Notes under the pieces: generated by a model | What the model was told of the DNA's origin: nothing | Seen by the model: the letters and a program-made list of their open reading frames with translations, nothing else | The model's database searches: none | Part shown: piece after piece, positions 1 through 64,000 of the stretch | Position numbering within the stretch: the stretch's first letter is position 1 | Layout: every line of letters starts with the position of its first letter | Source of the DNA: Acetatifactor sp. | GTDB taxonomy: Bacteria > Bacillota > Clostridia > Lachnospirales > Lachnospiraceae | Assembly: GCA_024695935.1 (NCBI GenBank) | Contig: JAILHH010000014.1 | Location: forward strand, 1 to 64,000 | Length of the DNA stretch: 64,000 nucleotides | Direction of reading: 5' to 3' | Translations under genes and position numbers: made by a program

Positions 1-524
1 ATGGTATGACATTTCATTCCTTCTATGATCTTCTCAAATTTAAGGCCGGTCTCATCAGTACCATCGGACTCATTGACTATCATGAAGGTTCCGCCCGGTT
101 TTAAAACCTTTGCAACCTGCGCAAAGCACTCCTTCAGTCCCGGCCAGAAATATATAGTTTCAAATGCTGTTGCCAGGTCGTACTCTCCCTCCGGAAGAGT
201 CAGTGCAGAAACATCTCCCTGCCTAACCTCACATCTGCCATTTTTTATCGCATCTGCATTGTAAGCAGTTGCCTTACTTACAGAAACTTCGGAATAATCA
301 ATTGCCGTAACATGAGCAGACGGATACTTTTTAAGCAGTTCTCCGGCATTTCTTCCTCCTCCGCACCCGATTTCAACAATCAGTCCCGGGGCTATTGTTT
401 TTAGATGTGACATACCCCAATCAGCCATCTTGGCATGTCCACCGTTCATGCCATTTACCATCATCTTTCCAAGAAAGCCTTCCGGTTTCCTTGTCTGACT
501 CACATAATCTTTAAAAAGTCCCAT
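1..524 (-). CDS. class I SAM-dependent methyltransferase (3' end outside window)
   Basis: The frame starts at an ATG at 524 and runs off the window edge after about 174 codons, so the C-terminus is not visible. The SAM-binding motif I (EIGCGGGRN, residues 51-59) and the post-motif strand (LKPGGTFMIVNE, 141-152) place it in the class I Rossmann methyltransferases. The substrate cannot be told from the sequence. The start is supported by a strong AGGGAGGAAA ribosome binding site inside the end of the upstream gene, whose stop codon lies 3 bases before this ATG, so the two are translationally coupled. The pair is transcribed from a promoter overlapped by a palindrome also found at a metal/corrinoid-type ABC transporter. 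Confidence 0.85.
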   Translation of the reverse strand, partial: MGLFKDYVSQTRKPEGFLGKMMVNGMNGGHAKMADWGMSHLKTIAPGLIVEIGCGGGRNAGELLKKYPSAHVTAIDYSEVSVSKATAYNADAIKNGRCEVRQGDVSALTLPEGEYDLATAFETIYFWPGLKECFAQVAKVLKPGGTFMIVNESDGTDETGLKFEKIIEGMKCHT

Positions 525-527
525 TTC

Positions 528-1319
528 TTATTTCCTCCCTAATAAAATAGCTGAACCTGATAATCCCATCCAGGTTGACTCCCACTTATTCATAAACATC
601 CCGCTTGTTGTATCTACAAGTTTTACATCGTCATATCCCATATCTTTTAGCTTCTGTACAAATGCCTGCATATCACCGTATTTTACCTTTGACATAATGT
701 CATGGATTGCGAATGTACCGCCCTTTTTTAAAGTGCGTAATGTCTCCAAAAGGATCGCCTGTCTGTCACTGCTTGGAATATTGTGATATACATAGTTGCT
801 TGTTACCGCATCAAAGGTCTCATCTTCAAAAGGCAATTTACACGCATCTCCCTGCATAAAAGAAATATTGTTTACACCTTCCGCTTTAGAATTGCTCTCA
901 CAGAGATTTTTGCTGAATGAAGCATACTCCTTGCCCCATCTGTCAATTCCTATAAAAGATGCCCCCGGATTCTTCTTGGCACAGGCTATGGTAAGAGCTC
1001 CACTTCCGCATCCAATATCAAGACCTTTTCCACCATCAGGAATGCTTACATAAGAGGCAACGCCTTCAATAATCTGTTTTGACATCCGGCGCTTTCCGTT
1101 ATAAGAAAAAGCTCTGTACATCAAATACATCCATATAGTCACGACACAAAAAACAACTGTAAGAATCAAAAGCGCAATTCCAACAACTCTTTTTGCGCTC
1201 CCTTCCGGTACTATTGGAGACACACCTAAAATAAGAAAAAGAACCAGCGAAGCTATCATTCCGCATCCGGTTCCCATCACCATACCCTTTGGCATCCAGT
1301 TTTTATAATCTGCTTTCAT
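528..1319 (-). CDS. membrane-anchored class I SAM-dependent methyltransferase
   Basis: This 263-residue protein has two hydrophobic segments near the N-terminus (about residues 20-35 and 44-68), followed by a cytosolic class I methyltransferase domain with motif I DIGCGSGAL (101-109) and an LKKGGTFAIHD strand. Membrane anchoring suggests a membrane-associated or lipid substrate, but none can be named. It is the first gene of a two-gene operon with the methyltransferase that follows. A ribosome binding site (GGAGG) precedes the ATG, and the palindrome at 1369-1384 lies upstream, beside a TATAAT-like -10. Confidence 0.85.
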   Translation of the reverse strand: MKADYKNWMPKGMVMGTGCGMIASLVLFLILGVSPIVPEGSAKRVVGIALLILTVVFCVVTIWMYLMYRAFSYNGKRRMSKQIIEGVASYVSIPDGGKGLDIGCGSGALTIACAKKNPGASFIGIDRWGKEYASFSKNLCESNSKAEGVNNISFMQGDACKLPFEDETFDAVTSNYVYHNIPSSDRQAILLETLRTLKKGGTFAIHDIMSKVKYGDMQAFVQKLKDMGYDDVKLVDTTSGMFMNKWESTWMGLSGSAILLGRK

Positions 1320-1368
1320 ATACTTTTTCCTCCGCTTCTATCAATATATCGACATTATAACTCTTTTT

Positions 1369-1384
1369 GTTAGTCATTACTAAC
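1369..1384 (-). promoter_or_regulatory. palindromic operator upstream of the methyltransferase operon
   Basis: GTTAGTCATTACTAAC is a near-perfect inverted repeat. Reading the minus strand it overlaps the likely -35 position of a promoter whose -10 is TATAAT, about 18 bases further on. It matches 14 of 16 bases of the perfect palindrome at 54442-54457 in an ABC transporter control region. This looks like the site of a dimeric repressor. The regulator is not identified; inference only. Confidence 0.55.
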
Positions 1385-1393
1385 TATAATTTC

Positions 1394-1425
1394 AAAAAAA
1401 TAGGGATTGCATGTACGCAATCCCC
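1394..1425 (-). terminator. intrinsic terminator closing the cobalamin operon
   Basis: Read on the minus strand, an 8-bp perfect stem (GGGATTGC / GCAATCCC) with a 6-base loop is followed by TATTTTTTTG. It lies about 150 bases after the cbiA stop, just ahead of the methyltransferase promoter, and separates the two operons. Confidence 0.85.
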
Positions 1426-1575
1426 ATCTGTGGCACACTCTCCATTCATTTTATGGCAAATATCTCCTAAATTTCATCCATTAAATGATTTCCTTAACCG
1501 CATCCGCCATATTTAGGCGACGGATACAACTAACAAACTCTACTATCAGCGTAATCTTTTTCAAGGCGGTTTAAA

Positions 1576-2961
1576 TTAATAATCCCCCTGCATCATCTTA
1601 TTTTTACAGATATCCGCAAACCTTTTTATAAACAAAGGATTTGAAGGGTAATAAAGATGAGCAAATCCCCACCAGTTTTTACCATCCTCTCCTATATGTG
1701 AAGCCTCCCAGCTTTTTCCCGTGACAGGTTTTGTGCACAGGGCATCCGAGCCGTTATCCGTACTGTCATAATAATGAAATTCATGCCCTTTAATACTGTT
1801 ATCAGTTCCGCTCTCAAAAAACTTATTATATTTATCAGTTAATGTCACATATCCGAATCTGACAAGGTGTCCCGTGTATTTTACAGTTCCGTCGATGACA
1901 CCCGCAAGGGCAAACTCTTCCCCATCCTTTGTAATAAGTTTCCTGTGAAGATACATAAAACCTCCGCATTCCGCTAAGGACGGTAAACCTCCTGTTATAG
2001 CATCTTTTATGCTCTTTAACATGGATTTGTTTTTAGAAAGGGCCTCTGCATAGTTTTCCGGATACCCACCTCCAAGGAGCAGTCCCCGGATGTTTTCCGG
2101 TAAGGACTTATCGTGTATAGGTGAGAATTCGACTATGTCAAATCCCGCTTCCCGAAGGGCTCTGTAGTTTTCCTCATAATAAAAACAGAAGGCTTCATCC
2201 CTTGCAACCGCAAGTCTTAAGGGCTTATGAAAAGAGGCCTTAACTTCTTTTCCACTAACTGTCTCCGTTACGGTTTCCCTTTGGACCGCCATATTTTCTG
2301 TCAAAAAATCCAGATCCACGGTCTCATTTATAAGGCCTGCTGCCCCACTCAGCTTTTTATTTAAAGAGGCAACCTCCCCCGGAAGCATCAGTCCCAGATG
2401 CCTGCTTTCAAATGACAGGTCATCACTTTTTGGCACATATCCAACAACTGAAATCCCGCACTCTTTTTCTATAACAGGCTTTATGGTCTCATAAAAAGCT
2501 TTCGAGATTCGGTTTAATATGATACCCCGGATCCTGTTTTCCCTGTCCATGCTCTTAAACCCTTTTATAAGGGCAAGGAGACTTCTGCCCATTCCATGAG
2601 CGTCCACCACCAGCACTATTGGTATGTCAAGAGCACATGCTATGTTATATGAAGATCCGTCATCGGAAGATGGATTTATGCCATCGTACAGACCCATTAC
2701 GCCTTCCACGACTGACACTTCCGCATCTCCATCCGCATCAAATACTTCACGCAAATTTTCCTCGTCACAGAAAAACAGATCCAGATTCTTTGAAGGGATT
2801 CCTATAACGCTTCTGTGGAACATGGGATCTATATAATCCGGTCCGCACTTATAAGAATTTATCCTTACTCCTCTGTCTTTTAAAGCCTTTAATATGGCAC
2901 ATGTAATGGATGTTTTTCCGGCACCGCTCTTTGTGGCGGCTATCATAAAAGTCTTTCTCAT
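1576..2961 (-). CDS. cbiA: cobyrinate a,c-diamide synthase
   Basis: CbiA uses glutamine and ATP to amidate the a and c side chains of cobyrinate in the oxygen-independent cobalamin pathway, in the cytosol. The 461-residue length is usual for the family. The ATP-binding motif ATKSGAGKTS is at residues 9-18, and the C-terminal class I glutaminase domain carries the catalytic cysteine in AECGGF (Cys332) and a histidine in GFAHLYYPSNP (His435). It is the last gene of the long minus-strand cobalamin operon. A start ATG lies 23 bases after the preceding gene, and a terminator follows at 1394-1425. Confidence 0.95.
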   Translation of the reverse strand: MRKTFMIAATKSGAGKTSITCAILKALKDRGVRINSYKCGPDYIDPMFHRSVIGIPSKNLDLFFCDEENLREVFDADGDAEVSVVEGVMGLYDGINPSSDDGSSYNIACALDIPIVLVVDAHGMGRSLLALIKGFKSMDRENRIRGIILNRISKAFYETIKPVIEKECGISVVGYVPKSDDLSFESRHLGLMLPGEVASLNKKLSGAAGLINETVDLDFLTENMAVQRETVTETVSGKEVKASFHKPLRLAVARDEAFCFYYEENYRALREAGFDIVEFSPIHDKSLPENIRGLLLGGGYPENYAEALSKNKSMLKSIKDAITGGLPSLAECGGFMYLHRKLITKDGEEFALAGVIDGTVKYTGHLVRFGYVTLTDKYNKFFESGTDNSIKGHEFHYYDSTDNGSDALCTKPVTGKSWEASHIGEDGKNWWGFAHLYYPSNPLFIKRFADICKNKMMQGDY

Positions 2962-2984
2962 AGGATCCTTTTTAATTAAAAAAA

Positions 2985-5024
2985 TTATTCAAAATTAAAT
3001 GAAAAGATAAATACGGGATTTGCCGCACGGAGCATATGATACTCTCCCACCGCATCTGCCCTGTTTATCTGAACCTGCATTATCTCAGGATTATTTACAT
3101 GAAGCTCCCGCATCAGTTCCTGCACCTCACAGACAGTCTCGAGAGTTACCGCATTTATCACAACTCTCATACCCGGATTTATATCTCTGAGGGTACTTAA
3201 GATATCCTTTAACCTTCCGCCGCTTCCACCGATAAAGGCAGCATCCGGTGCCGGTATATTTTTAAGTCCTTCCGGTGCATCTGCGTCTATGACAGTCACA
3301 TTATTAAGTTTAAACTTATTGACATTTTGCCTTGTAAGTTCTGCTGCATTGGGATTTTTTTCAAGTGCATAAACCTTTATATTTGAAGATAACCCTGCTG
3401 CCTGCACGGATACGGAACCGGTCCCGCTTCCGATGTCAGTAAGTACGTCCCCTTCTTTTAAATGAAGCCTCATTATGGACAGGGTCCTGATCTCTTCCTT
3501 TGTCATGGGAACTTTTCCTCTGATAAAATCTTCATCCTTTATATAATGCGTAAGATCCCTCTTTATGCAGGAATCGTTTATCACCATCACGGCATAAAGT
3601 CCTTCCTTTTCTATGGAGGATGCGCTTTTTGGCTCGCAGATATAAATCTTTTCATCTTCGTACGAAAGCCTGTAGCCCACATACATCTTTACGTGCTCTA
3701 AACCGCTTTTAAGTAAAAGTTCCCCCGCCCTGTGTATATCTTTTATACCGGAGCATATAAAGGCGGTCTTTCTGTTATAGGTAATGCTGTCTATCAGTTT
3801 CCCCTGCCATTCATCCTCTTTAACTCCATGCAGACTAAGGATCGATGCATCCTGATAGGATTCTCCGATTTTAGAAGATAAAAGGGATATGGAAGAGATG
3901 CCCGGTAGAACCCTGACCTTTATCCCATCCACTTGAGAGAATGCATCAAAGAGCTTTCTGCATCCGCTGTAAAACCCTGTATCCCCGGAAAACAGCACTG
4001 TCACATGCTTTTCTCCCACAGCAGTTTTAATTATATCTGAGACAAAAGGACAGATCGTTTCCTCGGTATAAAAAGGATTCATGATAACATCTTTTTTCAC
4101 GGGGATCTTTTTTGTGATACCAAGCATCCGCTCTGCGCCAAAGATATAATCAGCATTTTTTATGGCTTCCCTTACTTCACCGGTCAAGAGGTTTACGTCT
4201 CCGCATCCTATGCCCGCCAGATTGACCACAATGTGATTTTTTACTATTTCCTTCCCTGTTTTTTCCTCTAAGACTTCAAGTACTTCCCGAAGGGACTTAC
4301 CATCTTTTTCTACAGTTTGGGGTCTGCTTATTATATGCACCCTTGCCCCTGCTTTTGTCGCTGCGGGGATCTTTGTGTCTTCTCCCCCAACGCGCCCGCT
4401 GTCCTTTGTAACAAGGTGCTTTATATCAAATTCCCTGATGGTAGCCTCGTTCATGATCTCTGAAAAAGGGCCCTGCATGGCGATTATCTGTCTTCCGAAA
4501 AGCCCGTTTTCATTGCAAAGCTTAAGGCTCTCATCCCCAGGTAAAACCCTGGCATAGATCCTCTTTTTTAAATCTTCATCCTCACAAAAATAAGGCAGCT
4601 CCTTACTTCCCGTAGTCAGGAGCACATTTCCCTCCGTCTTTTTCAAAGCCTCGGCACAGGCTTTTGCATCTGCGTATCGCTCCCCATCATAATCATTTTC
4701 AATGGGCCTTAACAGCCTCAGGTATTCTATTCCCACGCACGACTCGTCTGATAAGCTTTCTATGATTGACTCCGTAACTTTCTCAGCATAGGGGTGTGTT
4801 GCATCCACCAGGATCTTGGTGCCTCTTTCCCTGTAGAGTTCCACCATCTGTTCAGGATTTAATCTGCCCTCAAGCACATGAAGATACGGATTCTCATCTT
4901 CGGATAATATGAGCTTCCCATACTGCGTGGCAACACTTATATCACATTCTATTCCTGACCTGTTTAAAGTTTCAGCAAGCATCCTTCCTTCGGTTGTACC
5001 TGCAAAGATCAAAATATCACTCAT
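2985..5024 (-). CDS. cbiJ-cbiE-cbiT: fusion of precorrin-6A reductase (CbiJ) with CbiE and CbiT methyltransferases
   Basis: One 679-residue chain carries three corrin-ring enzymes. Residues 1 to about 255 are a CbiJ/CobK-type NADH-dependent reductase (FAGTTEGR near the N-terminus, DATHPYA at 74-80, TKDSG at 206-210). Residues about 264-485 are a CbiE tetrapyrrole methylase (LAGIGCGD, SGDTGFYSG). Residues about 495-679 are a CbiT class I methyltransferase (DIGSGTGSVSV at 530-540). Together they reduce the ring, methylate C5 and C15 and decarboxylate the C12 acetate. CbiE-CbiT fusions are common; adding CbiJ at the front is less so. The start overlaps the end of cbiH by 8 bases. Confidence 0.93.
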   Translation of the reverse strand: MSDILIFAGTTEGRMLAETLNRSGIECDISVATQYGKLILSEDENPYLHVLEGRLNPEQMVELYRERGTKILVDATHPYAEKVTESIIESLSDESCVGIEYLRLLRPIENDYDGERYADAKACAEALKKTEGNVLLTTGSKELPYFCEDEDLKKRIYARVLPGDESLKLCNENGLFGRQIIAMQGPFSEIMNEATIREFDIKHLVTKDSGRVGGEDTKIPAATKAGARVHIISRPQTVEKDGKSLREVLEVLEEKTGKEIVKNHIVVNLAGIGCGDVNLLTGEVREAIKNADYIFGAERMLGITKKIPVKKDVIMNPFYTEETICPFVSDIIKTAVGEKHVTVLFSGDTGFYSGCRKLFDAFSQVDGIKVRVLPGISSISLLSSKIGESYQDASILSLHGVKEDEWQGKLIDSITYNRKTAFICSGIKDIHRAGELLLKSGLEHVKMYVGYRLSYEDEKIYICEPKSASSIEKEGLYAVMVINDSCIKRDLTHYIKDEDFIRGKVPMTKEEIRTLSIMRLHLKEGDVLTDIGSGTGSVSVQAAGLSSNIKVYALEKNPNAAELTRQNVNKFKLNNVTVIDADAPEGLKNIPAPDAAFIGGSGGRLKDILSTLRDINPGMRVVINAVTLETVCEVQELMRELHVNNPEIMQVQINRADAVGEYHMLRAANPVFIFSFNFE

Positions 5025-5751
5025 TGTATCCCCTCTTTGTGATCATTTTTCCGTTCTTTTCATAGGTTTTCGAGTTACCTATAAATACTGTGGTAAACAT
5101 ATTTAATTCTTTCTTTGACAATTCTTCCAAGGTGCAGATCTCTGCCCTCGTATTATCCCGTCCGATATTTTCAACATAACCGCAAAGCCTTTCTTTTGAT
5201 GCTCCGGCTTCCATGAGTATGTCACAGGCTCTTTTTAAATGATCGGGCCTGCCTTTACTTGCAGGATTATATATGGCCATGGCAAAGTCCCCATAAACTG
5301 CGGCTTTAAGCCTTTTTTCTATCAGTTCAAAGGGCGTCATCAGATCACTTAAGCTTATCAGGCAAAAATCATGATTTAAGGGAGCCCCTAAAAGTGCAGC
5401 TCCGCTTAATGCCGCAGTTATCCCCGGCACCACAAAAACTTCAATGTCACAGTCCTGCGGCAAAATCTCAAGAAGTGGGGAAGCCATTCCGTATACACCT
5501 GCGTCTCCGCTACATATTAAAGATACGCTCTTACCTTCTGAAGCCAGTTTCACGCAAAGCTCACACCGCTCGATCTCCCTCTTCATGCCGGTAGTCATAT
5601 ATTCTTTTTCGGGAAAACTTTCCTTTAGAAGTTTCACATAGAGATCATATCCTACAATACAATCACTTTTTTCAATAGCGGATATCTCCTGCTCTGTCAT
5701 GAATTCTTTTTTTCCGGGGCCTATTCCCACAACATATATTATCTTTCCCAT
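5017..5751 (-). CDS. cbiH: cobalt-precorrin-3 C17-methyltransferase
   Basis: CbiH methylates C17 and contracts the ring to form cobalt-precorrin-4. The 244-residue protein has the class III tetrapyrrole methylase fold. The N-terminal GIGPG loop is at residues 9-13, the SAM-binding SGDAGVYGM at 81-89, and an AIYNP segment lies in the C-terminal half. CbiF and CbiL belong to the same superfamily, but the 'SGDAGVYGMA' and 'YNPASKGRP' segments point to CbiH/CobJ. It lies between cbiG and the cbiJET fusion. Confidence 0.92.
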   Translation of the reverse strand: MGKIIYVVGIGPGKKEFMTEQEISAIEKSDCIVGYDLYVKLLKESFPEKEYMTTGMKREIERCELCVKLASEGKSVSLICSGDAGVYGMASPLLEILPQDCDIEVFVVPGITAALSGAALLGAPLNHDFCLISLSDLMTPFELIEKRLKAAVYGDFAMAIYNPASKGRPDHLKRACDILMEAGASKERLCGYVENIGRDNTRAEICTLEELSKKELNMFTTVFIGNSKTYEKNGKMITKRGYNE

Positions 5752-5772
5752 TTGCCAAAATTCCTTTTTCGC

Positions 5773-6792
5773 TCAGTACTTCCTCTTAGTCAAAGCAAGG
5801 GTGATGCCGTTTCCTACAATCTTTTTTATTATGGTCTCACAGTCCTTACCTGCTGCCGTTACAGCAGCTCTCTCACACACATTTGACACTCCGGTGACCT
5901 GTTTTACAAAATCCGACTCTGAAAAGTCTCCCTCTGCCCTGTTTAATGTTTCACTGTCATAAAAGTAAGTCTTTGCCTTTATCTTTGAAGCAAATTTAAG
6001 TATCCCTGTCTCGTTTCTTTTCAGATCAATGGAAGCGACAGCCCCCACTTCTTTGATGTCGATGCCGTATTTATTCAGCACTTTATTTACGAAGTTTTCT
6101 ATTTCTCTTACATCCGTACCCTTTTTACAGCCGATTCCCAGCACATATCTTTTTGGGATAAGTATGAGCGAACCGGGAAGATCTTTTTTGCTTTCGCTCG
6201 TAATGCATATATCAACAGGGTCTTTTTTGTCAGGCTCTGCGATCTTTACATTACTTTCCTTTTTAAGTATCCCTTTTATTTTTTCAAAAGAAAACTCATT
6301 ATTTTCATCAAAAAAAACGCTGACACTCTCCCCTTCCAAGACCTTTTTTGCAACTCTTTTAATGCCATCTCTGTTTAATATGAGCATGTCATTTTCGGTT
6401 GCAAACTCATCCACGCTGAACTTCCCGTTAACATCGGTTGCTGTGGTAATAACGGCTTTAGAGGAAATCCCCTCTGCGATAAATCTTGAGAGCCTGTTTC
6501 CACCGCCCACATGGCCTGACAGAACAGGGATAACAAATTCACCTTTTTCATCAAGCACTATGACGGGAGGGTCTGTAAGCTTATCTTTTATGTAAGGAGA
6601 TATCTTTCTGACCGCAATGCCCATTGACCCGATAAAGATAAGTGGGATACCATATTCAAAGGAGTCTTTTATTGTGTCCTCCACAGAGTCGTTTGAATCT
6701 ATGATCTCCACCTTATCATCTATTAAGAATTCCGATATTCTCTTTGCCAATGCGTTTCCGTTTTTTGTAAATGATATGATCCTGATAATCAT
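5773..6792 (-). CDS. cbiG: cobalt-precorrin-5A hydrolase
   Basis: CbiG opens the delta-lactone of cobalt-precorrin-5A and releases the two-carbon fragment as acetaldehyde; it is specific to the anaerobic pathway. Family motifs are visible: GSMGIAVR at residues 55-62, LSGHVGGGN at 91-99, and a C-terminal GIGCKKGTD segment typical of the CbiG C-terminal domain. The length of 339 residues is normal. The start codon overlaps the stop of cbiF, indicating coupled translation. Its presence shows that cobalt is inserted early. Confidence 0.93.
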   Translation of the reverse strand: MIIRIISFTKNGNALAKRISEFLIDDKVEIIDSNDSVEDTIKDSFEYGIPLIFIGSMGIAVRKISPYIKDKLTDPPVIVLDEKGEFVIPVLSGHVGGGNRLSRFIAEGISSKAVITTATDVNGKFSVDEFATENDMLILNRDGIKRVAKKVLEGESVSVFFDENNEFSFEKIKGILKKESNVKIAEPDKKDPVDICITSESKKDLPGSLILIPKRYVLGIGCKKGTDVREIENFVNKVLNKYGIDIKEVGAVASIDLKRNETGILKFASKIKAKTYFYDSETLNRAEGDFSESDFVKQVTGVSNVCERAAVTAAGKDCETIIKKIVGNGITLALTKRKY

Positions 6793-7559
6793 CTCTTTGC
6801 TTTCCTGAATTCTGTCGAAAAATCTTCGGCATAAAGCCTTGATCTTTCATAATTTACGGTACCAATAACATCCCCCACCAGGATAAGAGCCGTCTTTGTG
6901 ATATTGTGCTTAATTGCTGTTTCATGCAGAGTCTTTACCGTACACAGATACTTTTCTTCATCCGGCCAGGTGGCCTTATAAATTATGGCTGCAGGGGTAT
7001 CTTCCCTGTATCCTCCGTCTGTCAGTTCCTTTGACAGTTTATCCAGAAGGGATGAGCTTAAATAAACTGCCATGGTAGCATTATGGGATGCAAAACTTTC
7101 TATGGTCTCTTTTTCGGGAACTTTTGTTTTTCCGCTTGTCCTGGTGATAATAAGAGACTGGCTGACTCCCGGAAGAGTATATTCCAGATTTAAAGAGGCC
7201 GCAGCTCCAAAGCAGGCACTGACCCCCGGACAGGAATCATAAGAAACAGACAGACTGTCCAGTGCATCCATCTGTTCCTTTACTGCGCCGTATATACTCT
7301 GATCCCCCGTATGGAGTCTGACCACATCTTTTCCCTCATCCACTGCCCTTTTTATGGTTTCTATAACTTCTTCAAGAGTCATATATGCACTGTTTAATAT
7401 TTCCGCATTCCCGGCATATTCCAAAAGTTCGGGATTAACCAGGCTTCCTGCATAGATCACTAAGTCAGAGTTTTTTAAGAGATTCATTCCTCTTACTGTT
7501 ATAAGGTCCTTTGCCCCGGGGCCCGCTCCCACAAAATGAACTTTTATATCATTTGTCAT
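6789..7559 (-). CDS. cbiF: cobalt-precorrin-4 C11-methyltransferase
   Basis: CbiF methylates C11 of cobalt-precorrin-4. The 256-residue chain has the methylase N-terminal loop VGAGPGAKDLITVRG (10-24), the AGSLVNPE segment characteristic of CbiF/CobM, and HTGDQSIYGA (83-92) in the SAM site. It overlaps cbiD at its start and cbiG at its end by a few bases, as expected inside a tightly packed operon. Confidence 0.94.
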   Translation of the reverse strand: MTNDIKVHFVGAGPGAKDLITVRGMNLLKNSDLVIYAGSLVNPELLEYAGNAEILNSAYMTLEEVIETIKRAVDEGKDVVRLHTGDQSIYGAVKEQMDALDSLSVSYDSCPGVSACFGAAASLNLEYTLPGVSQSLIITRTSGKTKVPEKETIESFASHNATMAVYLSSSLLDKLSKELTDGGYREDTPAAIIYKATWPDEEKYLCTVKTLHETAIKHNITKTALILVGDVIGTVNYERSRLYAEDFSTEFRKAKR

Positions 7560-8706
7560 TTTCAGTTTCCTCCATGATCTCCGTTAAAAGAGTCCTCGCG
7601 AAAGCGCTTTCACCCATAAGCCCAAATTCGTTCGAAAAGACAATACATTCTATTAAAAACTTGTCATTTACTCGTTTTTTAAGATAAAACATGATCTTTT
7701 TCATCACTTCGTTCATAAATGGCTTTTCAAATCCTGCATCCCTTACCACTTTAAAACCCGCTTCGGTGGAAACACAGTCAAGGATCTTTTTTGAATCCTC
7801 CCCACTCATTCCGACACTTAACGCTGCGGAAGCCATAAGTTCCATTCTGCAGTCCGCTTCCCTGGAATGGGTATTCATAATGCCTCCGCTAACCTTTATC
7901 AGTTTTCCGATATGGCCGCATAAAAGCACCTTTTTAAAACCAAGCTCCCCTATCATATCCAGGGTTTCCCCTATATAATTTGAACATTTGACCGCACCGT
8001 CCAGATCATAGTCAAACGTATTTTTCATAAAATCCAGGCCGTAATTTCCGGGGGCAATGACTATCTTTTCATATCCAAGGACTTTCTTTTGATTAAGTTC
8101 CACCCTGATGGTATCAAGAAGGGCCTTTACGCTCATGGGTTCCACGATCCCACTCGTTCCGAGGATCGATATGCCTCCCACTATCCCAAGCCTTGGATTA
8201 AAAGTCTTTTCCGAAATACTTTCTCCCTCGGGAACACTTATGATAACCTTTATCAATCCGGAATAATCAAAAAGCTTTGCAACTTTTATGACTTCATCCG
8301 TTATCATCTGCCTCGGAACGGAATTTATGGCAGCATTTCCAACAGGCTGATCAAGGCCCGGTTTTGTGACTCTCCCAACTCCTGTTCCACCGTCTATCAG
8401 GATATGTATATTTTCGGGACCGTTACTTTCGTCACTTGACCCTGAGTCTCTGCTTTCATCGCAAAAAGATACTTTTGCATAGATAAGCGCCCCGCTTGTG
8501 ACATCAGGGTCATCCCCTCCGTCTTTTTTTACGGCGCAGGAAACTTCATTCTCACCGATACTTATATCCGTGATATCAGCATTAAATTCTATGCCCTTTG
8601 GTGTCATTATGGAAATCTTTTCTTTTTTCATTCCCGACATAAGCATATATGCCGCTGCCTTTGAAGCTGCTGCCGCGCAGCTCCCCGTTGTAAATCCGAT
8701 CCTCAT
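7549..8706 (-). CDS. cbiD: cobalt-precorrin-5B C1-methyltransferase
   Basis: CbiD methylates C1 of the corrin ring; it is found only in the oxygen-independent route and is unrelated to the tetrapyrrole methylases. The N-terminal RIGFTTGSCAAAASKAA block (2-18), the VGRVTKPGL segment and the PRQMI segment are diagnostic. The length is 385 residues. The ATG overlaps the end of cbiC by 4 bases and its stop overlaps cbiF. Confidence 0.95.
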   Translation of the reverse strand: MRIGFTTGSCAAAASKAAAYMLMSGMKKEKISIMTPKGIEFNADITDISIGENEVSCAVKKDGGDDPDVTSGALIYAKVSFCDESRDSGSSDESNGPENIHILIDGGTGVGRVTKPGLDQPVGNAAINSVPRQMITDEVIKVAKLFDYSGLIKVIISVPEGESISEKTFNPRLGIVGGISILGTSGIVEPMSVKALLDTIRVELNQKKVLGYEKIVIAPGNYGLDFMKNTFDYDLDGAVKCSNYIGETLDMIGELGFKKVLLCGHIGKLIKVSGGIMNTHSREADCRMELMASAALSVGMSGEDSKKILDCVSTEAGFKVVRDAGFEKPFMNEVMKKIMFYLKKRVNDKFLIECIVFSNEFGLMGESAFARTLLTEIMEETENDK

Positions 8707-9344
8707 AGATTACCCTTTTTCATCTCATACATGATGGCATTTACTATTGCTGCTGCCACGTTGCTTCCACCTTTTCTGCCTCTGTTTACGATGCAGTCGC
8801 ACCCGCTCTCTATTATCAGTTCCTTTGCATATTCCACATTTACAAAGCCTACGGGAACACCTATCACAAAATCAGGTCTAAACCCGGCTCCATCCATCAT
8901 CTCCTTTATGGATAGTAAAGCTGTGGGGGCGTTTCCTATGGCAAATATAACTTTTCCGGGTATCTTCGAAGCCTTCTCCATGCTGACGGCAGCCCTGGTT
9001 ATACCTCTTTTTTTTGCCTCGGAAGCGACTTCCGCGTCTGCCATAAAGCATATGACTTCACCGCCGTATTTTGAAAGCTCCGAAGCGTTTATCCCGCTTT
9101 TAGCCATATTTGTATCCGTGACTATCACAGCTCCGTCTCTAATCAGTTTCGCGGCCTTTTTGATGGCACCCTCCGAAAAATACAGACTCTTTGCATAGTC
9201 AAAATCTGCGGTGGTATGTATGGCTCTCTTTATCAAAAATGCTTTATCTTCAGGGATCATTATCCCCATTTTTTCCAGCTCCTCACCTATTATCTCAAAG
9301 CTTCTCTTTTCAATATCCCCGGGAGCAATATGATCAATCTTCAT
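8703..9344 (-). CDS. cbiC: cobalt-precorrin-8 methylmutase
   Basis: CbiC moves the methyl group from C11 to C12 to give cobyrinate. The start is placed at the ATG at 9344, not the in-frame ATG at 9356, because GGAGA lies 6 bases before 9344. With that start the catalytic histidine of the IHTTADFDY motif is residue 43, the same number as the catalytic His of CobH. Other family signatures are VTDTNMAKSGI, GNAPTALL and RGRKGGSN. The protein has 213 residues. The gene overlaps the end of the cobD-like gene by about 10 bases. Confidence 0.94.
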   Translation of the reverse strand: MKIDHIAPGDIEKRSFEIIGEELEKMGIMIPEDKAFLIKRAIHTTADFDYAKSLYFSEGAIKKAAKLIRDGAVIVTDTNMAKSGINASELSKYGGEVICFMADAEVASEAKKRGITRAAVSMEKASKIPGKVIFAIGNAPTALLSIKEMMDGAGFRPDFVIGVPVGFVNVEYAKELIIESGCDCIVNRGRKGGSNVAAAIVNAIMYEMKKGNL

Positions 9345-10419
9345 TTTTATCTCCATTAAACTGAGTCTTTATACATTTCATAAATCGTAAAAGTCCCTCT
9401 TCATCAGAAAGCGAAACCCTGTAATACCCGTCCGCCGTGCTGAAACCTTTAAAATTAGAGCAATCCCTGATAAGTATTCCATTTTTTAAAAGCTTCTCCT
9501 GCAGGTTTTCATTTCCCTCATATCTAAACAATATAAAATTAGCTTCACCCTTAATGTATTTAATATTAAGCTCATCAAAAAGCTTTATGACTTTAGCTTT
9601 ATTTTCCCTTATCTTCTCTATAATGCCCTTTTCGTATTCTCTTTGTTTTACTTTTTCTGCGCATATTTCCCCAAGGCTTTGGGCAAGCGAAGACATATTC
9701 CATTCAGGCAGGACTTTTCGGATCCTGTCTATATTGTCGCTGCAGGATATGCAAAATCCCACTCTCAAACCGGCAAGCCCGAATAATTTCGTATAGGCAT
9801 CCACCACAAAAAGATTTCGGTACTCATTCACATATTTAATAAGGCTCTTTTCCCTTCCCCAAAAGCCTATAAAGCACTCATCCACAACGATATATATTTT
9901 TAAATCCCTGCATTTATTCAGGATTTTTATCATCAGATCTCCGTCAAGGGCCCTGCCTGTAGGGTTATTGGGATTTGCGATAAATACCATATCAAGGCTC
10001 TCGTCAAGGGCGTCCGGATACTCTTCCGTTATATCAAAATCATTTTCCTCTTTTGCAGTAAAGAACCTTATCTCACAGTCTTTCTCCCCCTTAAGAGCAT
10101 GTTCATATCCGTAAAAAGAAGGGGCGATAAGGAGAGCTTTTTTAGGTGATATCATCCTGACTATCCCTGCAAATATCTCGCTGGCGCCGTTTCCTCCCGC
10201 CACCTGATCGGGTTTACAGTTAACGGACTCTGCCACCTTTTTTCTGAATGCAGTCTGCATCCTGTCAGGGTAGTCATAGGTCTTATCATCCTCCGCCATA
10301 CTCTTTAAAGCCTCCTTTATAAAGTCAGGAGTTTTTACGGTATTTACGGAAAGATCATATTCAATCTTATCCCGTGACCTGTTTTCATTTTCAAAATCAT
10401 ATCTTCCACCGTGAAGCAT
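9334..10419 (-). CDS. cobD: CobD-like threonine-phosphate decarboxylase (PLP, aminotransferase fold)
   Basis: The chain has the fold type I aminotransferase pattern, with NPNNPTG (151-157 counted from an upstream GTG), a DECFIGF motif and the PLP lysine in YTKLFGLAGLRVGF. Inside a cobalamin operon next to cbiB, the likely job is to make (R)-1-amino-2-propanol phosphate from L-threonine phosphate for the nucleotide loop. A histidinol-phosphate aminotransferase would look similar; context decides. The ATG at 10419 is preferred to a GTG at 10425 because it stands 5 bases after GAGG. Confidence 0.85.
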   Translation of the reverse strand: MLHGGRYDFENENRSRDKIEYDLSVNTVKTPDFIKEALKSMAEDDKTYDYPDRMQTAFRKKVAESVNCKPDQVAGGNGASEIFAGIVRMISPKKALLIAPSFYGYEHALKGEKDCEIRFFTAKEENDFDITEEYPDALDESLDMVFIANPNNPTGRALDGDLMIKILNKCRDLKIYIVVDECFIGFWGREKSLIKYVNEYRNLFVVDAYTKLFGLAGLRVGFCISCSDNIDRIRKVLPEWNMSSLAQSLGEICAEKVKQREYEKGIIEKIRENKAKVIKLFDELNIKYIKGEANFILFRYEGNENLQEKLLKNGILIRDCSNFKGFSTADGYYRVSLSDEEGLLRFMKCIKTQFNGDKNED

Positions 10420-10437
10420 ATACACCTCAGTTAAAAA

Positions 10438-11427
10438 CTAAAAATATCCTAAAAAGTAAACGGTAAGTGCGATTAAAAACAGCATAAAAAATGTCATAAA
10501 TTCTGTGGCAAACATTAGATCATTTGCCTTTTTGATATCATTTACTTCAGGCTTTTTTTCTCCGTCACCGATAAAGGGTTTGTGGGAAAGTTTTCCAAAA
10601 TAATACGCATCTCCACCAAGGGTAAGCCCAAGGGCCCCTGCACAGGCGCTTTCTGTCTGAGCGGAGTTGGGGCTTGGAGAATTAAACCGGAATTTCTTAA
10701 AAGACTTAAAGGCTTCCTTTCCGGAAAAACTTTTTCCCATAAAAAACGCTGAAAATATCATAAACAGAGCACTTATCCTTGCAGGGATAAAATTAACCAC
10801 ATCATCCAGCTTTGCGGCAAAAAAACCAAAGTCCTCATATCTGTCATTTTTATACCCGATCATGGAATCCATGGTATTGATGGATTTATAGATCATTCCC
10901 CCCACAGGTCCAAAGAAAAATGTATAGATAAGAGGGGCTATAACCCCATCGGATGTATTTTCAGCAACGGTTTCAACCGCAGCCTTTACCACTTCTTCTT
11001 CGCTTAGTTTATCCGTATCCCTGCCGACTATCATAGACACGGCTTTCCTGCCCTCTATAAGGCCCTTACTTATAAGGGCATCGTGAACCTTCATGCTCTC
11101 AACCTTTAGGCTCTTTGCAGCAAGAATATAGCATGTTAATATGGCTTCTATGCATATCCCCAATACAAAATGAATCCTATATGCCAAAAACATTATAAAA
11201 AAGGTGAATGATCCGGTCAGAAATACCACGCACAAAACAGTGATAAAGCCGGAAAGTTTTTTATTTATCCTACCCTCATCATCACTTCCTTTTTCTCCCA
11301 GAAACACCCTGTCAAAAAAAGATATAAGTCTTCCCATGAGCCTCACGGGATGAGGAAAATTCATGGGGTCCCCGATGATCAGATCAAGTATAAATCCTGC
11401 CGTCAAAGCTATGTAATGATAATACAT
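10438..11427 (-). CDS. cbiB: adenosylcobinamide-phosphate synthase
   Basis: CbiB is an integral membrane enzyme that attaches aminopropanol (phosphate) to adenosylcobyric acid. The 329-residue protein has several hydrophobic helices, the LDLIIGDP motif (14-21) and the family signature AENTSDGVIAPL. It starts 44 bases inside the end of the cobC-like gene, after an AAGGAG binding site, and is followed 12 bases later by cobD. Confidence 0.94.
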   Translation of the reverse strand: MYYHYIALTAGFILDLIIGDPMNFPHPVRLMGRLISFFDRVFLGEKGSDDEGRINKKLSGFITVLCVVFLTGSFTFFIMFLAYRIHFVLGICIEAILTCYILAAKSLKVESMKVHDALISKGLIEGRKAVSMIVGRDTDKLSEEEVVKAAVETVAENTSDGVIAPLIYTFFFGPVGGMIYKSINTMDSMIGYKNDRYEDFGFFAAKLDDVVNFIPARISALFMIFSAFFMGKSFSGKEAFKSFKKFRFNSPSPNSAQTESACAGALGLTLGGDAYYFGKLSHKPFIGDGEKKPEVNDIKKANDLMFATEFMTFFMLFLIALTVYFLGYF

Positions 11428-12028
11428 GGGCAGTATCTCCTTTTAATAATAATTTAAGTTCAAATCCTTCCCCGCATCCTATCTGAAAGTCGTAATAATC
11501 CCTTCCCGTAAGCGTGCTTACGATCCCCATACAAGAACCTCCGTGGACCACAAATACCATTTTTTCATTTTCGGGGGCATATTTGATCACTGTACTCATA
11601 AAGGCATCATAACTTCTCTTTGCAAAATCCGCCCTGCACTCCCCATTCGGAAATGGCAGTTCTCCGTTTGAATCGATCCACCTTTGATAATATTCATTAT
11701 CTCTTAAGTCTGAATAGTTTTTCCCCTCAAAGTCCCCAAAATCCATTTCCCTTAAGTCATTTACTATTACAGGTTCTTTATCTCCAAAAAGAATTTTTGC
11801 AGTTTGCAGACATCTTACCATTGGACTTGAAAAAATTATCGCATCTTGCAAAAAAGCTGAATCTATTGAAGAAAAAAATTTCTCCCTGACAGTTTTAAGA
11901 GCTTTTACACCCTCAGGGCAAAGCCCTTCATCACTCCCTGCACCAATATATCTTTTTTCAAGATTTCCCTCTGTAAGTCCATGCCTGATAAGAATGCATG
12001 TGACATAGATCCCGTTATCTTTATTCAT
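11384..12028 (-). CDS. cobC: histidine phosphatase, probable alpha-ribazole phosphatase
   Basis: The 214-residue protein is a phosphoglycerate mutase-type histidine phosphatase. It has the phosphohistidine motif LIRHGLTEGN near the N-terminus and a second active-site block FVVHGGSCMG. In a cobalamin operon next to cobS this is most likely CobC, which removes the phosphate from alpha-ribazole phosphate or adenosylcobalamin 5'-phosphate. The fold alone would not separate it from other phosphatases of the family; position is the main argument. Confidence 0.85.
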   Translation of the reverse strand: MNKDNGIYVTCILIRHGLTEGNLEKRYIGAGSDEGLCPEGVKALKTVREKFFSSIDSAFLQDAIIFSSPMVRCLQTAKILFGDKEPVIVNDLREMDFGDFEGKNYSDLRDNEYYQRWIDSNGELPFPNGECRADFAKRSYDAFMSTVIKYAPENEKMVFVVHGGSCMGIVSTLTGRDYYDFQIGCGEGFELKLLLKGDTAHVLSLHSFDGRIYT

Positions 12029-12040
12029 ATATAAAACCTT

Positions 12041-12808
12041 TTATAATAAACAACCCACACTTATGGCAATAGTCATCAAAGTTTCACTTACAACCGTGAA
12101 AAAACCTGCGCAGTCTCCGGTGATTCCACCGAATTCTTTCATGATCTTTTTCCGAAAATATATTGAAAAAACCATTAAGAACAGCGCGCATAAAAAGCCT
12201 GTCTTTATGTCAAAAACAACTATACCGGCAATACCCAAAATAAGCATGACTGATAATATCACTTTATCAAAGAGACTTTTCTCCCCTGCTTCCATCTTTA
12301 GCATCCCATCTTTTTTGGGATTTTTCATAACAAGAGAAAAAAGACCTGCAGCGCATCTTGATATGTAAAAAACAAAGGCATACATATAAAGGGATTTATT
12401 TTCACCGAAACCTAAAATAACCGATAAAGCCATCACCCAAAAGAGTCCAAGGATCAAAAGCCGTATGACACTGAAGGCTCCGATATGGGGATCCTTTAGG
12501 ATCTGAAGTTTTTCCTCCGGACTTTTATAGGATTTGAAAGCATCCTCCACATCCATATATCCGTCTAAATGAAAGCCTCCTGTGATCAAAAGCGGTACCA
12601 GGATAAGTCCCGCTATCTTAAAGTTCTCACTTAAAGGTACTGCCTCATAGAGCTTTGAAAGGGCAAAGACGATCCCTCCTGTGATGACCCCCACCACGGG
12701 AAAAAATACCAGAATATGTTTGTAATCATCCTCATTCCATTTAAAATACGGCATGGGGATCCTGGAATACATTGAGATCGCAACAGCCAGTCTTCTAATT
12801 GTTTTCAA
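12041..12808 (-). CDS. cobS: adenosylcobinamide-GDP ribazoletransferase
   Basis: CobS joins adenosylcobinamide-GDP to alpha-ribazole (phosphate) at the membrane, the last condensation of the pathway. The 255-residue protein is hydrophobic with about six or seven helices. It carries the family motif FHLDGYMDVEDAF and the later GDCAGF segment. It overlaps the end of cobU by 14 bases, and cobC follows. Confidence 0.93.
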   Translation of the reverse strand: MKTIRRLAVAISMYSRIPMPYFKWNEDDYKHILVFFPVVGVITGGIVFALSKLYEAVPLSENFKIAGLILVPLLITGGFHLDGYMDVEDAFKSYKSPEEKLQILKDPHIGAFSVIRLLILGLFWVMALSVILGFGENKSLYMYAFVFYISRCAAGLFSLVMKNPKKDGMLKMEAGEKSLFDKVILSVMLILGIAGIVVFDIKTGFLCALFLMVFSIYFRKKIMKEFGGITGDCAGFFTVVSETLMTIAISVGCLL

Positions 12809-13337
12809 TCCTTATCCACTCTCCGTTCTCAAGTCTTTCCACCACATCCGCCCTTCCGGCCAGGTTCTCGTTTACCTTGTGGCACAAAAATACAAATCGC
12901 TTTGTCTCTTCATCATAGGCTTCGTCTTCCTCGGGAAATTCGTTTGCGACTATGATCATATTGACGGCACTTCCCGCAAGCTTCATGACGGAATTAACTA
13001 TCAGTTCCTCCATGGCATTGTCGCCTTTTTCTGCATTTTCTATCTTGTACAATTCATTTCCCACCAGGTTCGACATGCATTCCAATAGCACTGTGGGCCT
13101 CTTCATCCGTAATATTGTTTCTGTCACTTTGTGCACATCCGTTGGGCATTCTATGGTTTTAAAGCCCTTTCCGAAGCGCATTCTGCGGTGTTTTTTTACT
13201 CTTGTCTCCCCCTCCTTTCCAAAGGGGATCATGGTTGCAACATATACCTTTTCTCCGCCCTTAGCCTGCTTCATTGCAAGGCTTTCTGCTTTTTTTGATT
13301 TTCCGCTTCCTGCAGTACCCACTATCAATGTGATCAT
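12795..13337 (-). CDS. cobU: adenosylcobinamide kinase / guanylyltransferase
   Basis: CobU phosphorylates adenosylcobinamide and transfers GMP to it. The 180-residue length is typical. The P-loop is VGTAGSGKSKKAE (6-18), and the histidine in VKKHRRMR (His50) lies where family members carry the guanylylated histidine. The start overlaps the cobT stop (ATGA type). Confidence 0.93.
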   Translation of the reverse strand: MITLIVGTAGSGKSKKAESLAMKQAKGGEKVYVATMIPFGKEGETRVKKHRRMRFGKGFKTIECPTDVHKVTETILRMKRPTVLLECMSNLVGNELYKIENAEKGDNAMEELIVNSVMKLAGSAVNMIIVANEFPEEDEAYDEETKRFVFLCHKVNENLAGRADVVERLENGEWIRIENN

Positions 13338-14431
13338 TTCTTAAACCTCTCATAAGCTTCTATATCGGATTCGGCAAAGGTCTTGCCGTTTTTATAATAG
13401 TCATTGATCATATCTATAAGTGCAGATGCCATTACGGCGCCTGTCCCTTCCCCAAGGGCCATATTCCCGTCTATCAAAGGCTTCAGGTTAAGAGCCTTCA
13501 GTGCGCTCTCGTTTCCTTTTTCCCTTCCCCTGTGGGAAGCCAGTATATATTCCTTTGTGCCCGGTGCAATACACTCTGCAACAAGAGCTGCCACGGTGCA
13601 AACCAGGCCATCTGTTATAACAGGTATCCTGATATTAGCTGCTTCGATAAAAGCCCCTGCCATAGCTGCTATGTCAAATCCGCCAAGGCATCTTAATATT
13701 TCAAAAGCCCTTCTCTTTATATCAGTCTCAGTATTTATATGGTCCAAATACTTTGCAAGGCCCTTTTTTATCACATTTATCTTTACATTTAATCCCTCAT
13801 CGGAAAGCCCTGCCCCTCTTCCCGTAAACTCGGCAGGGTCGTAACCTGTAAGAGCACACAGGACAGCTGTGGAAGTGGTCGTATTCCCGATCCCCATCTC
13901 CCCCATAAGGAGCATTTCATATCCTTTTTCGGACAGTTCTTTTACGGTTTCCATCCCCGCCTTTATGGCATTTAGTGCCTGCTTTTCTGTCATGGCGGGA
14001 CCGGTCAAAAAATCACCCGTTCCGTGAGCCGACTTTTTATTTGCAACACCAAAAATTTCTTCGTCCGTCGCCATTCCCACATCCACGGGATAGACATCAA
14101 CTCCCGCACTTTTTGCCAGGTAATTTACGGTGCTTACCTTTTGTCCAAGCTTTGCAGCGACCTGCGCCGTGACGGAAAAATCTGTCTGGGAAACACCTCT
14201 TTCAATAATACCGTTATCCGCGCAGAATACCATAAGAGCCTTTTTTTCGATATCCGGCATATCGGTCCCTTTGATCCCTGCTATCCTGCATAAAACATCC
14301 TCGAAATCTCCGAATCCGTCTATGGGTTTTGAGAGGGAGTCCCACCTTTTTTTGGTAAGAGCCATGATCTCTTTATCAGGTTCATTTATTTTGATATGAA
14401 TATCAAACAGTTCATCTGTGGTTTTTATCAT
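13334..14431 (-). CDS. cobT: nicotinate-nucleotide:base phosphoribosyltransferase
   Basis: CobT activates the lower-ligand base (for example 5,6-dimethylbenzimidazole) to its alpha-ribotide. The 365-residue protein shows the family blocks [21 protein letters not shown] and ALGEGTGAV, the last holding the conserved active-site glutamate. No bluB or bza gene for lower-ligand synthesis is seen in the window, so the base is probably salvaged or made elsewhere. It overlaps the preceding fusion gene by 4 bases. Confidence 0.94.
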
Positions 14432-16803
14432 CTTTCCTTATTCCCGATTCCCAAAAGGTCATAAACAAGCTCCATGTCCATATAGTTCCTTAGCGTATCC
14501 GCAAGCCTGTCGTATTCCCTCTCTTTAAGCTCTTTATGTGCTACTATTTTTTCACCTGAAAAACCTATGCCCTTTTCCTTTGAAAGGGCATATAAAATTT
14601 CCGTCACGATTTCTTTTTCATCAAAAAATCCATGGACATAGGTGCCATAAATATTTCCCTTGCTAAAACCTGAAAGCCTGTCCGTAAACTCTGCGGCTTC
14701 TCCGGGGTCCGTGATCACGGTATCCCCCATATGGATCTCATAACCGCTGTATCTCTTTCCCTTTAAGGATGAAAAGATGCCGCTCTCCCCGGTTACAAAA
14801 CCGGAAACCAACTCTCTGTGCTTTTTGCTTCCAAGCGTTGTGCTCAGCGGTAAGAGGGAGAGCCCCTCCACGCTTCCGCCGCCTTCCACATTTTCAGGGT
14901 CAAGGATGTTTTTCCCCAGGATCTGATATCCACCGCATATACCTATAATTGGCCTTCCCTGAGACGCATATTTCATAATCCCCGCTTCAAAACCGCTTTC
15001 CTTAAGCCACTTCATATCCCCTATGGTATTTTTGGTTCCCGGTATAATGCAAAGGTCTGCCCACTCTAAATCCTCAGGCTTTGTAATGTAATTTAACGCT
15101 ACATTTTCCACCTGCTCGAACACATCAAAATCCGTAAAATTCGAAATGTGGGGCAGCTTTACCACGTTTATATTTATATCTGCCTTTGTCTTTTTATCAA
15201 AGCGTTCCGTGAGGGAATCTTCATCCTCCAGGGAAAGCCTCATATAGGGCACTACCCCCGCAACAGGAACCTTTCCCATTTTTTCAAGCATCTCGATTCC
15301 CGGATCAAGGATCGTTTTGTCCCCCCTGAACTTATTTACAATAAGGCCCTTAACTCTTGCTTTTTCGTCCTCGTTAAGAAGTTCGATAGTACCAAGAAGC
15401 TGCGCGAATACGCCCCCTCTGTCGATATCTCCCACAAGAAGTACAGGGGCATCCACCAGGGCAGCCATTCCCATATTTACAATATCATTTTCCTTTAGAT
15501 TTATCTCTGCGGGAGACCCTGCCCCCTCAATGATGACAATATCGTATTCTTCCTTAAGTTTTTCAACCGCGTGAAGTATCTCGGGAACAAGGTTTTTTTT
15601 GTATTTAAAATATTCCCTGGCCTTCATATTGCCCAGGACTTTACCATTTACGATAACCTGACTACCCACATCCGAATTTGGCTTTAAGAGTATGGGATTC
15701 ATATAAACGGAAGGCTTTATGCCCGCTGCCTCGGCCTGCATGACCTGGGCTCTTCCCATCTCAAGGCCGTCTTCCGTGACATAGGAATTTAAAGCCATAT
15801 TCTGTGACTTAAACGGTGCCACTTTATAACCATCCTGTTTTAAAACTCTGCAAAGACCTGCCACCAGGAGGCTCTTTCCCGCTCCGGACATGGTGCCCTG
15901 AACCATCAAGAATTTAGTCTTTGAACCCGGGTCCGAATTTTTCAGGCAAACTGACGGTTTATGAGTATCCGCATCCGAGGAAGGCGTTTTAGAATTTAAA
16001 AATCCGTATACCTCATCATAGCTTTTTGACTTTATATCAAACAGTTCCTTTAAATAATCTCCGGCAAATATTTTTTCAGGAGAATCTATCCTGTCTACCT
16101 TTCCGTCCTTTGTAATGCATACAACCACGTCCGCCAGTTTTTTTACAAGCTCCGGCTCGTGCATACTTAAAAGGACCGATATATTTTTCTCTGCCACAAG
16201 GCGTTTCAGATTGTCCGTAAATTCAAGCTTATGCGAAATATCAAGAAATCCTGTGGGCTCATCAAGTACCATCATGGGAGTTTCCTGGGCTATGGCCCTG
16301 GCAAGAAGTACCCTTTGTTTTTGCCCGTCACTTAATCTGTCAAATGTTTTTCTCTTAAGTTCATAGGCTCCCACAAATTTAAGGGCGGAATCTACTGCCT
16401 CCACGTCGTTTTCATCAAGTCTTCCAAGAACGGATGTAAACCTGTATCTGCCAACGCTAACCACATCAAAGCAGGTGGCATATTCGGCATTAAACCTCTC
16501 CGTCATCATGACTGCCATCTCGGACGAAACTTCAGAGCTGCTCATCTTAGTAAGGCTTTTCCCTGTGAGATACACCTCACCGTAAACAGGCTTTAAAAGC
16601 CCTGCAACCGTCTTTAAGATGGTGGATTTTCCTGCGCCGTTTGGGCCTATCAGAGCAACGATCTTACCCGGCTTTACACTTAATGCGATATCCCTTATAA
16701 GGGCTTTTCCGTCATATCCAACGGAAAGGGCCTCGGTATTTACAGCCATATCTTCACCCATATTCTTATTATGTTTATTTTCTTCTGTATTTGACTTTTT
16801 CAT
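14428..16803 (-). CDS. btuD-cbiP: fusion of BtuD-type ABC transporter ATPase and cobyric acid synthase
   Basis: The 791-residue chain joins two proteins that normally are separate. Residues about 20-270 are a FecE/BtuD-type ABC ATPase with Walker [10 protein letters not shown] (53-61), signature LSDGQ (157-161), Walker B MMVLDEP (177-183) and switch His215. Residues about 295-785 are CbiP/CobQ, with a P-loop-like GTMSGAGKS (303-311) and a glutaminase domain holding Cys623 (GICGGYQ) and His724 (YVHGFFD). A short polar linker (about 271-293) joins them. CbiP makes the last four glutamine-dependent amidations. All catalytic motifs of both halves look intact, and the reading frame is open throughout. 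It directly follows the btuC-like permease. Confidence 0.93.
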
Positions 16804-16817
16804 AGCTTTTCCTTTGT

Positions 16818-17822
16818 TTAAGCCCTCTTTTTGTTAAGCATCATCCCTATGACCACAGGGGCGCCGAACACTGCCGTAACGGTGCTGATGGAGAGCTCCA
16901 TGGGAGCGAAAAGTGCTCTTGCCAACAGATCACAAAACAGGCACACCACCGCACCTCCGAGGAATGCCCCCATGATAATGCTTCTCTGCTTTGACGTCTT
17001 TAACAGCCTCCTGATCACATGGGGAACCGCAATACCCACAAAGGATACGGGGCCTGCAAATGCTGTGACCGTGGCAGACAGAAAGCTTGATACAAGTATC
17101 AGGCAGATCCGAAACACCCTGACATTCATGCCCACACTCTTTGCATAATTTTCTCCAAAAAGATACGCCTCGATCTGCTTTGACAAAAACAATGATGTAA
17201 AGACACCAAGGATCGTGATGATCACAACGATCTTTATCTCCTGCCAGGAGGATGATGAAAAAGTGCCAAGGGACCAGTTGTGGAGATTAACTATGTTGTA
17301 ATCATCCGCAAATGTGACCAAAACTTCCGTCACAGCGGATGCGATATAACCGATCATGATCCCGCATACTATTAAAACCGACATATTTTTTACTTTTCCT
17401 GCTGCAGCGATCACAAATCCCGTTGCAAGCAAAGCTCCCACAAAAGAAGCAGATACCATCATGCCTGAACTTATGCCGAATCCAAACTCGGATCCCATGA
17501 CCATCAGGCAAGCCACCACAAGCTTTGCCCCGGAGCTTATACCAAGGACAAAGGGTCCCGCTATTGGATTCGCAAAAAAAGCCTGAAGGAGATACCCGGA
17601 TAGAGCAAGGCACCCTCCAAGAAGCATAGCCTCGATTACTCTCGGTATGCGGATATTTATAAGTACCGCACCCTGCACGGAAGTGGTGTCCCGGTTAAGT
17701 AAGAGTTTTACAATATCACTTCCCTTAATATCAACGCTTCCCACCGAAAAATTAATCAAAACCAATATAAATATCAATATGATCAAAACAGAAAAAGCTA
17801 AAGTTCTTCTTAATTTCATCAA
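16818..17822 (-). CDS. btuC: FecCD/BtuC-family ABC transporter permease
   Basis: The 334-residue protein is hydrophobic, with about ten helices and the FecCD-family segments [28 protein letters not shown] and the cytoplasmic coupling region [12 protein letters not shown]. Its position between a substrate-binding lipoprotein and an ATPase fused to cobyric acid synthase, under a cobalamin riboswitch, makes a corrinoid or another tetrapyrrole the likely substrate. The ATPase partner is the N-terminal half of the next gene, 14 bases downstream. Confidence 0.92.
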
Positions 17823-17856
17823 TTACCTCTTAAACACTCGTATAAATACTTTTTGG

Positions 17857-19032
17857 TCACTCAAGATGCCTTAAAAAAACTGTCTCATCTTCATGCTCAT
17901 TATTGATGACCCGGTAAAGATCCATCATCACATCTCCAACAGATCCTGTCTCCTGAAACATGTTTAGATCCGTGCACCATACATTTCCCTCCTTCACAGC
18001 TTTAAAGTCCGCAAAGAGAGGGTTTTTTCCATAAAGGTCATCAAGAGTCACCACCGTGTTATCAATGGTGCCGTTATATATAATAATATCAGCATCCAAA
18101 GCTCCTGCATAGAAATCTTCCCAATTTATATTGATGGTGGACAGAGCATTATCTTCCTCTGAAAGCTCCATGTCTGGAACGTAGGTGCCGCCTGCGTTCT
18201 TTATCATACAGGTTATATAGTCCCCGGGCTTTCTCACATTCACATACCCTGCACCGGATATATAAAAAAATGCCACCTTAACTTCCTTTTCACGGCTTAA
18301 ATCATTAAGCTTTTCTTCCAGTTTTTCCACCACTTGACACTGGCTGTCAAAATATTCCTCTGCCTCTTTTTCAAGATTAAAAAGCGCTCCGTAAAACTTT
18401 ATCCACTCCAGTCTTCCAAGGGGAGTTGCCTCATAGCTGCTTCTCTCCACCACCACAGGAATTCCCAATGTAAAAAGCTGCTCTTTTATCTGAGGTGCAT
18501 GGTAGATCATGGTGGATTCGATAGCAAGGTCACAGTTCATATTTAAAAGTGCTTCATAATCGGGAGCACTGTATTTTCCAACGTAAGAGATTTTACCGTC
18601 ACTGCATCTAGCTCTAAACTCGTCGATGCTTATGTCTTTTTCCTTTGTGCTGCAGGCTTTTACTTTATCAAGGGACAGGAGTTTCACAAACATATCAAAG
18701 GCGCTTGATGCAGCAAGATATACATTTTCGGATGGGCCGTATATTATGACTGCTTCCCCGAATCTGTCATTTAACTTTTTTTCATCAAAATCTGCTTCTT
18801 CTTTTAATCTTTCGGGAACTATCAAATACCTGTTTCCGTCATTTACATTTATAAGTTTTATATCTTCCTCAAAATAATCCACATTAAATTCCGTGGCATA
18901 TTTAAGTTCAAGGGAAGAAACCTTCTCTGTGTCCGATTCAGGTGTGTCTGCACTGCCGGCGCATCCCGAAAGGCACACAAGTATGGATATTAAAATAAAA
19001 AACGGAAATGAATTCTTTAAAAATGATCTCAT
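17857..19032 (-). CDS. btuF: ABC transporter substrate-binding lipoprotein (BtuF-like)
   Basis: The N-terminus is a lipoprotein signal with lipobox CLSGC (Cys24). The rest is a class III (helical backbone) periplasmic-binding-type fold of the FepB/BtuF group, 391 residues. An N-terminal part containing YLIVPERL and VYLAASSA is followed by two lobes ending in FADFKAVKEGNVWCTDLNMF. It would sit on the outer face of the membrane and deliver ligand to the permease downstream. Ligand specificity is inferred from the riboswitch-controlled operon. A 69-base gap with a strong hairpin separates it from the lipoprotein gene before it. Confidence 0.88.
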   Translation of the reverse strand: MRSFLKNSFPFFILISILVCLSGCAGSADTPESDTEKVSSLELKYATEFNVDYFEEDIKLINVNDGNRYLIVPERLKEEADFDEKKLNDRFGEAVIIYGPSENVYLAASSAFDMFVKLLSLDKVKACSTKEKDISIDEFRARCSDGKISYVGKYSAPDYEALLNMNCDLAIESTMIYHAPQIKEQLFTLGIPVVVERSSYEATPLGRLEWIKFYGALFNLEKEAEEYFDSQCQVVEKLEEKLNDLSREKEVKVAFFYISGAGYVNVRKPGDYITCMIKNAGGTYVPDMELSEEDNALSTININWEDFYAGALDADIIIYNGTIDNTVVTLDDLYGKNPLFADFKAVKEGNVWCTDLNMFQETGSVGDVMMDLYRVINNEHEDETVFLRHLE

Positions 19033-19067
19033 AATCAGATATTACCCCTAAACTTCTTATCAAAATC

Positions 19068-19094
19068 AGCCCACAGCCAAAAAGGCCGCGGGCT
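19068..19094. terminator. strong bidirectional hairpin inside the cobalamin operon
   Basis: An 11-bp stem (AGCCCACAGCC / GGCCGCGGGCT, two G-U pairs on one strand) with an A5/T5 loop lies between the 315-residue lipoprotein gene and btuF. The T-run is better on the plus strand (TTTTTT) than on the minus (GATTTTG). On the coding strand it may act as a partial terminator or mRNA-stabilising stem, setting a higher dose of the two genes before it. Confidence 0.6.
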
Positions 19095-19101
19095 TTTTTC
19101 A

Positions 19102-20049
19102 TTATTCAGCCTTTGAAAAATCAAGGACGTATTCGATTTCGTGAGGAGTACTCATGGCTACTGTGTCAGCGATCACTGTTACAGGCGCCGTGATATCCTT
19201 AAAAGGAATTTCAAATACTGAGTTTCCCTCCGTGTTAACGGGATAATAAGTAACATCATCCACGATCATGTAATCGTAGTGAGGGCTGCTCCACTTAATG
19301 GTTACAACAGTTCCCTCATCCGTATCCTTTGCAACGGCAGGGGACTCCACGGTGGACTTACCGCTTCCGCCGGTCAGGGTCACATTGAGAAGATACTCTC
19401 CATCATTTAAAGCCTCGGCTGAATCTTCTGTGTTTTCACTGTCATCAGCGTTCTCTGCATTTTCAACCATGGGCACAGGGTCTGAAACCACAACCTTGTG
19501 ATCATACCAGACTTCTTTTTTACCGATGAGAGCCAGGTCAAATTCCTCTCCTATTACCGGAACAGGAACATCATATGCATAAACTTCCTCTGTGAGGCCG
19601 TCCGGGTAAGTTACTTCCTCTGTGGTGGGAACAAGAAGCTCAGCGCCCTCTTTTTCTGCATCCTCCGCAAGACCGGGATAGAGGTTAAGCACATTTTTTG
19701 AAGGCAGCACAATGTGGATCATGCCTTTTCCGTCTGTTACCTGCAATACGCCTTTTCCGTCTGAAACCTCATTAACATGAAACATGGTGCTGTCCGTGCT
19801 AAACTCTGCAATGTAAAAACCGTCTGCAAGGTCAAGCTTATCAGCTGCATCTGCAGCTGCGTCTGCAGTTTTATCTGTTGATTCCTCTGTTGCTGTATCA
19901 TCGGTTTCTGTGGTCTCTTCCGCAGTGTTTTCTGCTTCTTCTACAGCGACTGTGTTATTCGCACTTACCGCATCATTTTTTCCGCATGCGGAAAAAGCGA
20001 TACAGCATGCAACCATTAATCCTAATACTTTGATATTAATAAATTTCAT
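19102..20049 (-). CDS. two-domain surface lipoprotein of unknown function in the cobalamin operon
   Basis: I do not recognise this 315-residue protein by name. It has a lipoprotein signal (lipobox FSAC, Cys22), then an acidic, Ala/Thr/Glu-rich linker (about 27-72). Two predicted all-beta domains follow: one about 72-192 starting DGFYIAEF, the other about 213-313 starting DGEYLLNVTL, each roughly 100-120 residues and joined by a second acidic linker. The 'DG-Y' start and the strand pattern recall NEAT-like or other surface ligand-binding domains, but no heme-binding YxxxY motif is clear, so this is only a guess. It lies 6 bases after the surface CbiK gene and before btuF, which suggests a role in capturing or handing over a tetrapyrrole or cobalt ligand outside the cell. 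Confidence 0.8.
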   Translation of the reverse strand: MKFINIKVLGLMVACCIAFSACGKNDAVSANNTVAVEEAENTAEETTETDDTATEESTDKTADAAADAADKLDLADGFYIAEFSTDSTMFHVNEVSDGKGVLQVTDGKGMIHIVLPSKNVLNLYPGLAEDAEKEGAELLVPTTEEVTYPDGLTEEVYAYDVPVPVIGEEFDLALIGKKEVWYDHKVVVSDPVPMVENAENADDSENTEDSAEALNDGEYLLNVTLTGGSGKSTVESPAVAKDTDEGTVVTIKWSSPHYDYMIVDDVTYYPVNTEGNSVFEIPFKDITAPVTVIADTVAMSTPHEIEYVLDFSKAE

Positions 20050-20055
20050 AGAAAA

Positions 20056-21306
20056 TTACTCCAAAACATTTGCTAAATGTGATACATAAAGATCCTGAAC
20101 GGCCTTGATTCTGCCAAGTCCGGATATCTGAGTATCAACTGAATCAAAATTACCGCTTGCATTAAACATGCTCTTCCATGAGTCCTCTTCGTCTCCTGCC
20201 ATGTCATTGTTGGCATGGTCTCCGGCAACTACCATGAGAGGTCTTAAGATAACCTTTTTGTAGCCTGCTTCGCTTACTGCTTCGATAATGTTTTCACATG
20301 CTGTATCCTCAGGCTCGCCCTCAACTGTTCCGATCCATACATTGTCATATGAAAGGCTTTCCATCTGTGACTGCATCTGGGTGTATGTAACCTTTGCGGC
20401 ATGGCTTGTACCGTGACCCATAAATACGAAAGCTACACCGGCTTCCTTTGCAGCATCAAGAGAATCAAAACCTGCAGCGCTTACTGCCTCCTCTGTGACA
20501 GCCTTTGCAACAGCTTCCTTGTCTGCATTAACTTCAGACCCGTCAGCTCCCACCTCGCCAAGAAGGGGCTCTGAGATCTTTATGCTCTCGAATTTATCCG
20601 CATATGCTTCAACAGTTTCTTTCATCTCATCATACTCAGCTCCGTGCATCAAATGGGTGGGCTGGATGATGAGATTCTTTACTCCGTTGTTTACGGCTCT
20701 GTCAAGAGCCTGAGTCATGTTGTCGATCTTTTCGCCATCTCTTGCCTGAACATGATTGATGATAATCTGGGCAGTAAAAGCTCTTCTTACCGAATAGTCG
20801 GGATAAGCCTCAGCGATGGCCTTCTCGATGCCTCCGATATCCTTTGCTCTGCTGTCATTAAATGATGTACCAAAGCTTACTACCAGGATCTCATTTTCGC
20901 CGATCTCGTCAGCATTTAAAGGATCATCATCAGCCGCATTTCCCGTATCTCTTCCGAAATAGTCGGAATCTGCAAACTCACCTTCAACAAGTTCCTTCTC
21001 TTCATCTGTCAAATTGTCCCATGCTGCCTTTGCTGCCTCACAAGCGGCATCGGTATCATCGTTTCTCTCCTGAACATAGATGGCATCGATAAGTGCTGCC
21101 ACCTCATCTGCAGCTGCCTTAGCGGCATCTGCTTCATCAGTCTCATCTGACTCCTCTTCCTGTTCTGCAACAGTCTCCTCTACAGTTTCAGTCTGCTCTG
21201 TTGACTCTGTAACTGTATTTTCGGCATTTTCAGCCTTTCCGCAACCTGCAAGTAAACTTCCTACGCACACAGCTGCCAATAATTTTACGACAAATTTCTT
21301 TTTCAT
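20056..21306 (-). CDS. cbiK: surface lipoprotein with CbiK-type sirohydrochlorin chelatase domain
   Basis: The 416-residue protein begins with a lipoprotein signal (SLLAGC, Cys22) and an acidic linker. A small helical module at about 63-115 (VAALIDAI...AAWDNLTDEEKELV) resembles spacer modules of Gram-positive surface proteins. Residues about 138-416 are a CbiK-type class II chelatase: LVVSFGTSFNDSR, then His218 in PTHLMHGAEYDEM and His298 in FMGHGTSH, at the positions of the two metal-binding histidines of the family, and VAGDHANNDMAG. Cytosolic CbiK inserts cobalt into sirohydrochlorin; here the signal predicts an extracellular, membrane-tethered enzyme. It is the first gene after the riboswitch, with AAGGAGAGG before the ATG. 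Surface CbiK relatives are known elsewhere, such as P. gingivalis IhtB and Desulfovibrio CbiKP. Confidence 0.9.
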   Translation of the reverse strand: MKKKFVVKLLAAVCVGSLLAGCGKAENAENTVTESTEQTETVEETVAEQEEESDETDEADAAKAAADEVAALIDAIYVQERNDDTDAACEAAKAAWDNLTDEEKELVEGEFADSDYFGRDTGNAADDDPLNADEIGENEILVVSFGTSFNDSRAKDIGGIEKAIAEAYPDYSVRRAFTAQIIINHVQARDGEKIDNMTQALDRAVNNGVKNLIIQPTHLMHGAEYDEMKETVEAYADKFESIKISEPLLGEVGADGSEVNADKEAVAKAVTEEAVSAAGFDSLDAAKEAGVAFVFMGHGTSHAAKVTYTQMQSQMESLSYDNVWIGTVEGEPEDTACENIIEAVSEAGYKKVILRPLMVVAGDHANNDMAGDEEDSWKSMFNASGNFDSVDTQISGLGRIKAVQDLYVSHLANVLE

Positions 21307-21335
21307 TTTGCCTCTCCTTATATATGTATATTTAC

Positions 21336-21372
21336 AGGCATATTTTTACTTTTTTTGCAAAAAAATATGCCT
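21336..21372 (-). other. long hairpin in the cbiK leader
   Basis: AGGCATATTTTT and AAAAATATGCCT form a perfect 12-bp stem with a 13-base A-rich loop on the minus-strand transcript, just upstream of the cbiK ribosome binding site. It has no T-run after it. It may protect the 5' end of the mRNA or belong to the riboswitch expression platform. Confidence 0.5.
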
Positions 21373-21393
21373 ATATCACAAGATAACAGGCAC

Positions 21394-21423
21394 ACAAAAA
21401 TAAAAGGTTCATAAAACCCTTTC
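21394..21423 (-). terminator. putative riboswitch-controlled terminator
   Basis: On the minus strand AAAGGGTT pairs with AACCTTT (one bulged G) and is followed by TATTTTTG. It lies about 45 bases after the riboswitch aptamer and 90 bases before cbiK, where the expression platform of a cobalamin riboswitch would be. The stem is short, so its strength is uncertain. Confidence 0.5.
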
Positions 21424-21433
21424 CGCAAACGGC

Positions 21434-21662
21434 ACGACCAATTCCTCGTGATCATATGTACCAAGCAAAAAGGCAGGTTTCCTGGCTTAAGTATCAATGC
21501 CCGCTGCAGCCTTCCCGGTTTTACCAGTGACATTTTTGCAACCGACTCCTCTATCACAGTGACGAGATCGTACAGGATTTTCACCTGTTTCCCTTTTACC
21601 CTTTGGCCTTATGTCCGGCAGTATAAAACTGCTTTTCATAATCAAAGGCACCTTCCGCTTAT
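21434..21662 (-). promoter_or_regulatory. cobalamin riboswitch
   Basis: Read on the minus strand, the element has the hallmark pieces in order: GGAAGGTGCC near 21655, GGGAAACAGGTGAAAATCC in the core, a GTCACTG block, CCGGGAAGG, and the B12 box AAGCCAGGAAACCTGCC at 21472-21488. A hairpin after the box (CACGA / TCGTG) carries ACGAGG, which can pair with TCTCGT in the L5 region, as in the L5-L13 kissing contact of the class. It controls the chelatase gene and probably the whole operon to 1394. The 385-base gap between rsgA and cbiK is filled by this leader. Confidence 0.93.
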
Positions 21663-21691
21663 ATATTAAGTTGTAAAATCTTTAAAGCTAT

Positions 21692-22594
21692 CTATCTGTA
21701 CTTTCTGGTGTTTTTTAATTCCTCATACAAAAGTCTGTAATTGGAATACCTGAGAGCGCTTATCCTTCCTTCGGATAAAGCATCCTTCACACCGCAGTCA
21801 GGTTCATTTATATGGACACAACCACCGAATCTGCAATATTTTTCATATTCAGCAAACTCCGGATAATAATCCTTCAGGGTTTCTGTTGTCACATCAAAGA
21901 GACCCAGGGAAGAAAACCCGGGAGTATCCAGAATAAAAGTATCCCTGTCAATGGGAATAAACTCAGAATGTCTGGTGGTATGCTTTCCTCTTTCTATCTT
22001 TTCGGAGATCTCACCGGTCTCCATTTTTACTCCGTCCTGCAGAGCATTTATCAAAGTGGATTTTCCAACCCCGCTGGGGCCGGCCACAGTGGTGGTCTTT
22101 CCTTTTAAAAGCTCCTTTATCCTGTCCACATTAGTGTCTTTAACCGTGCTGACTGAGATCACATCATATCCCGCATCACTGTATATCTTTTCATACTTTA
22201 TGTTCAGATCTTCACTGTCCATGTCAAGTTTGGAAAAGACTACGATACAGGGAAGGTCCTGTTCTCTCATGAGTATCAGGAATCTGTCCAGGAGATTAAA
22301 ATTAGGTTCCGGCTTTACTATGGAAAATATGATCATTGCCTGATCCACATTCGCAACCGCCGGGCGGATAAGCTCGCTTTTTCTTGGCAATATTTCCACA
22401 ATATTTCCGGTCAGAGTATCTCTGTGGATCTCTTCGACACAGACATCGTCTCCGACCAAAGGTTTCTTTTTGTCTTTTCTGAAGATTCCCTTTGCCTTGC
22501 ACTCATAGGTAAGGCCCAAAACCGATGGTTCCTCGGCTTCTGAGATATAGACATAATAGAATCCCGCAATACCCTTAATGATCTTTCCCCGCAT
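21692..22594 (-). CDS. rsgA: small ribosomal subunit biogenesis GTPase
   Basis: RsgA is a circularly permuted GTPase that helps late 30S maturation. The 300-residue chain has an N-terminal OB-fold, permuted G motifs with G1 at GPSGVGKSTLINAL and a DTPGF G3 motif after it, and a C-terminal zinc knuckle (CRFGGCVHINEPDCGV). It follows prkC by 7 bases, the usual Firmicutes order. It is the last gene of the housekeeping operon, and the cobalamin riboswitch starts about 30 bases later with no clear terminator between. Confidence 0.95.
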   Translation of the reverse strand: MRGKIIKGIAGFYYVYISEAEEPSVLGLTYECKAKGIFRKDKKKPLVGDDVCVEEIHRDTLTGNIVEILPRKSELIRPAVANVDQAMIIFSIVKPEPNFNLLDRFLILMREQDLPCIVVFSKLDMDSEDLNIKYEKIYSDAGYDVISVSTVKDTNVDRIKELLKGKTTTVAGPSGVGKSTLINALQDGVKMETGEISEKIERGKHTTRHSEFIPIDRDTFILDTPGFSSLGLFDVTTETLKDYYPEFAEYEKYCRFGGCVHINEPDCGVKDALSEGRISALRYSNYRLLYEELKNTRKYR

Positions 22595-22601
22595 TTATAT
22601 C

Positions 22602-24740
22602 CTATTCTTCCGTGAACTGAATATTACGTTTGATAGTTACTGTTTCTTTAGTAGCCTCCGGCACGATGGTCTGGGTAGGATCATCGGGGTCGGTATAAGG
22701 CTCACCGGCTTTTTCATATTCATAAACCATGGTGAGGGTTCCGCTTGAAGCGGACAATCCGCTGTAATTACAGCTTTGAGGGAATGTGCTGCTCTTTGTC
22801 TCAAACAATACATTTCCTGCGGTATCAACCAGTTTCAGTGACACATTTGTGCCTGCCGTATAGGTTGATGCTATTGAACCGTCATCAGTTGTATTGGGAG
22901 CCTGGATGCTCAGATTGCATTTATACTTCTTTGGCTCTTCCACCGCTACAGGCTCGGGGCCTTTGCTGATATTGATATCTATTGCCGTGCCCTTTTTGAC
23001 ATTTGTTCCGCTCTCGATACTCTGATAGCAGACCTTGTCCTCGGGCTGGTCATTTGAATAAATCTCAGTGACTGTTCCGATCTTTAATCCGGCTTCGTTT
23101 AATTCCTCGTAGGCAGAAATCTGGTCAAGACCTACAATGGCAGGAACTCTCACATCTTCCACACCGATACTTACATAGAGAACAACGGTGCTGCCCTTTG
23201 GCGCTCTGCTGTTTGCGGCAGGTGATTGGCTGATGACATTGTTCACATCGATATCATCGGAATTTTCTTCTTTTACTTCCACTTCGAAACCTGCTGTCTG
23301 CAGATTAAGTTTGGCAGTATTACTGTCAAAACCGACCACATCCGGGACATCTATGGCTGAGACTCCCGCACTTACGGTGAGCTTAACGGTGGTTCCCACC
23401 GCAACCTTCTCGCCCTGGGGTACATCACAGGAGATCACGATACCTGCATCCACATCACTGCTTTCCTCGTAGATGAGATCAACCTTGAGACCCTTGGATT
23501 CGATCTGCTCTCTTGCAAGCTCCACCTTCAGGTTCTTATAGGCAGGCATTGTGACATATTCAGTCTCTTCTTCCACTTCCTCTGTCACTGTCTCATCCTC
23601 TTTTTCCGCGGAATGTCTGCCAAAGCCGTCAGTAAACTTATATACAAATACAAAGATAATGACAAGTATTGCTATACCGAATGCTATTGTGAGGAATGTG
23701 GCTATCTTGTCAAATCTTGTCTCCTCCTCGTCTTCCTCATCACCGTATTCATCATCATATTCCAGATTGATGCTTCCTGTGCGGACCGAACTGTCATAAT
23801 CCACATAGTCCTTGTCACCCATATACTCGGAATGGCGTTTTAATTTATCCATATCCGCATCGGGGATAACTCTTGTGCCGCCTTCAAGGTCCGGATCCAC
23901 CGCTACCACGAAATCTCCCTCGGGATTAATGAGGGACTGTTTTAAGTCTGCGATGAGATCTGCCATATTCTGATAACGGCGATCGGGAGATTTCTGACAG
24001 CATTTGATCACTATCTGTTCCACTGAATGGGGAATGTCATCCACATATTCTCTGGGAGAAGGAAGTTCCTCCTGAATATGCTTTATGGCTATGGCCACCG
24101 TGGTATCTCCGTTAAAGGGAACACGTCCCGTCAACATCTCAAACATGGTGATTCCCAGTGAATAGATATCACTCTTTTCGTCCGAAAATCCGCCTCTTGC
24201 CTGTTCGGGAGAAGTATAATGAACAGAGCCCATCACATTTGAAGTGATGGTATTGCTGGTTGCGGCCTTTGCGATTCCAAAGTCAGTAACCTTAACCTTT
24301 CCCTCCTTGGAAATAATAATGTTCTGGGGTTTGATATCCCTATGGATTATATGATTATTGTGAGCGGATTCGATACCCATTGAAACCTGAATGGCTATGG
24401 AAACCGCCTCTTTATATGAAAGTCTGGCTTTTTTCTCAATATATTTTTTGAGTGTGATGCCCTCCACGAGTTCCATTACGATGTAATAAACACCGTCGTC
24501 CTCTCCGACATCATACACATTCACGATATTGGGATGGGCAAGACCTGCTGCTGCCTGCGCCTCGATCCTGAATTTGGAAACAAAATTGGCATTCTCGGAA
24601 AATTCCTGTTTTAAAACTTTGACAGCCACATTTCGGTTCAGCTTATGATCCTTTGCCTTATATACATCTGACATTCCACCGGTACCGATCTTTTCCAGGA
24701 TCTCGTACCTGTCTCCTATCATCATACCTATCTTTACCAT
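22602..24740 (-). CDS. prkC: PASTA-domain serine/threonine protein kinase
   Basis: PrkC senses peptidoglycan fragments and phosphorylates proteins of cell-wall and growth control. The 712-residue protein has an N-terminal Hanks-type kinase domain (1 to about 275, with HRDIKPQN and DFGIAK motifs), a cytoplasmic linker, one transmembrane helix at about 349-371, three extracellular PASTA domains (about 395-610) and a C-terminal beta-rich domain. Its cognate phosphatase gene prpC lies 21 bases upstream in the same operon. Confidence 0.95.
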   Translation of the reverse strand: MVKIGMMIGDRYEILEKIGTGGMSDVYKAKDHKLNRNVAVKVLKQEFSENANFVSKFRIEAQAAAGLAHPNIVNVYDVGEDDGVYYIVMELVEGITLKKYIEKKARLSYKEAVSIAIQVSMGIESAHNNHIIHRDIKPQNIIISKEGKVKVTDFGIAKAATSNTITSNVMGSVHYTSPEQARGGFSDEKSDIYSLGITMFEMLTGRVPFNGDTTVAIAIKHIQEELPSPREYVDDIPHSVEQIVIKCCQKSPDRRYQNMADLIADLKQSLINPEGDFVVAVDPDLEGGTRVIPDADMDKLKRHSEYMGDKDYVDYDSSVRTGSINLEYDDEYGDEEDEEETRFDKIATFLTIAFGIAILVIIFVFVYKFTDGFGRHSAEKEDETVTEEVEEETEYVTMPAYKNLKVELAREQIESKGLKVDLIYEESSDVDAGIVISCDVPQGEKVAVGTTVKLTVSAGVSAIDVPDVVGFDSNTAKLNLQTAGFEVEVKEENSDDIDVNNVISQSPAANSRAPKGSTVVLYVSIGVEDVRVPAIVGLDQISAYEELNEAGLKIGTVTEIYSNDQPEDKVCYQSIESGTNVKKGTAIDINISKGPEPVAVEEPKKYKCNLSIQAPNTTDDGSIASTYTAGTNVSLKLVDTAGNVLFETKSSTFPQSCNYSGLSASSGTLTMVYEYEKAGEPYTDPDDPTQTIVPEATKETVTIKRNIQFTEE

Positions 24741-24761
24741 ATCTGTTCTCCAATCTTCCGC

Positions 24762-25490
24762 CTAAACAACAACTTCCAGGAGTACTACGGAAATGTTGTC
24801 GCTACCGCCTGCTTTGTTAGCCTCTTCCACAAGGGTAGTCGCTATCTCCACGATGTCCCTGCTCTTTTTAACAATCATACGGATCTCCTCATCCTCCAGC
24901 ATATTGGTAAGTCCGTCCGTACACATGAGCACGATATCGCCTTCATTCAATTCAACTTTAAAGAAATCCGGTTCCACATCATCGGCAGCTCCCACTGCCC
25001 TGGTGATGATATTTTTGTCCGGATGATTTCTGGCTGCATCTCTGCCGATGCCTCCCATCCTGACCATCTCGGCCACAAGGGAATGATCTTTTGTTATCTG
25101 TCTGATGCTGTCCCCAATGATGTAGAGCCTCGAATCGCCCACGTTTGCGATTTGAAGATATCTGCCAAGACACGACGCCGCAACGACTGTAGTACCCATG
25201 CCCTCAAGCTCCGGGGTCTTTGCAGCTATTTCACGGATCTCTCTGTTGGCTTCTTTTATGGCATCACCCATAAGGTTTACCGGATTTTTTTCAAAACTCT
25301 GACCGATCTCACGGACCATTGTCTCAACAGTCATCTTGGAGGCGAAATCTCCTCCTCTGTGACCGCCCATGCCGTCTGCCACAATGAAAAGATTGGGCAG
25401 GTTTCCAAGGGGCTGTTCCTGAGTGTAAACATAATCCTGATTTACTTTTCTCTTTTTCCCAATATCGGTCAGGGAAAATGTCTTCAGCAC
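24762..25490 (-). CDS. prpC: PP2C-type serine/threonine phosphatase
   Basis: PrpC removes phosphate from targets of PrkC and needs manganese or magnesium. Typical motifs are visible: a DIGKKRKVNQD start, ADGMGGHRGG, GMGTTVVAA and GGSDNISVVL. The start is placed at a GTG at 25490, which has GGAGG 7 bases upstream and gives the usual N-terminus; an ATG at 25547 would add 19 residues unlike the family. The protein is about 242 residues. It sits between rlmN and prkC. Confidence 0.94.
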   Translation of the reverse strand: MLKTFSLTDIGKKRKVNQDYVYTQEQPLGNLPNLFIVADGMGGHRGGDFASKMTVETMVREIGQSFEKNPVNLMGDAIKEANREIREIAAKTPELEGMGTTVVAASCLGRYLQIANVGDSRLYIIGDSIRQITKDHSLVAEMVRMGGIGRDAARNHPDKNIITRAVGAADDVEPDFFKVELNEGDIVLMCTDGLTNMLEDEEIRMIVKKSRDIVEIATTLVEEANKAGGSDNISVVLLEVVV

Positions 25491-25625
25491 TTTTTTGTCC
25501 TCCAAAGTACATTTGTGGAAAACCACAATCATTTCGAATTTTATCACATATTAAATCCCGGGGCAAGTCAATTAGCAAGACCTGTACTCGCAGTAAAAGT
25601 CCTCCCTTAACCCCGGGAACATATT

Positions 25626-26666
25626 TTATTCTTCGCTGTGTATGTGCTTTCTTCGAAGCTGTCCGCAGGCTCCGTCAATATCTCTTCCCATCTCGCGCCT
25701 TACCGTCGCATTTACACCGGCTTTTTCAAGCCTTGCCTTAAAGGCCTCGATCCGCTCCTTGTCGGATTGTACATAATCCCTTTCCTTGATGGGATTTACG
25801 GGGATAAGGTTAATATGACAGTTTCTCTTTTTTGCAAGACCTATGAGTTCTCTTGCATCCTCCTCGGTATCATTTACTCCTCCCACCAGACTGTATTCAA
25901 AAGTAAGTCTGCGACCTGTCTTTTCAAAATAATAATCCACCGCATCCATCAGTTCATCAAGATGGTATTTGTTTGCAATGGGCATAAGTTTCTGTCTCTT
26001 TTCATCCGTTGTGGCATGAAGCGAAAGAGCCAGAGTTATCTGGAGCCTGTGATCCGCCAGTTCCCTTATTCTTGGCACAATGCCGCAGGTGGAGACAGTG
26101 ACATTTCTCTGGCTGATATTTAAACCGTTCTCATCGGTCAACAGTTCAATGAATTTTAATATATTATCAAAATTATCCATGGGTTCTCCGGTACCCATGA
26201 CGACCACATTGGATACCCTCTCACCGGTAAGTCTTGTGATGAGATATATCTGATCTAACATCTCCGAAGGTGTCAGATTTCTCTCAAGTCCGTCCAGGGT
26301 GGAAGCACAGAACCTGCATCCCATCCTGCAGCCCACCTGTGAGGAAATGCATACACTGTTACCGTGTTTGTACTGCATCCAGACGCTCTCCACCACATTT
26401 TTGTCCTTTAAGCCAAACAAAAATTTCTTTGTTCCGTCAATGGATGATGTCTGCACATCCTCCACCGAAAGAGATGTATATTCATATTCTTCTTTTAATT
26501 TTTCTCTGAAAGCTGCAGGCAGATTCGTCATTTCATCAAAGCTTCTTGCAAGCTTTACATGCATCCAGTCATACATCTGGGTGGCTCTGAATCTCTTTTC
26601 ACCAATCGCCGTAAGTTCCTCTGTCAGTTCTCTCAGATCAAGGGATTTGATATCCTTTTTTTCCAT
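25626..26666 (-). CDS. rlmN: 23S rRNA / tRNA adenine-C2 methyltransferase
   Basis: RlmN is a radical SAM enzyme that methylates C2 of A2503 in 23S rRNA and A37 in some tRNAs. The 346-residue chain has the CX3CX2C cluster motif (Cys113, Cys117, Cys120), the GTGEPMDN segment, and a C-terminal cysteine in DGACGQL that would carry the methyl group. It follows rsmB in the Firmicutes prkC-region operon. Confidence 0.95.
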   Translation of the reverse strand: MEKKDIKSLDLRELTEELTAIGEKRFRATQMYDWMHVKLARSFDEMTNLPAAFREKLKEEYEYTSLSVEDVQTSSIDGTKKFLFGLKDKNVVESVWMQYKHGNSVCISSQVGCRMGCRFCASTLDGLERNLTPSEMLDQIYLITRLTGERVSNVVVMGTGEPMDNFDNILKFIELLTDENGLNISQRNVTVSTCGIVPRIRELADHRLQITLALSLHATTDEKRQKLMPIANKYHLDELMDAVDYYFEKTGRRLTFEYSLVGGVNDTEEDARELIGLAKKRNCHINLIPVNPIKERDYVQSDKERIEAFKARLEKAGVNATVRREMGRDIDGACGQLRRKHIHSEE

Positions 26667-26678
26667 ATGATTTCCTCA

Positions 26679-28025
26679 TTATTTTTTCTCAAAAAGACAA
26701 AAGAAAAATCCGTCACTCTCCACAAAACCCGGCCTTAACAAAACTCCCTCGGAAATATCTTTTACTTTTCCTCTTATGCTCTCCGGAATCCTCTCTGACA
26801 TATCCACTGCCCTTAAGGGGAGATTTTTGGTGATCCATTTGACCATTCCTCTGTTTTCCGCAGGATTTAAGGTACAGGTACTGTAGAGAAGCCTTCCGCC
26901 TTTTTTGAGATACCCTGCACCGTTCTCGACGATTTTCCGCTGAAGGGGCAAAAGTTCCTCCATGGATTCCTGCGTAACATGATATTTGATATCCCTCTTT
27001 TTTCCCATAACTCCAAGTCCCGAACAGGGTACATCACATATCACCACATCGGCAATTCCTGCATATTCTCTGTTAAAAACAGTTGCGTCCTGCACTGTAG
27101 CGTTTATATTTTGTGCCTTCATCCTGGTTATGTTCTCGTTTATGATATTAACCTTTCCGGGATAGAGATCAAAGGAATCCACATGTTTTGCCTTTTCTGC
27201 TGCAAGCAGGCTCTTTCCGCCGGGTGCTGCGCAAAGATCCATAACCGTGTCTCCTTCTTTGATCCCGGCACTTTCTACCGCCAGAGCACTGGATACATCC
27301 TGAATAATAAATTTTCCGTCCGCATAACCGCTTAAGTTGTGAACTCCGCCCACATGGGTTGCAAGGTAAACATAATCAAGATAGGGACTCTTTTTTAAAA
27401 CCGCCCCGTTTTTTTCCATTTTTCTGACCAGGTTTTCTATCTCATCAGGCGGTAAAGTGCTCTTGAATCTGATGGATACGGGATGGATCTCATCCATGTA
27501 TGAAAGCATTTTCTCCGTCTCTTCTCCTGAATAGTTCTTTAAAAAGAATGAGACAAGTTCCTCCGGCATGGAGCACTTTACGGACAGGTATTTCGTAAAT
27601 TCCTTTGCCCTGTCCGGCAGTTTCATCTTTTCTTTTTCAGTGGAGATCTTTCTGAGGACCGCATTTACAAAACCCTTTAAGTTATGAAACTTTCTCTTAT
27701 CGGCAAGCTTGCAGGCTTCATTTACAACAGCCGAAGCCGGCACTCCGTCCATAAAAAGCAGCTGATATGCGCTCATTCTCATAAGTACACGAATAAAAGG
27801 CTTCATCTTCCTGACCTGCAGTGAAGAGAAGCCGTCTATATAGTAGTCAAGTTCGATCTTTCGCTCTATTGTGCCCTCACAGACCCTCTTTATAAAGGCC
27901 TTTTCTCTCTGATCCAGATAGTCATATTTTTTCAGGACGTCTGCGATCAAAAGGGATGACATCCCACCCTCTTTTTCAAGGGTGAGCAATGTGTCAAGGG
28001 ATATTTCTCTGATATTTTCCGCCAA
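26679..28025 (-). CDS. rsmB: 16S rRNA cytosine-C5 methyltransferase
   Basis: RsmB methylates C967-type cytosine of 16S rRNA. The 448-residue protein has an N-terminal NusB-like RNA-binding domain (to about 140) and a Rossmann methyltransferase domain. The SAM motif is LCAAPGGKS, and the two cysteines of the mechanism are in CDVPCSGLG and STCTLNPAEN. It lies between fmt and rlmN. Confidence 0.95.
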   Translation of the reverse strand: MAENIREISLDTLLTLEKEGGMSSLLIADVLKKYDYLDQREKAFIKRVCEGTIERKIELDYYIDGFSSLQVRKMKPFIRVLMRMSAYQLLFMDGVPASAVVNEACKLADKRKFHNLKGFVNAVLRKISTEKEKMKLPDRAKEFTKYLSVKCSMPEELVSFFLKNYSGEETEKMLSYMDEIHPVSIRFKSTLPPDEIENLVRKMEKNGAVLKKSPYLDYVYLATHVGGVHNLSGYADGKFIIQDVSSALAVESAGIKEGDTVMDLCAAPGGKSLLAAEKAKHVDSFDLYPGKVNIINENITRMKAQNINATVQDATVFNREYAGIADVVICDVPCSGLGVMGKKRDIKYHVTQESMEELLPLQRKIVENGAGYLKKGGRLLYSTCTLNPAENRGMVKWITKNLPLRAVDMSERIPESIRGKVKDISEGVLLRPGFVESDGFFFCLFEKK

Positions 28026-28048
28026 ATCTGTACCTCTGTCATAATAAG

Positions 28049-28075
28049 GATGACCCGGATAAACTCTGGGTCATC
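28049..28075. terminator. hairpin between fmt and rsmB
   Basis: GATGACCC and GGGTCATC form an 8-bp perfect stem with an 11-base loop. The T-run (ATAATTTTTT) is on the plus strand, where there is no gene to terminate; on the coding minus strand no T-run follows. It may therefore be an mRNA stem rather than a terminator of the operon. Confidence 0.4.
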
Positions 28076-28083
28076 ATAATTTT

Positions 28084-29010
28084 TTATCCAAGGATCTCGC
28101 CGCAGCTTAATCTTACTCCCAGGAGAAAATCATGGGCAGCCATTCTCTTTTTGCCCTCAAGCTGAAGCTCTGTGATCATAAGTCCTCCCTCACCGCAGGA
28201 AACGGTAATAGAGTTTTTGTCGACGGCCACCACCTCGCCGGCTTTTTTCTTGGGGCAGTCAACAGGTTTTGCCTTCCAAATCTTTAACTGTTTTCCGTTA
28301 TAAGATGTGTAGGCACTTGGCCAGGGATTCAATCCTCTTATGAGCCTGTCAAGTTCCACAGCACTTTTACTAAAATCGATCTGTCCCATGGACTTTTTGA
28401 TAAGAGGAGCATAACAGGACAGTGAATCGTCCTGCTTTACGGGAGTGATCCTGCCCTCCTCCAACAGAGGAAGCATCTCGGTTATGGCTTCTCCTCCAAG
28501 GACCATCAATTTATCATGCAAAGTCTCAAAGGTGTCATCGTCCTCGATCTTTACATCTTTTGTATACAGCATGTCTCCGGTATCAAGGCCCTCGTTCATC
28601 TGCATGATGGTGACACCGGTCTTTTCCTCCCCGTTGATTATCACGTTCTGAATGGGGGATGCGCCTCTGTATTTGGGAAGTAAGGATGCATGGATATTCA
28701 GACATCCTAAGCGTGGAATGTCCAGTATTTCCTTACTTAAGATCTGCCCAAAGGCTGCCACGACATATACATCAGCCTCGTATTTTTTAAGTTCTTCTAT
28801 AGCTTCCGCAGTCTTAATCTTCACGGGTTGCATCACCGGGATATTACATGCAAGTGCAACCTCTTTTACGGGAGTAAACACCGGCTTGTCACTTCTGCCC
28901 TTTGCCTTATCGGGCTGGGTCACCACTGCCGTTATCTCATATCCTGCCTCTATTAAGCTTTTAAGTGCACCCGCAGCAAAATCCGGGGTTCCCATGAAAA
29001 CAATCTTCAT
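28084..29010 (-). CDS. fmt: methionyl-tRNA formyltransferase
   Basis: Fmt formylates initiator methionyl-tRNA using 10-formyl-tetrahydrofolate. The 308-residue protein starts FMGTPDFA and has the folate-site motif HASLLPKYRGASPIQ and the C-terminal OB-type domain. It directly abuts def, whose product removes the formyl group from new proteins. Confidence 0.96.
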   Translation of the reverse strand: MKIVFMGTPDFAAGALKSLIEAGYEITAVVTQPDKAKGRSDKPVFTPVKEVALACNIPVMQPVKIKTAEAIEELKKYEADVYVVAAFGQILSKEILDIPRLGCLNIHASLLPKYRGASPIQNVIINGEEKTGVTIMQMNEGLDTGDMLYTKDVKIEDDDTFETLHDKLMVLGGEAITEMLPLLEEGRITPVKQDDSLSCYAPLIKKSMGQIDFSKSAVELDRLIRGLNPWPSAYTSYNGKQLKIWKAKPVDCPKKKAGEVVAVDKNSITVSCGEGGLMITELQLEGKKRMAAHDFLLGVRLSCGEILG

Positions 29011-29493
29011 TTATTCAGCCTCTTCCTCTGTATCAGTAACATCCTGGAGTTCACCGGTCATCTTCTCAACATAGAGATGTCCGTCGAGATGATCGAATTC
29101 ATGGCAGATCGCTCTTGCCAAAAACTCCTCCGCTTCAAGTTCGAAATAATTCATATTGATATCGTATGCCCCTACCTTTACATGATACGGACGTATTACG
29201 ATACCTGCTTTGCCGGGGATTGAAAGGCATCCTTCGCTTCCCTCCTGCTCTCCGTCCGACTCCAAAATAACGGGATTGATAAAGATAAGCGGATCCTCAC
29301 CTGTGACATCCACCACAGCGATCCTCTTTAAGATTCCCACCTGCGGAGCCGCAAGTCCCACGCCCTGGGCGTCATACATTGTCTCAAACATATCCTCCAC
29401 CAGATCCTTGATCCTGGGAGTTATCTCTTTTACTTCTTTACAAACCTTATTCAGGATGGGATCTCCCATCTCTCTGATATTTCTGAGTGCCAT
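29011..29493 (-). CDS. def: peptide deformylase
   Basis: Def removes the N-formyl group from nascent proteins. The 160-residue enzyme has the three family motifs: GVGLAAPQVG, EGCLSIPG with the metal-binding cysteine, and HEFDHLDG with two metal-binding histidines. It lies between priA and fmt, an arrangement common in Firmicutes. Confidence 0.96.
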   Translation of the reverse strand: MALRNIREMGDPILNKVCKEVKEITPRIKDLVEDMFETMYDAQGVGLAAPQVGILKRIAVVDVTGEDPLIFINPVILESDGEQEGSEGCLSIPGKAGIVIRPYHVKVGAYDINMNYFELEAEEFLARAICHEFDHLDGHLYVEKMTGELQDVTDTEEEAE

Positions 29494-29517
29494 AATTTTG
29501 TCCTCTTCTTTGCTTAA

Positions 29518-31758
29518 TTAAAATGAATTCACCGGATCAAAGTCGTATTGGACCATGTTTCCAAAGCTTCCGGCATCGTTTACATATTTTTCCAGATGAT
29601 CTTTTATGTCCACGAGCACCTCGCGGTCCTTGCTCTTTACATAAAAAACAAATCTGTAGATATCATTGATCTTGCTGACCCTCGCAGCCACGGGGCCGAT
29701 GATTTTAAATTCCCCGAAGGTACAATTATAATCAACCTGAAGGCTTTTGGCAAGTCTGCCCGTAAATTTCCCGCATTCCGACTCGTTTTTTCCAAAAACA
29801 CAGACAGCCAGCATATGACCTGTGGGGGGATAATCCATCAGATCCCTGTAGGCGATCTCCTCCCTGTAAAAGCTCTCATAATCACCCATGGCGGAAAATA
29901 CGACAGCATAGTGATCCGGCTGATAAGTCTGGATCACCGCCTCACCGGGTTTGTCCCCTCTTCCCGCTCTGCCAACGGCCTGAGTCAAAAGCTGAAAGGT
30001 TCTCTCACTGCTCATGTAATCTCCGCTTCCCAGGGACATATCTGCGGCGATCACTCCCACTAAAGTCACATTGGGGAAATCATGACCCTTTACTATCATC
30101 TGAGTGCCTATCAGCACATCAGCCTCTCCGTTTGAAAATGCCGAGAGGATCTTTTCATAAGAATCCTTTGTTTTTGTGGTATCTCCATCCATTCTGAGAG
30201 TCCTGACACCGGGAAACATTTCTTTAACCTTTGCCTCTATCTGCTCGGTTCCGGCTTTAAAACCGCCGATAAACCCTGATCCGCATTCGGGACATTTTGA
30301 GGGCTTCCTTTCCTCGTATCCGCAATAGTGGCATACTATCTTACCGTTTATGTGTTCTGTCATGGATACGTCACAGTGGGGACATTTTATGACTTTGCCG
30401 CAGCTTCTGCAGGAAATAAATCCCGCATAGCCTCTGCGGTTTAAAAACAGGATTATCTGCTCCGACCTGTTTAGCTTCTCCAGCATCAGTTCACTTAAAG
30501 TCTCACTGAATATGGACCTGTTTCCGGCCTTAAGTTCCTCTCTCATGTCCACGGTATAAACCGTGGGAAGGCTTCCGCCGGTCAATCGCTCATTAAGCTC
30601 AAATTTCTTTATAAGCCCTTCTTCTGCTTTATAATAACTGTCCACTGATGGGGTGGCGGAACCAAGCACCAGGCAGGCATCATTTATCCTTGCCACCTCC
30701 GCCGCAGTCTCTCTGGCATTGTATTTTGGTGTGCTCTCCGATTTATAGCTTCCCTCATGCTCCTCGTCCACAACTATGATCCCGAGGTTATTAAAGGGAA
30801 CGAACAGTGCGCTTCTTGGGCCGATGATCACATCGATATCCCCGTTTTTTGCCCTCATGCACTGATCGTATTTTTCACCGGGTGAAAGGGTTGAATTCAT
30901 GACACTCACCCTGTCGCCGAAACGGTCATAAAAACGGATCAGGGTCTGATATGTCAAAGCGATCTCTGGAATCAGAAATATGGCCTGTTTTCCCTGTTTA
31001 ACCATATCTTCGATTATATTCATATAGACTTCCGTCTTTCCGCTTCCGGTGATGCCCCGGATAAGATATGTATTTCTGATGCCGTTTCTGTATTCACCTG
31101 TAACGGTATCCACTATATGCTTTTGGGCCTTTGACAATATCTTTCGCTGTCCGGTCCTCTCTTTTACCTTGACGGGGTTTCTGAGACTTTTTGACTCGAT
31201 AACCTTAACAGCACCCGCCTTTTCAAGGCTTTGGATCGAAGGGGATGATATCCCAAGTTTCCCGGTCAAAAATTCCTTTGGGATAGAATCTCTCACCATC
31301 AGTTCTCTGATGACCTTTGCCTTGGCTGTCTGGTGCTTTCTTTCGCACTCACCCAAAAGGGATATGAGGGATTCATTATCCATTGTCCTTACAACGGTTT
31401 TGTGTTCAAGCTGTTTTACGCTGGTCTTTGCGGGAAGAACGGTTTTTAGAGCAGCTATCATGGTGCCGCCGTAATTTCTCTTGATCCATCCCGCAAGCTC
31501 TATCATCTTGTCCTCTATGGATACACCTTTCTCGGTAAGAGCGCAGATGTCCTTGATCCTGGCAGGATCAAAGTCGCATTTTTCCTTAATGGCAACGCAG
31601 TATCCTTTTAATCTCCTGTCGCCTTTTCCAAAGGGTATGATAACACTGCTTCCCACTTCCACTTTTCCGATGAGATTCTCCGGAATTCTGTATTCAAAGG
31701 TTTTATCTAATTTTTCATGTGATATATCAACAATGACATCCGCATAGATAAATGCCAA
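29518..31758 (-). CDS. priA: primosomal replication restart helicase
   Basis: PriA reloads the replisome at stalled forks. The 746-residue chain has the DNA-binding N-terminal domain, a superfamily 2 helicase core with Walker A GITGSGKTEVY and a DEEH box, and a zinc-binding insert with paired cysteines (CRSCGKVIKCPHC and CHYCGYEERKPSKCPEC). It is followed by def 24 bases later and preceded by murE with one base between. Confidence 0.96.
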   Translation of the reverse strand: MAFIYADVIVDISHEKLDKTFEYRIPENLIGKVEVGSSVIIPFGKGDRRLKGYCVAIKEKCDFDPARIKDICALTEKGVSIEDKMIELAGWIKRNYGGTMIAALKTVLPAKTSVKQLEHKTVVRTMDNESLISLLGECERKHQTAKAKVIRELMVRDSIPKEFLTGKLGISSPSIQSLEKAGAVKVIESKSLRNPVKVKERTGQRKILSKAQKHIVDTVTGEYRNGIRNTYLIRGITGSGKTEVYMNIIEDMVKQGKQAIFLIPEIALTYQTLIRFYDRFGDRVSVMNSTLSPGEKYDQCMRAKNGDIDVIIGPRSALFVPFNNLGIIVVDEEHEGSYKSESTPKYNARETAAEVARINDACLVLGSATPSVDSYYKAEEGLIKKFELNERLTGGSLPTVYTVDMREELKAGNRSIFSETLSELMLEKLNRSEQIILFLNRRGYAGFISCRSCGKVIKCPHCDVSMTEHINGKIVCHYCGYEERKPSKCPECGSGFIGGFKAGTEQIEAKVKEMFPGVRTLRMDGDTTKTKDSYEKILSAFSNGEADVLIGTQMIVKGHDFPNVTLVGVIAADMSLGSGDYMSSERTFQLLTQAVGRAGRGDKPGEAVIQTYQPDHYAVVFSAMGDYESFYREEIAYRDLMDYPPTGHMLAVCVFGKNESECGKFTGRLAKSLQVDYNCTFGEFKIIGPVAARVSKINDIYRFVFYVKSKDREVLVDIKDHLEKYVNDAGSFGNMVQYDFDPVNSF

Positions 31759-31759
31759 T

Positions 31760-33232
31760 TTATTTTTCCGTCCTCTCTGCTAAGACAGAAGCTATCAGAT
31801 CCCTCTCATCCATGGGATATTTAACGCCTCTGATCTCCTGATAATCCTCATGTCCCTTGCCGGCAAGCACCACTATATCACCTTTCCTGCCGTTTTCTAT
31901 GGCATACGCGATAGCTTCTTTTCTGTCGGTGATGGCAACATATTGGCCTCCGGTCTTTTCGATTCCCGTAATGATATCCTTTATGATATCCTCAGGCTCC
32001 TCAAAACGGGGATTATCAGTGGTGATAATGGTGAGATCCGCCAGTCTTCCGCTCACCTCTCCCATCTCATATCTGCGGGATTTTGCCCTGTTTCCGCCGC
32101 ATCCGAAAAGACATACAAGTCTCTTTGGCTCATACTCCTTAAGTGTTGACAGCAGGCTCTCTAAGCTCATGGCATTATGGGCATAATCGATCAGAAGCGT
32201 GAAGTCATCCGACACCTTTACGGGCTCTATCCTGCCCTTTACGTGAATATTTTTAAGGGCATTTTCGATATTTAAGACATCCGCATTAAAATGACGGCAG
32301 ATAGCTATGCTCGTCAGGGCATTATATACCGAAAATCTGCCGGGAAGCGGTACCTCGCATGGAAAATCCATAAGGCCTCTTACATCAAAGCTTACCCCCA
32401 GCACATCCCCTCTTCTAAAAAGCTTTACATCCTCTGCTCTGAGCATATTGTCTGCACCAAAGCCATAGGTTTCCACACTGCAGGTATGTCCCTTTAAGAT
32501 ATCGTCCGCATATGCATCATCCCCGTTTACGATACCGACCCTGCACTGTTTAAAAAGTCTGCTCTTACATTCAAGATAATCGGCAAAATCGGGATGTTCT
32601 CCCGGAGCGATATGATCCTCGGAAAGATTTGTAAATATTCCGAAATCAAACATTATCCCGGCACTTCTGTGCATCTTAAGCGCCTGACTGGAAACCTCCA
32701 TAACAACACAGTCAAGTCCCGCATCCACCATCTGTCTCAGATAATCCTGAAGCACGTAGGATTCCGGTGTAGTATTTACCGCATGTATATGTTTGTCTCC
32801 GATTATTATCTCTATGGTGCCGATAAGGCCTACCTTATATCCTGCATTTTCAAGTATGGATTTAACCTGATATGTGGTGGTGGTCTTTCCCTTTGTACCT
32901 GTGATTCCGATGGTCTTTATGTGATCTGCGGGATGTGAAAACCAGGCTGCGGAAATAAGAGCCATGGCATATCTGGTATCCGCTACCTTTATGACAGTTA
33001 TATCCTCATCCATAACCTCCGGCACGTCCTTTGAGACCACCAGCGTCTTAGCTCCGGCCTCTACCACCTCTTTGGCAAAATCATGGCCGTCCCTTGCTGT
33101 TCCTTCTATACAAATAAAAAGACAACCGTCGTTTACTTTTCGCGAATCGTAAACCACCGCTGTCACTTCTCTTTCACAGTCCCCTTTAAGGCACTTATGA
33201 TCAATATCTTTAAGCAATTCTCTAAGAATCAT
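31760..33232 (-). CDS. murE: UDP-MurNAc-L-Ala-D-Glu: amino acid ligase
   Basis: MurE adds the third amino acid to the peptidoglycan stem peptide. The 490-residue protein has the Mur ligase ATP motif GTKGKTTTT and the DNPR motif (DNPRFEEP), which marks the meso-diaminopimelate enzymes. This predicts diaminopimelate-type peptidoglycan. A small hairpin (33244-33262) touches the ribosome binding site GAGAGG. Confidence 0.94.
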   Translation of the reverse strand: MILRELLKDIDHKCLKGDCEREVTAVVYDSRKVNDGCLFICIEGTARDGHDFAKEVVEAGAKTLVVSKDVPEVMDEDITVIKVADTRYAMALISAAWFSHPADHIKTIGITGTKGKTTTTYQVKSILENAGYKVGLIGTIEIIIGDKHIHAVNTTPESYVLQDYLRQMVDAGLDCVVMEVSSQALKMHRSAGIMFDFGIFTNLSEDHIAPGEHPDFADYLECKSRLFKQCRVGIVNGDDAYADDILKGHTCSVETYGFGADNMLRAEDVKLFRRGDVLGVSFDVRGLMDFPCEVPLPGRFSVYNALTSIAICRHFNADVLNIENALKNIHVKGRIEPVKVSDDFTLLIDYAHNAMSLESLLSTLKEYEPKRLVCLFGCGGNRAKSRRYEMGEVSGRLADLTIITTDNPRFEEPEDIIKDIITGIEKTGGQYVAITDRKEAIAYAIENGRKGDIVVLAGKGHEDYQEIRGVKYPMDERDLIASVLAERTEK

Positions 33233-33243
33233 TTTTTGTTACC

Positions 33244-33262
33244 TCTCAAATATACTTTGAGA
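33244..33262 (-). promoter_or_regulatory. small stem overlapping the murE ribosome binding site
   Basis: On the transcript TCTCAAA pairs with TTTGAGA around a 5-base loop, and the second arm is the start of the GAGAGG ribosome binding site of murE. The 7-bp AU-rich stem could lower translation or simply be chance. Confidence 0.3.
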
Positions 33263-33288
33263 AATATTTTACTCTATTTTTTTATAAA

Positions 33289-33326
33289 CGTAAAGAAGCT
33301 CCGACGCGAATCGGAGCTCCTTTACG
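33289..33326. terminator. 16-bp hairpin between recJ and murE
   Basis: CGTAAAGAAGCTCCGA and TCGGAGCTCCTTTACG pair over 16 bp with one mismatch or wobble and a 6-base loop. Short T-rich runs follow on both strands (ATTTTC on plus, TTTAT on minus). It probably ends recJ transcripts and leaves murE to its own promoter. Confidence 0.65.
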
Positions 33327-33427
33327 ATTTTCTTATGAGGGGGGGAGATAGTGAGTTAACAACTATCCAAGAAGTATATTAGCAAATAAATGTGAACAAA
33401 TTGTGAACAAATTGATTTTTTTTTATT

Positions 33428-35197
33428 TTACGAAAAATTTGTCAATATAAACTGTTTTTCTTCTTTTCCGCGGAAAGAATTTGTGGAAAGTTGATAAATG
33501 ATCGAGAGTGTCATTTCCCCTTTTCCTGACAAAAGCTTATCAAATGCTCCTTCGCCGAATTTTTCATCCGCATATTCTTTAAAGCGTTCAAGACTTCCGA
33601 AATACATAAGAGTATCCTTTGTGCCGGCGGAATTGATAACCGTAAACTTTCCGTATTTTCCCTCTTTCCCTATCCTGGCGCAACCCACAAACCGCACATC
33701 CTTTTCCGCAAACAATGGCTTTGGGTTTCCAGTTCCGAAGGGTTCAAGCAGGTTAAGCTGCTTAGCCAGTTCCAAATTTGCAAAGCTTAGAGGCATCGGC
33801 ACATCGATCAGGATCTTTTTACAAAAATCCTCCTCTGAAAGATTACTCTTCTCATTTAATCTCTGCCTTAAAACCTCCACGTTATCTGCTGTGAGAGATA
33901 ATCCCGCAGCCATCTTATGGCCACCGAATTTGATGAACAGATCTTTTACACCGTTTAAAGCTTCATACATGTCATAGGCTTCTATGCTCCTGCCGCTTCC
34001 CTTTACGCACTCTTCTCCGTTTGTAAGGACAAAAACAGGCTTATTATAAAGCTCTTTTATCCTGCCTGCGATTATTCCCGCAAGGGATTCATGAACATCC
34101 GGCAGATATATCACGAGGACATCATCCTTTTCGAGATGATTTTCCTCCACATATTTCACTGCTTTTTCGGTGCCGCTTGCGGTCAGGTTTTTACGGCTGT
34201 CATTTAATGATTTCAGTTCTCCTGCATTTGAAAGTGCATCGACCTTTGTATAACTCATCAAAAGGTCAATGCTTCTGTCTGCACTGTCGAGCCTTCCCGT
34301 GGCATTAAGACATGGTCCGATCACAAAACCCAGATGATAAGCACTGAGGCCAGCAGGGTCGAGTCCGTTTACGGAAATAAGTGCCTTTAAACCCTCATTT
34401 CTGCTGTTTTTCATGCGCTTAATGCCCTCTCGCACTATGATCCTGTTTTCGTCCCTAAGCTCCATAACGTCGCACACAGTGGAAAGAGCTGCGAATTCCA
34501 GAAATTCTTCCATAGTATTTTTTAATGCTTCGCTTCCTGTCTTTTCGCACAATACCTGCATAAGTTTATATACCACCACACCGCCGCAGATGTTTTTAAA
34601 AGGATATTGGCATTTTTCCTGCTTCGGATCCACTACCGCGAGGGCAGGCGGAAGGATTTCATGCCTTACGCCGTCAGTTTCTTCGTACGGGACTTCGTGG
34701 TGATCTGTCACCACCACTTTTAGTCCCAGAGTATTTGCCAGTTCTATCTGACCGAATGCGGCTATTCCGTTATCGCAGGTGGCGATAAGTCCGATGCCCT
34801 CATTTTTTGCATCATTGATAAGAGAATCGTTTAAACCGTATCCGTCATGGATCCTGTGGGGTATCACATGATCACAATCCGCCCCAAGGATGCTGAGCCC
34901 CTTTGTAAAAATGAAAGTGGAGCATATCCCATCCACATCATAATCTCCGATAACCCTGATCTTTTCACCGTTTTTTACGGCCTCCAACAAAATATCCGCC
35001 GCTTTATCCATATCTTTTAACAGATGTGGAGAGTGCAGATCGTTTATATCTCCTTTCAGATAAGCCTTAAGTTCCTCCTCATCTGATACGTCCCTGTTTC
35101 TGATGATCCTCGCAAGCACGGGACTTATGCCAAATTTTTCGGCCCACTCGTTAAAATCAGCCTTTTTGGCCGATACTACCCATTTTTCTCTAACCAT
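33428..35197 (-). CDS. recJ: single-strand-specific DNA exonuclease
   Basis: RecJ degrades single-stranded DNA 5' to 3' in recombination and repair. The 589-residue protein has the DHH phosphoesterase motifs (DYDVDGICS, ATCDNGI, VTDHHE) and the DHHA1 domain with GGHKMAAG. A strong terminator stands immediately upstream, so recJ needs a promoter within a few bases of it or read-through from secDF. Confidence 0.94.
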   Translation of the reverse strand: MVREKWVVSAKKADFNEWAEKFGISPVLARIIRNRDVSDEEELKAYLKGDINDLHSPHLLKDMDKAADILLEAVKNGEKIRVIGDYDVDGICSTFIFTKGLSILGADCDHVIPHRIHDGYGLNDSLINDAKNEGIGLIATCDNGIAAFGQIELANTLGLKVVVTDHHEVPYEETDGVRHEILPPALAVVDPKQEKCQYPFKNICGGVVVYKLMQVLCEKTGSEALKNTMEEFLEFAALSTVCDVMELRDENRIIVREGIKRMKNSRNEGLKALISVNGLDPAGLSAYHLGFVIGPCLNATGRLDSADRSIDLLMSYTKVDALSNAGELKSLNDSRKNLTASGTEKAVKYVEENHLEKDDVLVIYLPDVHESLAGIIAGRIKELYNKPVFVLTNGEECVKGSGRSIEAYDMYEALNGVKDLFIKFGGHKMAAGLSLTADNVEVLRQRLNEKSNLSEEDFCKKILIDVPMPLSFANLELAKQLNLLEPFGTGNPKPLFAEKDVRFVGCARIGKEGKYGKFTVINSAGTKDTLMYFGSLERFKEYADEKFGEGAFDKLLSGKGEMTLSIIYQLSTNSFRGKEEKQFILTNFS

Positions 35198-35211
35198 TCT
35201 TTGCCTCTGTC

Positions 35212-35259
35212 AAAAAAAGCACCGGTCTGCTGATACTATGAACAGAGATCCGGTGCTTT
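35212..35259 (-). terminator. intrinsic terminator after secDF
   Basis: On the minus strand AAAGCACCGG pairs with CCGGTGCTTT around a loop of about 24 bases, followed by TTTTTTTGAC. It is 50 bases after the secDF stop and 15 bases before the recJ start codon. Confidence 0.85.
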
Positions 35260-35308
35260 AACTGTCTGATCTTAATACAGATCCTTTGTCAGTATGATAA
35301 ACAGCCTG

Positions 35309-37540
35309 TTATTTCTCTTCCTTGGGAGGGAAAGCCTTGCGGAGTGTGAACCAGATGGCACTCGCAAGACATACGGATGAATAAACACCGCATACGATAC
35401 CTACCATAAGAGGAAGAGCAAAATCCTTTATGCTTGTCACGCCGAAACCGTAAAGGAATGCAACCATGATGAATGTTGTGAGTGAAGTAAAGATCGATCT
35501 TGAAAGTGTCTGGGTAACAGACTTGTTGACAACTTCAACAAGGTCGTCTTTTCTTGTCATCACGCCCATATTCTCTCGGATACGGTCAAAGATAACGATG
35601 GTTGCATTTATTGAGTAACCTACGATGGTAAGCATACAAGCGATAAATGTATTGCTTACGGATACTCTTGCTGCTGCATAGAATGCAAGTACCACAAGTA
35701 CATCGTGTACAAGACAGATGATGGAACTGATACCAAATCTCAGATCCTTAAATCTGATCCTGATGTAAATAAGCATGCAGACAACGGCAACAACCACTGA
35801 AACGATGGTATCTGACTTCATCTCGTCAGAGATGGTGGAACTGATGGTCTCGGACTGGATAAGTGATCTGTCCACGCCGAAATTGTCAACGAACATATTA
35901 TCAAGTTCCTGCCTGGTCTCTGCATTTAAAGATGCAGTCTTGAAGATAACTTCATTGGAATCCTGTACTGTCTGGATCTGAACATTACCTGCAATGTCTT
36001 CGATATAAGGAACAACCTTGTCATTGATTTCCTCAAGGGTCATGGCTTCATCGAATGTAACAGATGTCTGTGTACCGCCCTTGAACTCAAGTGAATAATT
36101 GAGAGTATCGCCGGTAGTTACCTTGAACACACCCATGGTCACGAATCCCGCAAGGATCAAAACTGCCGAGATGATCATGAAAGGAGTTTTCTTTTCGATG
36201 AACTTGATGGTCTTTCTCTCTTTTGCCACACCGTAGAGCTTTTCATTCTTTAAGCCAAGTGCGTACAGAGCGTACATGATATATTTTGTGACTACAAGAG
36301 CTGTAAACATTGACAGTACGATACCGAGTGCCAGTGTCTGAGCAAATCCCTTAACTGTTCCGGGTGCAAGTAAGAGAAGCACTGCGGAAGCGATAAGTGT
36401 TGTCACGTTACCGTCGATAATGGCAGACAGAGCCTTGTCATAACCGATCTTTATGGCTGATTTAACAGTCTTTCCAGTTGCAAGTTCCTCTCTGATACGG
36501 GCAAAGATGATAACGTTTGCATCAACTGCCATACCGATTGAAAGGATGATACCTGCGATACCGGAAAGGGTAAGTGTCATATCAAATCCGTTAATGAGAA
36601 GTACTACAAGTGCAACATACAAAAGAAGTGCCAGTGTAGCTGCTACTCCGGGGATAAAATAAACTGCGATCATAAATACAGCAACTGCAGCAAGTCCCAC
36701 AGCGCCGGCCTTAAGTGATGTATCAATGGCTTCAACACCGAGCTGAGCTCCCACAACCTTTGAATGGAGTTCTTCAAGTTCAAGTTTAAGTCCACCGATA
36801 CGGATGGTGGATGCAAGCTTTTCTGCTTCCTCGAATGAACTCATGGGTGAGATCTGAGCAGAACCGTTTGTGATAACTGCATTAACGGTGGGTGCGCTTA
36901 CGATGGCACCATCATAATAAATGGCAATTCTCTGACCGTTGTGGTAAGCAACTTCTGTTGCCTGGGCAAACTTTGCGGTTCCCTCATCGGTCATTACCAG
37001 CTCTACGGCATATGTTGAATTCTTGAGGTTATCCTGAACCGTACCTGCGTTTGCGGTCTTTACATCGGTTCCCTCTAAGACTATACTGCCGTCTGCCTTG
37101 AGCTCATCGATGGTCTTTGTGAGAACGAAGCCGTTTGCACCGTATGTGAAGTTAGGATTTGAGTCCTCATCTGTCTCTGCTATAAAATAAAGTGCACCGG
37201 GTTTACCAAGTTCCTGCAAAATAGCATTTGCATCGCTGACACCGGGGATCTCGATGTTGATCCTGTTTGCGCCCTCCTGATAAACAACTGCCTCAGTTGA
37301 GTAGTTCTCTACTCTCTTCTGAAGCTTTGCGATTGTATCGCTCATCTCGGTTTCTCCGGGATTCTCATCTCCCACTACCTGATAAGTGATGCTGACACCT
37401 CCCGCAAGGTCAAGACCCAGGTTGATGTCGGATGCGCTTCCTTTACCGGTTGCATCCACGCCAACAAGATCCACATATGAAACCCCGACAAGACACAGCA
37501 CGATGATGAGAAGCACGATGATTGCTTTACTCTTTTTCAT
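35309..37540 (-). CDS. secDF: SecDF protein translocase accessory subunit (fused)
   Basis: SecD and SecF use the proton gradient to pull secreted proteins through SecYEG. Here both are one 743-residue chain. The SecD half has an N-terminal helix, a large extracellular region beginning LGLDLAGGVSITYQV, and a six-helix block with the GMAVDANVIIFARI motif. The SecF half (from about 448) repeats this with LEFKGGTQTSV and GYSINATIVIFDRI. Such fusion is common in clostridia. A ribosome binding site (AAAGGAAT) lies before the ATG. Confidence 0.95.
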   Translation of the reverse strand: MKKSKAIIVLLIIVLCLVGVSYVDLVGVDATGKGSASDINLGLDLAGGVSITYQVVGDENPGETEMSDTIAKLQKRVENYSTEAVVYQEGANRINIEIPGVSDANAILQELGKPGALYFIAETDEDSNPNFTYGANGFVLTKTIDELKADGSIVLEGTDVKTANAGTVQDNLKNSTYAVELVMTDEGTAKFAQATEVAYHNGQRIAIYYDGAIVSAPTVNAVITNGSAQISPMSSFEEAEKLASTIRIGGLKLELEELHSKVVGAQLGVEAIDTSLKAGAVGLAAVAVFMIAVYFIPGVAATLALLLYVALVVLLINGFDMTLTLSGIAGIILSIGMAVDANVIIFARIREELATGKTVKSAIKIGYDKALSAIIDGNVTTLIASAVLLLLAPGTVKGFAQTLALGIVLSMFTALVVTKYIMYALYALGLKNEKLYGVAKERKTIKFIEKKTPFMIISAVLILAGFVTMGVFKVTTGDTLNYSLEFKGGTQTSVTFDEAMTLEEINDKVVPYIEDIAGNVQIQTVQDSNEVIFKTASLNAETRQELDNMFVDNFGVDRSLIQSETISSTISDEMKSDTIVSVVVAVVCMLIYIRIRFKDLRFGISSIICLVHDVLVVLAFYAAARVSVSNTFIACMLTIVGYSINATIVIFDRIRENMGVMTRKDDLVEVVNKSVTQTLSRSIFTSLTTFIMVAFLYGFGVTSIKDFALPLMVGIVCGVYSSVCLASAIWFTLRKAFPPKEEK

Positions 37541-37678
37541 TGCTTTATTCCTTTCGTTTTAAAACTTTTATCAAAAAAATTTTAAGCATGTTTTGTCTTT
37601 CACAACAACTTTGTTAGTATACCATATTATTAAGATTTTTAAAAGATTTTTTAAGATGCTTTTAATATTGCGGTTTTC

Positions 37679-37708
37679 TTGACAATTCTCTTTGCAATAT
37701 AGTATATT
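37679..37708 (+). promoter_or_regulatory. sigma-A type promoter
   Basis: TTGACA at 37679-37684 and TATATT at 37703-37708 are 18 bases apart, about 55 bases before the TTG start of the CNNM-family gene. The match to the vegetative consensus is good. Confidence 0.7.
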
Positions 37709-37762
37709 CTGTATAAATATCAATAAGTTTTGAAATCATCATTTTAAAGGAGTGAATTTTTT

Positions 37763-39058
37763 TTGGATACCCCCGGGGTCATACAGATCATAATTCTTGT
37801 AATCTTAATACTTCTGTCCGCCTTCTTTTCGTCAGCGGAAACCGCTTTCACCACGGTCACCATGGTAAAAATGCGGTCACTGGCCGATGACGGCAAAAAG
37901 CGCGCTCTTAAAGTCATAAAAATTCTCGAGCATCAGGACAAGATGCTAAGCACCATACTGATCGGCAATAATATAGTCAATCTGTCGGCGTCGGCCATAG
38001 CAACAACCCTTGCCATCAGGATCAATCTCGCGGTAGGTATCATGACAGGAATACTTACTTTAGTGATCCTCATCGCAGGGGAGATCGTGCCAAAGACCTG
38101 GGCCATGTATTCCGCAGAAAAAATGGCCTTGATCTACTGTGACATTATTTACGGACTCATGGTCGTCATGACTCCTGTCATATTTGTAGTTGACAAGATC
38201 GCCAAATTCTTTTTATGGATAATGCGTATAGATACATCAAAAAAGGCCTCCATCACCGAAGATGAACTGCGAACCTATGTGGAGGTAAGCCACGAAGACG
38301 GTGTCATCGAGTCAGAGGAAAAGGAAATGATCAACAATGTATTCGATTTTTCCGATGCCGAGGCAAAGGACATCATGATACCGAGAGTCAATATGATAAC
38401 CGTCAATGTAAATGACGATTACGACACAGTGCTCAAGGTTTTCAGAGAGTCCATGTACACCCGCCTTCCCGTATGGCAGGATGCCAGAGACAATATCATA
38501 GGTCTTATAAATATCAAAGACTTTATCCTGATCAGCGATGAAAAGGATTTTAAGATCTCAAATATGATGAGAAAACCTCATTATACATATGAATTTGCAA
38601 AGCTTGATGACCTCATGTATGAAATGCGTGAGAACACAGTAAATGTAAGTTTCGTGTTAAATGAATACGGAACCACTGAAGGAATGATAACCCTGGAGGA
38701 TCTTTTGGAAGAGATTGTGGGTGATATCAGGGACGAATACGATGCAGACGAGCTTAACCGGATACAGAAAATGAGCGATGACACTTATCTCATTGAGGGA
38801 AGCCTGAATCTTGACGATTTAAATGATGCTCTGGGTCTTGAAATAGAGAGTGAAGATTTCGACTCTGTAGGCGGTATACTTATCGAGCATTTGGGTCACA
38901 TTCCTGCCCCCGGCGACTCAGTCACCCTGGAAAACGGTGTCACCTTAAAGGCTCATGAGATGGATAATCATCATATCAAAAAAATCCTCCTCACTCTCCC
39001 TCCCGTAGAAATTTCTGAAAATGATGAGGAAGAACCGATTGAAGAGGAAGAAAGATAA
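37763..39058 (+). CDS. CNNM/CorC-family membrane protein with CBS domains
   Basis: The 431-residue protein has an N-terminal DUF21/CNNM membrane domain with about four helices (SAFFSSAETAFTTV near residue 25), a pair of CBS domains (about 200-330, DIMIPRVNM and GLINIKDFIL) and a C-terminal CorC/HlyC-type domain. Relatives export or sense magnesium, sometimes cobalt; 'hemolysin' labels are historic. The start is a TTG, supported by AAAGGAGTG 8 bases upstream. Confidence 0.9.
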   Translation: MDTPGVIQIIILVILILLSAFFSSAETAFTTVTMVKMRSLADDGKKRALKVIKILEHQDKMLSTILIGNNIVNLSASAIATTLAIRINLAVGIMTGILTLVILIAGEIVPKTWAMYSAEKMALIYCDIIYGLMVVMTPVIFVVDKIAKFFLWIMRIDTSKKASITEDELRTYVEVSHEDGVIESEEKEMINNVFDFSDAEAKDIMIPRVNMITVNVNDDYDTVLKVFRESMYTRLPVWQDARDNIIGLINIKDFILISDEKDFKISNMMRKPHYTYEFAKLDDLMYEMRENTVNVSFVLNEYGTTEGMITLEDLLEEIVGDIRDEYDADELNRIQKMSDDTYLIEGSLNLDDLNDALGLEIESEDFDSVGGILIEHLGHIPAPGDSVTLENGVTLKAHEMDNHHIKKILLTLPPVEISENDEEEPIEEEER

Positions 39059-39075
39059 CTGCTCTGTGATATATT

Positions 39076-39951
39076 ATGTGGATGTTTTATGTTTTGATAT
39101 ACGGGATCTTAAAGGGAACCCGTGAAATAGTAAAAAAGAAATCTATGGAAAAAAGCACTGTGATGGAGGTGCTTTTTTTCTATACTCTTTTTGCATTTGT
39201 CATGGTACTTCCCGATGCAAAAAATGCAGGGAACGTACCTGACGGATTCATGAAATGGATCGCCTTAAAGAGTCTCTTTGTATTCAGTGCCTGGATCCTG
39301 TCTTTCCATGCCATAAAAAAACTTCCTTTGAGCCTGTACGGTGTACTGGACTTATCAAGGGTCCTCTTTGCAACTCTCCTTGCAGTCATAGTATTGCATG
39401 AAACACTGAGAGTCAGTCAGATTATGGGACTGGTTCTTGTCAGCGCAGGTCTTTTACTCCTAAAAAATCCGTTTGCAAAAAAAGAAACCGTGCAAGAGGA
39501 TGAAATAAAACTGTTTTCAAAAGAAAAAACATCTGCCGTCCTTGTGATCTTTGCCCTGCTGTCCTGTCTGTTAAATGCACTCTCAGGATTAATGGACAAA
39601 ATATTGATGAAGGATCTGAACGCAAGCCAGCTGCAGTTTTGGTATACACTGTTCATGGTCCTTTATTATCTGATTTACATCCTTATCATGCGCCACAGAC
39701 TCCGCATCAGAAAAGCCCTTAAAAACCCCTGGATCTACCTTCTTGCCCTCCTCTTTGTGGTGGGTGACAGGGCTTTGTTTGTGGCAAACAACGATCCTTC
39801 CAGCAGGATCTCCGTGATGACACTTATAAAACAGTCCGGAGCCATCGTAACCATCCTGGCAGGAAGATTTATTTTTAAAGAAAAAAATACGACACATAAA
39901 TTAATATGTGCCGCAATTATCATACTGGGAATCCTGATCTCGGTATTATGA
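39076..39951 (+). CDS. EamA/DMT-family transporter
   Basis: The 291-residue protein has about ten hydrophobic helices in two five-helix halves of the drug/metabolite transporter type, with an LSLYGVLDLSRVLFA segment in the first half and SVMTLIKQSGAIVTILAG in the second. Substrates of this family are varied and cannot be predicted here. It starts 17 bases after the CNNM gene and is probably co-transcribed. Its last 6 bases overlap the end of a convergent gene. Confidence 0.85.
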   Translation: MWMFYVLIYGILKGTREIVKKKSMEKSTVMEVLFFYTLFAFVMVLPDAKNAGNVPDGFMKWIALKSLFVFSAWILSFHAIKKLPLSLYGVLDLSRVLFATLLAVIVLHETLRVSQIMGLVLVSAGLLLLKNPFAKKETVQEDEIKLFSKEKTSAVLVIFALLSCLLNALSGLMDKILMKDLNASQLQFWYTLFMVLYYLIYILIMRHRLRIRKALKNPWIYLLALLFVVGDRALFVANNDPSSRISVMTLIKQSGAIVTILAGRFIFKEKNTTHKLICAAIIILGILISVL

Positions 39952-40578
39952 TATTACATATTTTGTTTTATTTTCGGGATCGTATATCACTCCCTTGTAA
40001 AGTTTGTCAGAAATAAGCCCGGAAATAATACTTTCATATACCCCAAAAAGCTTTATATATATCCCCGATAAGGGAAAGGGGATCTCCACAATTGTCCGGA
40101 ATTCATCTTCATTTAATGTATTCTGTATGTTCTTTAGGAGTTCTCCGCCCTGATACTTTATTTTTCCAAACTCGGTATAGGCATATTTCCCGGTAAGAGT
40201 TTTTAAAATCTCTTCACCATCCGTAAGACTTATATTCTTCTCTGTCCAGATTATCTTTTCATCCCGGACACATTTGTCCTTCACACGTCTGAAATACGGC
40301 TTACCGTATGAGTCATATTCCTCCACAAACCTGTAAGCTTCCTTAACTTCTCCGCTCCCGGGCTCATTTGATAAGAATATACCTTCATCCGTAAAGCACT
40401 TATAAACCGTCTCTCCTATCACCTTAAGCGAAACGGGAAACAGGAGCCTGTTTTTTATCTCCGGGACGGATAATCCTTCCATGGCAAGATGCCTGATGGC
40501 TCCGTCGTTCTCCATACCGATCACAATATTCGAAACAGTTTTGTTTAAACCGGGGTCCGGATCATTGTAAGATTTCAT
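39946..40578 (-). CDS. hypothetical protein, unrecognised
   Basis: I do not recognise this 210-residue soluble protein. It has no signal peptide or membrane helix. It is rich in Lys, Glu and Tyr and shows no cysteine pairs or nucleotide-binding loop. A run of alternating beta-like segments (YGKPYFRRVKDKC, KIKYQGGELL) is visible. It lies 12 bases after the HD-GYP gene on the same strand, so they may share a transcript, and it overlaps the end of the convergent transporter gene by 6 bases. Confidence 0.7.
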   Translation of the reverse strand: MKSYNDPDPGLNKTVSNIVIGMENDGAIRHLAMEGLSVPEIKNRLLFPVSLKVIGETVYKCFTDEGIFLSNEPGSGEVKEAYRFVEEYDSYGKPYFRRVKDKCVRDEKIIWTEKNISLTDGEEILKTLTGKYAYTEFGKIKYQGGELLKNIQNTLNEDEFRTIVEIPFPLSGIYIKLFGVYESIISGLISDKLYKGVIYDPENKTKYVIS

Positions 40579-40590
40579 TTTTCAGATTCC

Positions 40591-41961
40591 TCAAAACAGA
40601 TCGGCGATCTTTCCCTCTTTTATAATATTCAAAAAGATATCGGCGATCTTTGGATCAAACTGTTTTCCCTTGTTTGTCTCGATCTCCTCAATTATCTTTT
40701 CCGGCGTCAGTTTTCTTCTGTAAACTCTGTTTGAATTCATAGCATCAAATGAGTCCGCCACACAAATCATCCTGGCGACCAAAGGGATATCCTCCCCCGC
40801 CCTTCCTTCGGGATAACCGTTTCCGTCATATCTTTCATGATGATAAAGTGCTCCCTCTCCGGCACCCTTAAGGCTCTTAAAGTTACTGAGTATCTCACCG
40901 CCGCGAATGGTATGGGATTTGATCACTTCAAACTCATCCTTGTCAAGTTTATCCGGTTTTTGCAATATGCTGTCAGGCACGCCGATCTTTCCGCAGTCGT
41001 GCAGGAGTGCAATATAAAAAAAACGTTCAAGTTCATCACCGGTATAACCCATCTCGGCTGCTATAAGCCTGGTATACTGGGCAACTCTTCCGGAATGACC
41101 GTGTGTGTATGGATCCTTTGCATCTATAAATCCGATAAAGGTCTCAATAGATTCCTTTATAAGTTCGTTGTCGTGTTCATGTCTGAGATTGTATTTTTTG
41201 ATCTGTGACCAAGTGATCATATAGATCATATAGGAGGTAAACCACAAAAACAGGCCTACCACTGCCACCCAGAACAGCACATCTTTATATATCAGCCTGT
41301 GAAACTGATATTGAATCTCCAGCGTCCATCCTTTTATGAGTTCTCCTATGGGCGCATAAAGGATTATTCCCGGAACGGTTCCTTCATAGGACTCTAAGGG
41401 AACCTCCATGGCATTTTCGTTGGAACTGGGGATATAGATCAGATAATCCCCCGCCTTCATCCTGATCAGATCCTCTCCGTCAAAGGTAACCGTATCCAAA
41501 GAGTAATCCTCTGAATCGAATTCACGAAGATCGGGCACCGTGGCCACATACTCTCCGTTTCCGGATTTCTGATGGATCTCAAGTGCTCCGTTCCAGGCAG
41601 ACATGAGAAATACCTCTTTATCAAAAGTCAGTTTGAAATCAAAATCCGATATCTGATCATAAGTATTATTCATCACCGTAAAATCATAGGTGTAGGCCTG
41701 ATAATTGTGTTCCGTGATCCCTTCGTTGTTAAAGTCGAAGGCTTTTGTCCATGTGCTTCCCCTGGGGATCGCGCTGACACTGAGCCCTTTGGCCGTATCT
41801 GCGTTATCACCAAACAGTCTCTCTCCGGAAAAAACATCCTTGTGAACAGTATTATTGTACCGATAAACCCTTGCAAGACTTGCTCCAAAGATCAGAAAAA
41901 TGATAATAAATGATACGATAAATCTGATCCTTGCAATCTTTCTTTCCTTTGTTCCGATCAT
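40591..41961 (-). CDS. membrane HD-GYP domain protein, probable c-di-GMP phosphodiesterase
   Basis: The 456-residue protein has a transmembrane helix at about 10-28, an extracellular beta-rich sensor region of roughly 200 residues, a second helix at about 231-250, and a cytosolic HD-GYP domain (about 270-440). HDCGKIGVPDSIL holds the HD pair, and HHERYDGNGYPEG holds the GYP motif. Intact motifs suggest hydrolysis of cyclic di-GMP in answer to an outside signal that is not known. It is followed by the unrecognised 210-residue gene. Confidence 0.9.
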   Translation of the reverse strand: MIGTKERKIARIRFIVSFIIIFLIFGASLARVYRYNNTVHKDVFSGERLFGDNADTAKGLSVSAIPRGSTWTKAFDFNNEGITEHNYQAYTYDFTVMNNTYDQISDFDFKLTFDKEVFLMSAWNGALEIHQKSGNGEYVATVPDLREFDSEDYSLDTVTFDGEDLIRMKAGDYLIYIPSSNENAMEVPLESYEGTVPGIILYAPIGELIKGWTLEIQYQFHRLIYKDVLFWVAVVGLFLWFTSYMIYMITWSQIKKYNLRHEHDNELIKESIETFIGFIDAKDPYTHGHSGRVAQYTRLIAAEMGYTGDELERFFYIALLHDCGKIGVPDSILQKPDKLDKDEFEVIKSHTIRGGEILSNFKSLKGAGEGALYHHERYDGNGYPEGRAGEDIPLVARMICVADSFDAMNSNRVYRRKLTPEKIIEEIETNKGKQFDPKIADIFLNIIKEGKIADLF

Positions 41962-42020
41962 ATTGATTACCCTCCGCTCTATAAACGTATATTACCATTT
42001 ATCGATCAGAAATACCTATA

Positions 42021-42689
42021 TTATACTTTGTAGATCTTTTTAAAATTTCTTCTGGCCTCATAGTAGTTCCGTAAATTTAAGAAGCCATCGTCGTGAAGGC
42101 ACCAGGGCTTATCCTGGTGCGGTACCACGACCTTGTATCCCTTTGACCTGAATTCAAAGCTTTGACTGACATCGTAAAAATCCCAGCCCTTTATCACATC
42201 TTCCCTCCAGGGAATATCATATTGAGTTGCCATTAAAAACCCGTCGATGGCTTCCACTTCAAATAGTTTATTTTCATTTGACGAGTCAAGTTCCACACGG
42301 ATTGTCTGATAATTATTGTGTGAATACAGACTTCCAACACGGGGTCCCTGCCACATTATACAGTTTTCAGGCATTTTCGGACTCCCCACCATTCCAACCA
42401 TTCCGACAGCTGGATCTTTAAAAATCCCTAGAAGATCTGCGATAAAATTTTTGTTTATGATAAGAACATCCTGATGCATGAAAACCTTATACTTTGCATC
42501 CGTAGCCTGCATAGCCTCATTGTAACCGCTTGTCATAGACTTGGCATCATTTATCTGCAGCGCATCCACCGTATATCCGTCAGGGACAAGAAGCCTTGAA
42601 ATATAATACATTGCTTCGCCTGCTGCGCGGTCGTCATTTACACACATGATAAAGCATATTTTCCTGTCATCAACCTCTAAGCTGTGCAT
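42021..42689 (-). CDS. StrF-type / family 2-like glycosyltransferase
   Basis: The protein, about 222 residues, resembles the short glycosyltransferase family 2-like proteins with a StrF domain. It has an N-terminal FIMCVNDD strand, SMTSGYNEAM, the acceptor-side acidic motif MHQDVLI, and GWDFYDVSQSFEF later. It would be cytosolic and transfer a sugar to an unknown acceptor. The start at 42689 is chosen because GGAGGAAA lies 5 bases before that ATG; a longer frame from 42707 has no such site. It overlaps the end of the preceding gene. Confidence 0.75.
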   Translation of the reverse strand: MHSLEVDDRKICFIMCVNDDRAAGEAMYYISRLLVPDGYTVDALQINDAKSMTSGYNEAMQATDAKYKVFMHQDVLIINKNFIADLLGIFKDPAVGMVGMVGSPKMPENCIMWQGPRVGSLYSHNNYQTIRVELDSSNENKLFEVEAIDGFLMATQYDIPWREDVIKGWDFYDVSQSFEFRSKGYKVVVPHQDKPWCLHDDGFLNLRNYYEARRNFKKIYKV

Positions 42690-43371
42690 AGATTTCCTCC
42701 ACTTCATGAGACGGATTCTCTATCCTGTCCAGACATTTTTTTGCGCCGTCCTTATCGCCGGCGATCATATAGATCTGTGCCATCAGGATCAGATTTTCTT
42801 CAAGGCCCGGCTTTTTTTCATCGCAGGCCATTAGCATCGCCAGGGTATAGGAAAGTTTTTCCCTGTCCAAAAAAATCTCCGCCAGCTTCCTGTAGATGCC
42901 ATATACATCCAAGCTCATCTTCTCAGTAAGCACCACCAGCGCTGTCTTTGAAATACCTTTATTTAAGATACTGCCTGCAAAGAGATCGTCATTCTCGCCA
43001 TCGGTAAACTCCAGTCTGAAAAACAAATACTTAAGATCCGTGATAAGATCCTCCATTTCATCGATCCCCTTACACAGATCCAGGATCGTAACGCTTTCTC
43101 CTCTGTGGCATTCCTCGCGGTAAACATCCATCAGCAGGAAATAATTCACAAAATCCTGGTCCATCATGCAAAGCCTGATAAAATCAGGGTCGTTAAATAT
43201 GGAAACCAGCTCTTTTCTGCAAATATCATCATTTACCTCAAAAAGATGGCGTACCTTGGCCGCACTTTCCGTAATGAAACTGTCGAAAGTGCTGTGCCTT
43301 ACTTTTTCTTCCTCTTCCAGTTTAAGGGCGTAATCTTCGCTTCCCTGCAGCTGTAATTTACTTAAGTCCAT
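42670..43371 (-). CDS. hypothetical helical-repeat protein paired with a glycosyltransferase
   Basis: The 233-residue protein is not recognised. It is acidic and predicted to be almost all helix. Its C-terminal third (DVYGIYRKLAEIFLDREKLS and ILMAQIYMIAGDKDGAKKCLD) looks like two degenerate TPR units. The last 20 bases overlap the glycosyltransferase gene, so the two are coupled and may work as a pair, for example as acceptor-recognition partner and enzyme. This role is inference. Confidence 0.65.
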   Translation of the reverse strand: MDLSKLQLQGSEDYALKLEEEEKVRHSTFDSFITESAAKVRHLFEVNDDICRKELVSIFNDPDFIRLCMMDQDFVNYFLLMDVYREECHRGESVTILDLCKGIDEMEDLITDLKYLFFRLEFTDGENDDLFAGSILNKGISKTALVVLTEKMSLDVYGIYRKLAEIFLDREKLSYTLAMLMACDEKKPGLEENLILMAQIYMIAGDKDGAKKCLDRIENPSHEVEEIYAQLRG

Positions 43372-43396
43372 TCTAACCCCCCATGCCGATCAAAAA

Positions 43397-44524
43397 CTAA
43401 AAATCTAACTTCCCTGCGATTCTTAAAACTGCTTCCGTAAAATAATAATCTCCGTAAATTATGGGGAAATTGTGCTTATCATCATTGTAAGCAGCAGAGC
43501 AGTTTTCAAGAAATTCATCTGCGTCCTCACTCCAATTTGTGCGCTTTTCTGCCAAAGTCTTAAGGAGTTTCAAGGCCACATCAAAATAATGTCTGCCCTC
43601 ATTTTCAGGCAGATGTGAATCAAGTTCCAAAAGACCGCAGGCAATGATGCTGCCGGCTGTGGAATCCTCCCAGGGAATATTTTTTGCCTGATCGAAATCC
43701 ACCGGAATTATGCAGCTTTCATCTATTCTTGAAATGCAATAATCCGCAACCTTTCTTGCTATATCCAGATAAGCCTTATCCCCGGTATATCTGTAACTTA
43801 ATCCGAATCCGTACAGTGCCCAGGACTGACCCCTTGTCCATGACGAGCCCTCTTTCATTCCCTGGCCACCCAGAGTCTTTAAAAGTTTACCGCTTTGCGG
43901 ATCAAATACAGCAATGTGAGCCACGGATCCGTTTTCGCGGATAAATGCTTTTGATGCCGTATTCGCATGCAAAACAGCGATCTGTTTAAACCTGGGATCG
44001 TTAGTTTCCTCCGAAGCCCAATATAAAAGCGGCAGATTCATCATGCAGTCGATGATCGCCCATCCCGCTCTGTCTCCGCTTCCGTCATCATTCCAGGCGC
44101 GGATAAATCCTCCGGCAAGGTTTATCCTGCCGGCAAGGTCCGAGGCTGCAAGGATCGCTCTGTTCCTGGATCTTTTATTTCCGGATATTTTGTAATTTTC
44201 AACAGAAGTGGGCATCCATTTAAAACCGCTGTCATGGTCCATGCCGTCCGCATCCATCAAGACCGCGTCAAGTTTATCTTCGATATTCTCTGCGATCTGC
44301 CTGAATCTTTCCTCACCGTATGCGCGGTAAAGAAGCCAAAGCTGACCTGCCCAGAATCCGTTGGTCCACCAGTTTATCTGATCAGTCTTGTCATCGAACA
44401 CACCGTTTTGTGCGGTATATGGAATCTTTTCCGCATTTCTTGATGCCACTTTCTTTTCTTTTTCATTGATCCTTTGTGCTGTACTTACAGCCCACTCTTT
44501 TGCTTTAAGTCTGTTCGTATCCAT
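43397..44524 (-). CDS. ugl: GH88-family unsaturated glucuronyl hydrolase
   Basis: GH88 enzymes cleave the 4,5-unsaturated uronic acid from the end of oligosaccharides made by polysaccharide lyases. The 375-residue protein keeps both aspartates of the mechanism, in MDHDSGF (Asp98) and IIDCMMNLPLL (Asp159), at spacing close to that of the Bacillus enzyme. No signal peptide is seen, so it acts inside the cell on imported oligosaccharides. It lies 16 bases after the isomerase gene of the same pathway. Confidence 0.88.
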   Translation of the reverse strand: MDTNRLKAKEWAVSTAQRINEKEKKVASRNAEKIPYTAQNGVFDDKTDQINWWTNGFWAGQLWLLYRAYGEERFRQIAENIEDKLDAVLMDADGMDHDSGFKWMPTSVENYKISGNKRSRNRAILAASDLAGRINLAGGFIRAWNDDGSGDRAGWAIIDCMMNLPLLYWASEETNDPRFKQIAVLHANTASKAFIRENGSVAHIAVFDPQSGKLLKTLGGQGMKEGSSWTRGQSWALYGFGLSYRYTGDKAYLDIARKVADYCISRIDESCIIPVDFDQAKNIPWEDSTAGSIIACGLLELDSHLPENEGRHYFDVALKLLKTLAEKRTNWSEDADEFLENCSAAYNDDKHNFPIIYGDYYFTEAVLRIAGKLDF

Positions 44525-44540
44525 TACCCCAAAAACCTCC

Positions 44541-45176
44541 TTAAAGCAAACCTTTTACGATTTCTGCCAATGCATCGTCTTTGCAGTCGGCAAAGAAATA
44601 TTCCGCAAAATGTTCACCCGCAAAAGCTCCCCTTACAAGCTCACGATCAGCTTCTTTCAGTATATCCTTTAAATCCCTGTATGTCACTTTTTTAAGTTCA
44701 TCAAGGATCTTTTTGTTTCTCTTTTCAGGAACAGCTCTCTCCCTTGGATATCCCTGTCCGCTTTCCTCACAGAAAAGCTTTTCAAAAATATATTCAAGAT
44801 TCAGGTCTCCTCCCCAGCCGAAACCTTTTGCAAAAGGTATGGCTATGGCATTTCCGTCATTTATCTGCGCAAAAGTATATGCGTCAAGAGGATCCTCCAC
44901 ATGACCGCAGATAACTCCCGGGAAAGAATTGCATGCAAGCATTGCGCCTTCACCGGTTCCGCATCCGGTTATGACATAGTCTGCAGCGCCGGAATTAAGA
45001 AGTGTCGCAGCCAGAATACCTATCTGAACATAGGTAAGCTGTGCCTTATCTTCCGCAGAATACATGCCGTAATTTATCACTGTGTGACCCATGGGTTCCA
45101 CAACTTTTTTAAGTGCTTTTTCTATAATGCCGTTTTTAGCCGCCTGGCTGTTTTCATTTATCAGTGCTATTTTCAT
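44541..45176 (-). CDS. dhuI: RpiB/LacAB-family isomerase, probable DhuI
   Basis: The 211-residue protein has the RpiB/LacA/LacB fold, with ALINENSQAAKN at the N-terminus and the anion-binding VITGCGTGEGAML block. Family members include DhuI, which isomerises 4-deoxy-5-ketouronate from unsaturated uronic acids. Standing between a GH88 hydrolase and a KduD/DhuD-like reductase, it is more likely DhuI than a ribose- or galactose-phosphate isomerase; that is inferred from context. A 62-base gap separates it from the reductase gene. Confidence 0.82.
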   Translation of the reverse strand: MKIALINENSQAAKNGIIEKALKKVVEPMGHTVINYGMYSAEDKAQLTYVQIGILAATLLNSGAADYVITGCGTGEGAMLACNSFPGVICGHVEDPLDAYTFAQINDGNAIAIPFAKGFGWGGDLNLEYIFEKLFCEESGQGYPRERAVPEKRNKKILDELKKVTYRDLKDILKEADRELVRGAFAGEHFAEYFFADCKDDALAEIVKGLL

Positions 45177-45238
45177 TTTTCATTACCTTCCAGTCTTATA
45201 AGTTATTAAAAATTTTACCCCTGTGTTTTACTTATCTT

Positions 45239-46039
45239 TTACGGTTGCTTGCCGATGTAGGCAAGTATCCCACCGTCCACATATAAAATGTGTCCGTTTA
45301 CAAAATCCGATGCCTCTGAAGCCAGAAAAACAGCAGGGCCTTTCAGATCATTGGGCGTACCCCAGCGCTCTGCCGGAGTCTTTGCTATGATAAAACTGTC
45401 AAACGGATGTCTTGATCCGTCGGGCTGAGTTTCTCTGAGCGGTGCCGTCTGAGGCGTTGCAATGTACCCGGGACCGATACCGTTACACTGAATATTATAT
45501 TTGCCATATTCAGATGCGATATTTTTGGTAAGCATCTTTAATCCGCCCTTTGCAGCCGCGTATGCAGAAACTGTTTCTCTTCCCAGTTCGCTCATCATAG
45601 AGCATATGTTTATTATCTTTCCATGCCCCTTTTCGATCATATCGGGAAGCACGGCCTTTGCCATAATAAATGGAGCTACCAGGTCGATATCCACCACTTC
45701 CCTGAAATCGTTTGCTCCCATCTCTGTCATGGGAATCCTCTTTATGATACCGGCATTGTTAACCAGAATATCAACTGTTCCCAAATCTTTTCTGATACCG
45801 GAAATCATCTCATTTACCTGACTATCATCAGTCACGTCACAGATAAAACCTTTTGCATCAATACCTCTTTCGGCATAATCCGAAAGTGCTTTTTCAAGAT
45901 GCTCACTGCTCCTGCAGTTAAAAGCGATCTTTGCCCCGGCTTCAGACAATGCGCATCCTATGGCAAATCCAATGCCATATGCGCCCCCCGTCACCAAAGC
46001 AACTTTCCCCTCCAGTGAAAAAAGCCTGTTTGCTTCCAT
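45239..46039 (-). CDS. dhuD: SDR oxidoreductase, probable DhuD/KduD
   Basis: The protein is a classical short-chain dehydrogenase with the cofactor loop TGGAYGIGFAIG, NNAG, and the YAAAK catalytic pair. With its partners it would reduce 2,5-diketo-3-deoxygluconate to 2-keto-3-deoxygluconate; gluconate 5-dehydrogenase is the alternative. The start at 46039 gives the standard N-terminus MEANRLFSLEGKVALVTGG and has AAGGAAGG about 9 bases upstream; an ATG at 46090 would add 17 residues. The three genes form one uronate operon. Confidence 0.85.
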   Translation of the reverse strand: MEANRLFSLEGKVALVTGGAYGIGFAIGCALSEAGAKIAFNCRSSEHLEKALSDYAERGIDAKGFICDVTDDSQVNEMISGIRKDLGTVDILVNNAGIIKRIPMTEMGANDFREVVDIDLVAPFIMAKAVLPDMIEKGHGKIINICSMMSELGRETVSAYAAAKGGLKMLTKNIASEYGKYNIQCNGIGPGYIATPQTAPLRETQPDGSRHPFDSFIIAKTPAERWGTPNDLKGPAVFLASEASDFVNGHILYVDGGILAYIGKQP

Positions 46040-46192
46040 AAACCATAACCTTCCTTCTTTTTTTTCGTGATGAAAACTTTTTATTTTCACACAAAGGTAA
46101 TTATATCATCCTGTTTCAGAAGCGTATATGCACTTGAAAAAATAAAAAATTTTTATTTTTTTCGTCAGGTAATGAACGGTCTCTTTTGATAT

Positions 46193-46222
46193 CAAAACGC
46201 CTCACAGTAAAAACTGTGAGGC
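46193..46222 (-). terminator. intrinsic terminator after the chemotaxis receptor gene
   Basis: On the minus strand GCCTCACAG pairs perfectly with CTGTGAGGC around a 6-base loop and is followed by GTTTTG. It lies about 18 bases after the stop of the receptor gene. Confidence 0.8.
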
Positions 46223-46239
46223 ATTTATTAATATCATTT

Positions 46240-47718
46240 TTATTTACTGAACAATTCCAGCTTCGAATGGATCTCCGCCATGATATTTGAGAAGGATCTG
46301 ACCATGTCCACATTCTCTTCGGAGCTTCTGGCAACCTCCTGAGTACTTGCGGAAATCTGCTGACTGCTGGCTGACAATGTGCTCACAGAGTCGACTATGA
46401 TATGATTTGCATCTATCATCTGCTTCATCAAATTTCCCATTTCGGCTGTCTCTTTAAGCAGAACGGATACATTGTCCTTTATCTCGGTAAATTGATCTTT
46501 TGCCTTGTCTGCAAATTCTCTCTGTGCCATTGAGATGTTTACACTCTCATCAACCTTTCTAACCACATCCGTTGCATCATCGGCAAGCTGATCAAGGATA
46601 CTTCCGATCTGTTCTGTAGCGGATTTTGTCTGCTCTGCCAGCTGTCTGATCTCGTCCGCAACAACCGCAAAGCCTCTGCCGGCTTCGCCCGCTCTGGCCG
46701 CCTCTATTGATGCATTCAGTGCAAGGAGATTTGTCTGTGCCGAAATACTTAGGATCATATTTGTGATCTCTCGAACGGATTCAGAGCGCTTATGAAGATT
46801 TTCTGCCGAAATCTTCATCTGTTCACCCGATTCAATTGCCTGATCCACCTTGCCGGTCAGGCCTTCCATGGACTTGCTTCCTTCATCAACGCTTAATCTG
46901 GCATTGTTGGTCTTTTCCAAAATAGCTTCAGTCTTATCACTGGAGTCCTCTATCAGTCTGGCGATGGATTCGGTTTGCTGTGTTTCATCCATAATGGCAT
47001 TTGTGTTGTCTGAAACGCCTGCGGTTATTCCCTGCAATACGTCACGCATAAAGGCTGTGGCTTTTTCTATACTGCCCACCAGATCCGTAACTTCATCCAT
47101 TTTATCCTTTACATCCAGGGCAACCGATTGTATCTTGTCGGAGACATCTTTTGCCTCAACGGCATTTTTCTCTGCGCTTTCTATGGAAGTATCAAAGAAA
47201 TCCTTTAACAGCTTGATACCTCTGAAGATTGCCACAGAACACAGGATCGATACAATAATCTCTATCATCATAAGTTCAAGCTGTTCTGTGGGATCCGCAG
47301 CGGTGGCAACCAAAACGGTTCCTCTGAGTATATTGAGGATCAAAAACAGAACAGTCAGGATTCTGGCTGTTACAATATCCAATGTTAACATTATGCAGAT
47401 AAGGATCGGAACGAAATACGGATATGTCGTATTGGACTGGGACATGAACATCATGGATGCATATACGACCAGGAAGCCGTAAGCCACTATTCTCGAATAG
47501 ATAAGTTCACCCCTGGACCTAATGAAGAATATCAGACAGCAGACATACACGATGATGTTTAAAACGATGGGCACAATACTCATAACAGGTGCCAGATCAG
47601 AAGCTGCCATCTGCGATCCACACCCTATCAGTACAAAGACTGCCGTTATGGTGTGAATAATAAATAATAACTTGTGAGAATTTGTCAAAAACAGACGTTT
47701 CAGATTTTGTTCGCTCAT
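46240..47718 (-). CDS. methyl-accepting chemotaxis protein
   Basis: The 492-residue protein has an N-terminal membrane domain with about six helices (17-175) and little extracellular part, so it likely senses within the membrane. A cytosolic helical signalling domain follows with the conserved hairpin tip [19 protein letters not shown] and [18 protein letters not shown]. No HAMP domain is evident. It would control CheA; no other chemotaxis gene is in the window. It stands alone between two terminators. Confidence 0.92.
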
Positions 47719-47940
47719 ATTTCCCCTCCATGAAAAATAAAAGTTACAAACTATCGTTTACGTTAAAGTTAAATAAACAAATTTCATAGGCCAAATCATC
47801 ATAAATCCGTGCCCTATTCAATTGGTTACATTATACTAAAAAATCATAAATATGTATATAGTATTTACGAAAAAAAAATCATTTTTTTACCAAAAACAAA
47901 CATAATTCTGAATATTTATCATCGCCTCGTCATATATTAT

Positions 47941-47976
47941 AAAAATGAAACGGACAGCTTTTTCAGCCGTCCGTTT
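47941..47976 (-). terminator. intrinsic terminator after queF
   Basis: On the minus strand AAACGGACGGCT pairs with AGCTGTCCGTTT over 12 bp (one wobble) with a short loop and is followed by CATTTTTAT. It closes the queC-transporter-queF operon about 12 bases after the queF stop. Confidence 0.88.
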
Positions 47977-47987
47977 GTGATTTGGTT

Positions 47988-48476
47988 TTATCTGTTGTCG
48001 ACTCTCTCCAGGTTCATGTCATGGTGAGTAAGTCTGTTCCATGCCACATCTTCCCACTTGGTTCCGGGCTTTCCGTAGTTACAATAAGGGTCGATGGAAA
48101 TTCCGCCTCTTGGCAGGAATTTTCCGGTAACCTCGATATATTTGGGATCCATAAGTTTTATCAGATCCTTCATTATCTTGTTCACACAATCCTCATGGAA
48201 ATCACCATGGTTTCTGTACGAGAACAGATACAGCTTCAAAGATTTGCTCTCAACCATTATATCCCCGGGAACATAGGAAATATAAATCGTCGCATAATCG
48301 GGTTGACCCGTTATGGGACAAAGACTTGTAAATTCGGGACAGTTGAATTTAACATAATAGTCATTTTCAGGATGCTTGTTTTTAAATGTTTCAAGCACTG
48401 AAGGGTCATAATCTGTAGGATATTTTGTATGCTCACTGCCAAGTTTTGTAAGTCCTTCGTTTTCTCTTTCGCTCAT
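47988..48476 (-). CDS. queF: NADPH-dependent 7-cyano-7-deazaguanine reductase
   Basis: QueF reduces preQ0 to preQ1 in queuosine synthesis. At 162 residues it is the short, single-domain type. The catalytic cysteine lies in [13 protein letters not shown], and the [13 protein letters not shown]-type block (here [12 protein letters not shown]) completes the active site. It ends the queuosine precursor operon 3 bases after the transporter gene. Confidence 0.95.
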
Positions 48477-48479
48477 TTT

Positions 48480-49163
48480 TTATTCCTCCCTGGGTTTGAT
48501 AAGTCTTGCAAGGTAGATAAAAGGTGTATCTGCAATGGCAACCACTGCCTTAAATAAATATGTTGTGATCAGAATGCTGAAAAATACTCCTGTGGGATAA
48601 GTTCCCCAGAATGCCAGAAATGTAAATATCACAGTGTCAACAGCCTGGCTTAAAAGCGTACTTCCGTTATTTCTAAGCCAAAGTTTTTTGCTGTCATCAC
48701 CTGTCTTCTTCCAAATAAAATGATACAGGAACACATCAATATTCTGACTGCAGATAAATCCCAGGAGACTTGCTATGGTGATCCTGGGCACAAGACCGAA
48801 TACCACGCTTAAGCTCTCGCTTATATAATCATTCGCATTTGGTGTAAAGAGCAGGATCATCTGAGAGCCCAGCATCCACAGAAGCATTACCGTAAAGCTG
48901 TACATAACGGCTTTCTTAGCATCCTTTTTCCCGTATTTTTCGGAAAGGATATCGGTTACGAGGAAGGTTGATGCATAAAGCACATTTCCCCCTGTAGTGG
49001 AAAGACCAAACAGGTCAATGCATTTGCATACGGCAATATTTCCCAGAAGTGTTCCAAAGATGGCAAAAGCGTATAAACCGTTCTTTCCGTAAAGCTTGTA
49101 CAACAAAAGTACACTTCCAAGATATAACAATACAGTGATGATAAAGATCAATTCGTTAGACAT
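48480..49163 (-). CDS. VUT-family queuosine precursor transporter
   Basis: The 227-residue hydrophobic protein has six or seven helices and family features including FLVTDILSEKYGKKDAKKA, which is shared with YhhQ. Such proteins import preQ0, preQ1 or queuine. It lies between queC and queF and is under the same riboswitch, so the cell can both make and take up the precursor. Confidence 0.9.
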   Translation of the reverse strand: MSNELIFIITVLLYLGSVLLLYKLYGKNGLYAFAIFGTLLGNIAVCKCIDLFGLSTTGGNVLYASTFLVTDILSEKYGKKDAKKAVMYSFTVMLLWMLGSQMILLFTPNANDYISESLSVVFGLVPRITIASLLGFICSQNIDVFLYHFIWKKTGDDSKKLWLRNNGSTLLSQAVDTVIFTFLAFWGTYPTGVFFSILITTYLFKAVVAIADTPFIYLARLIKPREE

Positions 49164-49171
49164 ATTCTACC

Positions 49172-49858
49172 TCAATTTTCATATTCTATGGGATCTTTTA
49201 TCCCATTTTGTTTAAAAGCTTCTATTCTGTCTCTGCAGGTTCCGCAGACTCCGCATGCCTTTTCATGGCCCTCATAACAGCTCCATGTAAGTTCAAAGGG
49301 GACTCCGACTCTAAGTCCCTCAGCCACCACTTCACTCTTTGGCTTGTCGATGAAAGGTGCCACGATCCTGCACTCATTTCCGCTTCCGATATATATCGCA
49401 TCGGATATGGCTTTATTGAAAGCAATGCTTGTATCCGGGTAAGCATTTCCCGCCGCATCATCCGCATGGGCTCCGTAATATATCTCGCTGCAGCCGTGAC
49501 TTAAGGCAATGGATGCAGCAGACGATAAAAACAGTCCGTTTCTGTAGGGCACATAGGTATTTACCGGCGCACCGCCTGTCTTTTTTAATTGTTCGGAGTA
49601 TTCCTCATGAGGGATCTCCTCCTTTGCTCCCTCCAGGAGCGTACAGTCACTGTCCTTGAATATAGCTCCCAGGTCCAGCTCTATACGCTTTACGCCATAG
49701 TATTTTGCAACCTTTTTGGATGCATCCATTTCTTTTTTATGTTTCTGTCCATAATATACGGACAGGGCAAGTACTTCCTCCGGACCGTATTTTTTAACGG
49801 CCATGCCGAGGCACACGGAACTGTCAAGCCCGCCACTGAATAATACCAATGCTTTCAT
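49172..49858 (-). CDS. queC: 7-cyano-7-deazaguanine synthase
   Basis: QueC converts 7-carboxy-7-deazaguanine to preQ0 with ATP and ammonia. The 228-residue protein has the PP-loop LFSGGLDSSVCLG near the N-terminus and the zinc-binding cysteines in CYEGHEKACGVCGTC. It is the first gene of the operon. The other preQ0 genes (queD, queE, folE) are not in the window. The start ATG has AAGGAAAAAC upstream. Confidence 0.95.
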   Translation of the reverse strand: MKALVLFSGGLDSSVCLGMAVKKYGPEEVLALSVYYGQKHKKEMDASKKVAKYYGVKRIELDLGAIFKDSDCTLLEGAKEEIPHEEYSEQLKKTGGAPVNTYVPYRNGLFLSSAASIALSHGCSEIYYGAHADDAAGNAYPDTSIAFNKAISDAIYIGSGNECRIVAPFIDKPKSEVVAEGLRVGVPFELTWSCYEGHEKACGVCGTCRDRIEAFKQNGIKDPIEYEN

Positions 49859-49925
49859 TTTGTTTTTCCTTTTTTTATGCCAATCACTCTCATGCGAGCA
49901 TTATGCTATGAATTTGTCTCATTAT

Positions 49926-49977
49926 CGCCAAATGCCTGCCCGAGCGAGCTCGGCAGTAGCTTGGCTCATTGTTATAA
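49926..49977. repeat. 52-bp repeat, copy A1
   Basis: This 52-bp stretch matches 50040-50091 at 51 of 52 positions (one A/C change). It holds nested inverted repeats: GCCAA / TTGGC outside and CTGCCCGAGC / GCTCGGCAG inside. It lies in the queC leader. The start of the larger composite element follows it. Confidence 0.9.
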
Positions 49978-50039
49978 TCGAGCAGGTTAATACCTGCTCG
50001 CCGACACCTCAAGGCTACCGCCTTTCGGTGTCCTACATT

Positions 50040-50091
50040 CGCCAAATGCCTGCCCGAGCGAGCTCGGCAGTCGCTTGGCTCATTGTTATAA
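50040..50091. repeat. 52-bp repeat, copy A2
   Basis: This is the second direct copy of 49926-49977, 114 bp further on, and forms the third hairpin of composite element A. Confidence 0.9.
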
Positions 50092-50122
50092 CAAAAAATA
50101 GCTTTGCAAAACGCAAAGCTAT
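50092..50122 (-). terminator. terminator of the preQ1 riboswitch leader
   Basis: On the minus strand ATAGCTTTGC pairs perfectly with GCAAAGCTAT around GTTTT and is followed by TTTTTTG. It lies about 28 bases after the preQ1-I aptamer. A preceding segment (CTATGATTAC) could pair with GTGGTTATAG and so break the terminator, giving an antiterminator. Binding of preQ1 would then favour termination ahead of queC. Confidence 0.8.
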
Positions 50123-50149
50123 AACCACACTCAAAATATGTAATCATAG

Positions 50150-50192
50150 TCCTGGTTTTGTTTAACGACAGGATGGTACAAACGAACTGTCG
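50150..50192 (-). promoter_or_regulatory. preQ1-I riboswitch
   Basis: On the minus strand CGACA pairs with TGTCG (P1). The loop GTTCGTTTGTACCA matches the family loop (GTTC...TAC.A), with UCC ready to pair with GGA at the end of the A-rich tail TTAAACAAAACCAGGA (P2 pseudoknot). The tail is very like that of the Thermoanaerobacter tengcongensis aptamer. A promoter stands just upstream and a terminator just downstream, ahead of queC, the VUT transporter and queF. Confidence 0.82.
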
Positions 50193-50211
50193 GTGCTTTT
50201 GCACAGGTGAA

Positions 50212-50240
50212 AATGTATCACTAATCTTAAGATATGTCAA
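50212..50240 (-). promoter_or_regulatory. promoter of the queuosine precursor operon
   Basis: On the minus strand TTGACA (50240-50235) and TACATT (50217-50212) are separated by 17 bases. Transcription would start near 50205, just before the riboswitch. Confidence 0.7.
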
Positions 50241-50271
50241 TATTTTTTTCTATGTGCCTTTACTGTCAGAT

Positions 50272-50934
50272 TCAGGCTCTCTCATCACGTAAGTACTCAT
50301 TAACTTCGTACAGGTCTGTTAACACTGTCTCTGCGAGTTCTTTCATCTCTTCTGTTTCCGGCAACAGATCAGGTACCATAATGGGTCTTAAGTTTCCTCT
50401 GTAGGCTGATCTGATCCCATTATATGAATCTTCGATGGCATAGGCCTTTGCGGGCTCCACTCCTATCTCTTCACAGGCTTTTAAGAAAATATCCGGAGCA
50501 GGTTTACTCTTTTCCACCATATCGCCTGTGACAACAGTATCAAAAAACGAAAGTATTCCGGCATCACGCAATTGATCTATCACAGTTTTACGTTTTGTCG
50601 AAGAAGCCAATGCGATCTTTTTATTGTTGTCTGACAAAAATGTAAGCAGCTCAACAACACCTTTTTTCATCGGGAGCCTCCCTCCGTCATATCTTTCATG
50701 ATACATCACGGATGCTTCCTTCGCATATCTGTCATAGGGAAAATCATCACCGTAAGCTTCCAGCATGATCTCCCGGGTTTTGGCCGCATTTGTGCCTGTG
50801 CAGGCCAGGTACGGCCCCTCTATGTCAGGTATATTATATTTTTTTGACAGTTCTATCCAGCAGTCCATTACAGCTTTCTCAGAGTCAAATATGACCCCGT
50901 CCATATCAAATACAACCGCTTCAAATGACTTCAT
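50272..50934 (-). CDS. HAD-superfamily hydrolase, beta-phosphoglucomutase-like
   Basis: The 220-residue protein has HAD motif I VVFDMDGVIFDSE with the nucleophilic aspartate, ALASSTKR (motif II) and a VEDSYNGIRSA motif IV. The cap domain type and motifs fit the beta-phosphoglucomutase or small sugar-phosphate phosphatase subgroup; the substrate is not predictable. It lies downstream of a TetR gene on the same strand, with 35 bases between. Confidence 0.88.
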   Translation of the reverse strand: MKSFEAVVFDMDGVIFDSEKAVMDCWIELSKKYNIPDIEGPYLACTGTNAAKTREIMLEAYGDDFPYDRYAKEASVMYHERYDGGRLPMKKGVVELLTFLSDNNKKIALASSTKRKTVIDQLRDAGILSFFDTVVTGDMVEKSKPAPDIFLKACEEIGVEPAKAYAIEDSYNGIRSAYRGNLRPIMVPDLLPETEEMKELAETVLTDLYEVNEYLRDERA

Positions 50935-50969
50935 AAACTTATCCCTTTACAGATTCTTTACTGTTTTTA

Positions 50970-51497
50970 TTACTTTACGATATTTACCAAAGTGGCAGCG
51001 ATGTCCTCCACTCTTTCCTGCTTTCCGCCCTCTTCCCATTTCAGAAAACTGTTTAAAAGCGCTCCGGCATAGGCATAGAGTTTGTAAACGGAAATACTGT
51101 GATCAGTGTTCATATGTTTTAGCATAAACTCATTTACTCCCTCCAGCATGACGGAGTGAAGATTGTTCTTTGAAAGAGTGAGGAAAAAATCCGAATATCT
51201 GTCAAAGAAATTAAATGAAAAAACTATATGATCATAGTCAAAATATGAACTTCCGCTAAGTTCCTCTCCGCTTGAGACATACTCGGAGACAATGATGTTT
51301 AAATAATCCGTCAGCACGGAATAGGCGGATGAGTAATATTTATAAAAAGAAGTTCTGGACACTCCGGCTTTCTTTACGATGTCCGACACTTTTATCCTGT
51401 TAAAGTCATTTTTTTTGAGTAACAGTATCACCGCTTCCCCGACGCATCTGCGGGTAAACTCCGATTTTTGATTTGTAAGTATATTTCTAAGCTGCAT
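50970..51497 (-). CDS. TetR-family transcriptional regulator
   Basis: The 175-residue protein has an N-terminal helix-turn-helix (IKVSDIVKKAGVSRTSFYKYY) and an all-helical ligand/dimer domain. It is divergent from a degV gene, with 225 bases between that contain two palindromes (51571-51585 and 51600-51610). It probably controls itself, and perhaps the degV gene and the HAD gene behind it. The ligand is unknown. Confidence 0.87.
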   Translation of the reverse strand: MQLRNILTNQKSEFTRRCVGEAVILLLKKNDFNRIKVSDIVKKAGVSRTSFYKYYSSAYSVLTDYLNIIVSEYVSSGEELSGSSYFDYDHIVFSFNFFDRYSDFFLTLSKNNLHSVMLEGVNEFMLKHMNTDHSISVYKLYAYAGALLNSFLKWEEGGKQERVEDIAATLVNIVK

Positions 51498-51570
51498 TTC
51501 TTTTCTCTCGTTCCCGGTTTTATCATCTGAGAATATGGATCAAACATTTAGATGAACAAAAACCGCTATT

Positions 51571-51610
51571 TTGTAAATTGTACAACAGGAAATGTTTTTT
51601 TACAATGTAA
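51571..51610. promoter_or_regulatory. paired palindromes, candidate TetR operator
   Basis: TTGTAAATTGTACAA (51571-51585) is a TTGTA/TACAA inverted repeat, and TTACAATGTAA (51600-51610) is a perfect 5-1-5 palindrome with the related half-site TGTAA. Both lie between the divergent TetR and degV genes. Confidence 0.45.
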
Positions 51611-51682
51611 TATGATTTTCAAGAAAATGCCTGACGGGCAAAAACAGCTTTATATGCATCAAAAAACGAAAGGAAAGTTCCG

Positions 51683-51721
51683 ATGACAAAAAAGCTTTGT
51701 TACCGGACGAAAAGAAATTAA
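51683..51721 (+). CDS. possible 12-residue leader peptide before degV
   Basis: An ATG at 51683, 7 to 8 bases after AAAGGAAAG, opens a 12-codon frame (MTKKLCYRTKRN) that stops one base before the GTG of degV. The degV GTG itself has only a weak binding site, so translation may be coupled through this leader. It is short and could be chance. Confidence 0.35.
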   Translation: MTKKLCYRTKRN

Positions 51722-51722
51722 C

Positions 51723-52550
51723 GTGATCAAATTCGTAACCGATTCTTCCTGCGACATATATGAATTAAATGGCACACCAATAAATGTTGCCCCATTAAAG
51801 ATTTCAACCGCTGAACGGGAATTTACAGATAATGAAAGCCTGAATGTGCACGAGATGCTGGATTACCTTGCTTCCTACCGCGACAGATCTTACACGGCCT
51901 GCCCCTCAACGGACAGCTGGCTTCAGGCATTTGAAGGCGGCAGCGAAATATATGTTGTAACTATGACAAGCAATCTCTCAGGTACTTACAACAGCGCCTG
52001 TATCGCAAAGGACTTATATCTCGAAAAACATCCCGAGGCAAAGATCTGTATAACAGACACTCTCACCACAGGTCCGGAGATGCATCTGGTGATGGAAAAG
52101 ATCCTTGAATACAAAGAAAAAGGCAGAACTTTTGAAGAGATTGAGACAGGAATAAAAGATTATTTAAAAACCACAAGGCTTTTTTTCAGTTTCAAATCCC
52201 TGCATAACTTTGCCCAAAACGGCAGGGTCAGCAAGGTCGTTGCTTCCCTTGTGGGTAAACTTAATATCAGTATCATCGGCACGGCAACCGCTGACGGAAA
52301 TATCGATCCTCAGTTTAAGATAAGAGGCGAAAAATGCGTCCTTAACAAACTGACAACAGAGATGTACTCTGCGGGTTTTAAGGGCGGAAAACTCAGGATA
52401 TGCCACATAGAAAATGAAGATCTCGCCATGAAGCTGGGAGATCTTGTCAAAGAAAAATACCCCGATACCGACCTATCCGTTTACCCTGCAAGAGGACTTT
52501 GCAGTTACTACGGTGAGCGCGGTGGGATCATAATCGGAATCGAATGTTAA
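51723..52550 (+). CDS. DegV-family fatty-acid-binding protein
   Basis: DegV/FakB proteins bind a fatty acid and present it to the kinase FakA for phosphorylation. The 275-residue protein has the family start VTDSSCDI, the TSNLSGTYNSA block and GRVSKV. The start is a GTG with a weak ribosome binding site, one base after the stop of a possible leader peptide. Its last 4 bases overlap the end of the convergent ABC ATPase gene. Confidence 0.9.
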   Translation: MIKFVTDSSCDIYELNGTPINVAPLKISTAEREFTDNESLNVHEMLDYLASYRDRSYTACPSTDSWLQAFEGGSEIYVVTMTSNLSGTYNSACIAKDLYLEKHPEAKICITDTLTTGPEMHLVMEKILEYKEKGRTFEEIETGIKDYLKTTRLFFSFKSLHNFAQNGRVSKVVASLVGKLNISIIGTATADGNIDPQFKIRGEKCVLNKLTTEMYSAGFKGGKLRICHIENEDLAMKLGDLVKEKYPDTDLSVYPARGLCSYYGERGGIIIGIEC

Positions 52551-53344
52551 ACAGCTTCCCTGCCGGGTAAATATGTCACAGACAAAGCACCTGTTATGGG
52601 ATTATTGTATATTTCACTGTCCACATCATACAGTGTGCGAATGGTCTCTCTGGTCAAAAGTTTTTGAGGAGTACCCTCTTTAACCACCTTTCCTGCCTTT
52701 AAAGCATATATATAATCACAGTATCTGGCGCTGAGTTCAACATCATGCAACACACTCAAAGTGGAAATACCGAGACTTTTTACCAGTTCAAGCACTTCAA
52801 ACTGGAATTTAACATCCAGATGATTTGTAGGCTCATCCAATATCAACAGTTTAGGCTTTTGAGCGATGGCCCTTGCCAAGATCACTCGCTGTTTTTCTCC
52901 TCCCGAAAGAGACAGGAAACTACGATCCCTCAAACCTTTGAGTTCAGTTTTTTCAAGAGCATCATCCAGAATGCAATAGTCTTCATCATTAAACGCTTCC
53001 ATCATTTTCTTGTGGGGCGATCTACCCATAAGCACCATATCCTCCACTGAAAAATCAAATGACATCTCGTTAAACTGCCCTACAACTGCTATATTTTTTG
53101 CGACTTCCTTTGGAGTCATGCATGCCATGGACTTTCCATTCAGCAGCACTTTGCCTTTTTCGATGGGATTGACTCTGTATATTGCCTTTAACAGCGTGGA
53201 CTTTCCGCATCCGTTGGGTCCTATTATCCCTACGCTCTGTCCCTCCTCTACTTTCAGACTTACTCCCTTAACTATATTTGTTCTGCCTAAAGTGACCTTC
53301 AGCTCTTTTACTTCCAAATTCATTTTATGCTCCTCCGAATCCAT
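52547..53344 (-). CDS. iron/corrinoid-type ABC transporter ATPase
   Basis: The 265-residue protein is a FecE/BtuD-group ABC ATPase with Walker A GPNGCGKST, signature LSLSGGEKQR, Walker B LLILDEP and the H-loop in VLHDVEL. It energises the permease encoded directly upstream (20-base overlap). The substrate may be a ferric siderophore, heme or corrinoid. No cobalamin riboswitch is near. Confidence 0.9.
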   Translation of the reverse strand: MDSEEHKMNLEVKELKVTLGRTNIVKGVSLKVEEGQSVGIIGPNGCGKSTLLKAIYRVNPIEKGKVLLNGKSMACMTPKEVAKNIAVVGQFNEMSFDFSVEDMVLMGRSPHKKMMEAFNDEDYCILDDALEKTELKGLRDRSFLSLSGGEKQRVILARAIAQKPKLLILDEPTNHLDVKFQFEVLELVKSLGISTLSVLHDVELSARYCDYIYALKAGKVVKEGTPQKLLTRETIRTLYDVDSEIYNNPITGALSVTYLPGREAV

Positions 53345-54413
53345 AATCTTTTTTAAGTAACATATACAGAAATACCGGAGCTCCTATAGACGCCGTTATG
53401 ATTCCCACAGGAAGCTCCGAGCCGGTTACAAGCATCCTCGAAAGCAGATCCGTAACTGTCATGAATATTCCGCCGATCAATACTGTGTATGGCGTGAGTA
53501 TCCTGTGATTTGCTCCAAAGATCGCCCTTGTGATATGAGGGATCACCAGCCCCACAAAGCCTATCATTCCGCAGTTTGCCACCAAAATACCGGTGATCAG
53601 ACTGGCTATTATAAGATATATCCTTCTCCAAAAAGTAAGATTTACTCCCAGAGTGGTAGCGGCCTCTTCCCCCATTAACATCAGATTCAGATTACTGCTT
53701 TGAGCGAGGAAGAAAATAACAGTTATCAAAGTCACCGAAGCAACCATGGGCACTTTATTCCATGTGGCCGATGCTGTGCTTCCCATGATCCAGAAAGTAA
53801 CACTTTGCAATGCCTGAGAATTATCGGCAAAATAAATTATCATATTGGAGAAAGCTGAGAACATGGAATTAATCACCGTTCCGGCCAGCACAAGTTTTGC
53901 GCCGGTGGTCTTTCCTCCTATATTTGCAAAAAACAATACGAGAAATGACGCTGCCAAAGCACCTGTAAAAGCGCATCCGGCCACACCGACATTTCCGATA
54001 ACAGGAATCGAACCAACTCCTATCATAAGTGCAAATGTGGCACCCAAAGTAGCTCCCGATGAGATTCCCAATATATACGGATCCGCAAGAGGGTTTTCCA
54101 CAGATGCCTGCATCACAATTCCGCAGAGGGATAACCCCATGCCAACCATCAGTGAGGTAAGGGTTCTGGGGAAACGTATCATCCAGACGATATTGAAATA
54201 TGATGTGGGAATATCTTTAAACCCCGGAAGTTCAACGTTGAACAGCTTCTTTAAAATGATCATCACCGTCTGATCCAAAGGGATATTTACCTGTCCCATC
54301 GAAACCGCAATAAGAACAGCACAAAGGGCCAGAATAAGTAATACAGGGATAAAAGCCGGGCTTCCATCCCTTTTATTTTTTCTGAAATTTTTCATTAAAA
54401 TTTTCATTGACAC
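53325..54413 (-). CDS. FecCD-family ABC transporter permease
   Basis: The 362-residue protein has about ten helices and the FecCD-family motifs GMGLSLCGIVMQA, YILGISSGATLGA and IGFVGLVIPHITRAIFG. It is the first gene of a two-gene operon with its ATPase, divergent from the binding-protein gene. The -10 TATAAT (54465-54460) lies right beside the palindromic operator. Confidence 0.9.
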   Translation of the reverse strand: MSMKILMKNFRKNKRDGSPAFIPVLLILALCAVLIAVSMGQVNIPLDQTVMIILKKLFNVELPGFKDIPTSYFNIVWMIRFPRTLTSLMVGMGLSLCGIVMQASVENPLADPYILGISSGATLGATFALMIGVGSIPVIGNVGVAGCAFTGALAASFLVLFFANIGGKTTGAKLVLAGTVINSMFSAFSNMIIYFADNSQALQSVTFWIMGSTASATWNKVPMVASVTLITVIFFLAQSSNLNLMLMGEEAATTLGVNLTFWRRIYLIIASLITGILVANCGMIGFVGLVIPHITRAIFGANHRILTPYTVLIGGIFMTVTDLLSRMLVTGSELPVGIITASIGAPVFLYMLLKKDYGFGGA

Positions 54414-54441
54414 CTCAAAACAAAAATGATAACATTTGCTC

Positions 54442-54457
54442 GTTAGTCACGACTAAC
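54442..54457. promoter_or_regulatory. palindromic operator in the divergent ABC transporter promoter region
   Basis: GTTAGTCACGACTAAC is a perfect 7-2-7 inverted repeat, with another half-site GACTAAC at 54470-54476. It lies just after the -10 of the permease promoter and upstream of the binding-protein gene, so one repressor could silence both. It is nearly the same as the site at 1369-1384. Confidence 0.65.
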
Positions 54458-54506
54458 AGATTATAGCATGACTAACCAGCCAAAAGAAAGGAAAACTTTT
54501 TACAAA

Positions 54507-55550
54507 ATGAAGAGCAAAATTATTAAATCATTTGTTGGAATTATACTGACAACAGCTATTTTTACCGGATGCCAAAGTGCATCAACAGAAACTGTGGCCG
54601 AAGACGCCGCCACAGAAAATATTACTGAGTCGGAAAACAACGACTCCTATTATCCTGTTACGGCAGAAACATATTCAGTTTCAAGCGACGGAGCGACATG
54701 GACTCCCGTTTCCACCACTTATGAAGGCGGATATGAAAGGATCGTTGCCAACAATCAGGGTACAGCAACTCTCCTCATCAGACTCGGACTTTCCGACAAA
54801 ATTGTGGGAGTAGCTGCAGTATTTGGCCCCGCCCCCGAAGACGTCGCTGATGAGTTTCAAGCTCTGCCTGTTATTGCTGAAGGTTATGCATCCAAGGAAG
54901 CCTTGCTTGGTGCTGAGCCGGACTTTGCTGTAGGAAGAGGTGACCTCTTCGTTGACGGTGATTACGGGATCGGAACAGTTGACGAACTGGCAGGCATGGG
55001 AATCGCTTCTTATATCACTCACGTAGGTGAAAATAATGCAAACTTTGAATCATTCCTTGCAGATATAGATAACCTCGGAAAGATCTTTAATGTTGAGGAC
55101 AAGGCAAATGAATTAAAGAATTCTTATATTGAAATGACAAACGGATTAAAGAATGACACAAGAGTGGCCGGAAAATCAATGAAAATGGCTGAGGTATCCT
55201 GGATTGAGGACGGAATGCCCGTGTTTGGCAGTGCCAAAGCAGAAACCTTACAGAATGAGGCTTTCGCCATGATCGGTCTCGACAACATCAACGGATATTG
55301 TGAAGGTGATCAGGTAAGCATTGAAACTGTGATAGCAGAGAATCCTGAAGTAATAGTACTTTTTGATTATGAAGGCGGTCCGAATATGGACGAAATGATT
55401 CAGTCACTTTATGACAATGAGGCAATTTCCGAAATAAGCGCTATCAGAAACAAAAAAGTATTCGCACTTGACTTTAATGCCATCTACGGCGGAAGCGGTG
55501 ACCTATACGCATCAATGCAGGAACTGGCTGACCTCGTATACGGCGAGTAG
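54507..55550 (+). CDS. ABC transporter substrate-binding lipoprotein
   Basis: The protein, about 347 residues, has a lipoprotein signal with lipobox IFTGC (Cys22) and a FepB/BtuF-like binding fold (RIVANNQGTATLLIRLGLSD and EVIVLFDYEGGPN). The ATG at 54507 is preferred because it gives a proper signal peptide; the ATG at 54468 would place 13 polar residues before it and overlaps the operator half-site. It partners with the divergent permease and ATPase. Confidence 0.85.
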   Translation: MKSKIIKSFVGIILTTAIFTGCQSASTETVAEDAATENITESENNDSYYPVTAETYSVSSDGATWTPVSTTYEGGYERIVANNQGTATLLIRLGLSDKIVGVAAVFGPAPEDVADEFQALPVIAEGYASKEALLGAEPDFAVGRGDLFVDGDYGIGTVDELAGMGIASYITHVGENNANFESFLADIDNLGKIFNVEDKANELKNSYIEMTNGLKNDTRVAGKSMKMAEVSWIEDGMPVFGSAKAETLQNEAFAMIGLDNINGYCEGDQVSIETVIAENPEVIVLFDYEGGPNMDEMIQSLYDNEAISEISAIRNKKVFALDFNAIYGGSGDLYASMQELADLVYGE

Positions 55551-55575
55551 ATCCGGTAATAAACTTCCTTTGAAT

Positions 55576-55622
55576 AAAGGGTATCCTGTTGCGGTAAATC
55601 TGCACAGGATACCCTTTTTTTT
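55576..55622 (+). terminator. intrinsic terminator after the binding-protein gene
   Basis: AAAGGGTATCCTGT pairs perfectly with ACAGGATACCCTTT and is followed by T6. The stem is 14 bp. It may serve both converging genes. Confidence 0.9.
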
Positions 55623-56040
55623 AAACTCTTTTCGCGTCCACAATATCAACATCCGGATACAGGCTTCTCAGCTCATCCAGGCTCTCATCAACTCCGGTCA
55701 CGGAGGATGTTGCAAACAAATGAACCTTTTTGCCCTTAAGAACCGCATTGTCGAAAAATGTGTTGATTATCCTGGGAGTCGTATACCACCAGATAGGGTA
55801 TCCAACCCAAAGTTCATCCACATCGGACAGATCCGGCATCACATCGATCTCGGGTCTTGAATTCGAATCCTTGTATTCCACCACACTTCTGCTGGTGTCA
55901 TTCTGCCAGTTCACATCCGCCTCTGTATACGGAACCTTTGGGTGAAGTTCAAATATAGCCGCTCCGTTTGCCGCAGCTATATCCACAGCCCTTTTTCTTG
56001 TCACACCGCTGTGCGAATAATAAACTACCATTTTACTCAT
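55621..56040 (-). CDS. flavodoxin
   Basis: The 139-residue protein has the flavodoxin FMN phosphate loop VVYYSHSGVTRKRA and the GYPIWWYTTPRIINTF block. It is cytosolic and would carry electrons or reduce quinones. It lies 23 bases downstream of the ArAE-like membrane protein gene and may share its transcript. Confidence 0.87.
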   Translation of the reverse strand: MSKMVVYYSHSGVTRKRAVDIAAANGAAIFELHPKVPYTEADVNWQNDTSRSVVEYKDSNSRPEIDVMPDLSDVDELWVGYPIWWYTTPRIINTFFDNAVLKGKKVHLFATSSVTGVDESLDELRSLYPDVDIVDAKRV

Positions 56041-56063
56041 TCTGTCAATGTCCTCCTGCCCGA

Positions 56064-57050
56064 TTATGTATTAAAAGTTCTTTTTTCCGGCTCCTGGCAG
56101 TGAATTAACACATAATCCTTTTTTATATCCAGAAACTCTTTCATCTTTTCCATTATCACAAAAAGCCTTGCCCTGTCTTCAAACTCAAGTCTGTCTGTGG
56201 GAAGGGGAGTCTCCTTCATGACGCTGTAGAGGTCCTCGTAATCTTCCATAAGGCCTTTTACTGTATTCTCTCTTGAATATTCCTCCGACACCTTTTCAAA
56301 ATACTCGGAGAGGATCTTTGCCGTGGACGGGACGGATTTTATCTCCTTCAGATTCTTGTACATTTCAAAGAGGATGTAGCGCTGTCTTCTTCGCATTGCA
56401 ATATATTCCATATCCTCCACATCGCCTTTTGAAAACTGATTCATGTAATTTTCCCTGGCAATGTCGGAAGCCACACGAATGCTTTCATCCATCTTTTCAA
56501 AGCATGTTCCGTCATAGTCTGCCAGATTTACATCCATTATCCTCTGACTCATCCTGTGGAGAGCATATTTCATCTTTTCATCCGTCTCTTCCTTTAAGCG
56601 CTCCATATATCCGGTATTTTTGTGAAGCGTCAGGTTGACCAAAACACCCATGCCCACACCGATCACAAAGAGCAATATCTCGTTTTTTAAAGCCGCATAT
56701 CCCATGTTTCCAAAGGTGAGAAAATGTGATATAAGCACCGAATCCATGGCCATGGCACTGTGCCAGTCAAATATCTTGCACAAAAAGATGAATATTACCA
56801 TATATATGCAAAATCCCACCGTGCTAAAGCCAAAGATGAAAAAGCTGCAAAAGGCGATAAAAAGAGCTGCCAAAAAAGCATAAAGCCTGTTAAGTCCTGT
56901 ATTAATAGTCTCCTTTTTAGTATAGGCTACGGACAATATGGCCACAATACCGGCTGATATGGCAAAATCCAGCCTCAGCATATTGGCAATGAATATTGCC
57001 ACCACCGCCGCCACCGAAACCTTGGCTGCAAACATCAGATTCTTCGTCAT
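56064..57050 (-). CDS. ArAE/FUSC-like membrane protein
   Basis: The 328-residue protein has four or five N-terminal helices (to about 150) and a cytosolic helical C-terminal domain (about 150-328), the layout of the ArAE_1 (DUF939) aromatic acid exporter-like family, with the segment KVSVAAVVAIFIANMLRLDF at the N-terminus. The transport role is known for distant relatives only. It precedes a flavodoxin gene. Confidence 0.75.
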   Translation of the reverse strand: MTKNLMFAAKVSVAAVVAIFIANMLRLDFAISAGIVAILSVAYTKKETINTGLNRLYAFLAALFIAFCSFFIFGFSTVGFCIYMVIFIFLCKIFDWHSAMAMDSVLISHFLTFGNMGYAALKNEILLFVIGVGMGVLVNLTLHKNTGYMERLKEETDEKMKYALHRMSQRIMDVNLADYDGTCFEKMDESIRVASDIARENYMNQFSKGDVEDMEYIAMRRRQRYILFEMYKNLKEIKSVPSTAKILSEYFEKVSEEYSRENTVKGLMEDYEDLYSVMKETPLPTDRLEFEDRARLFVIMEKMKEFLDIKKDYVLIHCQEPEKRTFNT

Positions 57051-57089
57051 AAAATATCCCGCTTATAAAAATTTAGTGTTAAATCCCTT

Positions 57090-59033
57090 TTATTCAAATG
57101 CAGGGTGTCTGCCCAATCTGTTCCTGTCCTTTATGAATTCCACAAAGTTAACCTCCGGAATAGGCTTGCTGAAATAAAATCCCTGGATATAGTCACATCC
57201 CATCTCCTGCAATGTCTGCTGCATGTGATCGGTCTCGGCGCCTTCAGCCACGATCCCGAATTCATCCTCCGCAAACATACTTATAAGCCTTGGAAGCACG
57301 ATATCATTTCCGTCAAAATAGGACCAGACAACAGATTTATCTATCTTTACGATATCGAAGGGAAGCTTGAGTACATTTACGAGATTCGAGAAACCTGTTC
57401 CGTAATCATCCAGCGAGAATCCCGATCCCTCTCCAATAAGAGAATCCATCAAAGCGTTAAGCTCTCTGATGTCCAGTTTTGCTGTCTCTGTTATCTCAAA
57501 GTTAAGATAACTCATGTCAATTCCAAATTCGTTTGCGACTTCGATTATTTCTGATGCAAGATTTCTGTTCATGCACTGGATTGGGGAGAGATTTATCTCG
57601 ATATATTTAAGGCCCATGGCATCCAGATCATGTTCACTGATAAATCTGCACACTTTTCTGAGGACCTGGTTTCCGAGTTTTAATATTGTTCCGTCCTCCT
57701 CGGCAAGTGAAATAAAAGCCGCTGGCGGAATCACCCCAAGCTCCGGATCCTCTATTCTCACCAGTGCCTCCGCAGAACTGAAGGCCCCTATCATGGAATC
57801 ATAAATGGGCTGATAATATACTATCAGAGCATCCTCATCCACCGCCCTGTGGAGGGCATCCTTCACCTTTATGGAATAATGAAGTTCCGCAAGGAACCTG
57901 TCATCTATCTCGCGAAGGTCATTGCTCTCATCCTTTTCGATCTGTTTAAGGGAAAACTTTAAAATATCATATACTTCATGCCCGTCCTTTGCGTCACATT
58001 CATCGGACATATATATAAATTTCGGCTTTGGATTAACCTTTTGACCGTCAAAACAAAATCCCTTATCTAAATATTCTCTTATCTGATAGGTGATCTGATC
58101 CTTGTCAGCCTTTGAATCTAATACCAGCAAAAACTGTCCGCTCTGCAGATAAAACGGCAGGATGTTATCCACATGCTTTCTGAGATATATCCCGAATCTG
58201 TTGAGAAATCTGTCCATTAACCCCGAGCCGTAAATAGCTCTTAACCTGCCGTAATTTTGGAAAGTGATGCCCACATATCTGTATCTGCGCTTTCCGAAAA
58301 CCAGTTTTTCGCCAAGGTATTTAAACATGGCATCACGGTTATATATCCTCGTCTTCTGATCTTTGTCAAACTCGGGATTCTGCATGGACAAAAAGCAGAT
58401 CGCCATTGAAAAACTGCATCCGATATTGATAAGGAGCAGATGCGGAAATACAAAAAACTGGAGCATTGCCGCTGTTGTGGATGCAAAGACAAAGAAGATA
58501 AGACTTACCTTTTCCTTTAAGGGTATGATCTTTCTGGAGTGAAAAATCAGTGCCAGCGAGACTCCTGAATAGAAAATTATGACCGAGGGATGGATCTCAT
58601 AGAAAAATCTGCCCCTGGTAAATCCCGTCTCATCAACCTTATAAAGAAAACCTGTAAGAGGATTTGTAACGCAGATCACCTCGGCAAACCAAAATGGCAC
58701 ACTGATCCACCACTGCTTTCCTACTAACACTTTTAACTTGTCACCGGTCAGATACCGGCAATACTGCATAAAGAGGTAATAAATTGCGAAAACGGACAGA
58801 AAATAGACCATATTGGCCAGTTCCTGATGCCAATAGCCGTATTTTTCCGGATAAGAAGAAAATACCGAAGCGATTATATCCGCAATGATACACAGAAACT
58901 GTATCATCAAAAGATCAGAGAAAATTATATTCTTTTTGATAGGAAGACTCCTCTGGAGATTGTAAAAAACAAAGAACAATCCTATCAATATAAGTGCCGT
59001 AATTTCATATTGCAAGTTCCAGACCATAAGCAA
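57090..59033 (-). CDS. membrane GGDEF-EAL protein, probable c-di-GMP phosphodiesterase
   Basis: The 647-residue protein has about seven N-terminal helices (1 to about 220), a degenerate GGDEF domain in which the signature loop reads SGQFL, and a C-terminal EAL domain (about 390-640). The EAL domain keeps its motif (AEALVRI), the DDYGTGFSN block and EGAET, so phosphodiesterase activity is likely and cyclase activity unlikely. With the HD-GYP protein at 40591-41961 it makes two degradation enzymes in the window and no intact cyclase. Confidence 0.9.
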   Translation of the reverse strand: MLMVWNLQYEITALILIGLFFVFYNLQRSLPIKKNIIFSDLLMIQFLCIIADIIASVFSSYPEKYGYWHQELANMVYFLSVFAIYYLFMQYCRYLTGDKLKVLVGKQWWISVPFWFAEVICVTNPLTGFLYKVDETGFTRGRFFYEIHPSVIIFYSGVSLALIFHSRKIIPLKEKVSLIFFVFASTTAAMLQFFVFPHLLLINIGCSFSMAICFLSMQNPEFDKDQKTRIYNRDAMFKYLGEKLVFGKRRYRYVGITFQNYGRLRAIYGSGLMDRFLNRFGIYLRKHVDNILPFYLQSGQFLLVLDSKADKDQITYQIREYLDKGFCFDGQKVNPKPKFIYMSDECDAKDGHEVYDILKFSLKQIEKDESNDLREIDDRFLAELHYSIKVKDALHRAVDEDALIVYYQPIYDSMIGAFSSAEALVRIEDPELGVIPPAAFISLAEEDGTILKLGNQVLRKVCRFISEHDLDAMGLKYIEINLSPIQCMNRNLASEIIEVANEFGIDMSYLNFEITETAKLDIRELNALMDSLIGEGSGFSLDDYGTGFSNLVNVLKLPFDIVKIDKSVVWSYFDGNDIVLPRLISMFAEDEFGIVAEGAETDHMQQTLQEMGCDYIQGFYFSKPIPEVNFVEFIKDRNRLGRHPAFE

Positions 59034-59141
59034 TCCCCCCGGTGTCAGACGGTACAGTTATTACAAATAATGAACTACAAAACCATATAAACCTCTCAAA
59101 AACATTTAATACATTATAACATAAAAGCGGCAAAACAGCAC

Positions 59142-59786
59142 TTAAAAAGTGTGGTGTCCGTCTTTCCAGTCATTCATCTTGGCCAGAATATATATATATG
59201 CCCCTCTTGCGCAGACAATGTAGAGTATGGCGCCCGTGCAATAGTACACATAACCTATTCCTATGGAAAAGATCAGACCGCTGATAATATTTGAAATTAT
59301 CCTGTACTTTTTTTTCCTTTTCCTGAGTATATCGTCAGTGAGTCTGACAATGGCCAGTATTAAAGCATTTATATATATTCCCCAATAAGGATTTCCGCCA
59401 TACGTATAGATCACAAGCATCACAAATGTCTGGAGCATCATCCTGTCGGGCAATTCCAGCAGTGCGTACTCAACCACCAGATCCGGCATTTTTGTGTCTG
59501 AGAAAAAATAATCGTAATCCCTGCTCTTCCACTTGATAAAAACAGTAATGCAAAGTGTGGAAAATGTTGTAGCCCATTCAGACCATCCTATAGGTCGCAA
59601 CATTCTGGCATCCAGATTAAACATGTAAAACATAATGATCGCTATGGGAATAAAGGAACTTATGACGGGAGAAAGAATCGTCAGTATTTTCAGATTCTTT
59701 TCTGCCAGAAATGCCCTTATTCGGATATGACACATATACCAGGCCATGGCAAACATGAAACCTATCAAACCCGTCAAGAAATACAT
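59142..59786 (-). CDS. hypothetical membrane protein, unrecognised
   Basis: I do not recognise this 214-residue protein. It has about six hydrophobic helices joined by short loops, a basic RKRKKKYR cluster after the fourth, and a KSRDYDYFFSDTKMPDLVVEY loop in the middle. It has no signal peptide and no known catalytic motif. It stands alone, with 108 bases to the phosphodiesterase gene and 104 to the flavodoxin gene. Confidence 0.7.
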   Translation of the reverse strand: MYFLTGLIGFMFAMAWYMCHIRIRAFLAEKNLKILTILSPVISSFIPIAIIMFYMFNLDARMLRPIGWSEWATTFSTLCITVFIKWKSRDYDYFFSDTKMPDLVVEYALLELPDRMMLQTFVMLVIYTYGGNPYWGIYINALILAIVRLTDDILRKRKKKYRIISNIISGLIFSIGIGYVYYCTGAILYIVCARGAYIYILAKMNDWKDGHHTF

Positions 59787-59890
59787 ATCGTAAACGCCCC
59801 TGTAAGCAAAAGATTTATAATTTCATTATGACATAATATGCATTCCTTTAACAATGGAATTATGTAGGAAATAAGTCGCAGTTAAATGAC

Positions 59891-60412
59891 TTATGACAGA
59901 ATTTCATCCTTTGCCCAATACTGGATAACATTTTTGGCATTTTCCACGAAGGAGCCCTGTAACGTCAGACCCTGAACGATCTGAGAGTCCGGAGCATATT
60001 TTCTGATGACATTCATGCTGCTTCCGAAGCCTCCGCCACCGCTGGTGTTAAATGCGACCAGTTTTTTACCGGCCAGATCAGCTCTGTCAAGAAAAGTTAC
60101 CACCGGCATGGGAAGTGTATTCCACCAGTTTGGAAATGCCAGTACGACCGTATCATAATCAGCCATATTATCCGGCAGATCCTCTATATCCGGCAGTTCA
60201 CCCTTCTCGATCTCTTCCTTTGCCTCTTCTATCATGGCATAATGATCTGTTGAATATGTGCGTTTCTGCTTTATTCTGTAGAGATCTCCGCCTGTTGCCT
60301 CACTTATATATTCTGCGGCTATCTCAGTATAACCTTTTTCGACTTTGATGATGGTTCCACCCGAATAAGTCTCGCCGGGCAAAGTAAAATATGCGATGAG
60401 TATCTTTGACAT
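59891..60412 (-). CDS. flavodoxin-family protein
   Basis: The 173-residue protein is a long-chain flavodoxin type with LIAYFTLPGETYSGG as FMN loop, VVLAFPNWWNTLPMPV and FNTSGGGGFGSS. It would bind FMN and act as a reductase or electron carrier. It starts after TAGTTACCTCC on the opposite strand, that is GGAGGTAACTA, an excellent ribosome binding site. Structured repeat copy B lies upstream. Confidence 0.87.
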   Translation of the reverse strand: MSKILIAYFTLPGETYSGGTIIKVEKGYTEIAAEYISEATGGDLYRIKQKRTYSTDHYAMIEEAKEEIEKGELPDIEDLPDNMADYDTVVLAFPNWWNTLPMPVVTFLDRADLAGKKLVAFNTSGGGGFGSSMNVIRKYAPDSQIVQGLTLQGSFVENAKNVIQYWAKDEILS

Positions 60413-60510
60413 CTTAACTTAGTTACCTCCTGGCTTTTTTTATATAATACATTATATTCTGTAATTTTAAAAAATCAAAGGTTAATTTTCTGTAAATTCA
60501 AGGAAAGAGA

Positions 60511-60680
60511 TGGCTCGCGCTCCATAAACTCGAGCAGGCTCGATTTCAACTCTGTTTCACACCTCAAGGCAAAGCCTTTCGGTGTTCTACAGTCGCCTAA
60601 GTCCACCTCGCAAGCGAGCTTGCGGGTGGGACTTAGGCTCGTTGTTACACAAAACGCTGTACAAAAGTACAGCGTTTTTA
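60511..60680. repeat. composite structured repeat element, copy B
   Basis: On the plus strand this copy has GGCTC...ATAA, CGAGCAGG, the shared hairpin ACACCTCAAGGC...GCCTTTCGGTGT, then GCCTAAGTCC...GGACTTAGGCTCGTTGTTA around the centre AGCGAGCT, and last a perfect hairpin (ACGCTGTAC / GTACAGCGT). Order and shape equal copy A at 49958-50122, but the third and last stems have other sequences that keep pairing. Confidence 0.75.
60651..60680. terminator. bidirectional terminator-like hairpin
   Basis: AAAACGCTGTAC pairs with GTACAGCGTTTT around AAAA. T-runs follow on both strands (TTTTTA on plus, TTTTG on minus). It lies 11 bases after the end of the ACT-domain gene and probably ends the paaK-ACT transcript on the minus strand. 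It is also the last hairpin of repeat copy B. Confidence 0.75.
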
Positions 60681-60690
60681 GGATCTGATC

Positions 60691-61125
60691 TTAAATATTC
60701 ATTACATCGTCCTGGGTCAGGATCTTTAACCCCTTGGACACAAGCTTTGTCTCCGCAGCCTGAGTATCGGCAACCCTGAATATCATGCAGGCACTCTTTG
60801 TGGACTTATGTCCGGAAACCGCATACATATACTCAATATTTACCTCAGCCGAAGCAAAGATATTTATGAGTTTATCAAGTCCGCCGGGTTCATCGGGTAT
60901 CTCAACCACCAGTACAGAGTTTAATTTTGATACAAAATCCGCTTCTTTTAATACATTCATCGCGGATATGGGATCATCCACCACGATCCTGGCAATTCCA
61001 AAATCCTTTGTCTCAACCATCGAAATGGCTCTCATATCTATTTCATGCTCGGCCAGCACACCGGTCATTTTTTTCAAAGTGCCGGGCTTATTTTCAAGGA
61101 AAACCGAAATCTGTTTTACTGACAT
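60691..61125 (-). CDS. tandem ACT-domain protein
   Basis: The protein, about 144 residues, has two ACT-type domains (about 1-70 and 71-144), beginning KQISVFLENKPGTL and VVEIPDEPGGLDKLI. Such proteins often accompany PaaK and probably sense an amino acid. The ATG at 61125 has GAGAGGG about 8 bases upstream; a TTG two codons earlier is less likely. It lies 31 bases after paaK in the same operon. Confidence 0.88.
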   Translation of the reverse strand: MSVKQISVFLENKPGTLKKMTGVLAEHEIDMRAISMVETKDFGIARIVVDDPISAMNVLKEADFVSKLNSVLVVEIPDEPGGLDKLINIFASAEVNIEYMYAVSGHKSTKSACMIFRVADTQAAETKLVSKGLKILTQDDVMNI

Positions 61126-61156
61126 ACACAATCCCTCTCTTTCATTTTTTTACGGA

Positions 61157-62482
61157 TCATATCTTTCTCTTATCCACAACTCTTACCGCTTTGCCCTCGC
61201 TTCTGGCAATGGACTTGGGGGCAAGGAGTGAAACCTTTGCTTTGATTCCAAGCATCGCCTTCAGATCGTCAGAAAGTTTTCGCTGCATTGCCTCGATCTC
61301 GCCGATGTTATCAGTAAACATCTCCGGTGTCATCTCAACCTGTACATCAAAGGTATCCGTATTGTTTACTCTGTCCACGATGATTTGATAATTAGCGGCA
61401 TAACCGTTGTTCATAAGAACAGTCTCAATCTGGCTGGGGAATACATTTACGCCGCGGATAATGAGCATGTCATCGCTTCTTCCCATGGGCTTTGCCATTT
61501 TGATATGGGTTCTTCCACAGGAGCATTTCTCTCTGGTAAGCTTGCAGATATCCTTTGTCCTGTAGCGGATCATGGGGAAAGCTTCCTTGTCTACGGCGGT
61601 AAATACCAGTTCGCCCACAGATCCTTCGGGAAGGACCTCCTCTGTATCCGGATCTATTATCTCCGCAATGAAATGGTCCTCATTGATATGCATTCCGTTT
61701 TGTGCGGAGCATTCAAATGCCACTCCCGGGCCCGAAAGCTCAGTCAGTCCGTATATATCAAAAGCTTTGATACCGAGCGTCTTCTCGATATCTTTTCTCA
61801 TTTCCTCACTCCATGCCTCTGCGCCGAAGATTCCGGCCTTTAAAGGTATGTCGTCCGGGCCGTAACCCAGTTCCTTCATCCTCTCTCCAAGATATGCCGC
61901 ATAGCTGGGCGTACAGCAAAGAATGGTAGCCTGCAGATCCATCGCAAACATTATCTGACGGTCCGTATTGCCGGAACTGATGGGAACCGTAAGTGAACCA
62001 ACCTTGTGGGATCCGCCGTGAAGTCCCGCGCCTCCCGTAAAAAGTCCGTATCCGTATGCAACCTGAACCACATCCTCATCCGTGGCACCTGCAGCCGTAA
62101 GCGCTCTCGCGCAGCAATCCTCCCACAGGTCCAGATCGTGCTGTGTATAATATGCCACAACTCTCTTTCCTGTGGTACCGGAGGTAGAATGTATCCTGAC
62201 GCAATCCTTTAAGGGCATTCCCAAAAGTCCGTAAGGATATGCATCCCTCAAGTCCGCCTTTGACAAAAAAGGCAACTTATGAAGGTCGTCAACCGATCTG
62301 ATATCCTCAGGTGTAACGCCCTTTTCCTCCATCTTTTTTCTATAGTAGGGAACGCTGTCCCAAACATGTTTTACCTGCTTTACAAGCTTCTCGGACTGAA
62401 TCTCGCGGATCTTTTCGTAAGAAGCGCATTCGATCTCTTCCTGATAATATCTTTCCATGCCCTCTGAATACTCCTTATACAT
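61157..62482 (-). CDS. paaK: phenylacetate-CoA ligase
   Basis: PaaK activates phenylacetate or a similar aryl acid with ATP and coenzyme A. The 441-residue protein is of the adenylate-forming type, with HSTSGTTGKRV as the ATP loop, YGLTELSGPG, a YRTKDI segment and a zinc-type cysteine pair CSCGRTH. In gut clostridia such enzymes may process aryl acids from amino acid fermentation; the true substrate is open. An ACT-domain gene follows. Confidence 0.92.
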   Translation of the reverse strand: MYKEYSEGMERYYQEEIECASYEKIREIQSEKLVKQVKHVWDSVPYYRKKMEEKGVTPEDIRSVDDLHKLPFLSKADLRDAYPYGLLGMPLKDCVRIHSTSGTTGKRVVAYYTQHDLDLWEDCCARALTAAGATDEDVVQVAYGYGLFTGGAGLHGGSHKVGSLTVPISSGNTDRQIMFAMDLQATILCCTPSYAAYLGERMKELGYGPDDIPLKAGIFGAEAWSEEMRKDIEKTLGIKAFDIYGLTELSGPGVAFECSAQNGMHINEDHFIAEIIDPDTEEVLPEGSVGELVFTAVDKEAFPMIRYRTKDICKLTREKCSCGRTHIKMAKPMGRSDDMLIIRGVNVFPSQIETVLMNNGYAANYQIIVDRVNNTDTFDVQVEMTPEMFTDNIGEIEAMQRKLSDDLKAMLGIKAKVSLLAPKSIARSEGKAVRVVDKRKI

Positions 62483-62540
62483 TAATACTTATGTTCAAAA
62501 TCACTTATTATTATAGAATATTTATGCATGATTAGTAAAC

Positions 62541-62588
62541 GACAAATTAAAACAAAAGCAGCAAAAATTCGCTTTTTGCCGCTTTTGT
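62541..62588 (-). terminator. intrinsic terminator after the ECF S component gene
   Basis: On the minus strand ACAAAAGCGGCAAAAA pairs with TTTTTGCTGCTTTTGT over 16 bp (one wobble) around a 5-base loop, followed by TTTAATTTG. Confidence 0.78.
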
Positions 62589-62619
62589 AAACCGATTAAA
62601 TTAATTAGGATCTGAAAGA

Positions 62620-63180
62620 TTATTGTGTATTATATACATATTTATTAAACAGTTTTCTCACTCCGAATCTGAAGTTCAAAATCACGCCCAGTACGGCGCC
62701 CACAACTGCCTGCAGTATCTCATAGGGAAGCTTTAGTATTGCATATTCCGGTGTTGCATAAACATATGCTCTTCCGAGAGAATAACCTATCACCATTATC
62801 ACTGCACCTACTGTGACTGCAATGATCGCTGCAAGCTTCGGATTATGCTTAAACGTCCTTTGGGCTATAAGAGAGATCACCACTGCCTGCAGACCATGGG
62901 TAAAAAGTGATACAAACATGGGTGCGGGATAAAACAGGAAATCTCCGATAAAGGATCCGACGCCTGCCACCACAAATGCCTCAAAAGGATTTAACAAAAG
63001 TGCGGCAATGCAGATGGGGATGTCGCACATATACAAATGTCCTCCCGGGACGGGGATGCTGAAAATGCTGGAACTTAACACTATGTTTAATCCCATAAAC
63101 AATGCCGCAATGGTAAGCCTTACTGTACTTTCACCCGCCGTTGATTTTTTACTTAATACGTCTTTCTGTGTTGTTTCCAT
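62620..63180 (-). CDS. ECF transporter S component
   Basis: The protein, about 186 residues, has six hydrophobic helices and the S-component start TVRLTIAALFMGLNIVLSS, with PGGHLYMCDIPICIAALL following. S components bind a vitamin and use a shared EcfAAT module, which is not in the window. The start at 63180 is chosen because CCGGAG lies 5 bases upstream; the ATG at 63297 would add 39 unlikely residues. A divergent MocR-type regulator suggests vitamin B6 or a related compound as substrate, by inference. Confidence 0.8.
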   Translation of the reverse strand: METTQKDVLSKKSTAGESTVRLTIAALFMGLNIVLSSSIFSIPVPGGHLYMCDIPICIAALLLNPFEAFVVAGVGSFIGDFLFYPAPMFVSLFTHGLQAVVISLIAQRTFKHNPKLAAIIAVTVGAVIMVIGYSLGRAYVYATPEYAILKLPYEILQAVVGAVLGVILNFRFGVRKLFNKYVYNTQ

Positions 63181-63262
63181 AATACTCCGGCCGTTGCAAC
63201 CTGAAAATCCGGTTTTTTTTCCGAGACCGATCCTCCTTATATAAAAAATTCTTTGCAAATCG

Positions 63263-63284
63263 TTAGAGAAATAATATACTCTAA
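63263..63284. promoter_or_regulatory. inverted repeat between the ECF gene and MocR gene
   Basis: TTAGAG and CTCTAA form a 6-10-6 inverted repeat around an AT-rich spacer that also contains a -10-like TAATATAC. It is placed to act as operator for the divergent pair. The evidence is a single site. Confidence 0.4.
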
Positions 63285-63330
63285 TTGGTAATATCAAAAT
63301 GACCAGTTAAGGAGAATTTAATATAACCAG

Positions 63331-64000
63331 ATGGAACAGATAATCGACAGAACACTCCCCTCCCCCGCTTACCTTCAGCTGTACAATCACTTTGTTGAAA
63401 AAATAACCTCCGGAGCTTACCCCTACGGAAGTAAACTTCCCTCAAAAAGGACCATCGCAGCAGACACCGGCATAAGTGTTATTACGGTGCTGCACGCCTT
63501 TGACCTTTTATGTGATGAGGGTTATACGGAAAGCAGGCAAAGAAGCGGTATTTACGTCATATACAAAGAATCGGATTTTTTATCAAGCAAAGTCATCCGG
63601 GCGCAGGCAAAGCCCATAAACACAGATATGACCGTATCCAATATGCCTTCATCCGACTTTCCGTTTTCGGTCCTTGCAAAAGCCATGCGAAAGGTGCTCC
63701 TTGATTACGGAGACAGACTCCTTATAAAATCTCCCAATTTCGGATGTCCTGAGTTAAAAAAAGCCATCTGCTCCTACTTAGAGCGAAGCAGAGGCATTTC
63801 TGTAAATCCTTCCCAGATAATAATAGGGTCCGGAGCTGAGTATCTATACGGTCAGATCGCGCAGTTTTTGAGGATAAAAAAGATAGCCATCGAAGACCCT
63901 TCCTATGAAAAAATAGAAAAAGTCTACACAGCCATGGGAATAAAATGTCACAGACTTTCCATGGGCGGAAACGGAATATCTACAAATGCTTTAAAAACCG
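63331..64000 (+). CDS. MocR/PdxR-type GntR regulator with aminotransferase domain (3' end outside window)
   Basis: The frame opens with an ATG at 63331 and is still open at the window edge (223 codons). Residues 1 to about 75 are a GntR winged helix (LPSPAYLQLYNHF, SKLPSKRTIAADTGISVIT). From about 100 the sequence changes to a fold type I aminotransferase (CPELKKAICSYLERSRGI, IIIGSGAEYL, EDPSYE), the layout of PLP-binding MocR regulators. The GGAG site is about 16 bases from the ATG, longer than usual. It is divergent from the ECF S component gene. Confidence 0.88.
   Translation, partial: MEQIIDRTLPSPAYLQLYNHFVEKITSGAYPYGSKLPSKRTIAADTGISVITVLHAFDLLCDEGYTESRQRSGIYVIYKESDFLSSKVIRAQAKPINTDMTVSNMPSSDFPFSVLAKAMRKVLLDYGDRLLIKSPNFGCPELKKAICSYLERSRGISVNPSQIIIGSGAEYLYGQIAQFLRIKKIAIEDPSYEKIEKVYTAMGIKCHRLSMGGNGISTNALKT

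Follow-up and report, generated by a model that had tools for sequence, protein, structure and literature searches.

A structured mobile repeat of about 130 bases adjoining intrinsic terminators in Lachnospiraceae

The structured element present twice in the window (the whole 64,000-nucleotide stretch of Acetatifactor sp. DNA that was analysed) is a family of mobile DNA repeats of about 130 bases in gut and rumen Lachnospiraceae. It is well supported that the element is real, mobile, structured and terminator-targeted. The best explanation, which we hold to be reasonably probable, is that the element is mobile but non-autonomous, about 130 bp long with units composed of H1, P0, H2 and H3, and that it resides at pre-existing intrinsic terminators. 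No description of the element was found in literature searches, and no host-useful function is shown for it. Bacteria commonly carry small structured repeats whose means of spread is for the most part not understood; for this family the fold, orientation and target are all defined, and, together with empty sites and the named public carrier Lachnospiraceae bacterium C10, this makes the question of the mover directly testable. The family also shows that a small, non-intron element can use terminators as its insertion sites.

Organization and distribution of the copies

Two copies with named motifs had been reported in the initial annotation, and both were found in place on reading of the window sequence; all features below are assigned to the minus strand. 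Copy 1 consists of one full unit at 49977-50090 with H1, H2, H3 and the terminator-side end (E 3.9e-17 with R1, the model built from the first copies; minus strand, E 2.6e-11 with R2, the model that includes P0 and was built on 14 copies). It is preceded in tandem by a second, hairpin-only unit at 49921-49976 that retains the H3 hairpin and the terminator-side end only (H3 pattern match at 49921-49972; weak R2 match at 49897-49976, E 0.0025). Within the full unit, the H1 hairpin CGAGCAGG..CCTGCTCG spans 49979-50000 and is conserved in alignments A1 and A2; the H2 hairpin, identified from sequence and fold, spans 50003-50032 and has a TC/TC internal loop (GA/GA on the minus strand); and the H3 hairpin GCC..GGC, identified from sequence and pattern, spans 50041-50079 with apical AGCGAGCT. 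The closing stem P0 is lost in copy 1 and is 4 bp long in copy 2, which occupies 60529-60650 (R1 E 9e-31; R2, minus strand, E 1.9e-20) and has an H1 shortened by internal deletion. Its P0 arms, CAAC at 60547-60550 and GTTG at 60641-60644, are read from the sequence and covary in relatives, and they enclose H2 at 60552-60592 (sequence and fold) and H3 at 60595-60638 (sequence and pattern).

On the plus strand the element reads H1 (ATCGAGTAGG..CCTACTCGAT), the P0 5' arm, H2 with its TC/TC internal loop, H3 (GCC..CRAG..GGC) and the P0 3' arm, beyond which lie ATA and then CAAAAA with a hairpin. A second H2 type (CATAGATGAAAACGC..) is present in the source genome. Tandem units occur, and the upstream one is usually reduced to H3, as at 49921-49976 and likewise at L010 and L011.

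The initial annotation also took the last hairpin (50098-50122 and 60653-60676) to be a varying stem of the element, an assignment that is rejected, as the hairpin at each site is the unrelated terminator of a host gene. In copy 1, 50091-50122 is target: the gene at 50272-50934 has its minus-strand intrinsic terminator here, with hairpin and T-run, and the same hairpin is present without the element in G008, a genome of the same genus. In copy 2, the minus-strand gene at 60691-61131 has its terminator at 60651-60676, as judged from the sequence and the list of open reading frames. Both copies do end at a terminator-like hairpin, as had been proposed, and that hairpin is the neighbouring gene's own.

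The element had been described as dispersed, and a genome-wide search bore this out: BLASTN with copy 1 as the query found about 30 places in the 2.64-Mb source genome, and relatives are present in other Lachnospiraceae genera. The exact pattern of the H2 stem occurs in 52 stretches of public genomes, all of which bear Lachnospiraceae or Butyrivibrio in their titles, and a strict search with R1 matched at least 15 of 397 Lachnospiraceae genomes. Lachnospiraceae bacterium C10 carries some 40 copies, and the majority of its full-length ones match one copy at 90-99% identity; 8 matches were obtained in its relative G003, and the complete one-contig genome G239 has about 17 copies. Carriage by phage was rejected, the H1 hairpin being present in only 3 viral contigs.

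Structural constraint and the folded strand

Relative to dinucleotide shuffles, copy 1 folds with z = -9.35 and copy 2 with z = -7.32, and none of 200 shuffles was as good. The fraction of paired cells across 14 diverse copies is 85.4%, compared with 73.3% in shuffles and 32-44% in slid structures, the comparison with slid versions being biased in the structure's favour as it was drawn from one of the 14 scored copies. Cells changed on both sides number 70, against 29.2 +/- 3.9 in shuffles; the counts for H2 are probably low because MAFFT misaligns some H2 arms. Extending the covariation test from two copies to these 14 gave a score of 0.302, compared with 0.143 +/- 0.012 for shuffles and far lower values for slid structures. 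The strongest compensatory changes lie in H3 and, in relatives, in the closing stem P0, whose arms have a mean duplex energy of -4.18 within a copy and -2.54 +/- 0.25 between copies. R2 recovered variants outside its own alignment at E = 1.8e-15 to 8.8e-7 and finds the copies of the source genome on the terminator strand. The covariation of the 14 copies, the pairing of P0 and the recovery of unseen variants support the earlier suggestion that the structure is under selection and the element more than a plain repeat. Compensatory change had been claimed for the third and last hairpins; it stands for the third, where both sides of H3 change, and falls for the last, which is the host terminator.

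The folded strand is likely the minus strand, which is the strand of the terminator, because an excess of G-U pairs and the GA/GA and CUUG loops are found there. In the 14 copies, 44 cells are G-U on the minus strand, with 17 A-C cells there that are G-U on the plus strand only; a single column pair contributes 10 of the 44, making this moderate evidence. On the minus strand the element adopts a three-way junction that has GA in its linkers and contains both a GA/GA and a CUUG loop, and minus-strand folding of copies from many genera returns the same junction in most of them, even when hardly any stem letters are shared (e.g. L186). The minimum-energy fold deviates from this junction in a few copies (e.g. 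L183, L202 and L203).

Insertion at intrinsic terminators

The U-tract of a terminator directly abuts the element in about 73 of 78 copies, a figure reached after false pattern hits and inner tandem units were removed by hand, compared with 24 of 244 (10%) control positions. An earlier count was discarded, its pattern having been too loose, and was replaced using a stricter one; with the strict H3 pattern, terminator-like sequence lies directly next to the element in 24 cases in the source genome, 37 of the C10 type and 12 from other genera. Of the 17 copies listed for G239, 16 have CAAAA, or a sequence close to it, at their end beside a hairpin. The terminator hairpin differs at every insertion site, and the element has a single orientation, its H3/P0 end being joined to the end of the U-tract. 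Among 28 copies in the source genome, the same-strand upstream gene is co-oriented in 23.

Mobility is evident from empty sites. G008 lacks the element at seven sites of the source genome, including that of copy 1, whose insertion is entirely missing at the orthologous site; occupied and empty pairs within the genus include L015/L098, L018/L104, L009/L106, L023/L112, L027/L114 and L025/L116, and those between C10 and near relatives are L040/L159, L045/L139, L065/L163 and L086/L167. In the cleanest case, L040 reads CATTATAA, element, CAAAAAATCC and L159 reads CATTATAACAAAAAAATCC, which puts the insertion point between TAA and CAAAAA; at most one base is ambiguous, and nothing is duplicated. Neither of the two cleanest comparisons (L040/L159 and L045/L139) has a target duplication, and the terminal inverted repeats with target-site duplication of a classical MITE are absent from their junctions. 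Some far boundaries are uncertain because several junctions lost or changed target bases. Copy 2 was set aside as an empty-site case, since G008 lacks the entire stretch between the genes.

At three G008 sites (L108, L110 and L118), a second, unrelated structured repeat (GCATGTCGCTTGCGACATGC..) sits at the terminator-side position that holds the element in the source genome; a different repeat lies beside the same terminator, and terminators are therefore shared landing sites. A further high-copy repeat was observed at the right flank of L074 and in G002 and G003, with many matches, several of them at contig ends.

Candidate mechanism, alternative explanations and related systems

In the proposed mechanism, the folded terminator strand, in single-stranded form (RNA or ssDNA), would be what a trans-acting enzyme recognises, and the terminator hairpin and T-run on exposed single-stranded DNA would direct insertion. 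Joining or copying may begin at the T-run, which would leave the terminator-side end usually complete and the far end (H1) often cut short. Most incomplete copies retain the terminator-side end, among them 7 of 7 left-truncated units in G239 and four in C10; overall, 16 of the 17 listed G239 copies keep it, and the far end is missing in 7 of these. The exceptions keep the H1 side only: in C10 they are L171 and L172, and G304 has two pieces consisting of H1 alone. This retention suggests, and does not prove, a process starting at the T-run. The mechanism is put forward with less confidence than the relation to Clostridiales-1 RNA discussed below, which is itself held less firmly than the identity of the folded strand.

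Neither a moving enzyme nor an autonomous partner was found: most carriers lack a reverse transcriptase, and G239, like several others, lacks a Y1 transposase. No autonomous copy with a gene between its ends was found at L171 or L172. The absence of an enzyme from incomplete assemblies is weak evidence, and the greatest weight falls on G239 and the source genome (96.6% complete). It is conceivable, but rather doubtful, that these repeats represent a new class of mobile element in bacteria. Their folded single strand would be joined or copied, starting from one fixed end, at the 3' edge of intrinsic terminators, and the enzyme responsible would be neither a Y1 transposase nor any known group II reverse transcriptase.

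Insertion could be RNA-templated, as for a SINE: the terminator T-run would prime a reverse transcriptase, and the template would be a plus-sense transcript with GUUAUA at its end. The fixed T-run end, the far-end truncations and the lack of target duplication would fit such a route, and group IIC introns show that elements using reverse transcriptase can choose terminators (PMC4424553). However, no RVT_1 protein was found in the source genome, G002, G003, G005, G006 or G008, and the better-folded strand is the minus strand, which is of the wrong sense, making this route improbable. A group II reverse transcriptase was rejected as the mover: none was found, and by context the reverse transcriptases of carriers are not of intron types, the single one in C10 adjoining a RAMP-like gene and that of G004 appearing, on our reading, to be retron-type. 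The C10 enzyme (L168), of 645 aa, lies downstream of the RAMP-like gene, which suggests an association with type III CRISPR. Transposition of single-stranded DNA by a Y1 (HUH) transposase, as for repeats derived from IS200/IS605 ends or for REPs, would agree with hairpins in fixed orientation and with the absence of target duplication, and Y1 genes are present in the source genome and C10. In addition, composite repeats with IS605-like end hairpins contain the element in C10 (L039, L063, L072 and L076) and G019 (L205), at the same position in the two genera and with two different variants of the element. Against this, Y1 is absent from the complete G239 despite its copies, as well as from G240, G304, G104, G019, G003, G004 and G006; the element does not flank the Y1 genes L087 or L088; and the far side has no fixed target tetranucleotide. 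Y1 transposition is about as improbable as the RNA-templated route.

The element could instead be a cis-acting functional RNA kept by the host for control of read-through, 3' ends or leaders, with mobility secondary. The structure is strongly constrained across genera; L010, L013 and L017 lie between a terminator that, by sequence reading, resembles that of a T-box and the downstream gene; and, among 28 copies in the source genome, the downstream gene is on the same strand in 20. The downstream gene is opposite in the other 8, however, the neighbouring genes are of many kinds and close relatives have empty sites, so that a host-kept function is unlikely. It is possible, if still doubtful, that the family is a divergent, unrecognised subfamily of Clostridiales-1 moved by an ordinary DNA transposase. 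The intermediates L188, L191 and L192 match RF01699 on the terminator strand, scoring 31.7-37.2 bits in the Rfam scan, below the cut-off of 48; yet R1 and R2 match canonical copies weakly (best full-length E 0.05), and those copies often carry inverted ends and 5-6 bp duplications, neither of which was seen in the window family in the comparisons made.

A terminator-associated mobile repeat, the reading preferred here, can be set beside several known systems. Bacterial group IIC introns insert at a DNA motif of intrinsic terminators (PMC4424553), and the adjacency count and empty sites show that the element shares this choice. Unlike such introns, it is only about 130 bp long, the window has no Rfam match to a group II ribozyme core, and no intron-type reverse transcriptase was seen. 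REP/RAYT and CGTC repeats (PMC3733652) are also short dispersed palindromes, often downstream of genes, and CGTC repeats too are without a known enzyme (PMC3733652); in contrast, no GTAG or CGTC tag system is established for the window family, several carriers, G239 among them, have no Y1 that could be repeat-associated, and the element is a three-way junction rather than one hairpin. Pneumococcal BOX is modular and foldable and SPRITE is terminator-like (PMC3049150), but their sequences are different, and the element adjoins a terminator rather than being one.

Assignment to an ordinary Rfam family was rejected, as scans of the window gave only a cobalamin riboswitch, located elsewhere at 21455-21669 on the minus strand (105.8 bits). 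RF01699 has no match in the source genome at E <= 0.01 and none at E <= 10 within 46000-64000 of the window. Clostridiales-1 RNA (RF01699; Weinberg et al. 2010, PMC2864571) is the closest known family. Canonical copies from other genera (L211-L239) have inverted ends TGATRCCAGGGTCA / TGACCCCAACATCA, and 15 of 25 have an exact 5- or 6-bp A+T-rich target duplication, features seen here that lie outside the Rfam definition; these suggest that the Clostridiales-1 'sRNA' is a miniature transposon. In the RF01699 layout the closing stem surrounds three hairpins, of which the first has a CUUG loop, whereas the window family encloses two, targets terminators, and has no inverted ends or duplication of the canonical type in its clean empty-site comparisons. 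Both families share a closing stem, a first hairpin with a CUUG loop, a hairpin with a GA-type internal loop and many copies per Lachnospiraceae genome, and the window family is best filed, as an unproven assignment, as a distant relative of Clostridiales-1.
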